Made by a program: the position numbers and the translations under genes
Notes under the pieces: generated by a model
What the model saw: only the letters and a program-made list of their open reading frames with translations
Told to the model about the DNA's origin: nothing
Databases searched by the model: none
In this document: one piece after another, positions 1-64,000 of the stretch
How positions within the stretch are numbered: the stretch's first letter is position 1
How the letters are laid out: each line of letters begins with the position of its first letter
Assembly (NCBI GenBank): GCA_963680875.1
Contig: OY804585.1
Span: 47,663,085 to 47,727,084 of the forward strand
Reading direction: 5' to 3'
DNA length: 64,000 nucleotides
DNA from: Bathymodiolus brooksi
Lineage: Eukaryota > Mollusca > Bivalvia > Mytilida > Modiolidae

Positions 1-244
1 GATTTTGCATAGAGTAAATAATCAAAGAATTGGGAATTTTTCATTGAAATAGATTTCTTTTGCGTTTCTAAATTATCAATTGATCTATTTTTTAAGCTTC
101 CGGTGAGCAGATTTTTGGCTATCAATATAGAAGGAAAAATCGGAGAGCTCACCGTTAGAAGGACTTCGTCCTTTAATATAAGAACATGTAATTTCAATAA
201 AAATGTACGTCTTAGTATAAGTAGTAACGGCGAGAATCTATTAC

Positions 245-480
245 GCAGTCACGAGGATTTAACTCACCATGTGGAGATATTAAGTCGCCATGACAAGACA
301 ATAACTCACCATGTGGAGATAGTAAGCCGCCATGGCAAGACAGGTGACTCACCACGTGAAGATATCAAGTCGCCATGGCATGACAGGTAACTCACCATGT
401 GAAATATAAAGTCGCCATGACCAGACAGGTAACTCACCATATGAAATATAAAGTCGCCATGACCAAACAGAATGTCGAGG
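245..480. repeat. Tandem repeat, period about 40-43 bp
   Basis: About five degenerate copies of a unit containing AACTCACCATGTGGAGATAT and AAGTCGCCATG. The same array recurs at 48055-48245 in the duplicate block. Open frames over it are short and have no recognisable domain. Confidence 0.8.
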
Positions 481-659
481 AATTAAGTCACAATGTAGAG
501 ATAATAGATTTATTTACTTAAAAACTGTCATTTGTGTTTAGAAAATTAGTCTGCAGAATACAGAATTTAATACACATGAATTGATTTACGTTATTCTTGC
601 TTAGATCACAGTTAATATAATAATTTATTTAAAACTCCGTTTTTCTTTTAGCTTAACGT

Positions 660-930
660 GGTGTCAATCACTGCGGGCTATGGGGTGTAAGAAAAGCTTG
701 CAGATATGAAGTTGGTAGTTAGAAGCCGTAGATCGAAGACGGACGTACAATGAAATTGACATATGAACAAAAATGACAAACAATATTCTATAAAACACTA
801 CACATAAAACTAAAAAAATTGACCAACACGAACTCCATTAAAACAATGGTATGCATTTAGATGTTCTGGAAGGTAGCAGTCGCTCCTCCATCAGTGACAC
901 CCGTCGTGTAACCTAAGTTACAAATCTGAT
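660..930 (+). repeat. Mytilid-type dispersed repeat (family M1)
   Basis: It contains AGAAGCCGTAGATCGAAGAC, then a run resembling GACAAACAATATTCTATAAA, and ACCAACACGAACTCCATTA. Related copies occur at 19600-19830, 22885-23065, 23225-23405, 36570-36770, 45370-45550, 48470-48680 and 61675-61865 in both orientations, so it is mobile or was mobile. From memory it resembles a very abundant mussel repeat. Its transposition class is unknown to me. Confidence 0.65.
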
Positions 931-1029
931 CTTAAGTCGTATTCCGTGAAACGTCATGAACGAGGAAAGAATGACGAGATACGTAACATATCCGTGTGTA
1001 TTTGTGACACAGACATTCAGTAGCGGTAA

Positions 1030-1300
1030 GCCGCATCATGAAGACGACTGATGAATTCAACCTTACCACTAGAAACCATTGCCTATCACCAGTAAAGTTG
1101 TGAGTTCGACTCCCGCTCATGACTAGATGTATTGGATACAACATTATGTGATAAAATTTGTTCGATATTTGCAGCAGTTTTGTGGTTTTCTCTGGATCCT
1201 TTTTCCTCCATTGATAAAACTGACCGCCACGATATAACTGAAATATTGTTTAGAATGAAGTCGTTAAACACCATAACCCCCCTAATGTTACATGCAATGA
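1030..1300 (+). mobile_element. tRNA-derived SINE (family S1)
   Basis: It has a B-box-like GTTGTGAGTTCGACTCCC followed by the shared body: a conserved CTCCATTGATAAAACTGACC segment, then ATATAACTGAAATATTGTTT, and a tail near GTTAAACACCATAACCCC. Family members lie at 17540, 19340, 23515, 39405, 44325, 45585, 48780, 57985 and 61905. The corresponding position in the duplicate carries a LINE insertion inside this SINE. Confidence 0.65.
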
Positions 1301-1690
1301 CTAGTTTTAAATACCTGCTATACCTTCTCTGATTGTTATTTACAGCACCACAACTAGTAAACTACTATATTTGTAATACATAACGAAATATCTATTTCTT
1401 TGATAATAAGGCTTACTCCTTCGAAGGACCAGAGCTTACCTTCCTTAGTTTTATTTCGGAAGTGTTTTCTCCCAGCACGTGTAATACTTGGTTCATCACT
1501 CCTGCTTTTCTTGTTATTCTATATCATAACATTTGCTGCAATTACGCTTATATATTTGTTTCTGCTTCATAGTATGGCATTGTCCACAATTTTCCCACAG
1601 TGAAAATTTTCACGGATATCGTGCTTTGAGTTACCATTGGTTAACATTTTTATTTTATTTACAAGAAATTATCCATTGTACTGTTGTGGA

Positions 1691-4600
1691 TTTGTATATT
1701 GGGATTTCTTAGCACCGGTCTCGTAATCACCCGTGTGGTATCTTACCACCGGTCTCGTATTCACCCGTGTGGTATCTTAGAACCGGTCTCGTAATCACCC
1801 GTATGGTATATTAGCACCGGTCTCGTAATCACCCCTGTGGTATCTTAGCACCGGTCTCGTAATCACCCGTGTGGTATCTTAGCACCGGTCTCGTAATCAC
1901 CCGTGTGGTATATTAGCACCGGTCTCGTAATCACCCCTGTGGTATCTTAGCACCGGTTTCGTAATCACCCGTGTGATATATTAGCACCGGTCTCGTAATC
2001 ACCCCTGTGGTATCTTAGCACCGGTCTCGTAATCACCCGTGTGGTATCTTAGCACCGGTCTCGTAATCACCCGTGTGGTATATTAGCACCGGTCTCGTAA
2101 TCACGCCTGTGGTATCTTAGCACCGGTCTCGTAATCACTCGTGTGGTATATTAGCAAAGTTCTCGTAATCACCCCTGTGGTATCTTATCACCGGTCTCTT
2201 AATGACCCGTGTGGTATATTTGCACCGATCTCGTAATCACCCGTGTGGTATCTTAACACCGGTCTCGTAATGAACAGTGTGGTATATTAACACCGGTCTC
2301 GTAATCACCGGGTGGTATTTTAGCACCGGTCTCGTAATCAACCGTGTGGTATATTAGCACCGGTTTCGTAATAACCCGTGTAGTATATTAGCACCGGTCT
2401 CGTAATCACCGCTGTGGTATCTTATCACCGATCTCGTAATCACCCGTTCAGAATATTAGCACCGGTTTCGTAATCACCCGTGTGATATCTTAGCACCGGT
2501 CTCGTAATCACCCGTGTGATATCTTAGCACCGGTCTCGTAATCACCCGTGTGATAACTTAGCACGGTCTCGTAATCACCCGTGTGATAAATTAGCACCGG
2601 TCTCGTAATCACCCCTGTGGTATCTTAGCACCGGTCTCGTAATAACTCGTGTGGTATATTAGCACCGGTCTCGTAATCATTCCTGTAGTATCTTAGTACG
2701 GTCTTGTAATCACCCGTGTGGTATATTAGCACTGGTCTCGTAATCACCTGTGTGGTATATTAGCACCGGTCTCGTAATCACACGTGTCGTATCTTAGCAC
2801 TGGACTCGTAATCACTCGTGTGGTATATTAGCACCGGACTCGTAATAACACATGTGGTATATTAGCACCGGTTTCGTAATCACTCCTGTTTTATGTTAGC
2901 ACCGGTCTTGTAAAAACCCGTGTGGTATATTAGCACTGGTCTCGTAATCACCCGTGTGCTATATTAGCACCGGTCTCGTTATCACTCCTGTGGTATCTTA
3001 GCACCGGTCTCGTAATCATCCGTGTGATATACTAACATCAGTCTCGTAATCACCGGTGTGGTATATTAGCTCCGGTCTCGTAATCACCCGTGTGGTATCT
3101 TAGCACCGGTCTCGTAATCACCCTTGTGGTATCTTAGCACCGGTCCCGTAATGACCAGTGTGGTATATTAGCACCGGTCTAGTAATCACCCGTGTGCTAT
3201 TTTAGCACCGGTCTCGTAATCACCCGTATAGTATCTTAGCACAGGTCTCGTAATAAACCGTGTGGTATATTAACACCGGTCTCGTAATCACCCGAGTGGT
3301 ATCTTAGCATCGCTTTCGTAATCACCCGTGTGGTATATTAGCACCGGTCTCGTAATCACCCGAGTGATATCTTAGCACCGGTCTCGTAATCACCCGTGTG
3401 ATAACTTAGCACCGGTCTCGTAATCACCCGTGTGATAAATTAGCACCGGTCTCGTAATCACCCCTGTGGTATATTAGCACCGGACTCGTAATAACACATG
3501 TGGTATATTAGCACCGATCTCGTAATCACCCCTGTTTTATGTTAGCACCGGTCTTGTAATAACCCGTGTGGTATATTAGCACTGGTCTCGTAATCACCCG
3601 TGTGCTATATTAGCACCGGTCTCGTTATCACTCCTGTGGTATCTTAGCACCGGTCTCGTAATAATCCGTGTGGTATATCAGCACCGGTCTCGTAATCATT
3701 CCTGTAGTATCTTAGTACCGGTCTTGTAATCACCCGTGTGGTATATTAGCACTGGTCTCGTAATAACCCGTGTGGTATATTAGCACCGGTCTCGTAATCA
3801 CTCCTGTGGTATCTTAGCACCGGTCTCGTAATCACCCGTGTGGTATATTAACATCGATCTCGTAATTTCTGGTGTGGTATATTGGCATCGGTCTCGTAAT
3901 CACCCCTGTGGTATTTTAGCAGTGGTCTCATAATCACCCGTGTGGTATATTAGCACCGGTCTCGTAATCACTCCTGTGGTATCTTAGCACAGGTCTCGTA
4001 ATCACCCGTGTGGCATATTAGCACCGGTCTCGTAATCACCCTTGTGGTATCTTAGCACCGGTTTCGTAATGACCAGTGTGGTATATTAGCACCGGTCTCG
4101 TAATCACCCGTATGGTATCTTAGCACCGGTCTCGTAATAAACCGTGTGGTATATTAACACCGGTCTCGTAATCACTCCTGTGGTATCTTAGTACTGGTCT
4201 CGAATTCACCCGTGTGGTATATTTGCACCGGTCTCGTAATCACCCGTGTGGCATTTTAGCACCGGTCTCGTAATCACCCGTGTGGTATATTAGCACCGGT
4301 CTCGTAATTACCCCTGTGGTATCTTAGCACCGGTCTCGTAATCTCCCCTGTGGTATCTTAGCACCGGTCTCGTAATCAACCATGTGGTATCTTAGCACCG
4401 GTCTCGTAATCACCCGTGTGGTATATTAGCATCGGTCTCGTAATCACCCCTGTGGTATCTTAGCACCGGTCTCGTAATCACCCCTGTGGTATCTTAGAAC
4501 CGGTCTCGTAATCACCCCTGTAGTATCTTAGCACCGCCGGTCTCGTAATCATCCCTGTGGTATCTTAGAACCGGCTTCGTAATCATCCGTGTAGTATCTT

Positions 4601-7600
4601 AGCACCGGTCTCGCAATCACCCGTGTGGTATCTTAGCACCGGTCTCGTAATCACCCGTGTGGTATATTAGCAACGGTCTCGTAATCACCCGTGTGGTATC
4701 TTAGCACCGGTCTCGTAAGATCCCCTGTGGTATCTTAGCACCGGTCTCGTAATCACCCAAGTGATATCTTAGCACCGGTCTCGTAATCACCCAGTGGTAT
4801 CTTAGCACCGGTCTCGTAATCACCCGTGTCGTATCTTAGCACCGGACTCGTAATCACCCGTGTGGTATGTTAGCACCGGTCTCGTAATAACCCGTGTGGT
4901 ATATTAGCACCGGCTTCGTAATCACTCCTGTAGTATCTTAGCACCAGTCTTGTAATAACCCGTGTGGTATATTAACACCGGTCTCGTAATCACTCCTGTG
5001 GTATCTTAGCACCGGACTCGTAATCATCCGTGTGATATATTAGCACCGGTTTCGTAATCATCCGTGTGGTATCGTATCACCGGTCTCGTAATCACCCCTG
5101 TGGTATCTTAGCACCGCTCTCGTAATCATCCGTGTGGCATTTTAGCACCGGTCTCGTAATCACCCGTGTGATATATTAGCACCGGTCTCGTAATCACCCC
5201 TGTGGTATCTTAGCACCAGTCTCGTAATCACCCCTGTGCTAACTTAGCACTGGTCTCGTAATCACCCGTGTGGCATTTTAGCACCGGTTTCGTAATCACT
5301 GGTGTGGTATATTAGCACCGGTCTCGTAATAACCCCTGTAGTATCTTAGCACCGGTCTGGTAATCACCCGTGTGGTATATTACCACCGGTCTCGTAAACA
5401 CTCGTGTGGTATATTAGCAAAGTTCTCGTAAACACCCCTGTGGTATCTTAACACCGGCCTCATAATGACCCCTGTGGTATTTTAGCACCGGTCTCGTAAT
5501 CACCCGTGTGGTATCTTAGCACCGGTCTCATAATCACCCCTGTGGTATTTTAGCTCCGGTCTCGTAATCACCCGTGTGGTATATTAGCACCGGGCTTGTA
5601 ATCACTCGTGTGGTATATTAGCAAAGTTCTCGTAATCACCCCTTTGGTATATTAACACCGGTCTCGTAATCACCCCTGTGGTATTTTAGCACCAGTCTCG
5701 TAATCACCCATGTGGTATTTTAGCACCGGTCTCGTAATCACCCGTGTGGTATCTTAGCACCGGTCCCATAATCACCCGTATGGTATCTTAGCACCGGTCT
5801 CGTAATCACCCGTGTGACATTTTAACACCGGTCTCGTAATCACCCGTGTGGTATATTAGCACCGGTCTCGTAATCACCCCTGTGGTATCTTAGCACCGGT
5901 CTCGTAATCACCCCTGTGGTGTCTTTGAACCGGTCTCGTAATCACCCCTGTAGTATCTTAGCACCGGTCTCGTAATCACTGGTGTGGAATATTAACACCG
6001 GTCTCGTAATCACCCGTATGGTATCTTAGCACAGGTCTCGTAATAAACGTATGGTATATTAACATCAGTCTCGTAATCACCCGAGTGGTATCTTAGCATC
6101 GGTCTCGTAATCACCCGTGTGGTATATTAGCACCGGTCTCGTAATCACCCGAGTGGTATCTTAGCACCGGTCTCGTAATCACCCGTGTGATATCTTAACA
6201 CCGGTCTCGTAATCACCCGTGTGATAAATTAGCACCGGTCTCGTAATCACCCCTGTGGTATCTTAGCACCGGTCTCGTAATCATACGTGTCGTATCTTAG
6301 CACCGGACTCGTAATTACTCGTGTGGTATATTAGCACCGGACTCGTAATAACACATGTGGTATATTAGCACCGGTTTCGTAATCACTCCTGTTTTATGTT
6401 AGCACCGGTCTTGTAAAAACCCGTGTGGTATATTAGCACTGGTCTCGTAATCACCCGTGTGCTATATTAGCACCGGTCTCGTTATCACTCCTGTGGTATC
6501 TTAGCACCGTCTCGTAATCATCCGTGTGATATACTAACATCAGTCTCGTAATGACCCGTGTGGTATATTAGCACCGGTCTCGTAATCACCCGTGTGGTAT
6601 GTTAGCACCGGTCTCGTAATCACCCTTGTGGTATCTTAGCACCGGTCTCGTAATGACCAGTGTGGTATATTAGCACCGGTCTAGTAATCACCCGTGTGCT
6701 ATTTTAGCACCGGTCTCGTAATCACCCGTATGGTATCTTAGCACAGGTCTCGTAATAAACCGTGTGGTATATTAACACCGGTCTCGTAATCACCCGAGTG
6801 GTATCTTAGCATCGCTTTCGTAATCACCCGTGTGGTATATTAGCACCGGCTCGTAATCACCCGTGTGATATCTTAGCACCGGTCTCGTAATCACCCGTGT
6901 GATAACTTAGCACCTGTCTCGTAATCACCCGTGTGATAAATTAGCACCGGTCTCGTAATCACCCCTGTGGTATCTTAGCACCGGTCTCGTAATCACACGT
7001 GTCGTATCTTAGCACCGGACTCGTAATAACACATGTGGTATATTAGCACCGGTCTCGTTATCACTCCTGTGGTATCTTAGCACCAGTCTCGTAATAACCC
7101 GTGTGGTATATTAGCACCGGTCTCGTAATCATTCCTGTAGTATCTTAGTACCGGTCTTGTAATCACCCGTGTGGTATATTAGCACTGGTCTCGTAATCAC
7201 CCGTGTGCTATATTAGCACCGGTCTCGTTATCACTCCTGTGGTATCTTAGCACAGGTCTCGTAATCATCCGTGTGATATACCAACATCAGTCTCGTAATG
7301 ACCCGTGTGGTATATTAGCACCGGTCTCGTAATCACCCGTGTGGTATGTTAGCACCGGTCTCGTAATCACCCTTGTGGTATCTTAGCACCGGTCTCGTAA
7401 TGACCAGTGTGGTATATTAGCACCGGTCTAGTAATCACCCGTGTGCTATTTTAGCACCGGTCTCGTAATCACCCGTATGGTATCTTAGCACAGGTTTCGT
7501 AATAAACCGTGAGGTATATTAACACCGGTCTCGTAATCACCCGAGTGGTATCTTAGCATCGCTTTCGTAATCACCCGTGTGGTATATTAGCACCGGTCTC

Positions 7601-10600
7601 GTAATCACCCGAGTGATATCTTAGCACCGGTCTCGTAATCACCCGTGTGATAACTTAGCACCGGTCTCGTAATCACCCGTGTGATAAATTAGCACCGGTC
7701 TCGTAATCATCCCTGTGGTATCTTAGCACCGGTCTCGTAATCACACGTGTCGTATCTTAGCACCGGACTCGTAATCACTCGTGTGGTATATTAGCACCGG
7801 ACTCGTAATAACACATGTGGTATATTAGCACCGGTCTCGTAATCACTCCTGTTTTATGTTAGCACCGGTCTTGTAATAACCCGTGTGGTATATTAGCACT
7901 GGTCTCGTAATCACCCGTGTGCTATATTAGCACCGGTCTCGTTATCACTCCTGTGGTATCTTAGCACCGGTCTCGTAATAACCCGTGTGGTATATTAGCA
8001 CCGGTCTCGTAATCATTCCTGTAGTATCTTAGTACCGGTCTTGTAATCAACCGTGTGGTATATTAGCACTGGTCTCGTAATCACCCGTGTGGTATATTAG
8101 CACCGGTCTCGTAATCACACGTGTCGTATCTTAGCACCGGACTCGTAATCACTCGTGTGGTATATTAGCACCGGACTCGTAATAACACATGTGGTATATT
8201 AGCACCGGTTTCGTAATCACTCCTGTTTTATGTTAGCACCGGTCTTGTAGAAACCCGTGTGGTATATTAGCACTGGTCTCGTAATCACCCGTGTGCTATA
8301 TTAGCACCGGTCTCGTTATCACTCCTGTGGTATCTTAGCACCGGTCTCGTAATCATCCGTGTGATATACTAACATCAGTCTCGTAATGACCCGTGTGGTA
8401 TATTAACACCGGTCTCGTAATCACCCGTGTGGTATGTTAGCACCGGTCTCGTAATCACCCTTGTGGTATCTTAGCACCGGTCTCGTAATGACCAGTGTGG
8501 TATATTAGCACCGGTCTAGTAATCACCCGTGTGCTATTTTAGCACCGGTCTCGTAATCACCCGTATGGTATCTTAGCACAGGTCTCGTAATAAACCGTGT
8601 GGTATATTAACACCGGTCTCGTAATCACCCGAGTGGTATCTTAGCATCGCTTTCGTAATCACCCGTGTGGTATATTAGCACCGGTCTCGTAATGACCCGA
8701 GTGATATCTTAGCACCGGTCTCGTAATCACCCGTGTGATAAATTAGCACCGGTCTCGTAATCACCCGTGTGGTATATTAGCACCGGTCTCGTAATCATTC
8801 CTGTAGTATCTTAGTACCGGTCTTGTAATCACCCGTGTCGTATATTAGCACTGGTCTCGTAATAACACATGTGGTATATTAGCACCGGTTTCGTAATCAC
8901 TCCTGTTTTATGTTAGCACCGGTCTTGTAAAAACCCGTGTGGTATATTAGCACTGGTCTCGTAATCACCCGTGTGCTATATTAGCACCGGTCTCGTTATC
9001 ACTCCTGTGGTATCTTAGCACCGGTCTCGTAATCATCCGTGTGATATACTAACATCAGTCTCGTAATGACCCGTGTGGTATATTTTCACCGGTCTCGTAA
9101 TCACCCGTGTGGTATGTTAGCACCGGTCTCGTAATCACCCTTGTGGTATCTTAGCACCGGTCTCGTAATGACCAGTGTGGTATATTAGCACCGGTCTAGT
9201 AATCACCCGTGTGCTATTTTAGCACCGGTCTCGTAATCACCCGTATGGTATCTTAGCACAGGTCTCGTAATAAACCGTGTGGTATATTAACACCGATCTC
9301 GTAATCACCCGAGTGGTATCTTAGCATCGCTTTCGTAATCACCCGTGTGGTATATTAGCACCGGTCTCGTAATCACCCGAGTGATATCTTAGCACCGGTC
9401 TCGTAGTCACCCGTGTGATAACTTAGTACCGGTCTCGTAATCACCCGTGTGATAAATTAGCACCGGTCTCGTAATCACCCCTGTGGTATCTTAGCACCGG
9501 TCTCGTAATCACACGTGTCGTATCTTAGCACCGGACTCGTAATCACTCGTGTGGTATATTAGCACCGGACTCGTAATAACACATGTGGTATATTAGCACC
9601 GGTCTCGTAATCACTCCTGTTTTATGTTAGCACCGGTCTTGTAATAACCCGTGTGGTATATTAGCACTGGTCTCGTAATCACCCGTGTGCTATATTAGCA
9701 CCGGTCTCGTTATCACTCCTGTGGTATCTTAGCACCGGTCTCGTAATAACCCGTGTGGTATATTAGCACCGGTCTCGTAATCATTCCTGTAGTATCTTAG
9801 TACCGGTCTTGTAATCACCCGTGTGGTATATTAGCACTGGTCTCATAATCACCCGTGTGGTATATTAGCACCGTCTCGTAATCACTGGTGTCGTATCTTA
9901 GCACCGGACTCGTAATCACTCGTGTGGTATATTAGCACCGGACTCGTAATAACACATGTGGTATATTAGCACCGGTTTCGTAATCACTCCTGTTTTATGT
10001 TAGCAACGGTCTTGTAGAAACCCGTGTGGTATATTAGCACTGGTCTCGTAATCACCCGTGTGCTATATTAGCACCGGTCTCGTTATCACTCCTGTGGTAT
10101 CTTAGCACCGGTCTCGTAATCATCCGTGTGATATACTAACATCAGTCTCTTAATGACCCGTGTGGTATATTAACACCGGTCTCGTAATCACCCGTGTGGT
10201 ATGTTAGCACCGGTCTCGTAATCACCCTTGTGGTATCTTAGCACCGGTCTCGTAATGACCAGTGTGGTATATTAGCACCGGTCTAGTAATCACTCGTGTG
10301 CTATTTTAGCACCGGTCTCGTAATCACCCGTATGGTATCTTAGCACAGGTCTCGTAATAAACCGTGTGGTATATTAACACCGGTCTCGTAATCACCCGAG
10401 TGGTATCTTAGCATCGCTTTCGTAATCACCCGTGTGGTATATTAGCACCGGTCTCGTAATGACCCGAGTGATATCTTAGCACCGGTCTCGTAATCACCCG
10501 TGTGATAACTTAGCACCGGTCTCGTAATCACCCGTGTGGTATATTAGCACCGGTCTCGTAATCATTCCTGTAGTATCTTAGTACCGGTCTTGTAATCACC

Positions 10601-13600
10601 CGTGTTGTATATTAGCACTGGTCTCGTAATAACACATGTGGTATATTAGCACCGGTTTCGTAATCACTCCTGTTTTATGTTAGCACCGGTCTTGTAAAAA
10701 CCCGTGTGGTATATTAGCACTGGTCTCGTAATCACCCGTGTGCTATATTAGCACCGGTCTCGTTATCACTCCTGTGGTATCTTAGCAGCGGTCTCGTAAT
10801 CATCCGTGTGATATACTAACATCAGTCTCGTAATGACCCGTGTGGTATATTAGCACCGGTCTCGTAATCACCCGTGTGGTATGTTAGCACCGGTCTCGTA
10901 ATCACCCTTGTGGTATCTTAGCACCGGTCTCGTAATGACCAGTGTGGTATATTAGCACCGGTCTAGTAATCACCCGTGTGCTATTTTAGCACCGGTCTCG
11001 TAATCACCCGTATGGTATCTTAGCACAGGTCTCCTAATAAACCGTGTGGTATATTAACACCGGTCTCGTAATCACCCGAGTGGTATCTTAGCATCGCTTT
11101 CGTAATCACCCGTGTGGTATATTAGCACCGGTCTCGTAATCACCCGAGTGATATCTAAGCACCGGTCTCGTAATCACCCGTGTGATAACTTAGCACCGGT
11201 CTCGTAATCACCCGTGTGATAAATTAGCACCGGTCTCGTAATCACCCCTGTGGTATCTTAGCACCGGTCTCGTAATCACACGTGTCGTATCTTAGCACCG
11301 GACTTGTAATCACTCGTGTGGTATATTAGCAACGGACTCGTAATAACACATGTGGTATATTAGCACCGGTCTCGTAAGCACCCCTGTTTTATGTTAGCAC
11401 CGGTCTTGTAATAACCCGTGTGGTATATTAGCACTGGTCTCGTAATCACCCGTGTGCTATATTAGCACCGGTCTCGTTATCACTCCTGTGGTATCTTAGC
11501 ACCGGTCTCGTAATCATTCCTGTATTATCTTAGTACCGGTCTTGTAATCACACGTGTGGTATATTAGCACTGGTCTCGTAATCACCCGTGTGGTATATTA
11601 GCACCGGTCTCGTAATCACTCCTGTGGTATCTTAGCACCGGTCTCGTAATCACCCGTGTGGTATATTAACATCGATCTCGTAATCTCTGGTGTGGTATAT
11701 TGGCATCGGTCTCGTAATCACCCCTGTGGTATTTTAGCTGTGGTCTCATAATCACCCGTGTGGTATATTAGCACCGGTCTCGTAATCACTCCTGTGGTAT
11801 CTTAGCACAGGTCTCGTAATCACCCGTGTGGTATATTAGCACCGGTCTCGTAATCACCCTTGTGGTATCTTAGCACCGGTTTCGTAATGACCAGTGTGGT
11901 ATATTAGCACCGGTCTCGTAATAAACCGTGTGGTATATTAACACCGGTCTCGTAATCACTCCTGTGGTATCTTAGTTCTGGTCTCGTATTCACCCGTGTG
12001 GTATATTTGCACCGGTCTCGTAATCACCCGTGTGGTATCTTAGCACCGGTTTCGTAATCACCCCTGTGGTATCTTAGCACCGATCTCGTAATCACCCGTG
12101 TGGCATTTTAGCACCGGTCTCGTAATCACCCGTGTGGTATATTAGCACCGGTCTCGTAATTACCCCTGTGGTATCTTAGCACCGGTCTCGTAATCTCCCC
12201 TGTGGTATCTTAGCACCGGTCTCGTAATCAACCATGTGGTATCTTAGCAACGGTCTCGTAATCACCCGTGTGGTATATTAGCACCGGTCTCGTAATCACC
12301 CCTGTTGTATCTTAGCACCGGTCTCGTAATCACCCCTGTGGTATCTTAGAACCGGTCTCGTAATCACCCCTGTAGTAACTTAGCACCGGTTTCGTAATCA
12401 TCCGTGTAGTATCTTAGCACCGGTCTCGCAATCACCCGTGTGGTATATTAGCACCGGTCTCGTAATAACCCGTGTGGTATTTTAGCACTGGTCTCGTAAG
12501 ATCCCCTGTGGTATCTTAGCACCGGTCTCGTAATCACCCGAGTGATATCTTAGCACCGGTCTCGTAATCACCCGTGTGATAAATTAGCACCGGTCTCGTA
12601 ATCACCCAGTGGTATCTTAGCACCGGTCTCGTAATCACCCGTGTCGTATCTTAGCACCGGACTCTTAATCACCCGTGTGGTATGTTAGCACCGGTCTCGT
12701 AATAACCCGTGTGGTATATTAGCACCGGCCTCGTAATCACTCCTGTAGTATCTTACCACCAGTCTTGTAATAACCCGTGTGGTATATTAACACCGGTCTC
12801 GTAATCACTCCTGTGGTATCTTAGCACCGGTCTCGTAATCATCCGTGTGATATATTAGCACCGGTCTCGTAATCATCCGTGTGGTATCTTATCACCGGTC
12901 TCGTAATCACCCCTGTGGTATCTTAGCACCGCTCTCGTAATCATCCGTGTGGCATTTTAGCACCGGTCTCGTAATCACCCGTGTGGTATATTAGCACCGG
13001 TCTCGTAATCACCCCTGTGGTATCTTAGCACCAGTCTCGTAATCACCCCTGTGCTAACTTAGCACCGGTCTCGTAATCACCCGTGTGGCATTTTAGCACC
13101 GGTTTCGTAATCACTGGTGTGGTATATTAGCACCGGTCTCGTAATCACCCCTGTAGTATCTTAGCACCGGTCTCGTAATCACCCGTGTAGTATCTTAGCA
13201 CCGATCTCGCAATCACCCCTGTGGTATCTTAGCAGCGGTCTCGTAATCACCCGTGTGGTATTTTAGCACCGGTCTCGTAATCACCCGTGTGGTATATTAG
13301 CACCGGTCTCGTAATCATCCATGTGGTATCTTAGCACCGGTCTCGTAATCACCGGTGTGATATCTTAGCACCGGTCTCGTAATCATCCGTGTGATAAATT
13401 AGCACCGGTCTCGTAATCACCCCTGTGGTATCTTAGCACCGGTCTCGTAATCACCCGTGTCGTATCTTAGCACCGGACTTGTAATCACCCGTGTGGTATA
13501 TTAGCACCGGTCTCGTAACAACCCGTGTGGTATATTAGCACTGGTCTCGTAATCACTCCTGTAGTTTCTTAGCACCGCTCTTGTAATCACCCGTGTGGTA

Positions 13601-15737
13601 TATTAGCACTGGTCTCGTAATCACCCGTGTGGTATATTAACACCGTCTCGTAATTACTCCTGTGGTATGTTAGCACCGGTCTCGTAATAACCCGTGTGGT
13701 ATATTAGCACTGGTCTCGTAATCATTCCTGTAGTATCTTAGCACCGGTCTTCTACTCACCCTTGTGGTATATTAGCACTGGTCTTGTAATCACCCGTGTG
13801 GTATATTAGCACCGTCTCGTCATCACTCCTGTGGCATCTTAGCACCGGTCTCGTAATCATCCGTGTGGTATCTTAGCACGGTCTCGTAATGACCAGTGTG
13901 GTATATTAGCACCGGTTTCGTAATCACCCCCGTGCTATTTTAGCACCGGTCTCGTCATCACCCGTATGGTATCTTAGCACAGGTCTCGTAATAAAGCGTG
14001 TGGTATATTAACACCAGTCTCGTAATCACCCGAGTGGTATCTTAGCATCGGTCTCCTAATCACCCGTGTGGTATATTAGCACCGGTCTCGTAATCACCCG
14101 AGTGGTATCTTAGCATCGGTCTCGTAATCACCACTGTGGTATCTTAGCTCCGGTCTCGTAATCAGCCCTGTGGTATCTTAGCACCGGTCTCGTAATCACC
14201 CGTGTGATATCTTAGCACCGGTTTCGTAATCACCCGTGTGATAAATTAGCACCGGTCTCGTAATCACCCCTGTGGTATCTTAGCACCTGTCTCGTAATCA
14301 CACGTGTCGTATCTTAGCACCGGACTCGTAATCACTCGTGTGGTATATTAACACCGGACTCGTAATAACACATGTGGTATATTAGCACCGGTCTCGTAAT
14401 CACTCCTATTTTATGTTAGCACCGGTCTTGTAATAACCCGTGTGGTATATTAGCACTGGTCTCGTAATCACCCGTGTGCTATATTAGCACCGGTCTCGTT
14501 ATCACTCCTGTGGTATCTTATCACCGGTCTCGTAATAACCCGTGTGGTATATTAGCACCGGTCTCGTAATCATTCCTGTAGTATCTTTGCACCGGTCTTG
14601 TAATCACCCGTGTGGTATATTAGCACCGGTCTCGTAATCACCCGTGTGGTATATTAGCACCGGTCTCGTAATCACTCCTGTGGTATCTTAGCACCGGTCT
14701 CGTAATCACCCGTGTGGTATATTAACATCGGTCTCGTAATCACTGGTGTGGTATATTAGCATCGGTCTCGTAATCACACCTTTGGTATTTTAGCAGTAGT
14801 CTCGTAATCACCCGTGTGGTATATTAGCACCGGTCTCGTAATCACTCTTGTGGTATCTTAGCACCGTCTCGTAATCACCCGTGTGGTATATTAGCACCGG
14901 TCTCGTAATCACCCTTGTGGTATCTTAGCACCGGTCTCGTAATGACGAGTGTGGTATATTAGCACCGGTCTCGTAATCACCCGTATGGTATCTTAGCACC
15001 GGTCTCGTAATCACCCGTGTGGTATATTAGCACCAGTCTCGTAATCAACCCTGTGGTATGTTAGCACCTGTCTCGTAATCACCCGTGTGGTATATTAGCA
15101 CCGGTCTCGTAATCACCCCTGTGGTATATTAGCACCGGTTTCGTAATCACCCGTGTGGTATATTAGCACCGGTCTCGTAATCTCCCCTGTGGTATCTTAG
15201 CACCGGTCTCGTAATCACCCGTGTGATATCTTAGCACCGTTCTCGTAATCACCCGTGTGATAAATTAGCACCGGTCTCGTAATCACCCAGTGGTATCTTA
15301 GCACCGGTCTCGTAATCACCCTTGTGGTATCTTAGCACCGGTCTCGTAATGACGAGTGTGGTATATTAGCACCGGTCTCGTAATCACCCGTATGGTATCT
15401 TAGCACCGGTCTCGTAATCACCCGTGTGGTATATTAGCACCAGTCTCGTAATCACCCCTGTGGTATGTTAGCACCTGTCTCGTAATCACCCGTGTGGTAT
15501 ATTAGCACCGGTCTCGTAATCACCCCTGTGGTATATTAGCACCGGTTTCGTAATCACCCGTGTGGTATATTAGCACCGGTCTCGTAATCTCCCCTGTGGT
15601 ATCTTAGCACCGGTCTCGTAATCACCCGTGTGATATCTTAGCACCGTTCTCGTAATCACCCGTGTGATAAATTAGCACCGGTCTCGTAATCACCCAGTGG
15701 TATCTTAGCACCGGTCTCGTAATCACCCTGTGATATC
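1691..15737. repeat. 34-bp satellite array, about 413 monomers
   Basis: An uninterrupted head-to-tail array with monomer core AGCACCGGTCTCGTAATCAC followed by a CCGTGTGGTATCTT-like half. Variants change CCCGTG to CCCCTG or CTCCTG and TATCTT to TATATT. Almost every monomer holds an ACCGGT palindrome and up to three CpGs, although the surroundings are AT-rich. Stop codons and the non-triplet period exclude coding. Variant monomers recur in register, giving higher-order repeats of about 1,768 bp. The array lies 3' of the CYYR1-like copy A on the minus strand. Confidence 0.98.
14911..15724. repeat. Recent 407-bp duplication of 12 satellite monomers
   Basis: The variant order starting CCCTTGTGG, GACGAGTGTGG, CCCGTATGG at 14911 is repeated almost base for base from 15318. 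This is a fresh tandem duplication at the distal end of the 34-bp array. Confidence 0.8.
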
Positions 15738-16085
15738 TTCAAACGTCTCTATTGCAGCAAATAGTTTATCTTCTTTATTTGAAGATTTGTCGTACACTTT
15801 TTATTACTATCACTGGGTTGATACCTCTGCTGGTGACGCAGTGATAGTAATACAAACGGAAAGTGGGGATAAGAAATAGTCCCTGAAGGTATCATCCACC
15901 CAGTAGTCAGTGCTTCGACACTGACATGATTTATTACATATATTTATTATAGAAATTTAGTTTCTAACAAATATAATTATTAATAAAACGAAGGATCTCC
16001 TCCCTCAGGTATAGGAAACCTTGACAGATTTTGGCTATCCTGTTGAGGCTCTTTGGGTTTTTTGCTCCCAACACGTTTAAATTAT
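15738..16085. repeat. Dispersed repeat (family M2) with 14-bp hairpin
   Basis: It contains an inverted repeat TATTACTATCACTG (15802-15815) / CAGTGATAGTAATA (15839-15852). Downstream are CCCAGTAGTCAGTGCTTCGA, then CACTGACATGATTTATTA, and later TTTTGGCTATCCTGTTGAGG. Partial copies lie at 37850, 41700, 43890, 50225, 51530, 56325 and 59930. The 50150 copy has lost the left hairpin arm. From memory this is a common mussel repeat; its class is unassigned. Confidence 0.6.
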
Positions 16086-16089
16086 TTTT

Positions 16090-16420
16090 GTTTTAAGTGA
16101 CTTTTATTGTTTATCTTAAACTCAGCAATTTTCAGCTATATGATGACGAGGACAAGCTAATTTTCAATGAGATCGGGATGAAAACCGCTTTGTACTAGAA
16201 CAACACGATTAATTGAATCTTTATAGTGCTAACTCACTAAAACAACAGTCCGCGGATAGACAAAACGCCTCGGTCGGACACATTTTGATTCCGAGCCAGT
16301 ATTTGCTCTTTCTCCTTAATGCTGCGTGCTTAGTGGAGAAGCAACAAATACCAATGTTTTAGTCTTGGATCTACCGCATTCTAGGCGAGGGCGCTAACCA
16401 TTACACCACAGAGTCATCTT
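16090..16420 (-). mobile_element. tRNA-derived SINE (family S2)
   Basis: On the minus strand the head reads GGTGTAATGGTTAGCGC, like a tRNA A-box region, then a leader that in the 51960 copy has GATCGTGGGTTCGAGG as B box. The body includes a CAGCATTAAGGAGAAAG-like segment and the tail contains TTGAAAATTAGCTTG. This copy lacks about 20 bp around the B box compared with the one at 51690-52015. Further copies are at 35500, 38925, 46810 and 57430. Confidence 0.7.
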
Positions 16421-16897
16421 TACATTATTTGGATTTCTATTTTTTTATCATTGAGCGTACATGTTCCAGAAACCCGTCATGTTTACTAAATTTAATATCT
16501 ACGTGTTCATGACACTTGTTTCTATTTTTGCATATTCTGTCATCAAAATACCATTTCTACTAATTCTGATCTGAACGTTACTGTTCGTGATATAATATAT
16601 AATTTTCTAGCGGATTGAAACAATCTTGTTGATAACAATTCGGTTATTTAATTGCAAATGGAAAACATGATTCATTTATGTTATGAATTTAATCAGATAA
16701 GCTATCATCATATATATTCATGCTGATTTGTATATGGCTGATGAATATGATTATCACAGATTACGATTGTCATACATGCTTCTTTAACATTTATATAAAC
16801 AAACAAAAATGCAGTTGGACGGAATGTGTTACCTCCTACCATACGATTAATGTCAGAGGTATACATTAAAATGTAGTGGAGGATATTCTGATATCTG
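16421..16897. other. AT-rich 3' flank of gene copy A, including probable 3' UTR
   Basis: No gene is seen. A short dispersed segment (GAGCGTACATGTTCCAGAAA at 16455) recurs at 22325-22390, 44030, 52055 and 60110. The stretch immediately 3' of the stop codon is conserved with 52020-52500 in copy B, as expected of an untranslated region within a duplication. I could not pick a polyadenylation signal with confidence. Confidence 0.4.
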
Positions 16898-17106
16898 TCA
16901 CTGTTTAAGCGGAAGTGAATCAGCAGAGTATGCAGGTGGCTGTGGAACCTGCCCATGTGTATCATATTGTGCTGGTGGAGGGTGTTGCCCGTAGGGTGGA
17001 TTCTGCCCTGGTGGTGGATACTGTCCTGGTGGTGGATATTGTCCTGGTGGTGGATACTGCCCATACTGTGGATATATTCCTTGTGGTGGCTGCCCCATTG
17101 ATGAAC
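16898..17106 (-). CDS. CYYR1/Shisa-like copy A, last coding exon (PPxY-rich tail)
   Basis: This is the cytoplasmic tail exon of a small single-pass membrane protein. The acceptor is ...GAAAAG before 17106. The first two bases complete a glycine codon whose first base ends the upstream exon at 18900, so the phase fits. It encodes about 69 residues with five GQYPPP/GQNPPY-type repeats, a terminal PPAY motif (PPxY, a WW-domain ligand), the C-terminus SLPLKQ and a TGA at 16898-16900. Tyr/Pro/Gln-rich tails with PPxY are usual in CYYR1 and Shisa families and are known to bind WW-type ubiquitin ligases; that role here is inference. An internal ATG near the exon start makes a stand-alone frame, but splicing to the upstream exon is the better reading. 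Confidence 0.8.
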
Positions 17107-17158
17107 CTTTTCAATATAGTAAATTAAACATATGAAAGATCATATAAGTATACATTCA

Positions 17159-17336
17159 AATCTGTACATGCAGTCACCTCCATTAAGCAGTCACCTGTAT
17201 TAAAATAACTCCTTTTTCATGTCCTATCATTGAAAATTTCATATGAATTTAACCTCTTTTAAGAAGTCACCTGTCTTACCATTTTGTCTTTGTCCCAAAA
17301 GATGATCTCTTACTACAGGTTTGACTGTGTATGTAT
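17159..17336. mobile_element. Short TIR element (CAGTCAAACC family), degenerate
   Basis: The right end CAGGTTTGACTG is clear and the left end is decayed. The interior has CAGTCACCTGTATTAA, TTTCATATGAATTTAACCTC and repeated GTCACCT motifs. The same element is at 24699-24928, 52745-52905 and, greatly expanded, at 26403-34747. It lies in the last intron of copy A. Confidence 0.6.
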
Positions 17337-17539
17337 ATATTTATAGATGCTATAGTATTGTGGTGACTAAAAGCTATGAATACTGCACACACAAAAAGAA
17401 ATGTTTTTGGTTAAAAGTAAACATATGTGATCTCGAAGCATTCATCCTACATTAACAGACCGTCTGTACATGATGTTTTATAGCCGTGTACTTAATGTAC
17501 ATATTTTGAAAGCTTAAGTCAGGGGTATCAGTGTTTAAC

Positions 17540-17715
17540 ACTACTTTCAACCATATTTCAGTTATATCGTTGTCATTAGTTTTATTTAAGAAGGACACCG
17601 GGATGCTCGGGGAAAATCACCACCCTGTAGCAAATCACTGACCAATATATTACATAAGGTTACATCAAGTACACCTCATGTGTGTGGGAATTGAATTCTC
17701 TACTCTAGCAATTTT
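17540..17715 (-). mobile_element. SINE family S1 remnant
   Basis: It shows minus-strand remains of the S1 body, seen as TTTCAACCATATTTCAGTTA and the decayed GGATGCTCGGGGAAAATCAC. The tRNA-like head is poor. It is intronic to copy A. Confidence 0.45.
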
Positions 17716-18049
17716 GATATGTGTAGTTCAAATTTTAGCATGCTAAAATATATAGTGTGTCTAACATGGACGATGTTACACTTGTGCATAAATTATTTCC
17801 GAGGAAAGAAGAAAAGTTTCAAGATACTAAGAGGGTAATCAGATGCAAGCAGCTCCTGATCCGCATGTGGCACCCATCACGTTACACGCTACAAAACCGG
17901 TGACAAGTCTTGAATGAGGACATGACCGGGTTCTGATTACGCCAAACGGATCATATTCGTAGCCAAGTCATAGTGGCGACCGTAAAACTTTCTATGTTAT
18001 AACTCTAACTTAACAACTAGTTCAAGAAAATAATTATAGAAACTACAAG

Positions 18050-18590
18050 CTCTGGCAATTCCGATCATCTGAGAGAAATGTACTCCATATGCAGGTGCTG
18101 CTGGAATGTTACTACATATAAATGGAATGTTCACAATGTGGAAAATTGAAATCATCTTTTGTCGTAATTTTTCGTTCTTAACCGACCCTCATGGTCAATT
18201 TTCAAGTGTGTGTCAAGATATGAAGCAAACCTAGCTGTATCTGTGTTATCCTTTATTTCAAGGTCATTTGGATACGTGCGATCAACATAGACACCAAACT
18301 TGGAATTATTTAGTGAAAGAAAATCATCTAAATAACGGAACGTGAAATTAAAGGAAAGGGTTATCTTCTTTGCGTTTTTCCTGAGTAGCCCTGGTATGAA
18401 ATCTGCAACGTAAAGGAACAAGTCGGTGAGAAGGGGAGCACAGTTGGTACCAATAGGAATGTCGACTGTCTGGTGAGAAAAACACGCCCACCAAGCATAA
18501 CAAATATGTTGTCAATCATAATCTCGACCATTGTTATGATATCAGAGAACGTTTTGATAGAATCAGAGTGTTTTCTTACCATATGCGATT
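18050..18590 (-). pseudogene. Penelope-like element reverse transcriptase fragment
   Basis: Two overlapping minus-strand frames (18361-18582 and 18152-18421, offset by a frameshift) encode a piece of a Penelope-like retroelement reverse transcriptase. Recognisable elements are IPIGTNCAPLLTDLFLY (the B/C motif region), FRYLDDFLSLNN (catalytic YxDD-type motif) and the stretch DTARFASYLDTHLKID ending in LRTKNYDKR. Family knowledge: intact elements also need an upstream RT portion and usually a C-terminal GIY-YIG nuclease; neither is seen here. It is a dead fragment in the intron between the transmembrane and tail exons of copy A. Confidence 0.85.
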
Positions 18591-18899
18591 TGTCCTTTCT
18601 AGTTGATGCTCTGTTTCAACATAAATGCAATGATTTACCTGATATTTCATTTTAGATTAAGAAAAGAAAATAAAATGTGTGACCTTAGATCTAAGAGTCA
18701 TAAGTTTATTTTCTACGGTTCATTTGTATACCATGTTCTTGATGTGATGACGTTTGTATTGCATAGGTTATATGGGAATACATTAATTTGATGTGAATAC
18801 TTCAATCTGATTGGCTGATTGGTTATATCGTATAACCTTTTCAAAAACATTAAATGACTTAAACAAACGGGGTTTATTTTCTATGAATCATTTGTATAC

Positions 18900-19069
18900 C
18901 TTGCTGTTGCTGTGATGAAGTTTGGACGACATTAACACCATCCTGGGTATTTGGGATTATTCTTGCTTGTCTCTCATTTGATTTCTTTACACATAAAATA
19001 ATTATTGCTACTATCACGGCAATGGCAAACAAAGAACCAATCACAGCTCCCGCAATTAAACCTCCCTTT
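18900..19069 (-). CDS. CYYR1/Shisa-like copy A, transmembrane exon
   Basis: This 170-nt exon is bounded by TTTTCAG (acceptor, 5' side at 19070) and GTATAC (donor, 18899-18894). It codes for the membrane segment of copy A: a short juxtamembrane KGGLIAGAVIGS, a hydrophobic run of about 20 residues ending IIILC, the stop-transfer VKKSN, and a polar region ending in a Gln run. Phase is 1 base + 56 codons + 1 base, matching the Cys exon upstream (ends with 2 bases) and the tail exon downstream (starts with 2 bases). The GAVIGSL core is shared with copy B (56694-56866), but the rest is clearly diverged. A type I single-pass topology is likely. Confidence 0.82.
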
Positions 19070-19120
19070 CTGAAAATTAAAACAAATGATGCACGGCATG
19101 ATAAATATAAGTTCTGATTG

Positions 19121-19300
19121 TACAGTAAAACTTATTTAAGCCGAACCCCTTTGGGACTGAAGAATTTGTTCAGTTTAGACAGGTGTCTGGTTTACACAGG
19201 TTCAAATTACATAGACATTTAGTAGATGGGACTTAAAGTCTGTCTGGTTTAGGCAGGTTTTCGGTTTACTCGGGGTTCGGTTTAGACAGATTTCACTGTA
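19121..19300. mobile_element. MITE with TACAGTRAAA termini
   Basis: Ends are TACAGTAAAAC and ATTTCACTGTA, inverted and starting with TA. The interior is TTTAG-rich and shows repeats around GGTTTAGACAG. It resembles the CAGTCAAACC family in design. It sits in the intron 5' of the copy A transmembrane exon. Confidence 0.6.
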
Positions 19301-19339
19301 TCAGGTTTATTGTATAATTGTTTCTTATTTGTTCGTTTT

Positions 19340-19490
19340 GATTATGTCGGGTCTACCGTTATCTTCATGTTGTGATGGGTCGTTACTGTGGTCGTGTGAT
19401 AGTTGAATATGTAACCAGTGCCCATGGGAACTAAAGTAATGGGTTCAATTCCAGAAAATGGTGTAGTGTACTCGATACACCATAATCATT
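19340..19490 (+). mobile_element. SINE family S1, head only
   Basis: It has GGTCGTGTGATAG, CCCATGGGAACTAAAG, GGGTTCAATTCC (B-box-like) and GTACTCGATACACC, matching the tRNA-like head of S1. The body is missing. Confidence 0.45.
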
Positions 19491-19599
19491 TTAGCCGTGA
19501 CTGTATTTTGATTTCGTAAACTAATAAAACCGACAGCAATCATATAACATTGTAGACTTGAAACAGTTCTACTTATTTAACATATCAACAAAAGTTCAG

Positions 19600-19830
19600 A
19601 CATATTTGTCGATTGATAATAAGAAAAGATTGAAAATACCAAAGGGGAAATCAGAAGCCGTAAATCAGAGAAGTACAGACAACACAATAGACAAGCGAAA
19701 AAGGACAAAATGACAAACAATGATAAAAAAAAACAACACCACACAAACAGAACAACACGACCCCCACTAAATACCAGGAGTAAACTCAGATGCTGCGGAC
19801 GAATTAGGAGTGACTGCTTTACTAGTGGCA
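19600..19830 (+). repeat. Mytilid-type dispersed repeat M1
   Basis: It has ACCAAAGGGGAAATCAGAAG, ACAGACAACACAATAGACAA and AACACGACCCCCACTAAATA, matching the copies at 23225 and 36570. The 84-residue minus-strand frame across it is antisense noise. Confidence 0.65.
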
Positions 19831-20938
19831 CTCGTCATGTTACTTTTCTTACAAACCACACATGTTAGTTCATTTTTCAGCTTTTTAAAAACTATATTGT
19901 GACTACTATAAGGGGACGAAACCCTAGACACATATAACAACATCATCGGTTAAGTCATCGTCCTTGGTAGATGTCTAGAAACTTTAACACTTTATGTGGG
20001 TGAGAACGCACGTAGTGTTAGGTTTTTGTTCAGAAGTCAACGACCTTTACCACACGGTCACCCAGGCCCCCAAAAACAAACAAATATACATTGCTATATT
20101 ATACCTGTTTCCATGAACCAAACGGTGCAATAGGAATAGCATAACACTTAAGCCTCATTCATAAACGTACAACTATTACCCTTGATAGGAGGTCAATATT
20201 ACCTTTGTTGTATTAAAATCAATCACATAATTGTCTATGTTAAATAGGAATCGACAATAATTATCGAGGCCTTTCATAAAGTCATCCCTAGTTTTAAAAC
20301 AGATCATCCTAATATACAAATTCAGCATATTCTAAATCCTCAATTTGAGCTTTTGCAAACTGTTTGCAACTTTATAAAGCAGTCATTGGAATTGAGAAAA
20401 TAGGTCCACATCGGTCAAAGTTCTAATCTGAATTTCAGTAGTACCAATGTACATGTAGTTATGCGTTTGTCTGCTTGTTTTCTTTCACTTATATTGTATG
20501 AATGTATGTATTTTGCTTTGACCCATATGGTTGTAACTGCAAATAAATAAATAGATAAAATATATATATATTTTTTTACATTATTATTAAATTCAGCTGC
20601 AAATTGCATTTTGTGGGTGTCACGTGTTTGTTTTCAATTAAACACATTTGACTATCGTTAATCTAATTTTGACAAAATGAAAACCAAGAATTACCACACA
20701 ACTATTCCGAAATCCAATAGAATATCGCGGAGAGAGACAAAATTGATACCCATAACACACGAACACATGACAGGCACAGGTACTACAATTAAAAGTGGCG
20801 GGTTAAGCTAATTTTATGGGCACAAAACTCCCCTCTTAGTGACATAATGAGATCATTCAAGTGTTTTTCACATGTGAGTAATATATTAACCCTCACATAT
20901 GAACGCGCGAATAATATAATCTTGAACATTATGCCACG
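19831..20938. other. Intronic AT-rich sequence of copy A
   Basis: No gene or clear mobile element is seen. There are AT-rich tracts around 20555-20580 and a piece near 20460-20560 ending in AAATAAATAAATAG that could be an old LINE 3' end, but nothing supports it further. Confidence 0.4.
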
Positions 20939-21978
20939 GTCGTATGCATTTTAGTCATAAATAGAGAGAAATAGTGAAAATTTAGATGTTGGGGTAATAT
21001 AATATATATATATAAGAGACAAGTTGTGCAATGTAAATTTTGCGCCAAAATGTAAACAAGCCGATGCAGACGAACGAAAATGCCAGGCGATGGACCCCCT
21101 CCTGTTGTTTTTTCAACTGACGATGCATTTATTTATTGACACATGTCGTTTTTATCTTATAATTTAATCGAAGCTTAACGCTACTGACATTTTTGCTCTG
21201 GAACCTTTGCCTGACAGCTTGCTACGATCGCCATGGTGGTGGTCCGCAGTGACTGTTAGAAAGTAAATATCTGATACAAGTCGGGCGTCACATCCGGACA
21301 ATTTCCGTACAAGAATGTTATACAAGTTGGGCGTCCACCACCGACATTTTTGACAACCCCCACCCCAAAAAATTCAGTTAAGGAAAGATAAGTCCCTATA
21401 TTTTGCTTTGCTAACAGGGCCTGAATTATTTTCCAGGCGGATATTTGGAAAACTGTCATCAAATTGAAATTTAAAATTGTCCGTCATCAGAACTTTCAGT
21501 CGGTTATCGCCCTTTGGTAGATTTGCCATTTCGGATGGTAGTCTTTCATTTTTGATTAAAAAATAATAATTTACATGAAAAACAACCTTATATATTATTT
21601 TCAAGTTTGTCCAGCATCTGCTATGCAGCTAGGATTTTTATTTTATAATCGAGTATATTTTTCTAACATTTACTGCGGGACCATGGCGATCGTAACAAGC
21701 TGTCAGGCAAATGTTCCAGTGCAAATATGTCAGTAGCGTTAAGCTTCGATTAAATTATCAGGTAAAAACGACATGTTTCAATAAATAAATGCATCGTCAG
21801 TTTAAAAAACAACAGGAGTCCATCGCTTGGCATCTTCGTTCGTCTACAACGGCTTGTTTACACTTTGGCGCAAAATGTACATTGCACAACTTGTCTCTTA
21901 TATATATATATATATTATATTACCCCAACATCTAAATTTTCACTATTTTTCTCTATTTATGACTAAAATTCATACGAC
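20939..21978. mobile_element. Foldback element with about 330-bp inverted arms
   Basis: 20939-21270 is repeated in inverted orientation at 21648-21978. The outer ends are GTCGTATGCATTTTAGTCAT and its inverse, and the inner ends are CAGCTTGYTACGATCGCCAT and its inverse. Identity is high with small indels. The unique loop (about 380 bp) has short open frames without recognisable domains. No transposase is present, so it is probably a non-autonomous DNA transposon. A target duplication is not evident. It lies in the intron between the Cys and transmembrane exons of copy A, where a transcript could fold into a very long hairpin. Confidence 0.85.
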
Positions 21979-22148
21979 TGTGATTATACATAATATATTT
22001 AAATCTTCGTGACAGGCTGTAATATTAGTTCTATTAAAAACCATTATTTCATTATTAATATATTTTGTACTGTTCAGACTTATTAACAGTTTTTTCCCAC
22101 TGTCTAAGCAAACTATGCATTTAATACCGAAATTTCGTAAGAACTTAC

Positions 22149-22260
22149 GTGCAACAGTATTCATCGTTCCAATCACCACAACAATCGTTGCTGCAATAAA
22201 AGGTTTTAAAAAATGTAGATCTATAGGTATCGTAGCAAAACTCTGCTCCAACCAGATTTC
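22149..22260 (-). CDS. CYYR1/Shisa-like copy A, Cys/Tyr-rich ectodomain exon
   Basis: This 112-nt exon is bounded by TTTCAG (acceptor side, 22261) and GTAAGT (donor, 22148-22143). It encodes LVGAEFCYDTY, a short Phe/Lys-rich stretch, then YCSNDCCGDWNDEYCC. The Cys spacing C-x13-C-x3-CC-x7-CC and the frequent Tyr/Phe are the hallmark of CYYR1-like and Shisa-like ectodomains, which are disulfide-knotted and extracellular. The LVGAE start may be the end of a signal peptide. Phase: 2 bases + 36 codons + 2 bases, fitting the 18900-19069 exon. The upstream first exon must end with one base of a codon; I did not find it. The three visible exons of copy A give about 163 residues. Confidence 0.8.
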
Positions 22261-22880
22261 CTGAAATGATAGTCCATTGTTGTAATACATTGTTTTAAGT
22301 GATAGAAAATAATAAAAACGTAGATAGATATCAAATGTAGTGCGCACGACGCGTTTCTGAAATAATCTTTATCAGATATGCTCAAAGTCGTAAGGTTTGA
22401 AGCCAAATATTTTTTAAAGTTTTTGGGAGGAAGTAAACCAAATAAATCATTGATGACATGGATTATTTCTTGAATATTCCTTCCTCATTTAGATATATCT
22501 GTATAATAGTAATAAATGTATGACACAAGAAGTTCGATTTCTTCAAGAATGCCTGAGCAAAAATGTTCAAATTGTCAAAACATGAATCGAAGGAAAAGGG
22601 ACACTAAGTGAAACAACATAGCCATGCTCTGTTGTACGGCGTTTGCTATTATTTGTATAAATTCAATGTGAGATACACATTGACGAGAACCATCCCATTA
22701 TCATTTCTGAAAAATGTAATTGTGTCATCAAGTCAAATATATTTCTCATTAAAATGTAAATTTTTCCTTGTATGATATAGCTCAACAAAGTGTCACTTAG
22801 CGTTAAACACTCACTACATCACTCCATTTTAATTTGTATTTATTTACGTATACAGGATTCAAACAAGAGTTCCATATCAG
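22261..22880. other. Intronic or 5' sequence of copy A with a short dispersed repeat
   Basis: 22325-22395 carries an inverted copy of the ATAAAGATTATTTCAGAAAC-type segment also present at 44035 and 60120. The rest is AT-rich with no gene seen. Confidence 0.4.
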
Positions 22881-22884
22881 ATGA

Positions 22885-23065
22885 GTTATACTAGTGGTGC
22901 AGGAACTGGTTACTGTTCGTAGGCACCTGCGTTGACCCTAGATGTTAGATGTGTTCGTTTTTTTATGTAGAGTTCTGTAGACCATGTTTGTCATTTTGTA
23001 CTTTTTTCTTTTGGCCATTTCATTGTTAGTCCTTACAGCTTCCGATTATCCCTTTGGTATCTTCA
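22885..23065 (-). repeat. Mytilid-type dispersed repeat M1 (minus)
   Basis: The inverse complement shows ATACCAAAGGGATAATCGGA and the M1 body. With the plus copy at 23225-23405 it forms a loose inverted pair. A plus-strand frame here (22984-23169) looks like a signal peptide but is antisense to the repeat. Confidence 0.6.
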
Positions 23066-23224
23066 GACATTTCTTGGTTGTCATAGAAATGTACAAGTTT
23101 GGCATAGTATGTCCCAATGATAATTCATACACAGTTTGGTTTCATCTGCCCAATTGCTTCTTTGAATAATATTTCAGGAAAACAAATGACTTTGGATCTC
23201 ATGCTAAATTACATCATCTATGGT

Positions 23225-23405
23225 CAGGAAAGTTTGAAGATACCAAAGGGGCAATCATAATCCTTAAATCGAAGGACAGACAACACAATGGTCAAATGAA
23301 AAAGGACAAAAGGACAAACAATTATCTACAAAAACACTACAGAGAAAACTAAAGATCGATCAACACGAACCCCACATAAAACCGGATGTGAACTCAGGTG
23401 TTCAT
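23225..23405 (+). repeat. Mytilid-type dispersed repeat M1 (plus)
   Basis: It has ATACCAAAGGGGCAATCATA, a GACAGACAACACAATGG run and CAACACGAACCCCACATAAA. Confidence 0.65.
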
Positions 23406-23514
23406 AATTGTAGAGGATTGCGTAAACAGCTTTGTACCTGGTAGATATGGAAATCATTTTAATAATGTTCATATATATGTAGCATGTGCTACAAGATATT
23501 TTGTATTTGGGGCC

Positions 23515-23670
23515 GTCGTGGTCGTATGTCAGTGACTTGAGGCAGTCCGATGGTTTTCACCGGATACTCCGATTTCCTCCACTAAGACAATTGACCGCCA
23601 CCATATAACTGAAGTATTGTTGAAAGTGGTATTAAGCACCAAAATCCTAACCCCCTGTTTTGCATTTTCA
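23515..23670 (+). mobile_element. SINE family S1
   Basis: GGCCGTCGTGGTCGTATG starts the tRNA-like head. The body has GGATACTCCGATTTCCTCCA, GACCGCCACCATATAACTGA and TTAAGCACCAAAATCC. The middle of the head is deleted. Confidence 0.6.
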
Positions 23671-24035
23671 GTCCAAACAAAAAAATTGTCATTTGTTAAT
23701 GGTGTTATTTTTTTTACTTTAGATAGCCATAAGAATAACAGTTTGCAGTGAACCGTTTATTACATATTTCTTCCACATCTGGTCACCTGTAGCTTACACA
23801 ATGATCGGGGTATGTGTATGTATAAAAAGTATATATAAGAGGGCAGATTATTGAATTGAAATGTGCGTACTGTCGAAGACGGACGCAATGTGATAGCTTC
23901 CGTTGATAAATTACGGTCATGTCGATAGATAAATATAATAATATTTTCCATCTATTTCCTTGCACAGAACCTGAAAATAAAGTACTGTGAAAGGTCTTTT
24001 GTCCGATGGCGCCAATGTTCATGGTCTCTACAAAA

Positions 24036-24190
24036 TGCATTGATCAATAGGTTCTTGAATTCGTGGGTTCAAACACTACATGCAAATCAATGGGAAAAAA
24101 TGTATTTTGTTGGATTTTAATTTTCGTGGTTTTAGTGAATCACAAAATCCACGAAAATAAGAACCCAACGAATAATAATAATTTCACATT
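24036..24190. mobile_element. Hairpin MITE with TTTTCGTGG arms
   Basis: TTGGATTTTAATTTTCGTGG faces CCACGAAAATAAGAACCCAA around a roughly 25-bp loop. No coding capacity. It resembles hairpin repeats I recall from bivalves. Confidence 0.55.
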
Positions 24191-24319
24191 AATACCAGAC
24201 TCAAAAAGTATTCATTTATGTAATATTACATTTTGATCTACACAATAAATAAGAGGCTATAAGATAACACATATTTTATACACACTTATACAATCACAAT
24301 GGTTGATTGACACATGTAC

Positions 24320-25440
24320 ACGTAAGTGCGGTTCTCTTATCTGTTGCCCCGGGATACTTGGATACAAACAGAATTGAGATGACGTTTGACTTGAGGTCTA
24401 ATATCCCTAGCCCGTTTTCGAAAAATCTAAAAGTTATTGTATATATAGAACAATAAAATGCATAACACATGTAAGCTTATGATAATCTAGAATTGTTGAA
24501 CGTGTGACCACCATATGATTGAACATTACTTCCGACATGAAAATATACAGTAGCTTACCTGACGGAATAAATTCTAATAGCCCTCTTCTTAGTTGTTGTT
24601 TGTTCTATATGTACGAGATTTTGCAGCTCTATTAACATTTTACAAATTGAAGTGACATTAGTTTATAAATACAAAATTACTTCTATGTAATAGTATACAG
24701 TCAAACCTGCCCATGAGGTCACCTCTATTAAACAGTCACCTCTATCAAACAGTCACCTCTATTAAACAGTCACCTCTATTAAACAGTCACCTGTTTTAAA
24801 AGGCCACCTTTTTCTGGTCCTGTCAGAAAATTTCATATGAATTGAACCTCTTTTAAGAGGGCACCTGTGATAAAAGACCACTTTGTCTTTCTCTCAATTG
24901 TGACCTCTTAAAACAGGTTTGACTATTATTTAGTTTCAGTTTGTATTTTCTGTTATTTATTTACTATATACCGATGAACTGTAAATTTGTACCTGGACGT
25001 TTTCAGTTTTTTTACTTTGTATTTTGTGTTTTGGTTTTACAATATGATTAACTCTGACTAATTAACTGTATTATAATTTATATCACTAATTTCCTAAAGG
25101 AGAAAATTAAAGAATACATATTTGAGATAAAAAGAAAATTGGCTCATTATTACCTACCTTGTATTATAATACACAAAATCACAAATTTCCAGTCCACCAT
25201 ATTTAATACGTAGTTTGAGATATCTGATAAGTATTTCAAAATAATAAAGTATATATAATATAAATAAATTATATTGATTAAATAACACCTTATCTAAAAT
25301 GTGCGTCTACAAAATAAAGGAATTTACCTATTGCTATTATACACGTTTATTTAAAACTCACGACGCACACTGAAACATTTTTTGTTTCTGGTAGATATAT
25401 TTAAAATAGTTTAATTTATGTTGGTATGGATGGATGAATG
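24320..25440. repeat. Segmental duplication block 3, first copy
   Basis: From GTGCGGTTCT and GTTGCCCCGGGATACTTGG through the TIR element to GTTGGTATGGATGGATGA it is collinear with 62400-64000. The second copy carries a LINE insertion at 63221-63738 that is absent here. No gene was recognised. Confidence 0.85.
24699..24928. mobile_element. TIR element, CAGTCAAACC family, with 21-bp internal repeats
   Basis: Termini are TACAGTCAAACCTG and CAGGTTTGACTA. The interior begins with four to five tandem copies of a unit containing AACAGTCACCTCTATT. This small version shows how an internal tandem repeat can arise in the family. The duplicate at 62846-62985 has fewer repeats. Confidence 0.75.
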
Positions 25441-25559
25441 AACGCTTTATTTCATAGAGCACATACATGCTACAGCAAACAGTACAATATATGATATAAT
25501 AATGATAAAAGAGAACAATATGAACAATGTATAACCTCAATTTTCATGCTACATTTAAA

Positions 25560-26400
25560 TATCTACAAAGTTTAATAGTGAGAGATTTACTAGATGATTG
25601 TAATAGTTTATGAAGCTTGTGGCGATTTGGCCATGAACAATAATGTGGTTATTATATATCTATGTGCTGGACATACTAAAACAAAGTGATATTTGTCCTC
25701 TAAAGCATTCATATTATATGATAAACAAATTCTATTTTCTCTTGCAACATTTTGGTATTTACCAGTTTCAACATTCAGTTTAAGTGTATCACTACGGAGT
25801 TTAGTTAAAAGTTGTACAATAATGTGTAAATCAAGGTATTTTTCAACACAAAATTATAATTCATACTCTTTGTAAATGTTAAGTTTGTGGCATTCTTCTC
25901 ATCCTGAAAACCACGACTGTAAACATTAGTCTCTTATGTATCTTAACAGATTCAAGTGAAATAGTACCTGTCGAGCATAATTTTTTGGATTCCGTTTTAG
26001 CAATATTACAAAGTTCAAGCCCTTTTCTTCTTTTATAGTTAAATTTTGCCTGTCTCTTCACTTTATTGAAATAGTTTCTAACTGAAACACATAGGTGTCT
26101 ATTTGCCTCAGTCGAGTATCGTGAAAATAAGTTTCTTACATTATGGAATTCCGCAAAGCATTTGTACATTTATTGTCAAACCACCCATTTTGTGGACTTT
26201 GGAGTGTTATGTCATCTCGAATCAAAAGAGAATGTCCAAAAAACTTGAATGCGCTGTTGTAGGTTGACCGAGTTAACTCGCTTACCGAATTATGTACGTT
26301 CGTTTCGCGGGTTAGATTATTCATACGTTTTAAAGGTATATTCTGTTGAGATTGTAAAATTTGAAAATATTGTTCGTTATGAGTGGCGTCCCATTTGATA
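25560..26400 (-). pseudogene. LINE fragment: linker and C-terminal domain (3' half)
   Basis: Minus-strand frames at 26136-26324 and 25879-26169 read NGWFDNKC..., a frame step, then FAEFHNVRNLFSRYSTEANR and VKRQAKFNYKRRKG. This is typical of the segment between the endonuclease and the reverse transcriptase of non-LTR elements. 25560-25870 then encodes LKLNVETGKYQNV and the stretch RENRICLSYNMNALEDKYHF, the C-terminal Cys/His-type region. The RT catalytic core is missing, so an internal deletion has occurred. The 5' half of this element continues at 34750-35225, beyond the inserted satellite element. Confidence 0.78.
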
Positions 26401-26402
26401 TA

Positions 26403-29400
26403 CAGTCAAACCAGCATTAAAGGGCACCTCTATATAACAAATTACAGTCTATAAAGGGCACCTCTATATCACAAATTAGTCTATAAAGGGCACCTCTATA
26501 TCACAAATTAGTCTATAAAGGGCACCTCAATATCACAAATTAGTCTATAAAGGGCACCTCTATATAGCAAATTACAGTCTATAAAGGGCACCTCTATATA
26601 ACAAATTACAGTCTATAAAGGACACCTCTATATAACAAATTACAGTCTATAAAGGGCACCTCTATATCACAAATTAGTCTATAAAGGGCACCTCTATATC
26701 ACAAATTAGTCTATAAAGGGCACCTCAATATCACAAATTAGTCTATAAAGGGCACCTCTATATAACAAATTACAGTCTATAAAGGGCACCTCTATATAAC
26801 AAATTACAGTCTATAAAGGGCACCTCTATATCACAAATTAGTCTATAAAGGGCACCTCTATATCACAAATTAGTCTATAAAGGGCACCTCAATATCACAA
26901 ATTAGTCTATAAAGGGCACCTCTATATAACAAATTACAGTCTATAAAGGGCACCTCTATATAACAAATTACAGTCTATAAAGGGCACCTCTATATCACAA
27001 ATTAGTCTATAAAGGGCACCTCTATATCACAAATTAGTCTATAAAGGGCACCTCAATATCACAAATTAGTCTATAAAGGGCACCTCTATATAACAAATTA
27101 CAGTCTATAAAGGGCACCTCTATATAACAAATTACAGTCTATAAAGGGCACCTCTATATCACAAATTAGTCTATAAAGGGCACCTCTATATCACAAATTA
27201 GTCTATAAAGGGCACCTCAATATCACAAATTAGTCTATAAAGGGCACCTCTATATAACAAATTACAGTCTATAAAGGGCACCTCTATTTAACAAATTACA
27301 GTCTATAAAGGGCACCTCTATATCACAAATTAGTCTATAAAGGGCACCTCTATATCACAAATTAGTCTATAAAGGGCACCTCAATATCACAAATTAGTCT
27401 ATAAAGGGCACCTCTATATAACAAATTACAGTCTATAAAGGGCACCTCTATATAACAAATTACAGTCTATAAAGGGCACCTCTATATCACAAATTAGTCT
27501 ATAAAGGGCACCTCTATATCACAAATTAGTCTATAAAGGGCACCTCAATATCACAAATTAGTCTATAAAGGGCACCTCTATATAACAAATTACAGTCTAT
27601 AAAGGGCACCTCTATATAACAAATTACATTCTATAAAGGGCACCTCTATATAACAAATTACAGTCAATAAAGGGCACCTCTATATAACAAATTACAGTCT
27701 ATAAAGGGCACCTCTATATAACAAATTACAGTCTATAAAGGGCACCTCTATATTACAAATTAGTCTATAAAGGGCACCTCTATATAACAAATTACAGTCT
27801 ATAAAGGGCACCTCTATATAACAAATTACAGTCTATAAAGGGCACCTCTATATTACAAATTAGTCTATAAAGGGCACCTCTATATAACAAATTACAGTCT
27901 ATAAAGGGCACCTCAATATCACAAATTAGTCTATAAAGGGCACCTCTATATAACAAATTACAGTCTATAAAGGGCACCTCTATATAACAAATTACATTCT
28001 ATAAAGGGCACCTCTATATAACAAATTACAGTCTATAAAGGGCACCTCTATATTACAAATTAGTCTATAAAGGGCACCTCTATATAACAAATTACAGTCT
28101 ATAAAGGGCACCTCAATATCACAAATTAGTCTATAAATGGCACCTCTATATAACAAATTACATTCTATAAAAGGCACCTCTATATAACAAATTACAGTCT
28201 ATAAAGGGCACCTCTATATAACAAATTACAGTCTATAAAGGGCACCTCTATATAACAAATTACAGTCTATAAAGGGCACCTCTATATTACAAATTAGTCT
28301 ATAAAGGGCACCTCTTTATAACAAATTACAGTCTATAAAGGGCACCTCAATATCACAAATTAGTCTATAAATGGCACCTCTATATAACAAATTACATTCT
28401 ATAAAAGGCACCTCTATATAACAAATTACAGTCTATAAAGGGCACCTCTATATAACAAATTACAGTCTATAAAGGGCACCTCTATATAACAAATTACAGT
28501 CTATAAAGGGCACCTCTATATTACAAATTAGTCTATAAAGGGCACCTCTATATAGCAAATTACAGTCTATAAAGGGCACCTCTATATAACAAATTACAGT
28601 CTATAAAGGACACCTCTATATAACAAATTACAGTCTATAAAGGGCACCTCTATATCACAAATTAGTCTATAAAGGGCACCTCTATATAACAAATTACAGT
28701 CTATAAAGGGCACCTCAATATCACAAATTAGTCTATAAAGGGCACCTCTATATAACAAATTACAGTCTATAAAGGGCACCTCTATATAACAAATTACAGT
28801 CTATAAAGGGCACCTCTATATCACAAATTAGTCTATAAAGGGCACCTCTATATCACAAATTAGTCTATAAAGGGCACCTCAATATCACAAATTAGTCTAT
28901 AAAGGGCACCTCTATATAACAAATTACAGTCTATAAAGGGCACCTCTATATATCAAATTACAGTCTATAAAGGGCACCTCTATATCACAAATTAGTCTAT
29001 AAAGGGCACCTCTATATCACAAATTAGTCTATAAAGGGCACCTCAATATCACAAATTAGTCTATAAAGGGCACCTCTATATAACAAATTATAGTCTATAA
29101 AGGGCACCTCTATATAACAAATTACAGTCTATAAAGGGCACCCCTATATCACAAATTAGTCTATAAAGGGCACCTCTATATCACAAATTAGTCTATAAAG
29201 GGCACCTCAATATCACAAATTAGTCTATAAAGGGCACCTCTATATAACAAATTACAGTCTATAAAGGGCACCTCTATATAACAAATTACAGTCTATAAAG
29301 GGCACCTCTATATCACAAATTAGTCTATAAAGGGCACCTCTATATCACAAATTAGTCTATAAAGGGCACCTCAATATCACAAATTAGTCTATAAAGGGCA

Positions 29401-32400
29401 CATCTATATAACAAATTACAGTCTATAAAGGGCACCTCTATATGACAAATTACAGTCTATAAAGGGCACCTCTATATCACAAATTAGTCTATAAAGGGCA
29501 CCTCTATATCACAAATTAGTCTATAAAGGGCACCTCAATATCACAAATTAGTCTATAAAGGGCACCTCTATATAACAAATTACAGTCTATAAAGGGCACC
29601 TCTATATAACAAATTACATTCTATAAAGGGCACCTCTATATAACAAATTACAGTCAATAAAGGGCACCTCTATATAACAAATTACAGTCTATAAAGGGCA
29701 CCTCTATGTAACAAATTAGTCTATAAAGGGCACCTCTATATAACAAATTACAGTCTATAAAGGGCACCTCAATATCACAAATTAGTCTATAAATGGCACC
29801 TCTATATAACAAATTACATTCTATAAAAGGCACCTCTATATAACAAATTACAGTCTATAAAGGGCACCTCTATATTACAAATTACAGTCTATAAAGGGCA
29901 CCTCTATATAACAAATTACAGTCTATAAAGGGCACCTCTATATTACAAATTAGTCTATAAAGGGCACCTCTATATAGCAAATTACAGTCTATAAAGGGCA
30001 CCTCTATATAACAAATTACAGTCTATAAAGGACACCTCTATATAACAAATTGCAGTCTATAAAGGGCACCTCTATATCACAAATTAGTCTATAAAGGGCA
30101 CCTCTATATCACAAATTAGTCTATAAAGGGCACCTCAATATCACAAATTAGTCTATAAAGGGCACCTCTATAAAACAAATTACAGTCTATAAAGGGCACC
30201 TCTATATAACAAATTACAGTCTATAAAGGGCACCTCTATATCACAAATTAGTCTATAAAGGGCACCTCTATATCACAAATTAGTCTATAAAGGGCACCTC
30301 AATATCACAAATTATTCTATAAAGGGCACCTCTATATAACAAATTACAGTCTATAAAGGGCACCTCTATATAACAAATTACAGTCTATAAAGGGCACCTC
30401 TATATCACAAATTAGTCTATAAAGGGCACCTCTATATCACAAATTAGTCTATAAAGGGCACCTCAATATCACAAATTAGTCTATAAAGGGCACCTCTATA
30501 TAACAAATTACAGTCTATAAAGGGCACCTCTATATAACAAATTACAGTCTATAAAGGGCACCTCTATATCACAAATTAGTCTATAAAGGGCACCTCTATA
30601 TCACATATTAGTCTATAAAGGGCACCTCAATATCACAAATTAGTCTATAAAGGGCACCTCTATATAACAAATTACAGTCTATAAAGGGCACCTCTATATA
30701 ACAAATTACAGTCTATAAAGGGCACCTCTATATCACAAATTAGTCTATAAAGGGCACCTCTATATCACAAATTAGTCTATAAAGGGCACCTCAATATCAC
30801 AAATTAGTCTATAAAGGGCACCTCTATATAACAAATTACAGTCTATAAAGGGCACCTCTATATAACAAATTACATTCTATAAAGGGCACCTTTATATAAC
30901 AAATTACAGTCAATAAAGGGCACCTCTATATAACAAATTACAGTCTATAAAGGGCACCTCTATATAACAAATTACAGTCTATAAAGGGCACCTCTATATT
31001 ACAAATTAGTCTATAAAGGGCACCTCTATATAACAAATTACAGTCTATAAAGGGCACCTCTATATAACAAATTACAGTCTATAAAGGGCACCTCTATATA
31101 ACAAATTACAGTCTATAAAGGGCACCTCTAAATTACAAATTAGTCTATAAAGGGCACCTCTATATAACAAATTACAGTCTATAAAGGGCACCTCAATATC
31201 ACAAATTAGTCTATAAAGGGCACCTCTATATAACAAATTACAGTCTATAAAGGGCACCTCTATATAACAAATTACATTCTATAAAGGGCACCTCTATATA
31301 ACAAATTACAGTCTATAAAGGGCACCTCTATATTACAAATTAGTCTATAAAGGGCACCTCTATATAACAAATTACAGTCTATAAAGGGCACCTCAATATC
31401 ACAAATTAGTCTATAAATGGCACCTCTATATAACAAATTACATTCTATAAAAGGCACCTCTATATAACAAATTACAGTCTATAAAGGGCACCTCTATATA
31501 ACAAATTACAGTCTATAAAGGGCACCTCTATATAACAAATTACAGTCTATAAAGGGCACCTCTATATAGCAAATTACAGTCTATAAAGGGCACCTCTATA
31601 TAACAAATTACAGTCTATAAAGGACACCTCTATATAACAAATTACAGTCTATAAAGGGCACCTCTATATCACAAATTAGTCTATAAAGGGCACCTCTATA
31701 TCACAAATTAGTCTATAAAGGGCACCTCAATATCACAAATTAGTCTATAAAGGGCACCTCTATATAACAAATTACAGTCTATAAAGGGCACCTCTATATA
31801 ACAAATTACAGTCTATAAAGGGCACCTCTATATCACAAATTAGTCTATAAAGGGCACCTCTATATCACAAATTAGTCTATAAAGGGCACCTCAATATCAC
31901 AAATTAGTCTATAAAGGGCACCTCTATATAACAAATTACAGTCTATAAAGGGCACCTCTATATATCAAATTACAGTCTATAAAGGGCACCTCTATATCAC
32001 AAATTAGTCTATAAAGGGCACCTCTATATCACAAATTAGTCTATAAAGGGCACCTCAATATCACAAATTAGTCTATAAAGGGCACCTCTATATAACAAAT
32101 TATAGTCTATAAAGGGCACCTCTATATAACAAATTACAGTCTATAAAGGGCACCCCTATATCACAAATTAGTCTATAAAGGGCACCTCTATATCACAAAT
32201 TAGTCTATAAAGGGCACCTCAATATCACAAATTAGTCTATAAAGGGCACCTCTATATAACAAATTACAGTCTATAAAGGGCACCTCTATATAACAAATTA
32301 CAGTCTATAAAGGGCACCTCTATATCACAAATTAGTCTATAAAGGGCACCTCTATATCACAAATTAGTCTATAAAGGGCACCTCAATATCACAAATTAGT

Positions 32401-34747
32401 CTATAAAGGGCACATCTATATAACAAATTACAGTCTATAAAGGGCACCTCTATATGACAAATTACAGTCTATAAAGGGCACCTCTATATCACAAATTAGT
32501 CTATAAAGGGCACCTCTATATCACAAATTAGTCTATAAAGGGCACCTCAATATCACAAATTAGTCTATAAAGGGCACCTCTATATAACAAATTACAGTCT
32601 ATAAAGGGCACCTCTATATAACAAATTACATTCTATAAAGGGCACCTCTATATAACAAATTACAGTCAATAAAGGGCACCTCTATATAACAAATTACAGT
32701 CTATAAAGGGCACCTCTATGTAACAAATTAGTCTATAAAGGGCACCTCTATATAACAAATTACAGTCTATAAAGGGCACCTCAATATCACAAATTAGTCT
32801 ATAAATGGCACCTCTATATAACAAATTACATTCTATAAAAGGCACCTCTATATAACAAATTACAGTCTATAAAGGGCACCTCTATATAACAAATTACAGT
32901 CTATAAAGGGCACCTCTATATAACAAATTACAGTCTATAAAGGGCACCTCTATATTACAAATTAGTCTATAAAGGGCACCTCTATATAGCAAATTACAGT
33001 CTATAAAGGGCACCTCTATATAACAAATTACAGTCTATAAAGGACACCTCTATATAACAAATTGCAGTCTATAAAGGGCACCTCTATATCACAAATTAGT
33101 CTATAAAGGGCACCTCTATATCACAAATTAGTCTATAAAGGGCACCTCAATATCACAAATTAGTCTATAAAGGGCACCTCTATAAAACAAATTACAGTCT
33201 ATAAAGGGCACCTCTATATAACAAATTACAGTCTATAAAGGGCACCTCTATATCACAAATTAGTCTATAAAGGGCACCTCTATATCACAAATTAGTCTAT
33301 AAAGGGCACCTCAATATCACAAATTAGTCTATAAAGGGCACCTCTATATAACAAATTACAGTCTATAAAGGGCACCTCTATATAACAAATTACAGTCTAT
33401 AAAGGGCACCTCTATATCACAAATTAGTCTATAAAGGGCACCTCTATATCACAAATTAGTCTATAAAGGGCACCTCAATATCACAAATTAGTCTATAAAG
33501 GGCACCTCTATATAACAAATTACAGTCTATAAAGGGCACCTCTATATAACAAATTACAGTCTATAAAGGGCACCTCTATATCACAAATTAGTCTATAAAG
33601 GGCACCTCTATATCACATATTAGTCTATAAAGGGCACCTCAATATCACAAATTAGTCTATAAAGGGCACCTCTATATAACAAATTACAGTCTATAAAGGG
33701 CACCTCTATATAACAAATTACAGTCTATAAAGGGCACCTCTATATCACAAATTAGTCTATAAAGGGCACCTCTATATCACAAATTAGTCTATAAAGGGCA
33801 CCTCAATATCACAAATTAGTCTATAAAGGGCACCTCTATATAACAAATTACAGTCTATAAAGGGCACCTCTATATAACAAATTACATTCTATAAAGGGCA
33901 CCTCTATATAACAAATTACAGTCAATAAAGGGCACCTCTATATAACAAATTACAGTCTATAAAGGGCACCTCTATATAACAAATTACAGTCTATAAAGGG
34001 CACCTCTATATTACAAATTAGTCTATAAAGGGCACCTCTATATAACAAATTACAGTCTATAAAGGGCACCTCTATATAACAAATTACAGTCTATAAAGGG
34101 CACCTCTATATAACAAATTACAGTCTATAAAGGGCACCTCTATATTACAAATTAGTCTATAAAGGGCACCTCTATATAACAAATTACAGTCTATAAAGGG
34201 CACCTCAATATCACAAATTAGTCTATAAAGGGCACCTCTATATAACAAATTACAGTCTATAAAGGGCACCTCTATATAACAAATTACATTCTATAAAGGG
34301 CACCTCTATATAACAAATTACAGTCTATAAAGGGCACCTCTATATTACAAATTAGTCTATAAAGGGCACCTCTATATAACAAATTACAGTCTATAAAGGG
34401 CACCTCAATATCACAAATTAGTCTATAAATGGCACCTCTATATAACAAATTACATTCTATAAAAGGCACCTCTATATAACAAATTACAGTCTATAAAGGG
34501 CACCTCTATATAACAAATTACAGTCTATAAAGGGCACCTCTATATAACAAATTACAGTCTATAAAGGGCACCTCTATATTACAAATTAGTCTATAAAGGG
34601 CACCTCTATATAACAAATTACAGTCTATAAAGGGTAGTCTCATTTTTCACACTATGAATAGTGCTATTATTGTAACCTCTATATAGCTGCTCATAACGAT
34701 CATATTTTCAGGTTCCCTTTAGTGATCTATATATACAGGTTTGACTG
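26403..34747. mobile_element. 8.3-kb TIR element whose interior is a 32/34-bp satellite
   Basis: The termini CAGTCAAACC (26403-26412) and GGTTTGACTG (34738-34747) are perfect inverted repeats flanked by TA on both sides, as for Tc1/mariner-type MITEs. Almost all of the interior (about 26415-34635) is roughly 250 tandem copies of a 32- or 34-bp unit containing TATAAAGGGCACCTCTATAT. The short right flank (34636-34735) is unique. Removing the element and one TA rejoins the interrupted LINE frame exactly. Related small elements are at 17159, 24699, 52745 and 62846. No transposase is present. Confidence 0.88.
26415..34635. repeat. 32/34-bp satellite array with higher-order repeats
   Basis: Two monomer lengths alternate: ...AACAAATTACAGTCTATAAA (34 bp) and ...CACAAATTAGTCTATAAA (32 bp). 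A frequent order is 34-34-32-32-32 (about 164 bp), with the last unit reading CACCTCAATATC. Much longer blocks are also duplicated: marker variants at 27792 and 27992 recur at 31072 and 31272 (+3,280) and at 34084 and 34284 (+3,012). Where 34- and 32-bp units alternate strictly, 66 bp gives a 22-codon minus-strand frame; these frames are not genes. Confidence 0.95.
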
Positions 34748-34749
34748 TA

Positions 34750-35225
34750 TTTGTCAATTCTGGGAAAACCTTTTACCGAACGAATGACTGAAAAGTTTAA
34801 CTCAAAGAAAATAGGCATATGATCTTAAAACTTGTTCATTTGAAGAACTTGGATGTCACTTATTAATTGGAAATAACTAGCAGATACCATAAAGTAATCA
34901 TTTACATGTCTCCCTTTATTTGTACAAAAAGTAAAATTACAATCTCTGTCGTGGCAAAGTCTACCATTGGCTACAGTTAGACCTGTATTAAAGCACATCT
35001 CTGGTAGCTTACGACCAACGGCATTCCCAGTTTTATTCATGGAACGTCTATTAGAGATAATGGGATTATCAACGTGTTCTACACATTCTTTATACCGATC
35101 TAGATCGTCATTTAACAAAAAGTCAATTAATTCAAATCTCCACAATACACTCTCATAAATAATCAACGGCACAGACATCCTAAATGATATTACATATTTT
35201 GGACTAAATGTATTGTTGTCCATAC
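34750..35225 (-). pseudogene. LINE fragment: endonuclease domain (5' half)
   Basis: The minus-strand frame 34825-35223 (132 codons) contains YESVLWRFELIDFLLNDDLD, then a RRSMNKTGNAVGRKL stretch, CFNTGLTVANGRL and NFTFCTNKGRHVNDY, resembling the C-terminal half of a LINE apurinic endonuclease. Downstream, after a frame change and an in-frame TAA, DHMPIFFEL follows, the remains of the SDH motif. It joins in frame with 26400 leftwards once the TIR element is removed. Confidence 0.75.
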
Positions 35226-35500
35226 CCTACATACAACTAGATAAACACCGCCACTTTTTATTGAAATTCTTGCAACAATCTAGGAAAGTGAGCGGTTATG
35301 TTTTTTGTGTTAGGGGTGTCCAATTTTCCTCTTTATGCGTTTTACTCTTTGATTTTGGAACTCTTCCGAAAGTTTAATATGTTATTTATTCATTTTACCT
35401 AAATCTCGTACTATTCCATCCAATGGTCCTCCGCCCGATTGTCCTATCTCCCCTCTCATTTCTGTTGAATACTATAATATATTGTTGAACGCGGACATAT
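35226..35500. other. No gene seen
   Basis: Could be more of the LINE 5' region, but I recognise no coding motif. Confidence 0.3.
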
Positions 35501-35680
35501 TGTCCTTACAACAAACCTACCAATGTTTGCTCTTAGATGTCAATGTTGCTTGTGTAGTGGAAAAGAAGCAAAATATAATTTGATAAGGTTTGGTTTGATC
35601 CGACCGGGAATTGATTAGAAGTTCCTTAGCACAAGACGAGCAGGCAAAGCATTACACCACTGTAAACAGGCAGCACCATG
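35500..35680 (-). mobile_element. SINE family S2, degenerate
   Basis: Remains such as CGGACATATTGTCC, GTTTGGTTTGATCCGACCGG and GCATTACACCACTG match the S2 order, at low identity. Confidence 0.45.
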
Positions 35681-37470
35681 TTTTAGTCATAGGCGTCATC
35701 ATATATGGTATTTGCCCTTGACATTGAAGGCGTAGGAATTATATTTGTAATAGACAAACAACAATTAAATGTAAAATTTTTGAATTATTGCATAATCTTA
35801 AGATGCCAATTCCACCATTTTGTGTTTTATGGGAAATCAATGCCTTTCCCATTTCAATTCTACCATTTTTCTAGTTTACATCACATTTTGATGTAAATTA
35901 GTCTTTAAAAAAGTAGTCCGATTCTTAAAATGGTTGTTCAATACAGAATACGAGTACCCCAAGTAATAGAAGATTACCAATGTGAACTTGATAATAGCTT
36001 CAGGTTCTCTAAGCGCCTTCAGAATTAGAACGTTACAACAGGTGTAATTAATGTGGGGCGGAACGGTTCTAACACCTCTGTATTACCTGATCTTACTACC
36101 AGTATCCCAAGAATGTGTGCTATGTGGGCTTTCTTACCTTTGTGATGGGATTTCGATACGTTCCCAAAGGGGCTATGCTGTGAACCGACGAAAAGTTAAA
36201 CGCATTACCAATAGAAATTGCGGGACGGAATGGCCAAAATAACATGTAATTTATCTTAAACTGTAAAGATTGGTGATTAATTTTATTATATTTGTCAGAA
36301 TGAATATTTAGAAAAAAAACAATAACAGTATATTATAAATAACAGTAAAAAAAACATTTACACCCGCATTACTTTACAAAATGATTGTCATAAAGTTGTG
36401 TCCTCTCAGATTGTTAATCCACATCTTTATGATCCAGCAAGTCATATGAAGTTGTATATTTATGTTATTATTAATGCGCATTTGCTTGCATGATTTTGTG
36501 AATTATTTGATTTCATAATTCTCATCTTGTTGAATTTAAATAATACTCATATTGAACTGAATATAATAAACGTTAGAGAAACCCGAAGGAGAAATCAAGA
36601 TTGGAGAATCCAGAGACACTGGCAACATTGGTCACACAAGACACAAGACGAAGACAAACAAACAAAACCAAAAACAAAACAACACAGACAATTACTAGGC
36701 TGACCAACACGGACACGACTAAAAACCAGCGGTTAAGGTGCTCCTGAAGGGTTATCAATTTCAATAATATTTTCAGTTTTCTATGTCATACAAGTCATGT
36801 TAGCCGTATTAATTACGTTAGAATATTTTAATAGTTCTAAAAGAAGTCAGAAAGACTTTTGTTGGCTTTGGATAAACGTCGTCTTATACCATATGAGTCA
36901 TATCACGAATGACGAATTAACAAAGTGTTACTCTTATTGATGGTTAGATGACTTAAAAAATATGACGTGAAAAACGACTGAAAAGACATCAATATGACGT
37001 ATGGTACGCTGAACGACAAGGATCAGACCACTTTACGGAACATGTATGCTACCGAAAAATAGCTGTTTGAGTCGCTAAGTACTTGTCCAGGTTATCGAAT
37101 ACATTTCAAATATGAAAATATGTGAATAATCATGGGATTCTACCATAACAGACAATTCATTTCATATATAATATAATCATAGGAATATATCGTGTTCTGT
37201 GTAAATCGTAAGTAAACAGTAATTCGTTTTGACACATTATTGCAATTCTGTTCTTTAGCCAACAACTTTTACATGAAATGATTTATCATTAATAAGCTTT
37301 GAATTAATAACAGAGATAAAATATTAATAAACAAAAAGTATCTGGTATTGAATAAAGTATTTCTTTGCGACTGTTTATCCGACCATTGCATAAGGTGGTG
37401 GTGTTGTGAACGATATAATTTTTCATAATCATGCTGGATGTTTTGAATAGGGTGCGCTTAGTGGATGTTG
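35681..37470. other. AT-rich sequence, one M1 repeat, no gene supported
   Basis: 36570-36770 is an M1 dispersed repeat (GAAGGAGAAATCAAGATTGG, AGGTGCTCCTGAAGGGTTA). The rest is AT-rich with only short open frames lacking domains. It is the 3' flank of pseudogene copy A'. Confidence 0.45.
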
Positions 37471-37473
37471 AAC

Positions 37474-37517
37474 TTACTGCTGATACTGTCCATATGGTGG
37501 TGGCTGCATAGAAAAGC
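37474..37517 (-). pseudogene. CYYR1-like copy A', last exon (PPPY tail)
   Basis: TTGCAG at 37518-37523 is a good acceptor. The exon reads (G)FSMQPPPYGQYQQ then TAA at 37474-37476, in the phase expected from the family (two bases complete a Gly). It contains a PPxY motif but is far shorter than the tails of copies A and B. The end is ambiguous: CA followed by GTAAGT overlaps the stop codon and could instead be a donor to a further exon. It is called a pseudogene because of the lesions in its upstream exons. Confidence 0.55.
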
Positions 37518-38125
37518 CTGCAACAGAAAGTTACATGTAAATTGATTTATATATGATAAAAATGTAGACGTCAAGACTAGTTCACTGGGTGTGCTTATGT
37601 AATATCTTCATCAGTTATGGCCTCAATGGCCAAACACTGGATGGCGTTGAGTTTCTGTGAGCATTCAAACCAAAGAGCATAAACAGAATAGCCGAACTCG
37701 GTTAATGTTTTTGGCTATCCTGGTTAGGCGAATTGGTGTTTTCACTGCTAAATGCTTAAGTTTATTTTCTTTTGATATTGAGTGAAACTTATGTAGGTTA
37801 TTCCAAAACTTGGTCTATTACTGTTAGTGAACTAATAATCCTCCAGAATATCATCTTCCCAGTAATCAGTGTGTTGGCACTGACATGGTATATAATATAT
37901 ATATTTAGCAATTTAAAGCTACTAAATTAGTATTAAAAGGAAAGCTCATCTCCCTCAGGACATTAGCAAATTTTGTATATGTATAATATTTTAAGCAAAT
38001 GTTGAAATGGTTCCAGCATGGTGGACATATATCTTAATGACATCATTTTAGTGGGGGCTATGGATATTAGATCTAGTTGAAATTCATTTATTATAATCTA
38101 CACTAATATTAGTATTGAATTATAT

Positions 38126-38291
38126 CTTGCTGTTGTTGCTGCTGGTACGACACGTGTGTAGTATTTATTCCACTTGTAGTAGGATAGCAACGGTAGACTT
38201 CCTTGCACAGTAAACAATTAATGCTACAATTATACCGATATCAATCAAACCTCCAACCACTGACCTAGCAATAGTTCCAGCAACACTTTCA
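38126..38291 (-). pseudogene. CYYR1-like copy A', transmembrane exon, disrupted
   Basis: The acceptor TTTTAG is intact (38292-38297). The frame begins ESVAGTIARSVVGGLIDIGI, then IVALIVYCARKS, a membrane segment with stop-transfer like copy B. Relative to copy B (173 nt) the exon is 166 nt: a net 7-nt loss after ARKS shifts the frame and gives an early TAA. The donor position reads AAG followed by ATATAA where copy B has CAG followed by GTATAA, so the invariant GT is lost. Both lesions would prevent a normal tail. Confidence 0.8.
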
Positions 38292-38389
38292 CTAAAATAA
38301 AGAAAAACGTGTGGTCGTTGGACATTTTTGTTTGTTTTATTTGTTTTTGCGTATAATGGCAATGCATACCAGATAACGTGACTAGATTT

Positions 38390-38830
38390 GCACTCTGAAT
38401 AAGTACATTCAAGGAACAGATAAACATCGGTGGGGTGTCATGGTGTCAAAAAGGACATACTAATGCTATTTAGTTCCATCGATCGAAGTGATAACTTCAA
38501 CTTCACCACTAGGAAAACTTGGGTCAGTACCTTCCTTGTTAGCAACAATCTGTTATAAAGAAAATCATGATAGGAACCACAAGGTTCGGAATATCGCATC
38601 AAAGTTAAATGAGAGATAAATATTCCATATGCATGTTGCTGTATTTGAATGGAAAATTCACATTATGAAACATGAAAGTATCTTTTTTGTCATAAAGTTT
38701 ATCTCTTAATCAGCCATCATTCCTGTGAGTAGGCCAAGCAATGAAGGAGTCGTATCTCTATCTGTGGTATCTATCTGAATTTGATCCACAATAAAACGAA
38801 ATGTAACTTAATATTTCCCTTAGACCTTCG
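38390..38830 (-). pseudogene. Penelope-like element remnant
   Basis: Duplicate of the remnant at 56990-57375: minus-strand traces of a KLYDKKD-like motif, a VNFPF-like motif and an LTRK.L..VFL..KLKSSL-like region, with frameshifts and stops. It is intronic to copy A'. Confidence 0.6.
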
Positions 38831-38924
38831 ACCATAGTTATCATCAAATCCTTTATTCCTAGCAAATACCAATGACCTTCTCTAAACCCTATGAGGCAGT
38901 GTGCATAATTCTTTGAGTGAGTGA

Positions 38925-39185
38925 GTGCTTTTTGTTTAGCGCAATTTCAAAGGCTATAGCATGGCGAGAACAAGTTAATTTTCAATGAGATGATGATGAG
39001 AGCCGCTTTGTACTAGACAAACACTATTAGCTTGATTTTTATAATGCTAGATCACTGGGACAACAGTCCGCGTATAGACATGTTGCCCCACTCGGACACA
39101 TTTTCCTGATTCCGAGTATTTAGAGTTGTTGATTTGACGCGACCGGGGCACGAATCTACGGCACTATGATCCTTTGAATTAATGT
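38925..39185 (-). mobile_element. SINE family S2
   Basis: It carries the S2 body (ATGGCGAGAACAAGTTAATT, CAACAGTCCGCGTATAGACA) and head remains (TTTGACGCGACCGGGGCACG). The middle is deleted relative to 57430-57765. Confidence 0.6.
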
Positions 39186-39208
39186 TGGCATTTCCATGTA
39201 ACACTTAC

Positions 39209-39319
39209 CTGCAACAGTACTCATTGTACCTATATCCACAACAACTGGAACAATAAAAATAGCTGTAATAATAATAGCTTGCATAAGCGTTGTAACAAGT
39301 TTCAGCTCCAACCAACATC
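39209..39319 (-). pseudogene. CYYR1-like copy A', Cys/Tyr-rich exon, acceptor damaged
   Basis: It encodes LVGAETCYN, an alternating Ala/Ser/Tyr run with four consecutive Tyr, then YFYCSSCCGYRYNEYCC. All Cys match copy B and the donor GTAAGT (39208-39203) is intact. The acceptor differs: copy B has CTAG before GG, while here the aligned bases are TAAG before G. The AG has moved by one base, so its use would shift the frame by one. The coding part itself is undamaged, so decay appears recent. Confidence 0.75.
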
Positions 39320-39404
39320 CTTATAATAAAATGAAAAACAAAAACATACAACACTGTACAGACAATTCAAAAAAATATTATAATAACACAGATATTAAGG
39401 GTTA

Positions 39405-39660
39405 GGGTTATGATTATTAACGCCACTTTCAACAATATTTCAGCTATATCGTGGCAGTCAGTTTTAATGGTGGAGGAAACCAGAATACCCAGAGAATACA
39501 ACCGACCTACTGTAAGTCACTGATAAACTTTTTCACATAATGTTATCGAGTACACCTTGCAATGAACGGGGTTCGAACTCACAACATTAATGGTGACTGG
39601 CACTGATTGTAGAGGTAGTTACAAATCCAACAACCATACGATCACGACCTCAAATATATA
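39405..39660 (-). mobile_element. SINE family S1 (minus), with AT microsatellite at its end
   Basis: It has ACTTTCAACAATATTTCAGC, ATCGTGGCAGTCAG and GGGGTTCGAACTCACAACAT (B box inverse), ending in ACCATACGATCACGACC. 39655-39676 is a pure AT-dinucleotide run. Duplicate at 57985-58235. Confidence 0.65.
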
Positions 39661-40058
39661 TATATATATATATATGTGTGTTAACCTGATGTTGGATAAG
39701 TCATATTAAGGAATTTGAATGTCAACAAAAAATGTATTAGTAAGTTAAAGATGCTAAGCATACTTATCTATCTCGAATTCGGATGTAATGCTTTCCTTGA
39801 GGTAGAGTTACAGCTATTTTATATTATAGTCTGTTTGACATTTATAAATGTTTAGAAAAAAATTCTTAAAAATCCAGTTTTGAAATCAAAATTAATTTCA
39901 AAACTGTTGGTCCATTATTAAAACAAGTTAACCATTAGGTATCTATGTTAATTATATTTCCGAAGGGTAAAAATCTGCATGGAGTGGGTACAAATAGTGT
40001 AAGAGCCCAACCATCAAAGCAAAATAACAGATATGTGCTTTCTATGTATATTTCATTG

Positions 40059-40168
40059 TACCATGTGACATAGGACATTAAAATATTAAAAGGCTACTCA
40101 CTAACTGCCCATTAAGGTGATATTCAATTGTTATTGATGTCCTTTAATGCCCTGTGTCACATGGTACA
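40059..40168. mobile_element. Small hairpin element
   Basis: TGTACCATGTGACATAGGAC faces GCCCTGTGTCACATGGTACA. Arms are about 26 bp and the total about 110 bp. The duplicate is at 58705-58815. Confidence 0.65.
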
Positions 40169-40485
40169 GTCTGTTTTGTGTTGAAAGTGGCGTTGGTCAC
40201 CATAACCCTTACCCTAAGACTTTTGCCTTATCAATATTATGACATTAGAAATAATGAGCATGTCAAAATCACTTACACAAGCGAACAAATAACTTTACAC
40301 TTTTCTTGATTTTTTTTAAAAGAACGATTAGTTCTTACACCTGATTTGGCCTATACAATTCAAAAATAATATCTTAATCAATCGTTAACTATGTATAGTT
40401 GTTACCAAGAAAAACAAACAAAAACCTGTAAACTTCCTGGTAGAAAATATATGTAATGACAATAATACAATGAAAAATTAAAACA

Positions 40486-41612
40486 ATACTACACTGTAGG
40501 AACAATACTACACTGTAGGAACATTACTACACTGTAGGAACAATACTACACTGTAGGAACAATACTACACTGTAGGAACAAATACTACACTGTAGGAACA
40601 ATACTACACTGTAGGAACAATACTACACTGTAGAAACAATACTACACTGTAGGAACAATACTACACTGTAGAAACAATACTACACTGTAGGAACAATACT
40701 ACACTGTAGGAACAATACTACACTGTAGGAACAATACTACACTGTAGGAACAATACTACACTGTAGGAACAATACTACACTGTAGGAACAATACTACATT
40801 GTAGGAACAAATACTACCCTGTAGGAACAATACTACACTGTAGGAACAATACTACACTGTAGGAACAATACTACACTGTAGGAACAATACTACACTGTAG
40901 GAACAATACTACATTGTAGGAACAAATACTACACTGTAGGAACAATACTACACTGTAGAAACAATACTACACTGTAGGAACAATACTACATTGTAGGAAC
41001 AATACTACACTGTAGGAACAATACTACACTGTAGGAACAATACTACACTGTAGGAACAATACTACACTGTAGGAACAATACTACACTGTAGGAACAATAC
41101 TACACTGTAGGAACAATACTACACTGTAGGAACATTACTACACTGTAGGAACAAATACTACCCTGTAGGAACAATACTACACTGTAGGAACAATACTACA
41201 CTGTAGGAACAATACTACACTGTAGGAACAATACTACACTGTAGGAACAATACTACATTGTAGGAACAAATACTACACTGTAGGAACAATACTACACTGT
41301 AGGAACAATACTACACTGTAGAAACAATACTACACTGTAGGAACAATACTACATTGTAGGAACAATACTACACTGTAGGAACAATACTACACTGTAGGAA
41401 CAATACTACACTGTAGGAACAATACTACACTGTAGGAACAATACTACATTGTAGGAACAAATACTACACTGTAGGAACAATACTACACTGTAGGAACAAT
41501 ACTACACTGTAGAAACAATACTACACTGTAGGAACAATACTACATTGTAGGAACAATACTACACTGTAGGAACAATACTACGCTGTAAGAACAATACTAC
41601 ACTGTAAGAACA
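40486..41612. repeat. 19-bp minisatellite, about 59 copies
   Basis: The unit is TACTACACTGTAGGAACAA. Variants with CTACATTGTAGGAACAAATA recur at intervals, showing block-wise amplification (two blocks of about 190-290 bp are repeated). The duplicate at 59166-59475 has far fewer copies and is interrupted by another repeat. Confidence 0.95.
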
Positions 41613-41919
41613 ATTCCAAAATCCTATCGATAACACGAAGAAACCGAGGAAAAGTGTTACCCTAGAACCACATACATACACTTCAATAAAAAGTAGCGTA
41701 TTCATCCGCCCAGTAGTCAGTGTTTCACCACTTACATGGTTTATTATATATACCGTATTTCTTCTAATAAACGCCCCGGGGGCGTTGACATTTTCCAAAA
41801 GGGGGGCGTTAATTAGAGAAAATATTTCCAAGTTGACTTCGTGAAACAGACAATAGAATTTTACACGTGTGTCGGTTTTCTCATTGTTATCTATAAATAG
41901 CACAATCCAGTTGATGTAA

Positions 41920-42135
41920 ATTCTTATAAACGTGTTTGATAATCCAGGACAGTGTGTTGGGCATGTTCCGATAGAGTTTAGCAAGATTTTTAGTTATTTT
42001 TTAAGACGGGGAGGAAACATAAACGTGACTGTTACGGGAGATAAATTTTTTAACATTGGACTTGAAGTACCGTGCACATATACATTTTCTGGAAGTAATA
42101 CCGATATAGAGAAATTGAAAACTTTGTTAAAATAA
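41920..42135 (+). CDS. Short open frame upstream of the transposase (HIRAN-like?)
   Basis: The frame is open from 41920, with no in-frame ATG, to a TAA at 42133-42135 that overlaps the transposase ATG by one base (TAATG). The product would contain VFDNPGQCVGHVPIEFSKIF, then YFLRRGGNINVTVTG and GLEVPCTYTFSG. The pattern VGHVP...FLRRGG...VTG...GLEVPC...F.G recalls, from memory, a HIRAN-like domain of invertebrate transposon-associated proteins. The N-terminal half of such a domain is missing here. It may be a terminal exon, a translated uORF, or a decayed gene carried within the transposon. Expression is unproven. Confidence 0.4.
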   Translation: MLINVFDNPGQCVGHVPIEFSKIFSYFLRRGGNINVTVTGDKFFNIGLEVPCTYTFSGSNTDIEKLKTLLK

Positions 42136-43502
42136 TGGAGACTTCAGCAAAAAAGACTAAATACACGTTTTCGTTCAAACTTAAAGTTATTCAGTTTGCA
42201 GAGCAAAAAGGAAAACATGCGGCAGCAAAACTATTTAAAATTGACAGAAAACGCGTGCGAGAATGGTGTAAAAATAAATCTGCAATAGAAAATGGACAAA
42301 AGAGTCAGAAAAGATTACCAGGTAGGGGTAAACCTGTCCGCTATAAGGAAATTGACAATAAACTGATGGCCTGGTTTCGTGAAAAACGAGATGCTGGTGT
42401 TCGTGTTACAGGAAAGGCCATGCGAGCGGAGGCATTAAGACTACATAAAGAAAACGGCAGTCAGTCGTTTAAAGCATCACTTGGCTGGTTTGACAAATTC
42501 AAAAAACGACATAAAATTACATTCAGAAGGTCAACACATGTCGCACAACATTCAACATCCATAGTAGACGATCGTGTCGACAAATTTTTTAATTTTGTTA
42601 TCCGGATGCGTAGATTTCGCGGATATGAAACCAGTGAAATAGGCAATATGGATGAGACCCCAGTGTGGTTCGAAATGCCAGGAAAGTCAACATTAGCTGA
42701 ACGTGGGGAAAAGGAGGTGCGTGTGGCAACAACGGGCCATGAAAAAGAAAGACTTACTGTTACGCTCGCTGCTCATGCTGACGGAACAAAACTACCTCCT
42801 CTTGTTCACCTACCTGGTGTCCGTCCACTACCAAAAAATGAAGTTCCGAACGGTGTGGTAGTGTCTATGTGTGGATCGGGAAAAAAGTCTTGGGCAAACG
42901 AAGAAAGCATTAACTTTTGGTTGAAAAGAATTTGGGGTTTAAATAACCAAAAACGCCGTTTTCTCGTTTGGGATGCCTTTAGGGCACATATAACTCCATC
43001 CATCAAGGAGTCTGTCCGAATGAAATACAACTCGGATCTGTGTGTTATTCCCGGAGGATGCACATCAAAATTACAGCCGACTGATGTTTCATGGAATAAA
43101 CCGTTTAAGTCGCAATTATCAGAAATGTATGATGAATGGCTATTTTCTGGACCTGTGGAGAAAACCAAAGGTGGCAACAGACGTGCTCCTTCTAAATCTT
43201 TAATTCTGAAATGGATCAAACAATCCTGGGATGCAATTTATCCTGACATAATACGTAAATCATTTAAAAAATGTGGAATCTCGAATGCCTTGGACGGCAG
43301 TGAAGATAATTTATTTCAAAATGAAGGCGACGATGATCCATTTGAAGGATTCGACGAAGAGGACGTCAGAATGGATGAGGAAATTTTAGCAAACGTTTCG
43401 TCATTCAACGAACAAAACACCGAAATCAGCGATGGTGAAAACGAAATAAATTCAGAATTGGAAGAGGAAAATGAAACCGATTATGACAGTGACGGACATT
43501 AA
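42135..43502 (+). CDS. pogo-type transposase, 455 aa, intact
   Basis: This is a DDE/D transposase that would cut and reinsert the surrounding element at TA targets. Domains by eye: residues about 10-50 a psq/CENP-B-like helix-turn-helix (FSFKLKVIQFAEQKG...FKIDRKRVREWCKN); 70-130 a second DNA-binding HTH of Tc5/CENP-B type (...MAWFREKRDAGVRVTGKAMR...GWFDKFKKRH); 165-370 the catalytic domain. Acidic residues are D173 in GNMDETPVWF, D280 in LVWDAFRAHIT and D317 in SKLQPTDVSWNKPFK, giving D-x36-D. Residues 385-455 are a strongly acidic tail. The length fits pogo/Tigger transposases. The ATG is the first in frame. No stop or frameshift is present, so it may still be functional; a domesticated gene is less likely because TIRs flank it. 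Confidence 0.92.
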   Translation: METSAKKTKYTFSFKLKVIQFAEQKGKHAAAKLFKIDRKRVREWCKNKSAIENGQKSQKRLPGRGKPVRYKEIDNKLMAWFREKRDAGVRVTGKAMRAEALRLHKENGSQSFKASLGWFDKFKKRHKITFRRSTHVAQHSTSIVDDRVDKFFNFVIRMRRFRGYETSEIGNMDETPVWFEMPGKSTLAERGEKEVRVATTGHEKERLTVTLAAHADGTKLPPLVHLPGVRPLPKNEVPNGVVVSMCGSGKKSWANEESINFWLKRIWGLNNQKRRFLVWDAFRAHITPSIKESVRMKYNSDLCVIPGGCTSKLQPTDVSWNKPFKSQLSEMYDEWLFSGPVEKTKGGNRRAPSKSLILKWIKQSWDAIYPDIIRKSFKKCGISNALDGSEDNLFQNEGDDDPFEGFDEEDVRMDEEILANVSSFNEQNTEISDGENEINSELEEENETDYDSDGH

Positions 43503-43889
43503 CGATGTATAGCTTTTACCAGTTGTATAAAATCTTTATGAAAAAACTTAGTTTTAGTTTAGAATAGTTACCGTAGTTCATTGATAGATAGATTTAGAGT
43601 GTAGATTATTGATTTATTTTCCGATGTACATGTAGCATGTGTAGCAAAGTGCATAATTAGCGGAACTACCGGTATTTTTGGAACTCATTGTTCGATTATT
43701 TTACAATTTTTATTAAAGCTCAAATCGATTACTGTATAATTCTAATTAAAGTTCTAAGATTACTGGTCTTAATTTATTTTTATGGAAATGGGGGCGTTTA
43801 TTAGAAGTAAAAATGTTCTGTTGGCAGAATTAAGTGAGGGGGCGTTTATTAGAAGGGGGGCGTTAATTAGAAGAATTACATTTCTAAAT

Positions 43890-44325
43890 AATGTAATTAT
43901 TATTAGCACTAAGGTTCTCCTTTCTCAAATATAGGTGACCTTAATAAACTTTGGCGATCCTGTATGCCCTTTGTTTTACTTGCTACCAAAACCTTTTAAA
44001 TTATTTGGCTTACCAATATTTAGATTTTGAGCGTACCTGATAAAGGCTATTCCAGAAACGGGTCGTGTGCATTAAATTTGATATCTACGTCTAGATCATA
44101 TCAATCAAATATAATTCTCAAAGATTTTTCTATTTCGAGCAGCGAGTACGAATTAATTTTATATTTAACGACAATGTTTCTGCTCGAAGTAATATGTCCG
44201 AAGCAACAGTTAAAATATAAAACTCTTTAAGACTTATATTTAATCGATATGGTCTAGAATGGACAATTTAACACTCACTACATATACAAAATACGTACTT
44301 TGTCGGAAAATATAAATTTATTTGA
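43890..44325. repeat. M2 repeat tail and short dispersed segment
   Basis: It has GGCGATCCTGTATGCCCTTT of M2, then GAGCGTACCTGATAAAGGCT, also found at 60116. No gene; the plus-strand frames here are repeat-derived. Confidence 0.5.
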
Positions 44326-44595
44326 GGGCCCGGGTGGCTCAATGAGTTAGGTAGTTGGATTACCTAACAACTCATATAAGCCAATCACCAATACGGCGTC
44401 TGTTCGCGCCCGACTTTCTAAATAACAAAAGAGGATGCACTCGACTCGCAGCTGCAAGTGATAAAGTTTATCAGTTGCTTGCCCATGGTCGGTGGTTCTC
44501 TCCGGCTTCCTCCACCACTAAAACTGCTCCCCATGATTGAGCTGATATATTGCTGAAAGTGGCGTTAAACACAATAAAGTCAATCAATCAAACAA
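44325..44595 (+). mobile_element. tRNA-derived SINE (S1-type body, different head)
   Basis: The head GGCCCGGGTGGCTCAATGAG is tRNA-like. The body is CGGTGGTTCTCTCCGGCTTC, then GATATATTGCTGAAAGTGGC and GTTAAACACAATAAAGTCAA, ending in an (AATC)n tail. The duplicate lacks it, so it is a post-duplication insertion or loss. Confidence 0.7.
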
Positions 44596-45365
44596 TACAT
44601 GTATGTGTACGAGCTTTAGAAACAGGTAGAAAAAGCGAGCAATAGGTGAATTTTTCTAGCCGGTTTCGCAGCGAATGCAAATTAATTTTATATCTATCTA
44701 AAATGTACATATTATTTTGTTTATCCTGCGATATAGAGAAGTCCAAGACACCTGTCAAATTATCTGAAAATAGCTGAAGCAAACGCCGTTCAAGTCGTTT
44801 TCAATTATGTCATCTGTGACATTAGCGCTTGTACTGTTACCGTTTCTTTCTGTCGCTCTACACGAGTCAGGTACCAGAAATGCTTTATCAAGTCCATTAC
44901 TAAATAACACTGAAGTTTATTTGCCCCTTTATTAATACTCAAAATCACACAATTGCAGGATAAAAGATTATATTATACTTATGACATAATTGGAATTGGT
45001 AACCGAAGGCAATTAGCCAAGTATATTATAATTCAACATTCATTTCCAAATTCTCCGTTATTTGCTAATAGCAAATCCTATTTGGAATATCCCATTCTTC
45101 TGTAGTACAGAACATAGAACATTTCCCCATTTTATGTAGAATATTCCATCATAGAGCTACAAATACATCCATTATATGTTCCACGATTCAAAGGAACAAT
45201 AGTCGTATAGCAGTCACTCATTGATGGAGTAAATTAAGGGACTATCAAAATCAAAACGATGTATTGAACTGGTTCATTACAAAAGTCTTCAAGAAAAATG
45301 TGCGAATAATGGGACTAAATGATCCAATATCAAAATCAGATATTGAGCTGGTTAAGCCACTAGTG
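44596..45365. other. AT-rich sequence shared with 60400-60965, no gene seen
   Basis: Collinear with the second copy (CGCTCTACACGAGTCAGGTA at 44855 and 60670). Only short frames without domains are present. Confidence 0.5.
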
Positions 45366-45369
45366 GTGC

Positions 45370-45840
45370 AGGAACTGCTTACCATTCGGGAGCACTTGAG
45401 TTCATCCCCGATTATAAGTGGGGTTCGTGTTGCTCAATCTTTAGTTTCTCTATAGTGTTTTGTAGAGTATTGTTTCTCCTTTCGTCCTGTTTCTTCTGGC
45501 TATTGCATTGTCTGTCCTTCTTTGGCTGACGGCTTCAGATTACCTTTTTTATGTGTCCAAACTATTCTTTTTACCTAGTATTAGCGGGCCGTCGTGGTCG
45601 TGATTGTATGGTATGTAAATACCTATGCAGTCAGTGTCTATCACCACTAAAGTTGTGAGTTCGATCCCTGTTCATGGCGAGGTGTACTGGATACAACATT
45701 ATTTTCTGAAGTTTGTCAGAGACTTGGGACAGGTCGGTGGTTTTCTCCGGGTACTCCGGTTTCCTCCACCAATAAAACTGACCGACACAATATAATTGTA
45801 ATGAAGTTGAAAGTGGCGTTAAAAACCATAAAACCAAACC
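45370..45840. repeat. M1 repeat (minus) followed by S1 SINE (plus)
   Basis: 45370-45550 is the inverse of M1 (GTGGTGCAGGAACTGCTTAC, GCATTGTCTGTCCTTC). 45585-45840 is the most complete S1 SINE: GGGCCGTCGTGGTCGTGATT head, GTTGTGAGTTCGATCCC B box, GGTACTCCGGTTTCCTCCAC body and GTTAAAAACCATAAAACC tail. Duplicated at 61675-62165. Confidence 0.7.
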
Positions 45841-46345
45841 TAACCTAGTTTTAGCTTTACCTTGGACTGTAATACTAAAAAGTAGGACAGTAGATCCATC
45901 ATAATGACCAATGGCTGAATAATATGAAAAGTGTTCTCAAAAAAGTAGATCACTGGATAAATAGTTATTTGATTCCCTGAGCTATAAAATTTGGTAATAA
46001 TGTATCAATGGGCTACCAAGAACTGCTTTGTGCTTAGGCCTAATACTTCTTCTGTCTCTACCCTCAATTACGTATGTGCAATATCGCCACTTTTCCGTAA
46101 ACAAAACAAGGTATTATATTACCCATTGGACGCCCGTTAAGTCTAATTCTAAAACAAAAACATCGTCTATTGTGGTATTTAAATCCATTGTTCTGAGATA
46201 TGAACGTGAAACACTAAACTTTTCTTAAATTCTATTTTTAGCGGTACATGTTGCGTGAACTATATTTATGAAAATGTTGCTATATATAAGCTAGTTAAGG
46301 AAGTCACAATAACTCCAATGGAAGCTACTGCAAAATATAATCTAT
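45841..46345. other. End of duplication block 2, no gene seen
   Basis: Collinearity with 62170-62390 stops near 46070. The rest is AT-rich. Confidence 0.45.
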
Positions 46346-46349
46346 ACCG

Positions 46350-46560
46350 ATGAAGGTTGCTAAAAATGCGTAAATCCCAAAATGGAAGTTGCTAAAAATG
46401 AGTAAATCCCAAAATGAAAGTTGCCAATAGTGCGTAAATACCAAAATGAAAGTTGCCAATAGTGCGTAAATACCAAAATGAAAGTTGGCAAAATTACATA
46501 AATACCAAAACGAAAAGTGCCAAAAATACATATGTAGCAAAATGGAAGTTGCCATTTCTG
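46350..46560. repeat. 32-bp minisatellite, about 6 copies
   Basis: The unit contains CCAAAATGAAAGTTGCCAAT. A minus-strand frame repeats FGIYALLATF, an artefact of the period. Confidence 0.75.
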
Positions 46561-46809
46561 TAAGGGAATGACCCAATGACCCGTTTATTATTCACCTGTA
46601 AATGTATTCAAAATATTTGGAGAGTCTTATTAGGCAAAATAAAACGGGGATTAAACATGCTACAAAAAAAACAAACAAAAAAAACAATAAAGAAAATGTA
46701 ATTGTGTCTGATTGGCAAGAAATATTATATAAAGATATTCAAGAAATTCACTTAATTATCAATTATATTATGCTAAGTATCAAATGGAGTCAGTGAGTAA
46801 TTGTTATTT

Positions 46810-47140
46810 AACGCCAACTCAACAATATTTCAGCTATATCATGGCTAGAGCAAGTTAATTTTCAATTAAATGATGATGATGTTCTAAATCAACACACTGA
46901 GTTGAATTTTTATAGTGCTAGTTCACTGAAACAACAATCCGTGGAGAGACATGTCGCCCTACTCGGACATATTATCTTGATTCCGAGCCAACCAGTCTTT
47001 TCTCTATCTCCTCAATGCTGCGTACTTAGCGGAGAAGCAACAAATACCAATGTTATAGTCGTTGGTTTGACCCGACCGGGGCTGGAACGCACGATTTACC
47101 GCACTCGAGGCGAGCACGCTAACAATTACACCACCGATAT
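46810..47140 (-). mobile_element. tRNA-derived SINE (family S2), near complete
   Basis: Minus-strand head GGTGTAATTGTTAGCGTGCT, then a CGCCTCGAGTGCGG arm, B-box-like GTGCGTTCCAGCC, and body with AGCATTGAGGAGATAG. The tail includes GAAATATTGTTGAGTTGGCG. The 132-codon plus frame across it (46902-47300) is not a gene. Confidence 0.7.
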
Positions 47141-47500
47141 GGTTAGTATGAAATGGATTATTTGGAAAGAGAGAAATGTAGATAAATATCAGAAACAAAT
47201 TGCTACGAAATCAAAAAGTATTAACATCTTAAAAGGCGAAATCTCCTTTTATTATCATACGCAACACATAAAACTGGGAACTATTTCTTTACAGCAATAA
47301 TAGAAATATTGTGTAGGTAAAGTTTAATCCCTGATCAAGTATTGTCTATTGACTTGTCTAACACACCCTAACAATGATATCGTATTTATTATTTGTATTG
47401 TAATGGAAAATACACTCCAACTATAGATTCTTAAAAATAATCAACGAAACCTGTAAGGTGTATTCTCTTACATTTGTATTGTGTAAGACATATAGAATAT
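47141..47500. other. AT-rich, no gene seen
   Basis: Nothing recognisable. Confidence 0.4.
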
Positions 47501-47614
47501 AACACCAGCAAAGGTGCAAGACAGAGAAATCTCCGACACCAGAGGGTAAGATTTCAATCTTATCCGAGGGTGTCGGAGATTTCCCTGTCTTGCACTTTTT
47601 GCCGGTGTTTGATT
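47501..47614. mobile_element. Hairpin MITE with 40-bp arms
   Basis: ACACCAGCAAAGGTGCAAGA opposes TCTTGCACTTTTTGCCGGTG; the inner arms GAAATCTCCGACACC and GGTGTCGGAGATTTC are perfect. The loop is about 25 bp. No coding potential. Confidence 0.8.
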
Positions 47615-48054
47615 TTATTTCTCACTTTTATCGGTAGTTGTGTATTGCTTGACAGCTATGTACTTTTAGCAGACAATCATGTAAACAATGTGAGTTATTT
47701 CCCCTTCACGTCATTCAAAAAAGTAATTCCGTATGTTTGTGTATTGCTTGAAGGTTATTATGTAATAACGTGGCTGATTGTTAGGATTCGCCAACTTGTA
47801 ATTTCTTCACTACTTAATGTTGAATCTAATTGTACATTGTATGAAAAAATTAATCATTTTAAAATGTAAGTTAAATTGTAAAAAAGGGAGTAGTTTGTGT
47901 CTCATTTGGGTTTTTTCTGGACAAATCAAGTGTGTACCTAACAGGAGGGTCCTAAGTTAAGTTACCATTGGCTGCTTAAGTTAATATAAGAACATCTAAT
48001 TTCAATAAAAATGTACATCTTAGTATAAGTAGTAACGGCGAAAAACTATTACGC

Positions 48055-48245
48055 AGTCACGAGGATTTAACTCACCATGTGGAGATATTAAGTCGCCATG
48101 GCAAGACAGTAACTCATCATGTGGAGATATTAAGTCGCCATGGCAAGAAAGGTAACTCACCATATGAAATATAAAGTCGCCATGACCAGACAGGTAACTC
48201 ACCATATGAAATATAAAGTCGCCAAGACCAGACAGCATGTCGAGG
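48055..48245. repeat. Tandem repeat, period about 40-43 bp (duplicate)
   Basis: Same unit as 245-480, four to five copies. The minus-strand frame reads repeated SCHGDLISPH, an artefact of the period. Confidence 0.8.
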
Positions 48246-48469
48246 AATTATGTCATAATGTCGAGATAATAGATTTATATACTTAAAAACTGTCATTTGT
48301 GTTTAGAAAATTAGTTTGCAGAATACTGAATTTAATACACATGAAATGATTTATGTTGTTCTTGTTTAGATTACAGTTAATATAATAAAATTTATTTAAA
48401 ACTCCGTTTTTCTTTTAGTTTAACGTGGTGTTGATCACTACGGGGTATGGGGTATAAGAGAAGCTTGCA

Positions 48470-49030
48470 GATATGAAGGTGGTAGTTAGAAGCCGTAGAT
48501 CGAAAACGGACGTGCAATGAAGTTGCCATATGAAAAAAAATGACAAACAATATTCTATAAAACACTACACAGAAAACTAAAAGATTGACCAACACGAACT
48601 CCATTAAAAAACTGGTATGAATTTAGATGTTCTGGAAGGTAGCAGTCGCTCCTCCATCAGTGACAACCGTCGTGTAACCCAAGGTACAAATCTGATCTTA
48701 AGTCGTATTCTGTGAAACGTCATGAACGAGGAAAGAATGACGAGATACATAACATATCCGTGTGTATTTGTGACACAGACATTCGGTAGCGGTAAACCTC
48801 ATCATGAAGACGACTGATGAATTCAACCTTACCACTAGAAACCATTGCCTATCACCAGTAAAGTTGTGAGTTCGACTCCCACTCATGACTAGATGCATTG
48901 GATAAAACATTATTTGATCAAATTTGTCCGATATAAGCGGCAGCTCGGTGGTTTTCTCTGGATACTCCCTTTTCCTCCATTGATAAAACTGACCACCATG
49001 ATATCACCATGATATAACTGAAATATTGTT
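48470..49030 (+). repeat. M1 repeat followed by S1 SINE (duplicate of 660-1300)
   Basis: AGAAGCCGTAGATCGAAAAC starts the M1 part and GTTGTGAGTTCGACTCCC marks the SINE B box. The SINE tail is split by the LINE at 49041. Confidence 0.65.
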
Positions 49031-49040
49031 TAGAATGAAG

Positions 49041-49488
49041 ACTAGTTTTTCTTCATGAACTAAAAATTGAAGTCCTACTTTTTGGCGATGACACCTTAAC
49101 TGAGATGCAAAATCTACAAATTGTCAAATCTGTTCAACTTTACATCAAAGGAACAAAACGTTTTACCCATATATGATCACAATACACCCTCCCATTTTTT
49201 TTAATCAATCCCGTTGCTTCCATTTCACATACAAGAATGATAAAAAAAAATGCTTATGCATTTTTGTATTATATATTTTCATGCTTATTGTTTTGTATTT
49301 TTTCTGTACCTGTTTTTTTTATTTTTCATAAGAATTTATTTTTAATGTTGTATATTGTAATTTATTATTGCTGACGCATGTACTATTGTAATTATTTATT
49401 ATGTGGAGAACACCCTTGTAAATTGTTATAATTTGTGTCCGATCCAATTGTTATTATATTTAGCAATAAAATATGTTTAATCTTAATC
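49041..49488 (+). mobile_element. 5'-truncated LINE, 448 bp, with 10-bp target duplication
   Basis: TAGAATGAAG flanks it at 49031-49040 and 49489-49498, and the block 1 copy A site (1253-1262) is empty. The first part encodes ELKIEVLLFGDDTLTEMQ, then QLYIKGTKRFTHI and stop, closely matching the C-terminus of the LINE at 52971-56220 (DILLFGNDDLSVEI...YIKDTRRF). A 3' UTR follows, ending AATAAAATATGTTTAATC. Confidence 0.9.
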
Positions 49489-49935
49489 TAGAATGAAGTC
49501 GTTAAACACCATAACCCCCCTAATGTTACATGCAATGACTAGTTTTAAATACCTGCTATACCTTCTCTGATTGTTATTTACAGCACCATAACTAATAAAC
49601 TACTATATTTGTAATACATAACGAAATATCTATTTCTTTGATAATAAGGACCAGAGCTTTCCTTCCTTAGTTTTATTTCGGAAGTGTTTTCTCCCAGCAC
49701 GTGTAATACTTGGTTCATCACTCCTGCTTGTCTTGTTATTCTATATCATAACATTTGCTGCAATTACGCTTATATATTTGTTTCTGCTTCATAGTATGGC
49801 ATTGTCCACCACAATTTCCCCACAGTGACGATTTTCACGGATCGATATCATGCATTGAGCTACCATTGGTTAACATTTTTATTTTATTTACAAGAAATTA
49901 TCCATTGTACTGTTGTGGATTTGTATATTGGGATA

Positions 49936-50145
49936 TCTTAGCACCGGTCTCGTAATCACCCGTGTGGTATCTTACCACCGGTCTCGTAATCACCCGTGTG
50001 GTATATTAGCACCGGTCTCGTAATCACCCGTGTGGTATATTAGCACCGGTCTCGTAATCACCCTTGTGGTATCTTAGCACCGGTCTCGTAATCACCCTTG
50101 TGGTATCTTAGCACCGGTCTCGTAATCACCCCTTTTGTATCTTCA
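49936..50145. repeat. 34-bp satellite, about 6 monomers
   Basis: Same monomer as 1691-15737 (ACCGGTCTCGTAATCACCC) between the same flanking sequences. This probably resembles the pre-expansion state. Confidence 0.95.
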
Positions 50146-50300
50146 CACGTTTCTATTGCAACAAATAGACGCAGGTATCGACGCAGTGATAATAGTAAAA
50201 ACGTAAAGTGGGGATAAGAAATAGTCCCTGAAGGAATCATCCTCCCTGTAGTCAGTGTTTCGACACTGACATGATTTATTAGATATATTTATTATAGAAA

Positions 50301-51519
50301 TGTGGTAGTCTTAATTTTATGTAATTACTGAAAATCATTATATGCTATAATGATATTATTTACTCATGTTTTTAATGTTTATAATATTTTTGAAATTAAA
50401 ATTACAAAATAAAACTTCACATGTTGCATTTAAAGTAGAGTAAATTACATGGTTCACTACACCTAATTTTTGGAGGGAAAATACAGACTTTCCATTGGTA
50501 GATTATTTGTTCCATACACCTGTGATAGAACACAATTAAGACACAGGCAGACATTTTGCTTAACTCATATATTTTCAACTGGAAACTAAATTTGGATTTA
50601 CATATACTAATATTCTGTTTGTTTTCTAAAGGTCAGTCATCTTTCTGTTTTCTTATTTTCCATTTCTAATTTTTACTTTAGTATGAAAGTGTGAGAATGC
50701 AAATATTGAGATTGAAGTATGAATCTGAGTATAAATGTTTTATAATTTTATTTAGAATAAGAATGAGAGTAATGTTATCATGGTTATCCTTTTATATTTT
50801 TACAACTACAAGTGTTGAATTTCAGTGGAATTTGATATATAATTTATATATCTGATTAATTTATTTAAGATGATGATTTTGTTATAATTAATATGTTCTT
50901 AGGTCATTTTAACTTAACATTGCCCTTTTATGTTATTCAGGAATATATGATGTAGACAGATCCTAGAGTGATCAATCAACTGGTGCTCTTGTACCATATA
51001 TAGGGTAAGCTTTGTATTTGTTTGTTTATTTTATTTGATTGTTTAATTGTTTGTATGTTTATATGTTTGTGTATTCAGTTGATTTTGTTTGCTGAGTGTG
51101 TTAGTGTTTATATCATTTTTATTTATTTCATATATTCTATATGTATTTTTTGAGTGTATAAACTATGCTGAAACTAATTCCGAGGTGAGGTGATGCAATT
51201 GTTTTGAAGTTGCAATTATTTTGTTATTTATCAAAGACAGAATGATTTACTTTATTGTATGCTTATTAAATGAGTAGGCTATATTGTGGTATTTTTCTTA
51301 TAGAAGATAACTTGTAGAAAAGTATTTTATTTTATATTTCTTTGACAAATCATAGAAAATTATCTCCCTTTGATTGTGTATTGTTTTATGTGATATGTCT
51401 TGTAGTTGTCATGTATTTATGTTTATTATTTGTGTATTTGTAGGGTTACTGTTATATAATATTTCGAATTAAAGAATTGAACCCAAAGTTGGACTTTATC
51501 ATATTTAAGCCCTGGAACA
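50301..51519. mobile_element. Solo LTR, about 1.2 kb
   Basis: The insertion begins TGTGGTAGTC and ends CTGGAACA, so it has the TG...CA ends of a retroviral-type LTR. GAAA is duplicated on both sides (50297-50300 and 51520-51523). The block 1 copy A site at 15951-15958 reads ATAGAAATTT with a single GAAA, a clean empty site. There is no internal gag-pol sequence. A 4-bp duplication fits Gypsy or BEL elements (4-5 bp). Orientation and family are undetermined. Confidence 0.8.
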
Positions 51520-51689
51520 GAAATTTACGGTTTCTAACAAATATAATTATTAATAAAACGAAGGGTCTCCTCTCTCAGGTATAGGAAACCTTGACAGATT
51601 TTGGCTATCCTGTTGAGGCTCTTTGGGTTTTTTGCTCCCAACACGTTTAAATTATTTGTTTTTTTTAGTGACTGTTATTGTTTATCGCA

Positions 51690-52015
51690 AACTCAGCAAT
51701 GTTCAGCTATATGATGACGAGAACAAGCTAATGTTCAATGAGATCGGGATGAAAACCGCTTTGTACTAGACCAATACGCTTAATTGAATCTTTATAGTGC
51801 TAACTCACTAAAACAACAGTCCGCTGATAGACAAAGCGCCTCGGTCGGAAACATTATCCTGATTCCGAGACAGTATTTGCTCTTTCTCCTTAATGCTGCG
51901 TGCTTAGCGGAGAAGCAACAAATACCAATTTTTTAGTCTTGGATTTTACCCGATCGGGCCTCGAACCCACGATCTACCGCATTCGAGGCGAGCGCGCTAA
52001 CCATTACACCACAGA
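51690..52015 (-). mobile_element. tRNA-derived SINE (family S2), best copy
   Basis: The minus strand begins GTGGTGTAATGGTTAGCGCG, continues CTCGCCTCGAATGCGG and GATCGTGGGTTCGAGGCCC (B box), then the shared body. It is not a functional tRNA: the acceptor stem does not close. Confidence 0.75.
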
Positions 52016-52500
52016 TGCGATTTTACATTATTTGGATTATCATTTTTTAATCATTGAGCGTACATGTTCCAGAAATCCGTCATGTGTACTAAATTTGATA
52101 TCTACGTGTTCATGACACTTGTTTCTATTTTTGCATATTCTGTCATCAACAGACCATTGCTACTAATTCTGATCTGAACGTTACTGTTCGTGATATAATA
52201 TATAATTTTCTAGTGGATTGAAACAATCTTCTTGATAAAAATTCGGTTAGTGAAATGCAAATAAAAACCATGATTCATTTATGTTATGAATTTAATCAGA
52301 TAAGCTATCATCATATATATTTATGCTGATTTGTATATGGCTGATGAATATGATTATCACAGATTACGATTGTCATACATGCTTCTTTAACATTTATATA
52401 AACAAACAAAAATGCAGTTGGACGGAATGTGTTACCTCCTACCATACGATTAATGTCAGAGGTATACATTAAAATGTAGTAGAGGATATTCTGATATCTG
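52016..52500. other. 3' flank and probable 3' UTR of gene copy B
   Basis: Strongly conserved with 16421-16897. No separate gene: minus-strand frames overlapping it run out of phase through the tail exon. Confidence 0.45.
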
Positions 52501-52691
52501 TCACTGTTTAAGCGGAAGTGAACCACCAGTGTATGCAGGTGGCTGTGGAACTTGCCCAGGTACATCATATTGTACTGGTGGTGGGTATTGCCCTGGTGGT
52601 GGATACTGCCCTGGTGCTTGATACTGCCCTGGTGGTGGATACTGCCCATACTGTTGATTCATTCCTTGTGGTGGCGGCCCCATTGATGAAC
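52501..52691 (-). CDS. CYYR1/Shisa-like copy B, last coding exon (PPxY-rich tail)
   Basis: The acceptor GAAAAG precedes 52691. The first two bases complete a Gly codon with the last base of the 56694-56866 exon. About 63 residues: SSMGPPPQGMNQQYGQY, repeats of PPPGQY (one decayed to QAPGQY), VPQPPAY (PPxY) and the C-terminus GGSLPLKQ, TGA at 52501-52503. It is nearly the same as the copy A tail but has fewer repeat units, as expected for in-frame repeat slippage. The intron to the previous exon is about 4 kb because it contains the LINE at 52971-56220. PPxY suggests recruitment of WW-domain proteins; that is family inference. Confidence 0.8.
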
Positions 52692-52744
52692 CTTTTCAAT
52701 ATCGTAAATTAAACATATGAAAGATCATATAAGTATACATTCAA

Positions 52745-52905
52745 GTCTGTACATGCAGTCACCTGTATTAAAAAGTCACCTTTTTCATGTCCTATCATTG
52801 AACATTTCATATGAATTTAACCTCTTTTAAGAGGTCACATGTCTTACCATTTTGTCTTTGTCCCAAAAGGTGACCGCTTACCACAGGATTGACTGTGTAT
52901 GTATA
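52745..52905. mobile_element. Short TIR element (CAGTCAAACC family), degenerate
   Basis: Duplicate of 17159-17336: CAGTCACCTGTATTAAAAAG and the end CAGGATTGACTGTG. The central CACC repeat unit is one fewer. Confidence 0.6.
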
Positions 52906-52970
52906 TATTTATAGATGTTATAGTATTGTGTTGACTAAATGCTATGAATACTGCACACACAAAAGAAATG

Positions 52971-55900
52971 ATTTAAACTTATTTTATTGTTCATAATAAC
53001 AACAAATGGATCAGACACAAGTTTTACAACTTAGAAATGTCTTCTCCGCTAGTTACATCAATTTACATATAATCAGAACAGCATTAATTACATAATAATA
53101 ACATATTTGTTCAGAATATGAAGACGAATAAAAAATAAAAAAAAAATAGAATAGAACGAAAAATGCAAATTTCAAAGGTCGATGAAACATACTGTGTGCT
53201 AAGGTATAATATATGGCAAGTCGAGCACACCTCAAAGACCATTCTTAAACACGTGGTGTATGTGTGTTGCATACTTGGATCGTATTACGATTAGACATAG
53301 TTTATATGTTGGGATTTAATTAATTCATGGAGATCTTGCATAGGTAAGTACAATTTGAACTGAATAACACATGTATATTTCATCGACCTTTGACACGTCA
53401 ATCAATCAATACCCCACAGCGCGACCAAGAAAAGAATATACATACATGTAGAAGTACATAATGTTGACAATTGTCAATAACGTTATACATGTTGACTTGT
53501 TAGTTCAAGCGAAACGCCGTGTATCTTTTATGTATTTTTGTACACATGAAAATATAAACGTGTTTATTTCTACAGACAGGTCATCATTTCCAAATAACAA
53601 AATATCGATATTTACCGGTAGACCCCCCATATCAAGCATATTTAATTCAATGATCATGTTATTTCTAAGTAAATTGAATTTATTACAATATAATAGAAAA
53701 TGCTCGGAACCCTCGTTTTTATATCCACATGAACAAGAAGCACTAGGCACCAACTTCGATTTAAATAAATCGCTGTTCAGAGAACTACATTTATTTCTAA
53801 GCCTAGCATGCAATACACTAAGATATCGGTCTCCAAAAGAAAAGTAAGAAGGTACAGTTTTCGGTTGAAAATATTTTTGTTGCAATTTGGATTTAAAAGA
53901 CGGGAGTGTCGGCAGTTGACGAAGGTTCAGATCTAGAGTGTTCCATAATTTAATCGTAGTGGGAAAATAAGACTATTGATATGTAGATAATCGGTATGAT
54001 GGTTGTGAAATATTAAGTCTGTTCCTTAAATTATAATTATTAGTGTCAGCGACTGTAGGTGGTACTAATTCTGTTAAATAATCAGGTACTTGACCGTTGA
54101 CGATTTTATAAAATAGCACCAATTTTCTTACCTCCCTTCTAGTTTTCAACTTTTCCCACCCCGTCTCGATATAAATAGAATGTATACTGGCAAACGATGG
54201 TAATCCCGTAACAATACGTGCAGCTTCAAGTTGTACTTTTTCTAATCTGTCCGAATTTGTTTGTCCACAATTATCCCACACTTCAGATGCATATTCCAAT
54301 ACAGGTCTAATAAATGTTAAATAAAATTTTTCTAAGTAATTTCTGTTAAGACGGTATTTTAATTTTCTGAGTACATTAAGTTGATTCGAAGCTGATTCAA
54401 TTAATTTGTCTATGTGCTTAGTCCACTTACAGTCGCTGCTGAATACAATCCCTAAATGTTTGTGTGTATGTACTGGATCAATAGTTGTTTGGTCAAAATT
54501 AAATGTTAAATTACATTCAACCCCATTGACATTAAAAATAATAATTTCAGTTTTGGTGGGATTAAACTTTAATAACCACCTGTTTGACCATTTTTTCAGG
54601 TGATTCAGATCTGTATTAATCATATTTCTTAGTGTGCTTTCATCTTGTGCTATATGTCCAATAGACGTGTCATCAGCAAAAAGACGACCTAGACCTACTA
54701 TCTCATCAGTAATATCGTTTATTAAGATCAAGAACATTAAAGGATCCAATACTGACCCCTGAGGCACACCCGCATGCAAATGACCAATCCCGGATAAAGC
54801 ATCTTTTATCATAACCCTTTGAGTACGGTTAGAAAAATAACTTTTTAACTTTAATACCATATTTGCCAAGTTTATATAAAAGTGCTTTTACCCAAACTGT
54901 ATCAAATGCTTTGCTTATATCAGCAAATGTAACGCTGGTCACTTGTTTTGCCTCTAATGCAAGTAATATTGTATGATACAACTCTATTAGTTGATGACTT
55001 GTAGAGTGACCTGGTATAAATCCCGACTGGAACTTGTATAATAGTTTATTTTCAAGTAGGTGATTAAACACATGCTTGAAAATTATTTTTTCCAGCACCT
55101 TACTTACACAAGAAAGTAAAGAAATAGGTCTATAGTTAGACGGTAAAGATTTGTCCCCATTTTTAAACAAAGCGATTACATGGGCGATTTTCCAGTCCGA
55201 TGGAAATACTTTTTCACGTAAGGATTTATTAAATAAACTACACAATGGTTTCGATATCTCCTCCTTTACAGACACCAACATCCTATTACTAATTATATCG
55301 GGACCAACAGCTTTATTAGCATTAAGAGTACATAACATATCGATTACTTCTTGTTCAGTAACGATAACTTGGGATATAATATTTTCACATCTGTCATGAA
55401 AATCTGGCAAGACAGCATCATCGTCGTTCAACTTGATAATCGAGCAAATATATTTGTTCAAAACATTGGATTTCTGAGTGGCATCATATGCCAAATTAAA
55501 ATTATTGAATGGATCATGAAGTGGAGGTAACTCATTCGTAGAGCGGTCATTTTTAAGTAACATGTGAATTGTTTTCCAATACATTTTGCTATTTACTGTT
55601 TTGAGATCATCAAGATGTTCGTTAATATTATCGTAAAACCGTTGTTTCGCCTGTTTCTTTAAGTTATTAAATTTGTTTCTTTGTGTTTTAAATTTTTTTT
55701 CGGCTGTTTCCGTTTTCGTCCTAAAAAATATTTGCCGTAGTCTGTCGCGTTTACGCGATTCACGCCGTAAATCCGAATCGAACCAAACTTTATCATCACT
55801 ACGAATAGTTACCTCCCTTGTAGGAATGCACGTTTTTGCTATATTAAGAAATGTTTTAGTAAAGTTTGAACATGCCGAGTTAATATCAATTTCTGCATCA

Positions 55901-56220
55901 ATCACGTTTTCCCAGTCTGTTTCAATTATTTTGTTTTTCATAAGTAAATAGTCGCCCCTCTTATAATCCCAGATGGTACGCTGAAAGGTTTTCCTGTTAC
56001 AATAGCCACAGTCTATACTGACATAAGTGCCGTCATGGTCACTTATTTCCCTGTCAATAGGTATTGTATCACAATCAATAACCGGTATTGAATCGGTAAT
56101 TAAAATTGGGTCCAATAGAGACGTGTTGCCTGATCGTGCGTCGAAATGTGTAGGTTTATTTATTATATTAACTAATCCGTTGATGACAAGAATGTCATTA
56201 ACGTTATGAGGAAGATTATG
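52971..56220 (-). mobile_element. 5'-truncated non-LTR retrotransposon (LINE), 3.25 kb
   Basis: Inserted into the last intron of copy B: the flanks AAAAGAAATG and TTTTGGTTAAAAGTAAACAT are contiguous at about 17391-17425 in copy A. The 3' end (left, minus strand) reads ACAATAAAATAAGTTTAAAT, like the 49041-49488 element, so both belong to one family. No target duplication is obvious. The endonuclease N-terminus is absent. Confidence 0.9.
53505..56220 (-). pseudogene. LINE ORF2 (endonuclease C-term, reverse transcriptase, C-terminal domain), broken
   Basis: Minus-strand order: endonuclease remnant with GNTSLLDPILITDS and EISDHDGTYV (SDH); an RT with FKNGDKSLPSNYRPISLLS, FADISKAFDTVW, VPQGSVLDPLMFLILINDI (canonical LGPL altered to LDPL) and LFADDTS (catalytic DD); then a C-terminal domain with CSCGYKNEGSEHFLLYC and YIKDTRRFA. 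Two breaks are visible: a frameshift in the 54829-54869 overlap and an in-frame TAG at 53973-53975, after which the same frame continues to 53505. The apparent start MFTFNQK (56241-56221) is host intron sequence read through. Jockey/CR1-like by motif style; the clade is not certain. Confidence 0.92.
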
Positions 56221-56693
56221 CTTTTGGTTAAAAGTAAACATACGAAGTACGAAATACTTTATAAAAGAAAGCTCAATAATTGAACATTAAGGTTGACAAA
56301 GATGTGATTTCGAAGCATTGATCAGTGTTTTGGCACTGAGATGGTATATAATATATATATTTAGCAATTTAAAGTTCTAAATTAGTAGTAAAAGGAAAGC
56401 TCATCTCGCGGAGGACATTAGCAAATTTTGGCTATTCTTATTAGTCATGTTTTGTCATTTAAGTTGCACTGTGTATTCTATATGTTTCTTTTCTTCTTTT
56501 TGATAGTCATTTTAGACTTTATGACATCACAGGATAAGCACAACATATGTATAATATTTTAAGCAAATGTTGAATTGGTTCCAGCATGGCGGACATATAT
56601 CTTAATGACATCATTTTAGTGGGGGTTATGGATATTAGATCTAGTTGAATATCATTTATTATAATCTACACTAATATTAGTATTGAATTATAC

Positions 56694-56866
56694 CTGGCTG
56701 TTGTTGGTGCTGGGCCCATAGTGAAGTATTTACACCACTTGTATTAGGATGGACGATAACACCGGTAGACCGGTTTGACTTCTTTGCACAGTAAACAATA
56801 ATAGATATAATTATACCGATAACAATCAAACTTCCAATCACTGCCCCAGCAGTAGTTCCAGCCGCA
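56694..56866 (-). CDS. CYYR1/Shisa-like copy B, transmembrane exon
   Basis: 173 nt between acceptor TTTTAG (56867-56872) and donor GTATAA (56693-56688). It reads AAGTTAGAVIGSLIVIGIII, then SIIVYCAKKSN: a single membrane helix followed by a basic stop-transfer, then a polar stretch ending AQHQQQP and one base of Gly. Phase is 1 + 57 codons + 1, compatible with both neighbours. It pairs by sequence with pseudogene exon 38126-38291 rather than with copy A, although its downstream tail exon is A-type. So this gene is a mosaic. Confidence 0.82.
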
Positions 56867-56989
56867 CTAAAATAAAGAAAAACGTGTGGTCGTTGGACAT
56901 TTTTGTTTGTTTTATTTGTTATTGCGTATAATGACAATGAATACCAGATAACGTGACTAGATTTGCACTCTGAATAAGTACATTCAAGG

Positions 56990-57375
56990 AACAGAAAACA
57001 TCAATCGACGATCGGTGGTGTGTCATGGTGTCAAAAAAGGACAGGTTGATGCTATTTAGTTCCATCGATCGAAGTGATGACTTCAACTTAGCCACTAGGA
57101 AGACTTCGGTCAGTACCTTCCTTGTTAGCAGCAATCTGTTATAAAGAAAATCATGATAGGAACCACAAGGTTCGGAATATCGCATCAAAGTTAAATGAGA
57201 GATAAATATTCCATATGCATGTTGCTGTATATGAATGGAAAATTAACATTATGAAACATGAAATCATCTTTTTTGTCATAAAGTTTATCTCTTAGCTAGC
57301 CATCATTCCTGTGTGTAGGCCAAGAAATGAAGCAGTCTCATCTGTGGTATCTATCTAAATTGATCATCAAATCCT
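56990..57375 (-). pseudogene. Penelope-like element remnant
   Basis: The minus frame 56919-57188 contains RYSEPCGSYHDFLYNRLLLT, then RKVLTEVFLVAKLKSSLRS, the segment after the RT palm in Penelope-like elements. Further upstream, in another frame, KLYDKKDDFMFHNVNFPF follows. Frameshifted, no catalytic motif; dead. It is intronic to copy B. Confidence 0.8.
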
Positions 57376-57429
57376 TTATTCCTAGCAAATACCAATGAGC
57401 TTCTCTGAAACCCTATGAGGCAGTGAATA

Positions 57430-57765
57430 TACTTCTTTGAGTGAGTGAGTGGTTTTTGATTAGCGCAATTTCAAAGGCTATATCATGGCGAAAACAAGTT
57501 AATTTTCAATGAGATGATTATGCGAGCCGCTTTGTACTAGACAAACACGATCAGTTTGATTCTTATAATGCTAGCTCACTGAGACAACAGTTCGCGTATA
57601 GACATGTTGCCCCACTCGGACACATTAACATGATTTCGAACAAAGCAGTCTTTGCTCTTTCTCCGTAATGCTGCGGTGAAGCAAAAATACCAATTTTAGA
57701 GTTTTTGGCTTGACGCGACCGGGGCACGAACCCATGATCTACGGCACTATGATCCTTTGAATTAA
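57430..57765 (-). mobile_element. SINE family S2
   Basis: It has ATGGCGAAAACAAGTTAATT, CAACAGTTCGCGTATAGACA, CTCTTTCTCCGTAATGCTGC and head remains GACGCGACCGGGGCACGAAC. Duplicate of 38925-39185 but with the middle retained. Confidence 0.65.
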
Positions 57766-57791
57766 TGTTGGCATTTTCATGTAACACTTAC

Positions 57792-57894
57792 CTGCAACAG
57801 TACTCACTGTACACATATCCACAACAACTGGAACAATAAAAATAGCTGTTATCAGAGTAATAGTTATAACAAGTTTCAGCTCCAACCAAAATCC
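57792..57894 (-). CDS. CYYR1/Shisa-like copy B, Cys/Tyr-rich ectodomain exon
   Basis: 103 nt between acceptor TTCTAG (57895-57900) and donor GTAAGT (57791-57786). It reads ILVGAETCYNYYSDNSYFY, then CSSCCGYVYSEYCC. The Cys pattern C-x11-C-x2-CC-x7-CC and about ten Tyr in 33 residues mark the CYYR1/Shisa-like ectodomain; it is presumably extracellular and disulfide-bonded. Phase 2 + 33 codons + 2 joins the 56694-56866 exon through a Ser codon. The three exons give about 155 residues. The first exon (start codon and signal peptide) lies further right and was not found; it must end with a single base of a codon. Confidence 0.8.
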
Positions 57895-57984
57895 CTAGAA
57901 TAAAATGAAAAACAAAAACATACAACACTGTAGGGACAATTCAAAAAATGATTATAATAACACAGATATTAAGGGTTAGGGTTA

Positions 57985-58235
57985 TGATGATTAACGCCAC
58001 TTTCAACAATATTTCAGTTATATCGTGGCAGTCAGCTTTAATGGTGAAGAAAACTGGAAAACCCAGAGAATACAACCGAACTGATAAACTTAATCACATA
58101 GTGTTATCGAATACACCTCGCAATGAACGGAGTTCGAACTCACAACATTTATGGTGATTGACACTGATTGTAGAGGTAGTTGCAAATCCAACAACCATAC
58201 GATCACAACCATGACCGCCCCTCAAGTATATAAAT
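57985..58235 (-). mobile_element. SINE family S1 (minus)
   Basis: Duplicate of 39405-39660: ACTTTCAACAATATTTCAGT, GGAGTTCGAACTCACAAC (B box inverse) and CATACGATCACAACCATGAC. Confidence 0.65.
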
Positions 58236-58700
58236 AATATTAGTCACTACAAACAAAAGTAATTAAGTAAATAATGTGTTAACCTGATATTGGATAAATC
58301 ATATTAAGGAATTTGAATATCAACAAAAAAATGTATTACTAAGTTAAAGATGCTAAACATACTTATCTATCTCGAATTCGGATGTAATGCTTTCCTTAAG
58401 GTAAAGTTACAGCTATTTTATAGTATAGTCTGTTTGACATTTATAAATGTTCAGAAACAAATTCATGAAAATCCAGTTTTCAAATCAACATTATGTTCTA
58501 GATGTATATCAATATATGATATATACGAACTCTAACAATTAATTTCAAAATTGTTGGTCCATTATTAAAAACGATAAGAATTAGGTATCTATGTTAATTA
58601 TATTTTACGAAGTGTAAAATTCTGCATGGAGTGAGTATAAATAGTGTAAGAGCCCATCCATCAAAACAAAATAACAGATATGCGCTTTCCATGTATATTT
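58236..58700. other. AT-rich intronic or flanking sequence, no exon recognised
   Basis: Collinear with 39690-40055. No splice-bounded hydrophobic exon was found. Confidence 0.4.
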
Positions 58701-58704
58701 CATT

Positions 58705-58815
58705 GTACCATGTGACATAGGACATTGAAATATTAAAAGGCTACTCATGAATTGAACATTAAGGTGATATTCAATTGTTATTGATGTCCTTTAACGCCCT
58801 GTGTCACATGGTACA
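58705..58815. mobile_element. Small hairpin element (duplicate of 40059-40168)
   Basis: TGTACCATGTGACATAGGAC faces GCCCTGTGTCACATGGTACA. Confidence 0.65.
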
Positions 58816-59165
58816 GTCTGGTTTTTGTTGAAGGTGGCGTTGATTACCATAACCCTTAGCCTACGCCTTTTGGCATTGTACGATATGCGTTCAAGAGAAA
58901 TATTATCAATATTATGACATTAGAAATTATGAGCATTTCAAAATCACTTACACAAGCGAACAAATAACTTTACACTTTTCTTGTTTTTTTTAAAAGAACG
59001 ATTAGTTCTACTTACACCTGATTTGACCTATGCTATTTAATAATGATATATTAGTCAACTATTAACTATGTATATAGTTGTTACCAAGAAAAACATAAAC
59101 AAAAACCTGTAAACTTCCTGGTAGAAAATATATGTAATGACAATAATACAATGAAAAATTAAAAA
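58816..59165. other. Unique duplicated sequence, no gene
   Basis: Collinear with 40170-40485. Candidate donors (GTAAGT at about 58946-58951 and 59006-59011, minus) have no suitable coding sequence before them. Confidence 0.4.
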
Positions 59166-59835
59166 TATTCTACACTAGGAACAATACTACACTGTAGGAA
59201 CAATACTACACTGTAGGAACAATACTACTCTGTAGGAACAATTAAAACAATACTACACTGTAGGAACAATACTACACTGTAGGAACAATACTACACTGTA
59301 GGAACAATACTACACTGTAGGAACAATATTACACTGTAGGAACAATACTACACTGTAGGAACAATACTACATTGTAGGAACAATACTACACTGTAGGAAC
59401 AATACTACACTGTAGGAACAATACTACACTGTAGGAACAATACTACACTGTCGGAACAATACTACATTGTAGGAAATAAGGGTAATAACAAAATTACCGA
59501 ACTCCGAACAATCTTACAAAGGGAAAGTCAAAACTCATAATTATATAAACAGACAAAATCAGTCAACAACCGGAAAACTGTGAAAACCGTAATGACCCTG
59601 ACTTGGTACAGGCATTTCTAAAGAAATGGTGGGTTGAATCAGATTTTAAGGCGCCAAACCTCCCGCTCTCATTACGGTTCAAAGGTTCAGGCTGTCACTG
59701 TAACAGTATTTAAATACAGGAACAAAATAGGTAAAATAGTTGTCAAAGCAGTACCATATTCGGTGACGTAAATGTCAAATTCTACACTGTAGGAACAATA
59801 CTACACTGTAGGAACAATATTACAATGTAGGAACA
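59166..59835. repeat. 19-bp minisatellite, about 18 copies, interrupted
   Basis: TACTACACTGTAGGAACAA units at 59166-59475 and again at 59782-59835. 59476-59780 is a foreign dispersed repeat with ACCGAACTCCGAACAATC, CCTGACTTGGTACAGGCATT and GGTGGGTTGAATCAGATTTT, which resembles a common mussel repeat from memory. Confidence 0.85.
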
Positions 59836-60965
59836 ATTCCAAAATCCAATCGATAACACGAAGAAACAGAGGAAAATAGTTACCCTTAGAATCACATACA
59901 TACACTTCAATAAAAAGTAGCGTATTCATCCGCCCAGTAGTCAGTATTTGGCATTTAAATTTACAATTTCTAAATAATGTAATTATTATTAACACTAAGG
60001 TTCTCCTTTCTCAGACATAGGTGACTTTAACAGACCTTGGCGATCCTGTATGCCTTTTGATTTACTTGCTACCAAAACCTTTTAAATTATTTGGCTTACC
60101 AATATTTAGATTTTGAGCGTACCTGATAAAGGTTATTCCAGAAACGTGTCGTGTGCATTACATTTGATATCCACGTCTAGATCATATCGATTATATATAA
60201 TTCTTAAAGATATTTTTATTTCGAGCAGCGAGTGCGAATTAATTTTATATTTAACGACAATGTACATATATTTTGTTTCTGCTCGAAGTAGCATGTCCGA
60301 AGCAACAATTAAAATACAAAACTCTTTAAGAATTATATTTAATCGATATGGTCTAGAATGGACAACTTGACACTCACTACATATACAATATACGTACTTT
60401 GTGAAAATATAAACGTATTTGTACGAGCTTTAGAAACAGGTATTAAAAGCAGCAATTGACGAACTTTTCTAGCCTGTTTCGTAGCGAGTGCAAATTAATT
60501 GTATATGTAATGACAATGCACATATATTGTGTTTATCCTACACTATCAAATGTTCCAAAACAAAACTACCAAATTGTCTGAAAATAGCTGAAACAAGCGT
60601 TGTTCTAATCGTTTTCAATTGTGTCATCTGTGACATTAACTCTTATACTGTTACCGTTTCTTTCTGTCGCTCTACACGAGTCAGGTACCAGAAATGCTTT
60701 ATTAGGTCCATTACTAAATAGCATTGAAGTTTATTTGCCCCTTTATTAATACTCAAAATCACACAATTGCAGGATAAAAGTTTATATTATACTTGTGACA
60801 TAATAGGAATTGGCAACCGAAGACAACATTAGCCAAGTATATTATAATTCAACATTCATTTCCAAATTCTCCGTTATTTGCTAATAACAAACCCTATTTG
60901 GAATATCACGTTCTTTTTGAGTATAGAAAATGTTTTTCTTCCATTTTAGTGTAGAATATTATATC
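59836..60965. repeat. M2 fragment and unique duplicated sequence, empty pogo site
   Basis: 59930-60060 carries M2 fragments and the region aligned to the pogo insertion, without the transposon. 60110-60965 is collinear with 44030-45150. No gene. Confidence 0.55.
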
Positions 60966-61300
60966 ATATATCACAAAGAATTATATAGCGTTGATATACT
61001 ATGCGAAAATAGTACATCTACTATGCCAGTTTCACGCGGGGAAGGTTGGGTTTTAAGCTGTCTATCAAACAATATATAGATAGTCCACGTGCAATGGGGC
61101 GGATTCAATCTGTCAATCTATCATAGTCGTCTAAACGTTTTTTAATACGTGTTATTGTTGTTAGTTAAATTATTTCAAACTTCAAAAATCTTTATATTTT
61201 TAAAGCCTTAAATGGACCAAAGAATATTCTCACACTTTCAAGACTATCTGATCCAATATTTTAGTCACCAATATCACATATAACAGTCAGCATAATAATA

Positions 61301-61440
61301 ATAATAATGTTGTGTTAGCAATGACTATGCCATATAATGGTCAGGATTGAAGACATAGTGCACTCCCCTTCGGGTGGTGCACTATGTCTTTAACCCTGAC
61401 CACTATATTGGCATAGTCATTGCTAACACAACATTATTAT
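61301..61440. mobile_element. Near-perfect palindromic MITE, 140 bp
   Basis: ATAATAATGTTGTGTTAGCA at the left faces TGCTAACACAACATTATTAT at the right. Arms of about 63 bp, with very few mismatches, run inwards through GACATAGTGCA to a loop around CTCCCCTTCGGGTGG. It is absent from the aligned place near 45190 in the duplicate. Confidence 0.85.
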
Positions 61441-61674
61441 ATAAATAGCACTACAATTTTTTTCATATCATAACCAGTTATTAATGTAGCGAATTAAGTG
61501 ACTTAAAAAACGCATCGAAATCAAAAGTATATATTGAACTGGTGGATTACACAGGTCTTCAAGAAAAATGTGCGAATATGGGGATTAAATGATCCAGTAT
61601 CAAAATCAGATATTGAGCTGGTTAATTATAACGGCACGAAATGAATATTCCAAAGGGTATAGTGTATTCATGGA

Positions 61675-62165
61675 TGCCACTAGTGATGCAAGAACTGCAA
61701 ACTATTCGGAAGCACCTTAGTTCAACCCCATTCTTCAGTGAGTTCGTGTTGTTCAATCTTTAGTTTCATGTGTAGTTTTTTGTAAGATATTGTTTCTCCT
61801 TGTGTCCTTTTTCTTCTGGTCATTGCATTGCCTGTCCTTCGACTGGCGGCTTCTCATTACCTTCTTGCAAATGTTCAACTTTTTCTTTTTACCTAGTTTT
61901 AGCGGGACCCTCGTGGTCGTGATTGTACGGTAGTGTATTTACAAATACCTATGCACTCAGTGTCTATCAACACTAAAGTTGTGAGTCCGATCCCCGTTCA
62001 TGGCGAGATGTACTGGATACAACAGTATTTGCTAAAGTTTGTCAGTGACTTGGGACAGGTCGATCGGTGGTTTTCCCCGGGTACTCCGGTTTCCTCCATC
62101 AATACAACTTACTGCCACGATATAAATGTAATAAGGGTGAAAGTGGCGTTAATCACCATAAAACC
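61675..62165. repeat. M1 repeat (minus) and S1 SINE (plus), duplicate of 45370-45840
   Basis: It has GATGCAAGAACTGCAAACTA, GCATTGCCTGTCCTTC, then the SINE head GGACCCTCGTGGTCGTGATT, a GTTGTGAGTCCGATCCCC B box and GGGTACTCCGGTTTCCTCCA. Confidence 0.65.
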
Positions 62166-62399
62166 AAGCCTAACATAGTTTTAGTTTTACTTTGGAATGT
62201 AATGCTCACAAGTAGCGACAGTAGGTCCAACATATTGATCAATTGATGAATAATACGAAAAGTGTTCTAAAAACAATATATCACTGGATAAATATGGACT
62301 TGAATCGCTGGACTATCAAATTGGGTAATAGTGTGTCAATGGGCTACCAAGAACTGCTTTGTCGTTAGACATAATACGTTCTATATCTCTCTTTAAATC

Positions 62400-64000
62400 A
62401 CAAACATGAAGTGCGGTTCTGTTATCTGTTGCCCCGGGATACTTGGATACAAACAAAATTGAAAAGACGTATGACTTGAGGTCTAATTAATATCTATAGT
62501 CCGTTCTCAAAAACTCTAAATGTTATTGTATATATAGAACAATAAAATGTATAATGCATGTAAGCTTATAATAATCCAGAAACGTTTACCTAATCACTAG
62601 ATTTTATTTATACCTACGTTTTAATAGATACCTTTCCAGACTATGGTTGTACATGTCACCCATATTCTTGAACATTCCTTGCAATGTATAAATATACAGT
62701 TACTTGGCTTACGAGATAAATTGTAATAACTTTTTGTAGTTGGTTTGTCAGTATGCATGATATTTGGGAGCTCTCTTGATATTTCACAAATTGAAGTGAC
62801 ATTAGTTTATAAATAGAAAATTATTTCTATATAATAGTATAGAGACAAACCTGCCCATGGGGTCAAATCTATTAAACAGTCACCTGTTTTAAAAGGTAAC
62901 CTTTTTCTGGTCCTATCATAGAAAATTTCATATGATTTGAATCTATTTTAAGAGGGCACCTGTGATAAAAGACCACACTGTATTATTTAATTTCAGCTTG
63001 TATTTTCTGTTATTTATTTACTATATACAGATGAACTGTAAATTTCTTTCTCGACGTTTTCGTGTTTTTTTCTATATTGTGGGTTTCTGGTTATACAATA
63101 TGATTAACTCTGATTAACTGTATTATAATATATGTCAATAATTACCTAAAGGAGAAAATTAAAGAATACAAATTTGAGACACACAAATTAGCTCAATGTT
63201 TTTTACCTTGTATTATAATGAGTCTCCTAAATGTCATTTATACAGATATATTTTTGACAATAATGTTTTACAATTTTATTTTGATCGTCCACTTAATTAT
63301 ATTTATCAGCCATATATTTGTAAAATGCGTATATCAGCACATAATCTTAATATTGAAACTGGAAGATTCTATAATTTAGATCGTCATGAAAGAGTGTGTA
63401 GTATGTGTAACTTAAATGTTGTTGAAGATTAATACCATTTTATTCTGCAATGTGAAAAATATATTGATGTAAGAAGAAGATATCATAAGAAATATTATTG
63501 GCAAATGCCGTCATGTTTTAAATTAGTACAATTACTGTATCTTGGTAAATAGTTGTTACTAGCTGAAAAAATTCGCAACGCTTAATTTAATTTCATTTCG
63601 TATTATTGCTTTACATATATTATCATGCTCCGCTGTTATTATCATAATTGTATATGCATTTTCAATGATGTATTGAATAATTGTATGTTATATGTATATT
63701 TCTATGAGCAGTATTGCTTTTGAATAAAAGAATTTAATAATACAGAAAATCACAAATTTCCAGTCCACCATATTTAAATACGTAATTTGATATATCTCAT
63801 AAGTATATCAAAATAATAAAATATAGGACATATATTATATTGATTAAATAACACCTTATCTAAAATGTGCATCTACAAAAATAAAAGAATTTACCTATTG
63901 CTATTACACACCTTTATTTAAAACTCACGACGCACAAGACATTTATTTTTCTGGTAGATATATTTAAAATAGTTTAATTTATGTTGGTATGGATGGATGA
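62400..64000. repeat. Segmental duplication block 3, second copy (runs off the window)
   Basis: Collinear with 24320-25440. Includes a shortened CAGTCAAACC-family element (62846-62985) and a LINE insertion (63221-63738). The alignment still holds at the window end. Confidence 0.85.
63221..63738 (+). pseudogene. 5'-truncated LINE, C-terminal domain only
   Basis: Inserted after GTATTATAAT; ATAAT is repeated at the right end and the copy at 25155-25175 is empty. The frame reads SPKCHLYRYIFDNN, MRISAHNLNIETGRFYNLDR, then ERVCSMCNLNVVED, a TAA (63430-63432), and continues in frame with YHFILQCEKYIDVRRRYHKK. This is the Cys/His C-terminal region of a non-LTR element, the same class as the fragment at 25560-25870. 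It ends with GAATAAAAGAATTT. Confidence 0.85.

Follow-up and report, generated by a model that had tools for sequence, protein, structure and literature searches.

The 8,345-bp element at positions 26403-34747 (plus strand) of the analysed window, a stretch of 64,000 nucleotides of the Bathymodiolus brooksi genome (C14:47663085-47727084; 2.0 Gb in 136 contigs), is a non-coding TIR transposon of the MITE type whose interior is a satellite array of 248 units. Its present form very probably goes back to insertion of a short transposon at a TA within a LINE, copying of the surrounding segment and amplification of the array within the segment copy. The identification of the element relies on its ends, the TA sites, the parse of the array and the ORFs.

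The left terminal inverted repeat, CAGTCAAACC (26403-26412, plus strand), and its inverted copy at the right end (34738-34747, minus strand) match exactly over 10 bp. A TA adjoins each end (26401-26402 and 34748-34749, read from the flanking letters), and the junctions read GATATA/CAGTC on the left and GACTG/TATTTG on the right. These directly read features agree with the sequence-only reading, in which an 8.3-kb element with perfect 10-bp inverted ends and a TA on each side had been described. The right arm (34635-34747, plus strand), recognized from genome matches and fetched loci, is common to the dispersed members of the family. The element has no ORF longer than 61 aa; its seven ORFs of at least 60 aa are each 61 aa long, start with GTG and lie within the array. 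Short inverted ends with a TA duplication, the lack of coding capacity of its own, the presence of multiple copies at independent sites and a variable number of internal units identify it as a tandem-repeat MITE. The TA target site duplication, a trait of the Tc1/mariner-pogo group, is present at the element and at independent copies. Assignment to the foldback elements of the Tetris/Galileo type was rejected, as the exact ends measure 10 bp and only one side holds the array.

The array (26416-34625, plus strand) covers 8,210 of the 8,345 bp of the element, and the earlier statement that the interior is almost wholly a 32/34-bp tandem array is thereby confirmed. Parsing distinguished 137 units of 34 bp and 111 units of 32 bp, representing 26 distinct unit types, with a recurring 164-bp block of five units (three of 32 bp and two of 34 bp). 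Self-alignment revealed kilobase blocks, the largest duplication having a lag of 3,012 bp; its first copy (28698-31567, plus strand) is 99.86% identical to the second (31710-34579, plus strand) over 2,870 bp. The 12 longest block duplications listed within the array are 98.8-99.9% identical, and the listed blocks of about 1 kb 98.8-99.5%, values that stem from strict local alignment, a procedure biased towards the regions of highest similarity; a looser block pairing at about 3.28 kb gave 97.45% identity. Of the features of satellite DNA, a long head-to-tail array, homogenisation and higher-order repeats are found here. At 8.2 kb, this is the longest array of the 34/32-bp unit among those measured, several of which were measured only in part. 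The 164-bp and kilobase higher-order structure had not been mentioned in the sequence-only reading.

The element interrupts a LINE reading frame on the minus strand. Its upstream half is located at 34748-35226 (open over 34828-35226) and its downstream half at 26139-26402, as established by reading of the junction and comparison with relatives. Removal of the element plus one TA restores the minus-strand reading ...GFPRIDKYIKWDATHNE... in frame, so the flanks are indeed two halves of one LINE frame, as had been claimed. Stops further out in the split frame indicate that this LINE copy is dead. The proposed joining point was examined with a query of 195 residues across the rejoined junction, which was searched in the same genome, and 150 matches were scored. 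Thirteen unbroken relatives (43-47% identity) cross the junction without net gain or loss, twelve of them running from residue 1 or 2 to residue 192 and one starting at residue 10; the joining point holds. One relative (C14:69492533-69493108) comprises 576 bp, exactly 192 residues, and its frame, read further, leads into an RVT_1 reverse transcriptase domain (E 4.4e-13), so the label “LINE” stands. A Pfam search of the split LINE piece itself gave no domain match. Another LINE of the window (54832-56286) was rejected as close kin of the split one, with no significant match between them (E 0.31).

The window lies in a tandemly duplicated segment, the copies of which are about 20-41 kb apart, a setting that could not be seen from the window alone. 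The element's right flank has nine matches, all on C14, of which seven start at its first base, adjoining the right end, and two at base 153; the same LINE site is split in nine segment copies. The left junction was read in 9/9 copies and the right one in 7/9; in copies 47783 and 47880 the right end is replaced by other DNA, and the left end of copy 47759 holds another sequence. The number of units differs among these paralogues: 248 in the window, 56 in 47943, 43 in 47922, 33 in 47812, 28 in 47728, 22 in both 47783 and 47880, six in 47759 and five in 47849. Array length and mean unit difference are negatively correlated (Spearman -0.99 for the seven arrays of at least 20 units, -0.69 for all nine), with the reservation that the copies are related and the points not independent. 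The arrays of 47783 and 47880, the most mixed of the nine, are 97.6% identical along their length; length was retained in this mixed pair but not in the uniform array of the window.

Trees of the flanks (seven copies for the right flank, six for the left) group the window with 47849 and 47759, with support of 100/100 on both sides. The left tree places 47849 nearest to the window (100/99), and the left flank of the window is 98.1% identical to that of 47849 and 94.5% to that of 47759. On the right, the flank of 47849 shares 98.4% identity with 47759 and 97.6% with the window, and the right-flank tree leaves these three copies unordered. The conflict between the two flanks likely indicates exchange or gene conversion between segment copies. 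Over longer non-array DNA, the window and 47849 are 92.0-96.5% identical in six pieces (95.9% in the longest, of 10.2 kb), and the near flanks may therefore look too young.

A unit containing CTCAATATCAC serves as a marker of array growth. The window has 38 such units, 47849 and 47759 have one each, and the other six paralogues none. In 47849 the marker unit comes after two identical 32-bp units; this trio, of which the window has 23 occurrences, forms the core of the 164-bp block. Given nine copies of one insertion, the flank trees and the marker, the order, direction and relative timing of growth are largely readable. A 164-bp period is also present in 47728, which lacks the marker unit; five-unit periodicity may therefore arise repeatedly and not be unique to the window.

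We propose that a short non-autonomous DNA transposon would have inserted at a TA inside the LINE, and that the host segment would then have been tandemly duplicated to at least nine copies, in which the unit arrays would have changed length independently. In the window copy, a short array like the five units of its sister would have been amplified as a block, giving rise to the 164-bp higher-order repeat. Amplification of kilobase blocks would have come next, the 3,012-bp duplication being the latest step. Single units may have been gained by replication slippage, and blocks, once the array was long and uniform, by unequal sister-chromatid exchange or break-induced replication. The ends of the transposon would need no part in this later growth and would mark its starting place. 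At face value, the identity of the array blocks (98.8-99.9%), compared with 98.1% and 97.6% for the flanks, points to later growth in place; homogenisation can make old array blocks look young. Early in-place growth is suggested by the marker unit together with parsimony. On these sequence comparisons, in-place growth of the array, subsequent to the segment duplication, is the most likely course.

Dispersed members of the family were identified in the same genome with the right arm as a query, and 40 places of 828 candidates were scored. Seven belong to the C14 cluster (the window and six at 88-97% identity), and the other 33 are dispersed, at 80-83% identity; eight further short matches lie in a 45-bp tandem repeat beside one dispersed place on C2. 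We cut out 23 of the 33 dispersed places as loci (L008-L030), a non-random sample ranked by similarity to the arm of the window. Their flanks differ, save for one duplicated pair (L026/L027). In 15/23 loci, one unit lies between a recognisable left end (at most two mismatches) and the right arm, with a total length of 162-179 bp (L026 and L027, a single duplicated locus, are both among them); the commonest form of the family in this sample is about 178 bp long and carries one 34-bp unit. One unit is also present in L029, whose left end is damaged. Higher numbers were found in L017 (two), L012 (ten), L023 (25) and L014 (at least 33 in view, the left end not being reached), while L008, L010 and L030 have an absent or scrambled left end. 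The one-unit copies and the nine paralogues of the same insertion support the view that the array was born in a MITE.

Arrays of the unit were searched for with three 164-bp blocks of the window array, and 40 of 368 candidates were scored. A hand count of the rows listed gave at least 22 sites with unit arrays outside the cluster, distributed over eleven chromosomes; the matched spans reach about 4.5 kb, and several arrays continue past the span. Both edges were fetched for six of these 22 arrays. The left end is visible at 5/6 left edges (four exact and with TA, that at C6:113.29 changed in its first bases) and the right arm at 4/6 right edges (three exact and with TA, one with a changed base and TG); the remaining three of the twelve edges are still inside the array. 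As independent arrays carry the same termini, a chance origin of these termini was rejected, and the ends seen in the window are not coincidental.

An array that was long from early on, or that moved in long and later shrank in the other copies, would be a very improbable source of the present pattern. Long arrays with intact ends do exist at other sites, so long forms might be mobile, and the six paralogues outside the trio of the window, 47849 and 47759 have 22-56 units, so the two sisters could have shrunk. However, the marker unit, present 38 times in the window, is found once in either sister, and under shrinkage both would have had to retain exactly one. The longest internal blocks (98.8-99.9% identical), moreover, resemble each other more closely than do the flanks of the different segment copies. 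As the principal explanation, contraction of both sister arrays is disfavoured by the marker unit. Nor does the extra length look like an assembly artefact, which we regard as very improbable: several nested levels of structure contain the 26 distinct unit types in order, and the 200 kb fetched contain no N. This has to be set against the reliance on a single assembly of one individual, in which part of the array length could be erroneous, the 99.86% identity of the largest block duplication and the behaviour of another, unrelated array of this segment copy, which measures 14,028 bp in the window copy versus 878, 210 and 208 bp in paralogues. That two unrelated arrays expanded in the same copy of the segment may be due to chance, the copies being few.

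The relation of the unit to the right arm bears on whether the satellite came first, i.e. whether an existing array gained transposon-like ends by chance or through MITE insertion. Comparison of unit and arm gave a score that was equalled in 1/500 shuffles for the family sequence and in 18/500 for the window's own arm, so that the link between unit and arm is suggestive only. The weak likeness in the window would suit a satellite of separate origin, and capture of a pre-existing tandem repeat has been proposed for miDNA4 of Xenopus, according to a review (PMC12628747). The closer resemblance between the family unit and the family arm, the single unit between recognisable left and right ends in 15/23 dispersed copies and the exact rejoining of the LINE flanks argue against it, and make such an origin extremely improbable. 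The reading that we prefer is growth of the array inside an inserted MITE, within a segment copy.

Two insertions of a cousin MITE family with 17-bp units were found in the same duplicated segment. Site A (24698-24925, plus strand) has five units, an exact left end and a right end with one mismatch, and its decayed counterpart in the next segment copy (62842-62980, plus strand) has two. Site B (17153-17327, plus strand) has two units, and its right end is exact and its left end altered; its more decayed counterpart in the next segment copy (52738-52895, plus strand) has one. Across seven segment copies, site A contains five units in the window and in 47847, and the five remaining copies have two or three by visual count. 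At site B the window has two units where five other copies have one, a gain of exactly 17 bp. The right arms of the cousin family and of the 34-bp family are homologous (score 44.5 versus a maximum of 23 in 500 shuffles), and the score of the doubled 34-bp unit against a run of 17-bp units was reached by 0/500 shuffles, as would be expected if the 34-bp unit were a pair of 17-bp units that had diverged.

The four small relatives (17159, 24699, 52745 and 62846) that the sequence-only reading had presented as stages from MITE to satellite are these two cousin insertions. Each insertion is present in several segment copies, and the four are therefore not earlier stages of the element. The series itself stands on the nine paralogues and the dispersed one-unit copies, with the small relatives removed from it.

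A short core, ACCTSTATATAA, occurs twice, as inverted copies, in the right arm of the family (arm sequence set by eye) and in 120/248 units of the window; within the window it is found nowhere outside the element. It is conceivable, if unlikely, that the repeated unit is the transposon's own putative transposase-binding motif; the lack of an exact copy of the core in the decayed right arm of the window element speaks against this. The initial growth of arrays would then reflect the help that additional binding sites gave to transposition, and this core would have seeded the series of 17-bp, 34-bp, 164-bp and kilobase repeats. CENP-B is a domesticated relative of pogo-type transposases, and a putative pogo-type transposase or domesticated relative may still bind the array. 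A search with DDE_1 found at least 150 places among the matches listed, of 554 candidates. A pogo-like element present in the window itself (41755-43879; DDE_1, E 3.4e-16) was rejected as the autonomous partner, as its ends differ. It has three copies of its own terminal core near the right end, so that repetition of terminal motifs is nothing unusual in elements of this type.

Satellite-seeding MITEs that carry tandem repeats inside are already known as a kind, and the present case is an unusually clean one. miDNA4 of Xenopus (Scalvenzi and Pollet; reviewed in PMC12628747 and PMC9659126) is described as a Tc1/mariner-class MITE with an internal satellite, in which the monomer is single or forms a variable array, and which was proposed as a satellite source. 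The likeness is one of description; in contrast to miDNA4, growth is read here on paralogues of one insertion and with higher-order structure. Tetris/TIR-220 of Drosophila virilis is likewise described (PMC4079207) as a DNA transposon whose internal tandem repeats expanded inside the element to long arrays of up to 66 copies. It is a foldback element with the repeats in its inverted arms, whereas the present element has 10-bp ends and an array on one side of the right arm. The bivalve tandem-repeat MITEs and pearl elements (DTC84 of Donax, CvA) are mollusc MITEs with internal satellite-like units; their arrays are described (PMC5139131) as reaching six monomers at most, compared with up to 248 units here. 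Xstir/Xmix of Xenopus, a different element, also provides a MITE-internal sequence turned tandem array, for which a stem-loop mechanism has been proposed (reviewed in PMC12628747 and PMC9659126). A limited search, which is weak evidence, found no description of array growth followed through replicate copies of a single insertion by means of a marker unit.

The starts of satellites are usually inferred from their end products. This segment offers replicate arrays with a known insertion site, along with trees of the flanks and a marker unit, and makes it possible to trace how a higher-order repeat arose from an array of five units. The two further MITE insertions in the same segment copies have unit counts of their own, which makes rates comparable.

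The main element, the MITE-type transposon that carries the 34/32-bp array, is accompanied in the window by a second 34-bp array (1709-15736), whose unit, TTAGCACCGGTCTCGTAATCACCCGTGTGGTATA, is unrelated to that of the main element, although it is also 34 bp long. The TTAGCACCGGTCTCGTAATCACCCGTGTGGTATA array extends over 14,028 bp in the window, whereas three of the remaining copies of the duplicated segment carry arrays of 878, 210 and 208 bp; in two further copies the flank matches at this site lie just 174 and 208 bp apart. Both unrelated arrays are far longer in the window's segment copy than in the others.

Two 19-bp arrays of the unit AACAATACTACACTGTAGG were also distinguished (40482-41614 and 59176-59475). 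Reading of the flanks, together with sequence matches, revealed that these arrays and the TTAGCACCGGTCTCGTAATCACCCGTGTGGTATA array have in common a right-flank stretch around CAGTAGTCAGTG, which is hairpin-like in some copies. Their carrier is perhaps Helitron-like, this type being a guess.

Two other transposable elements were identified in the window. A pogo-like transposon (41755-43879) contains a 467-codon open frame with DDE_1 and Tc5-type and Brinker-type DNA-binding domains, and its right end holds the terminal core three times. A LINE with a reverse transcriptase domain (53976-56286, minus strand) is split over two frames; its comparison with the LINE piece interrupted by the main element detected no relationship.

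In two paralogues of the main-element insertion, L052 and C14:47783144-47784345, the right end has been replaced identically, and each array comprises 22 units. By eye, the left end of the 47759 paralogue holds the reverse complement of a sequence related to this replaced right end.

Elsewhere in the genome, a search with array blocks found several arrays of the main-element unit clustered within 30 kb (C4:113760806-113791261), with matches, among the best 40 of 368 candidates scored, recurring at 2,378-bp spacing. This cluster may represent another duplicated locus in which arrays have grown. The right-arm search (40 of 828 candidates scored) revealed at C2:74991615-74991974 at least eight tandem copies of the last 45 bp of that arm, which indicates that another part of the main transposon has also turned into a tandem array.
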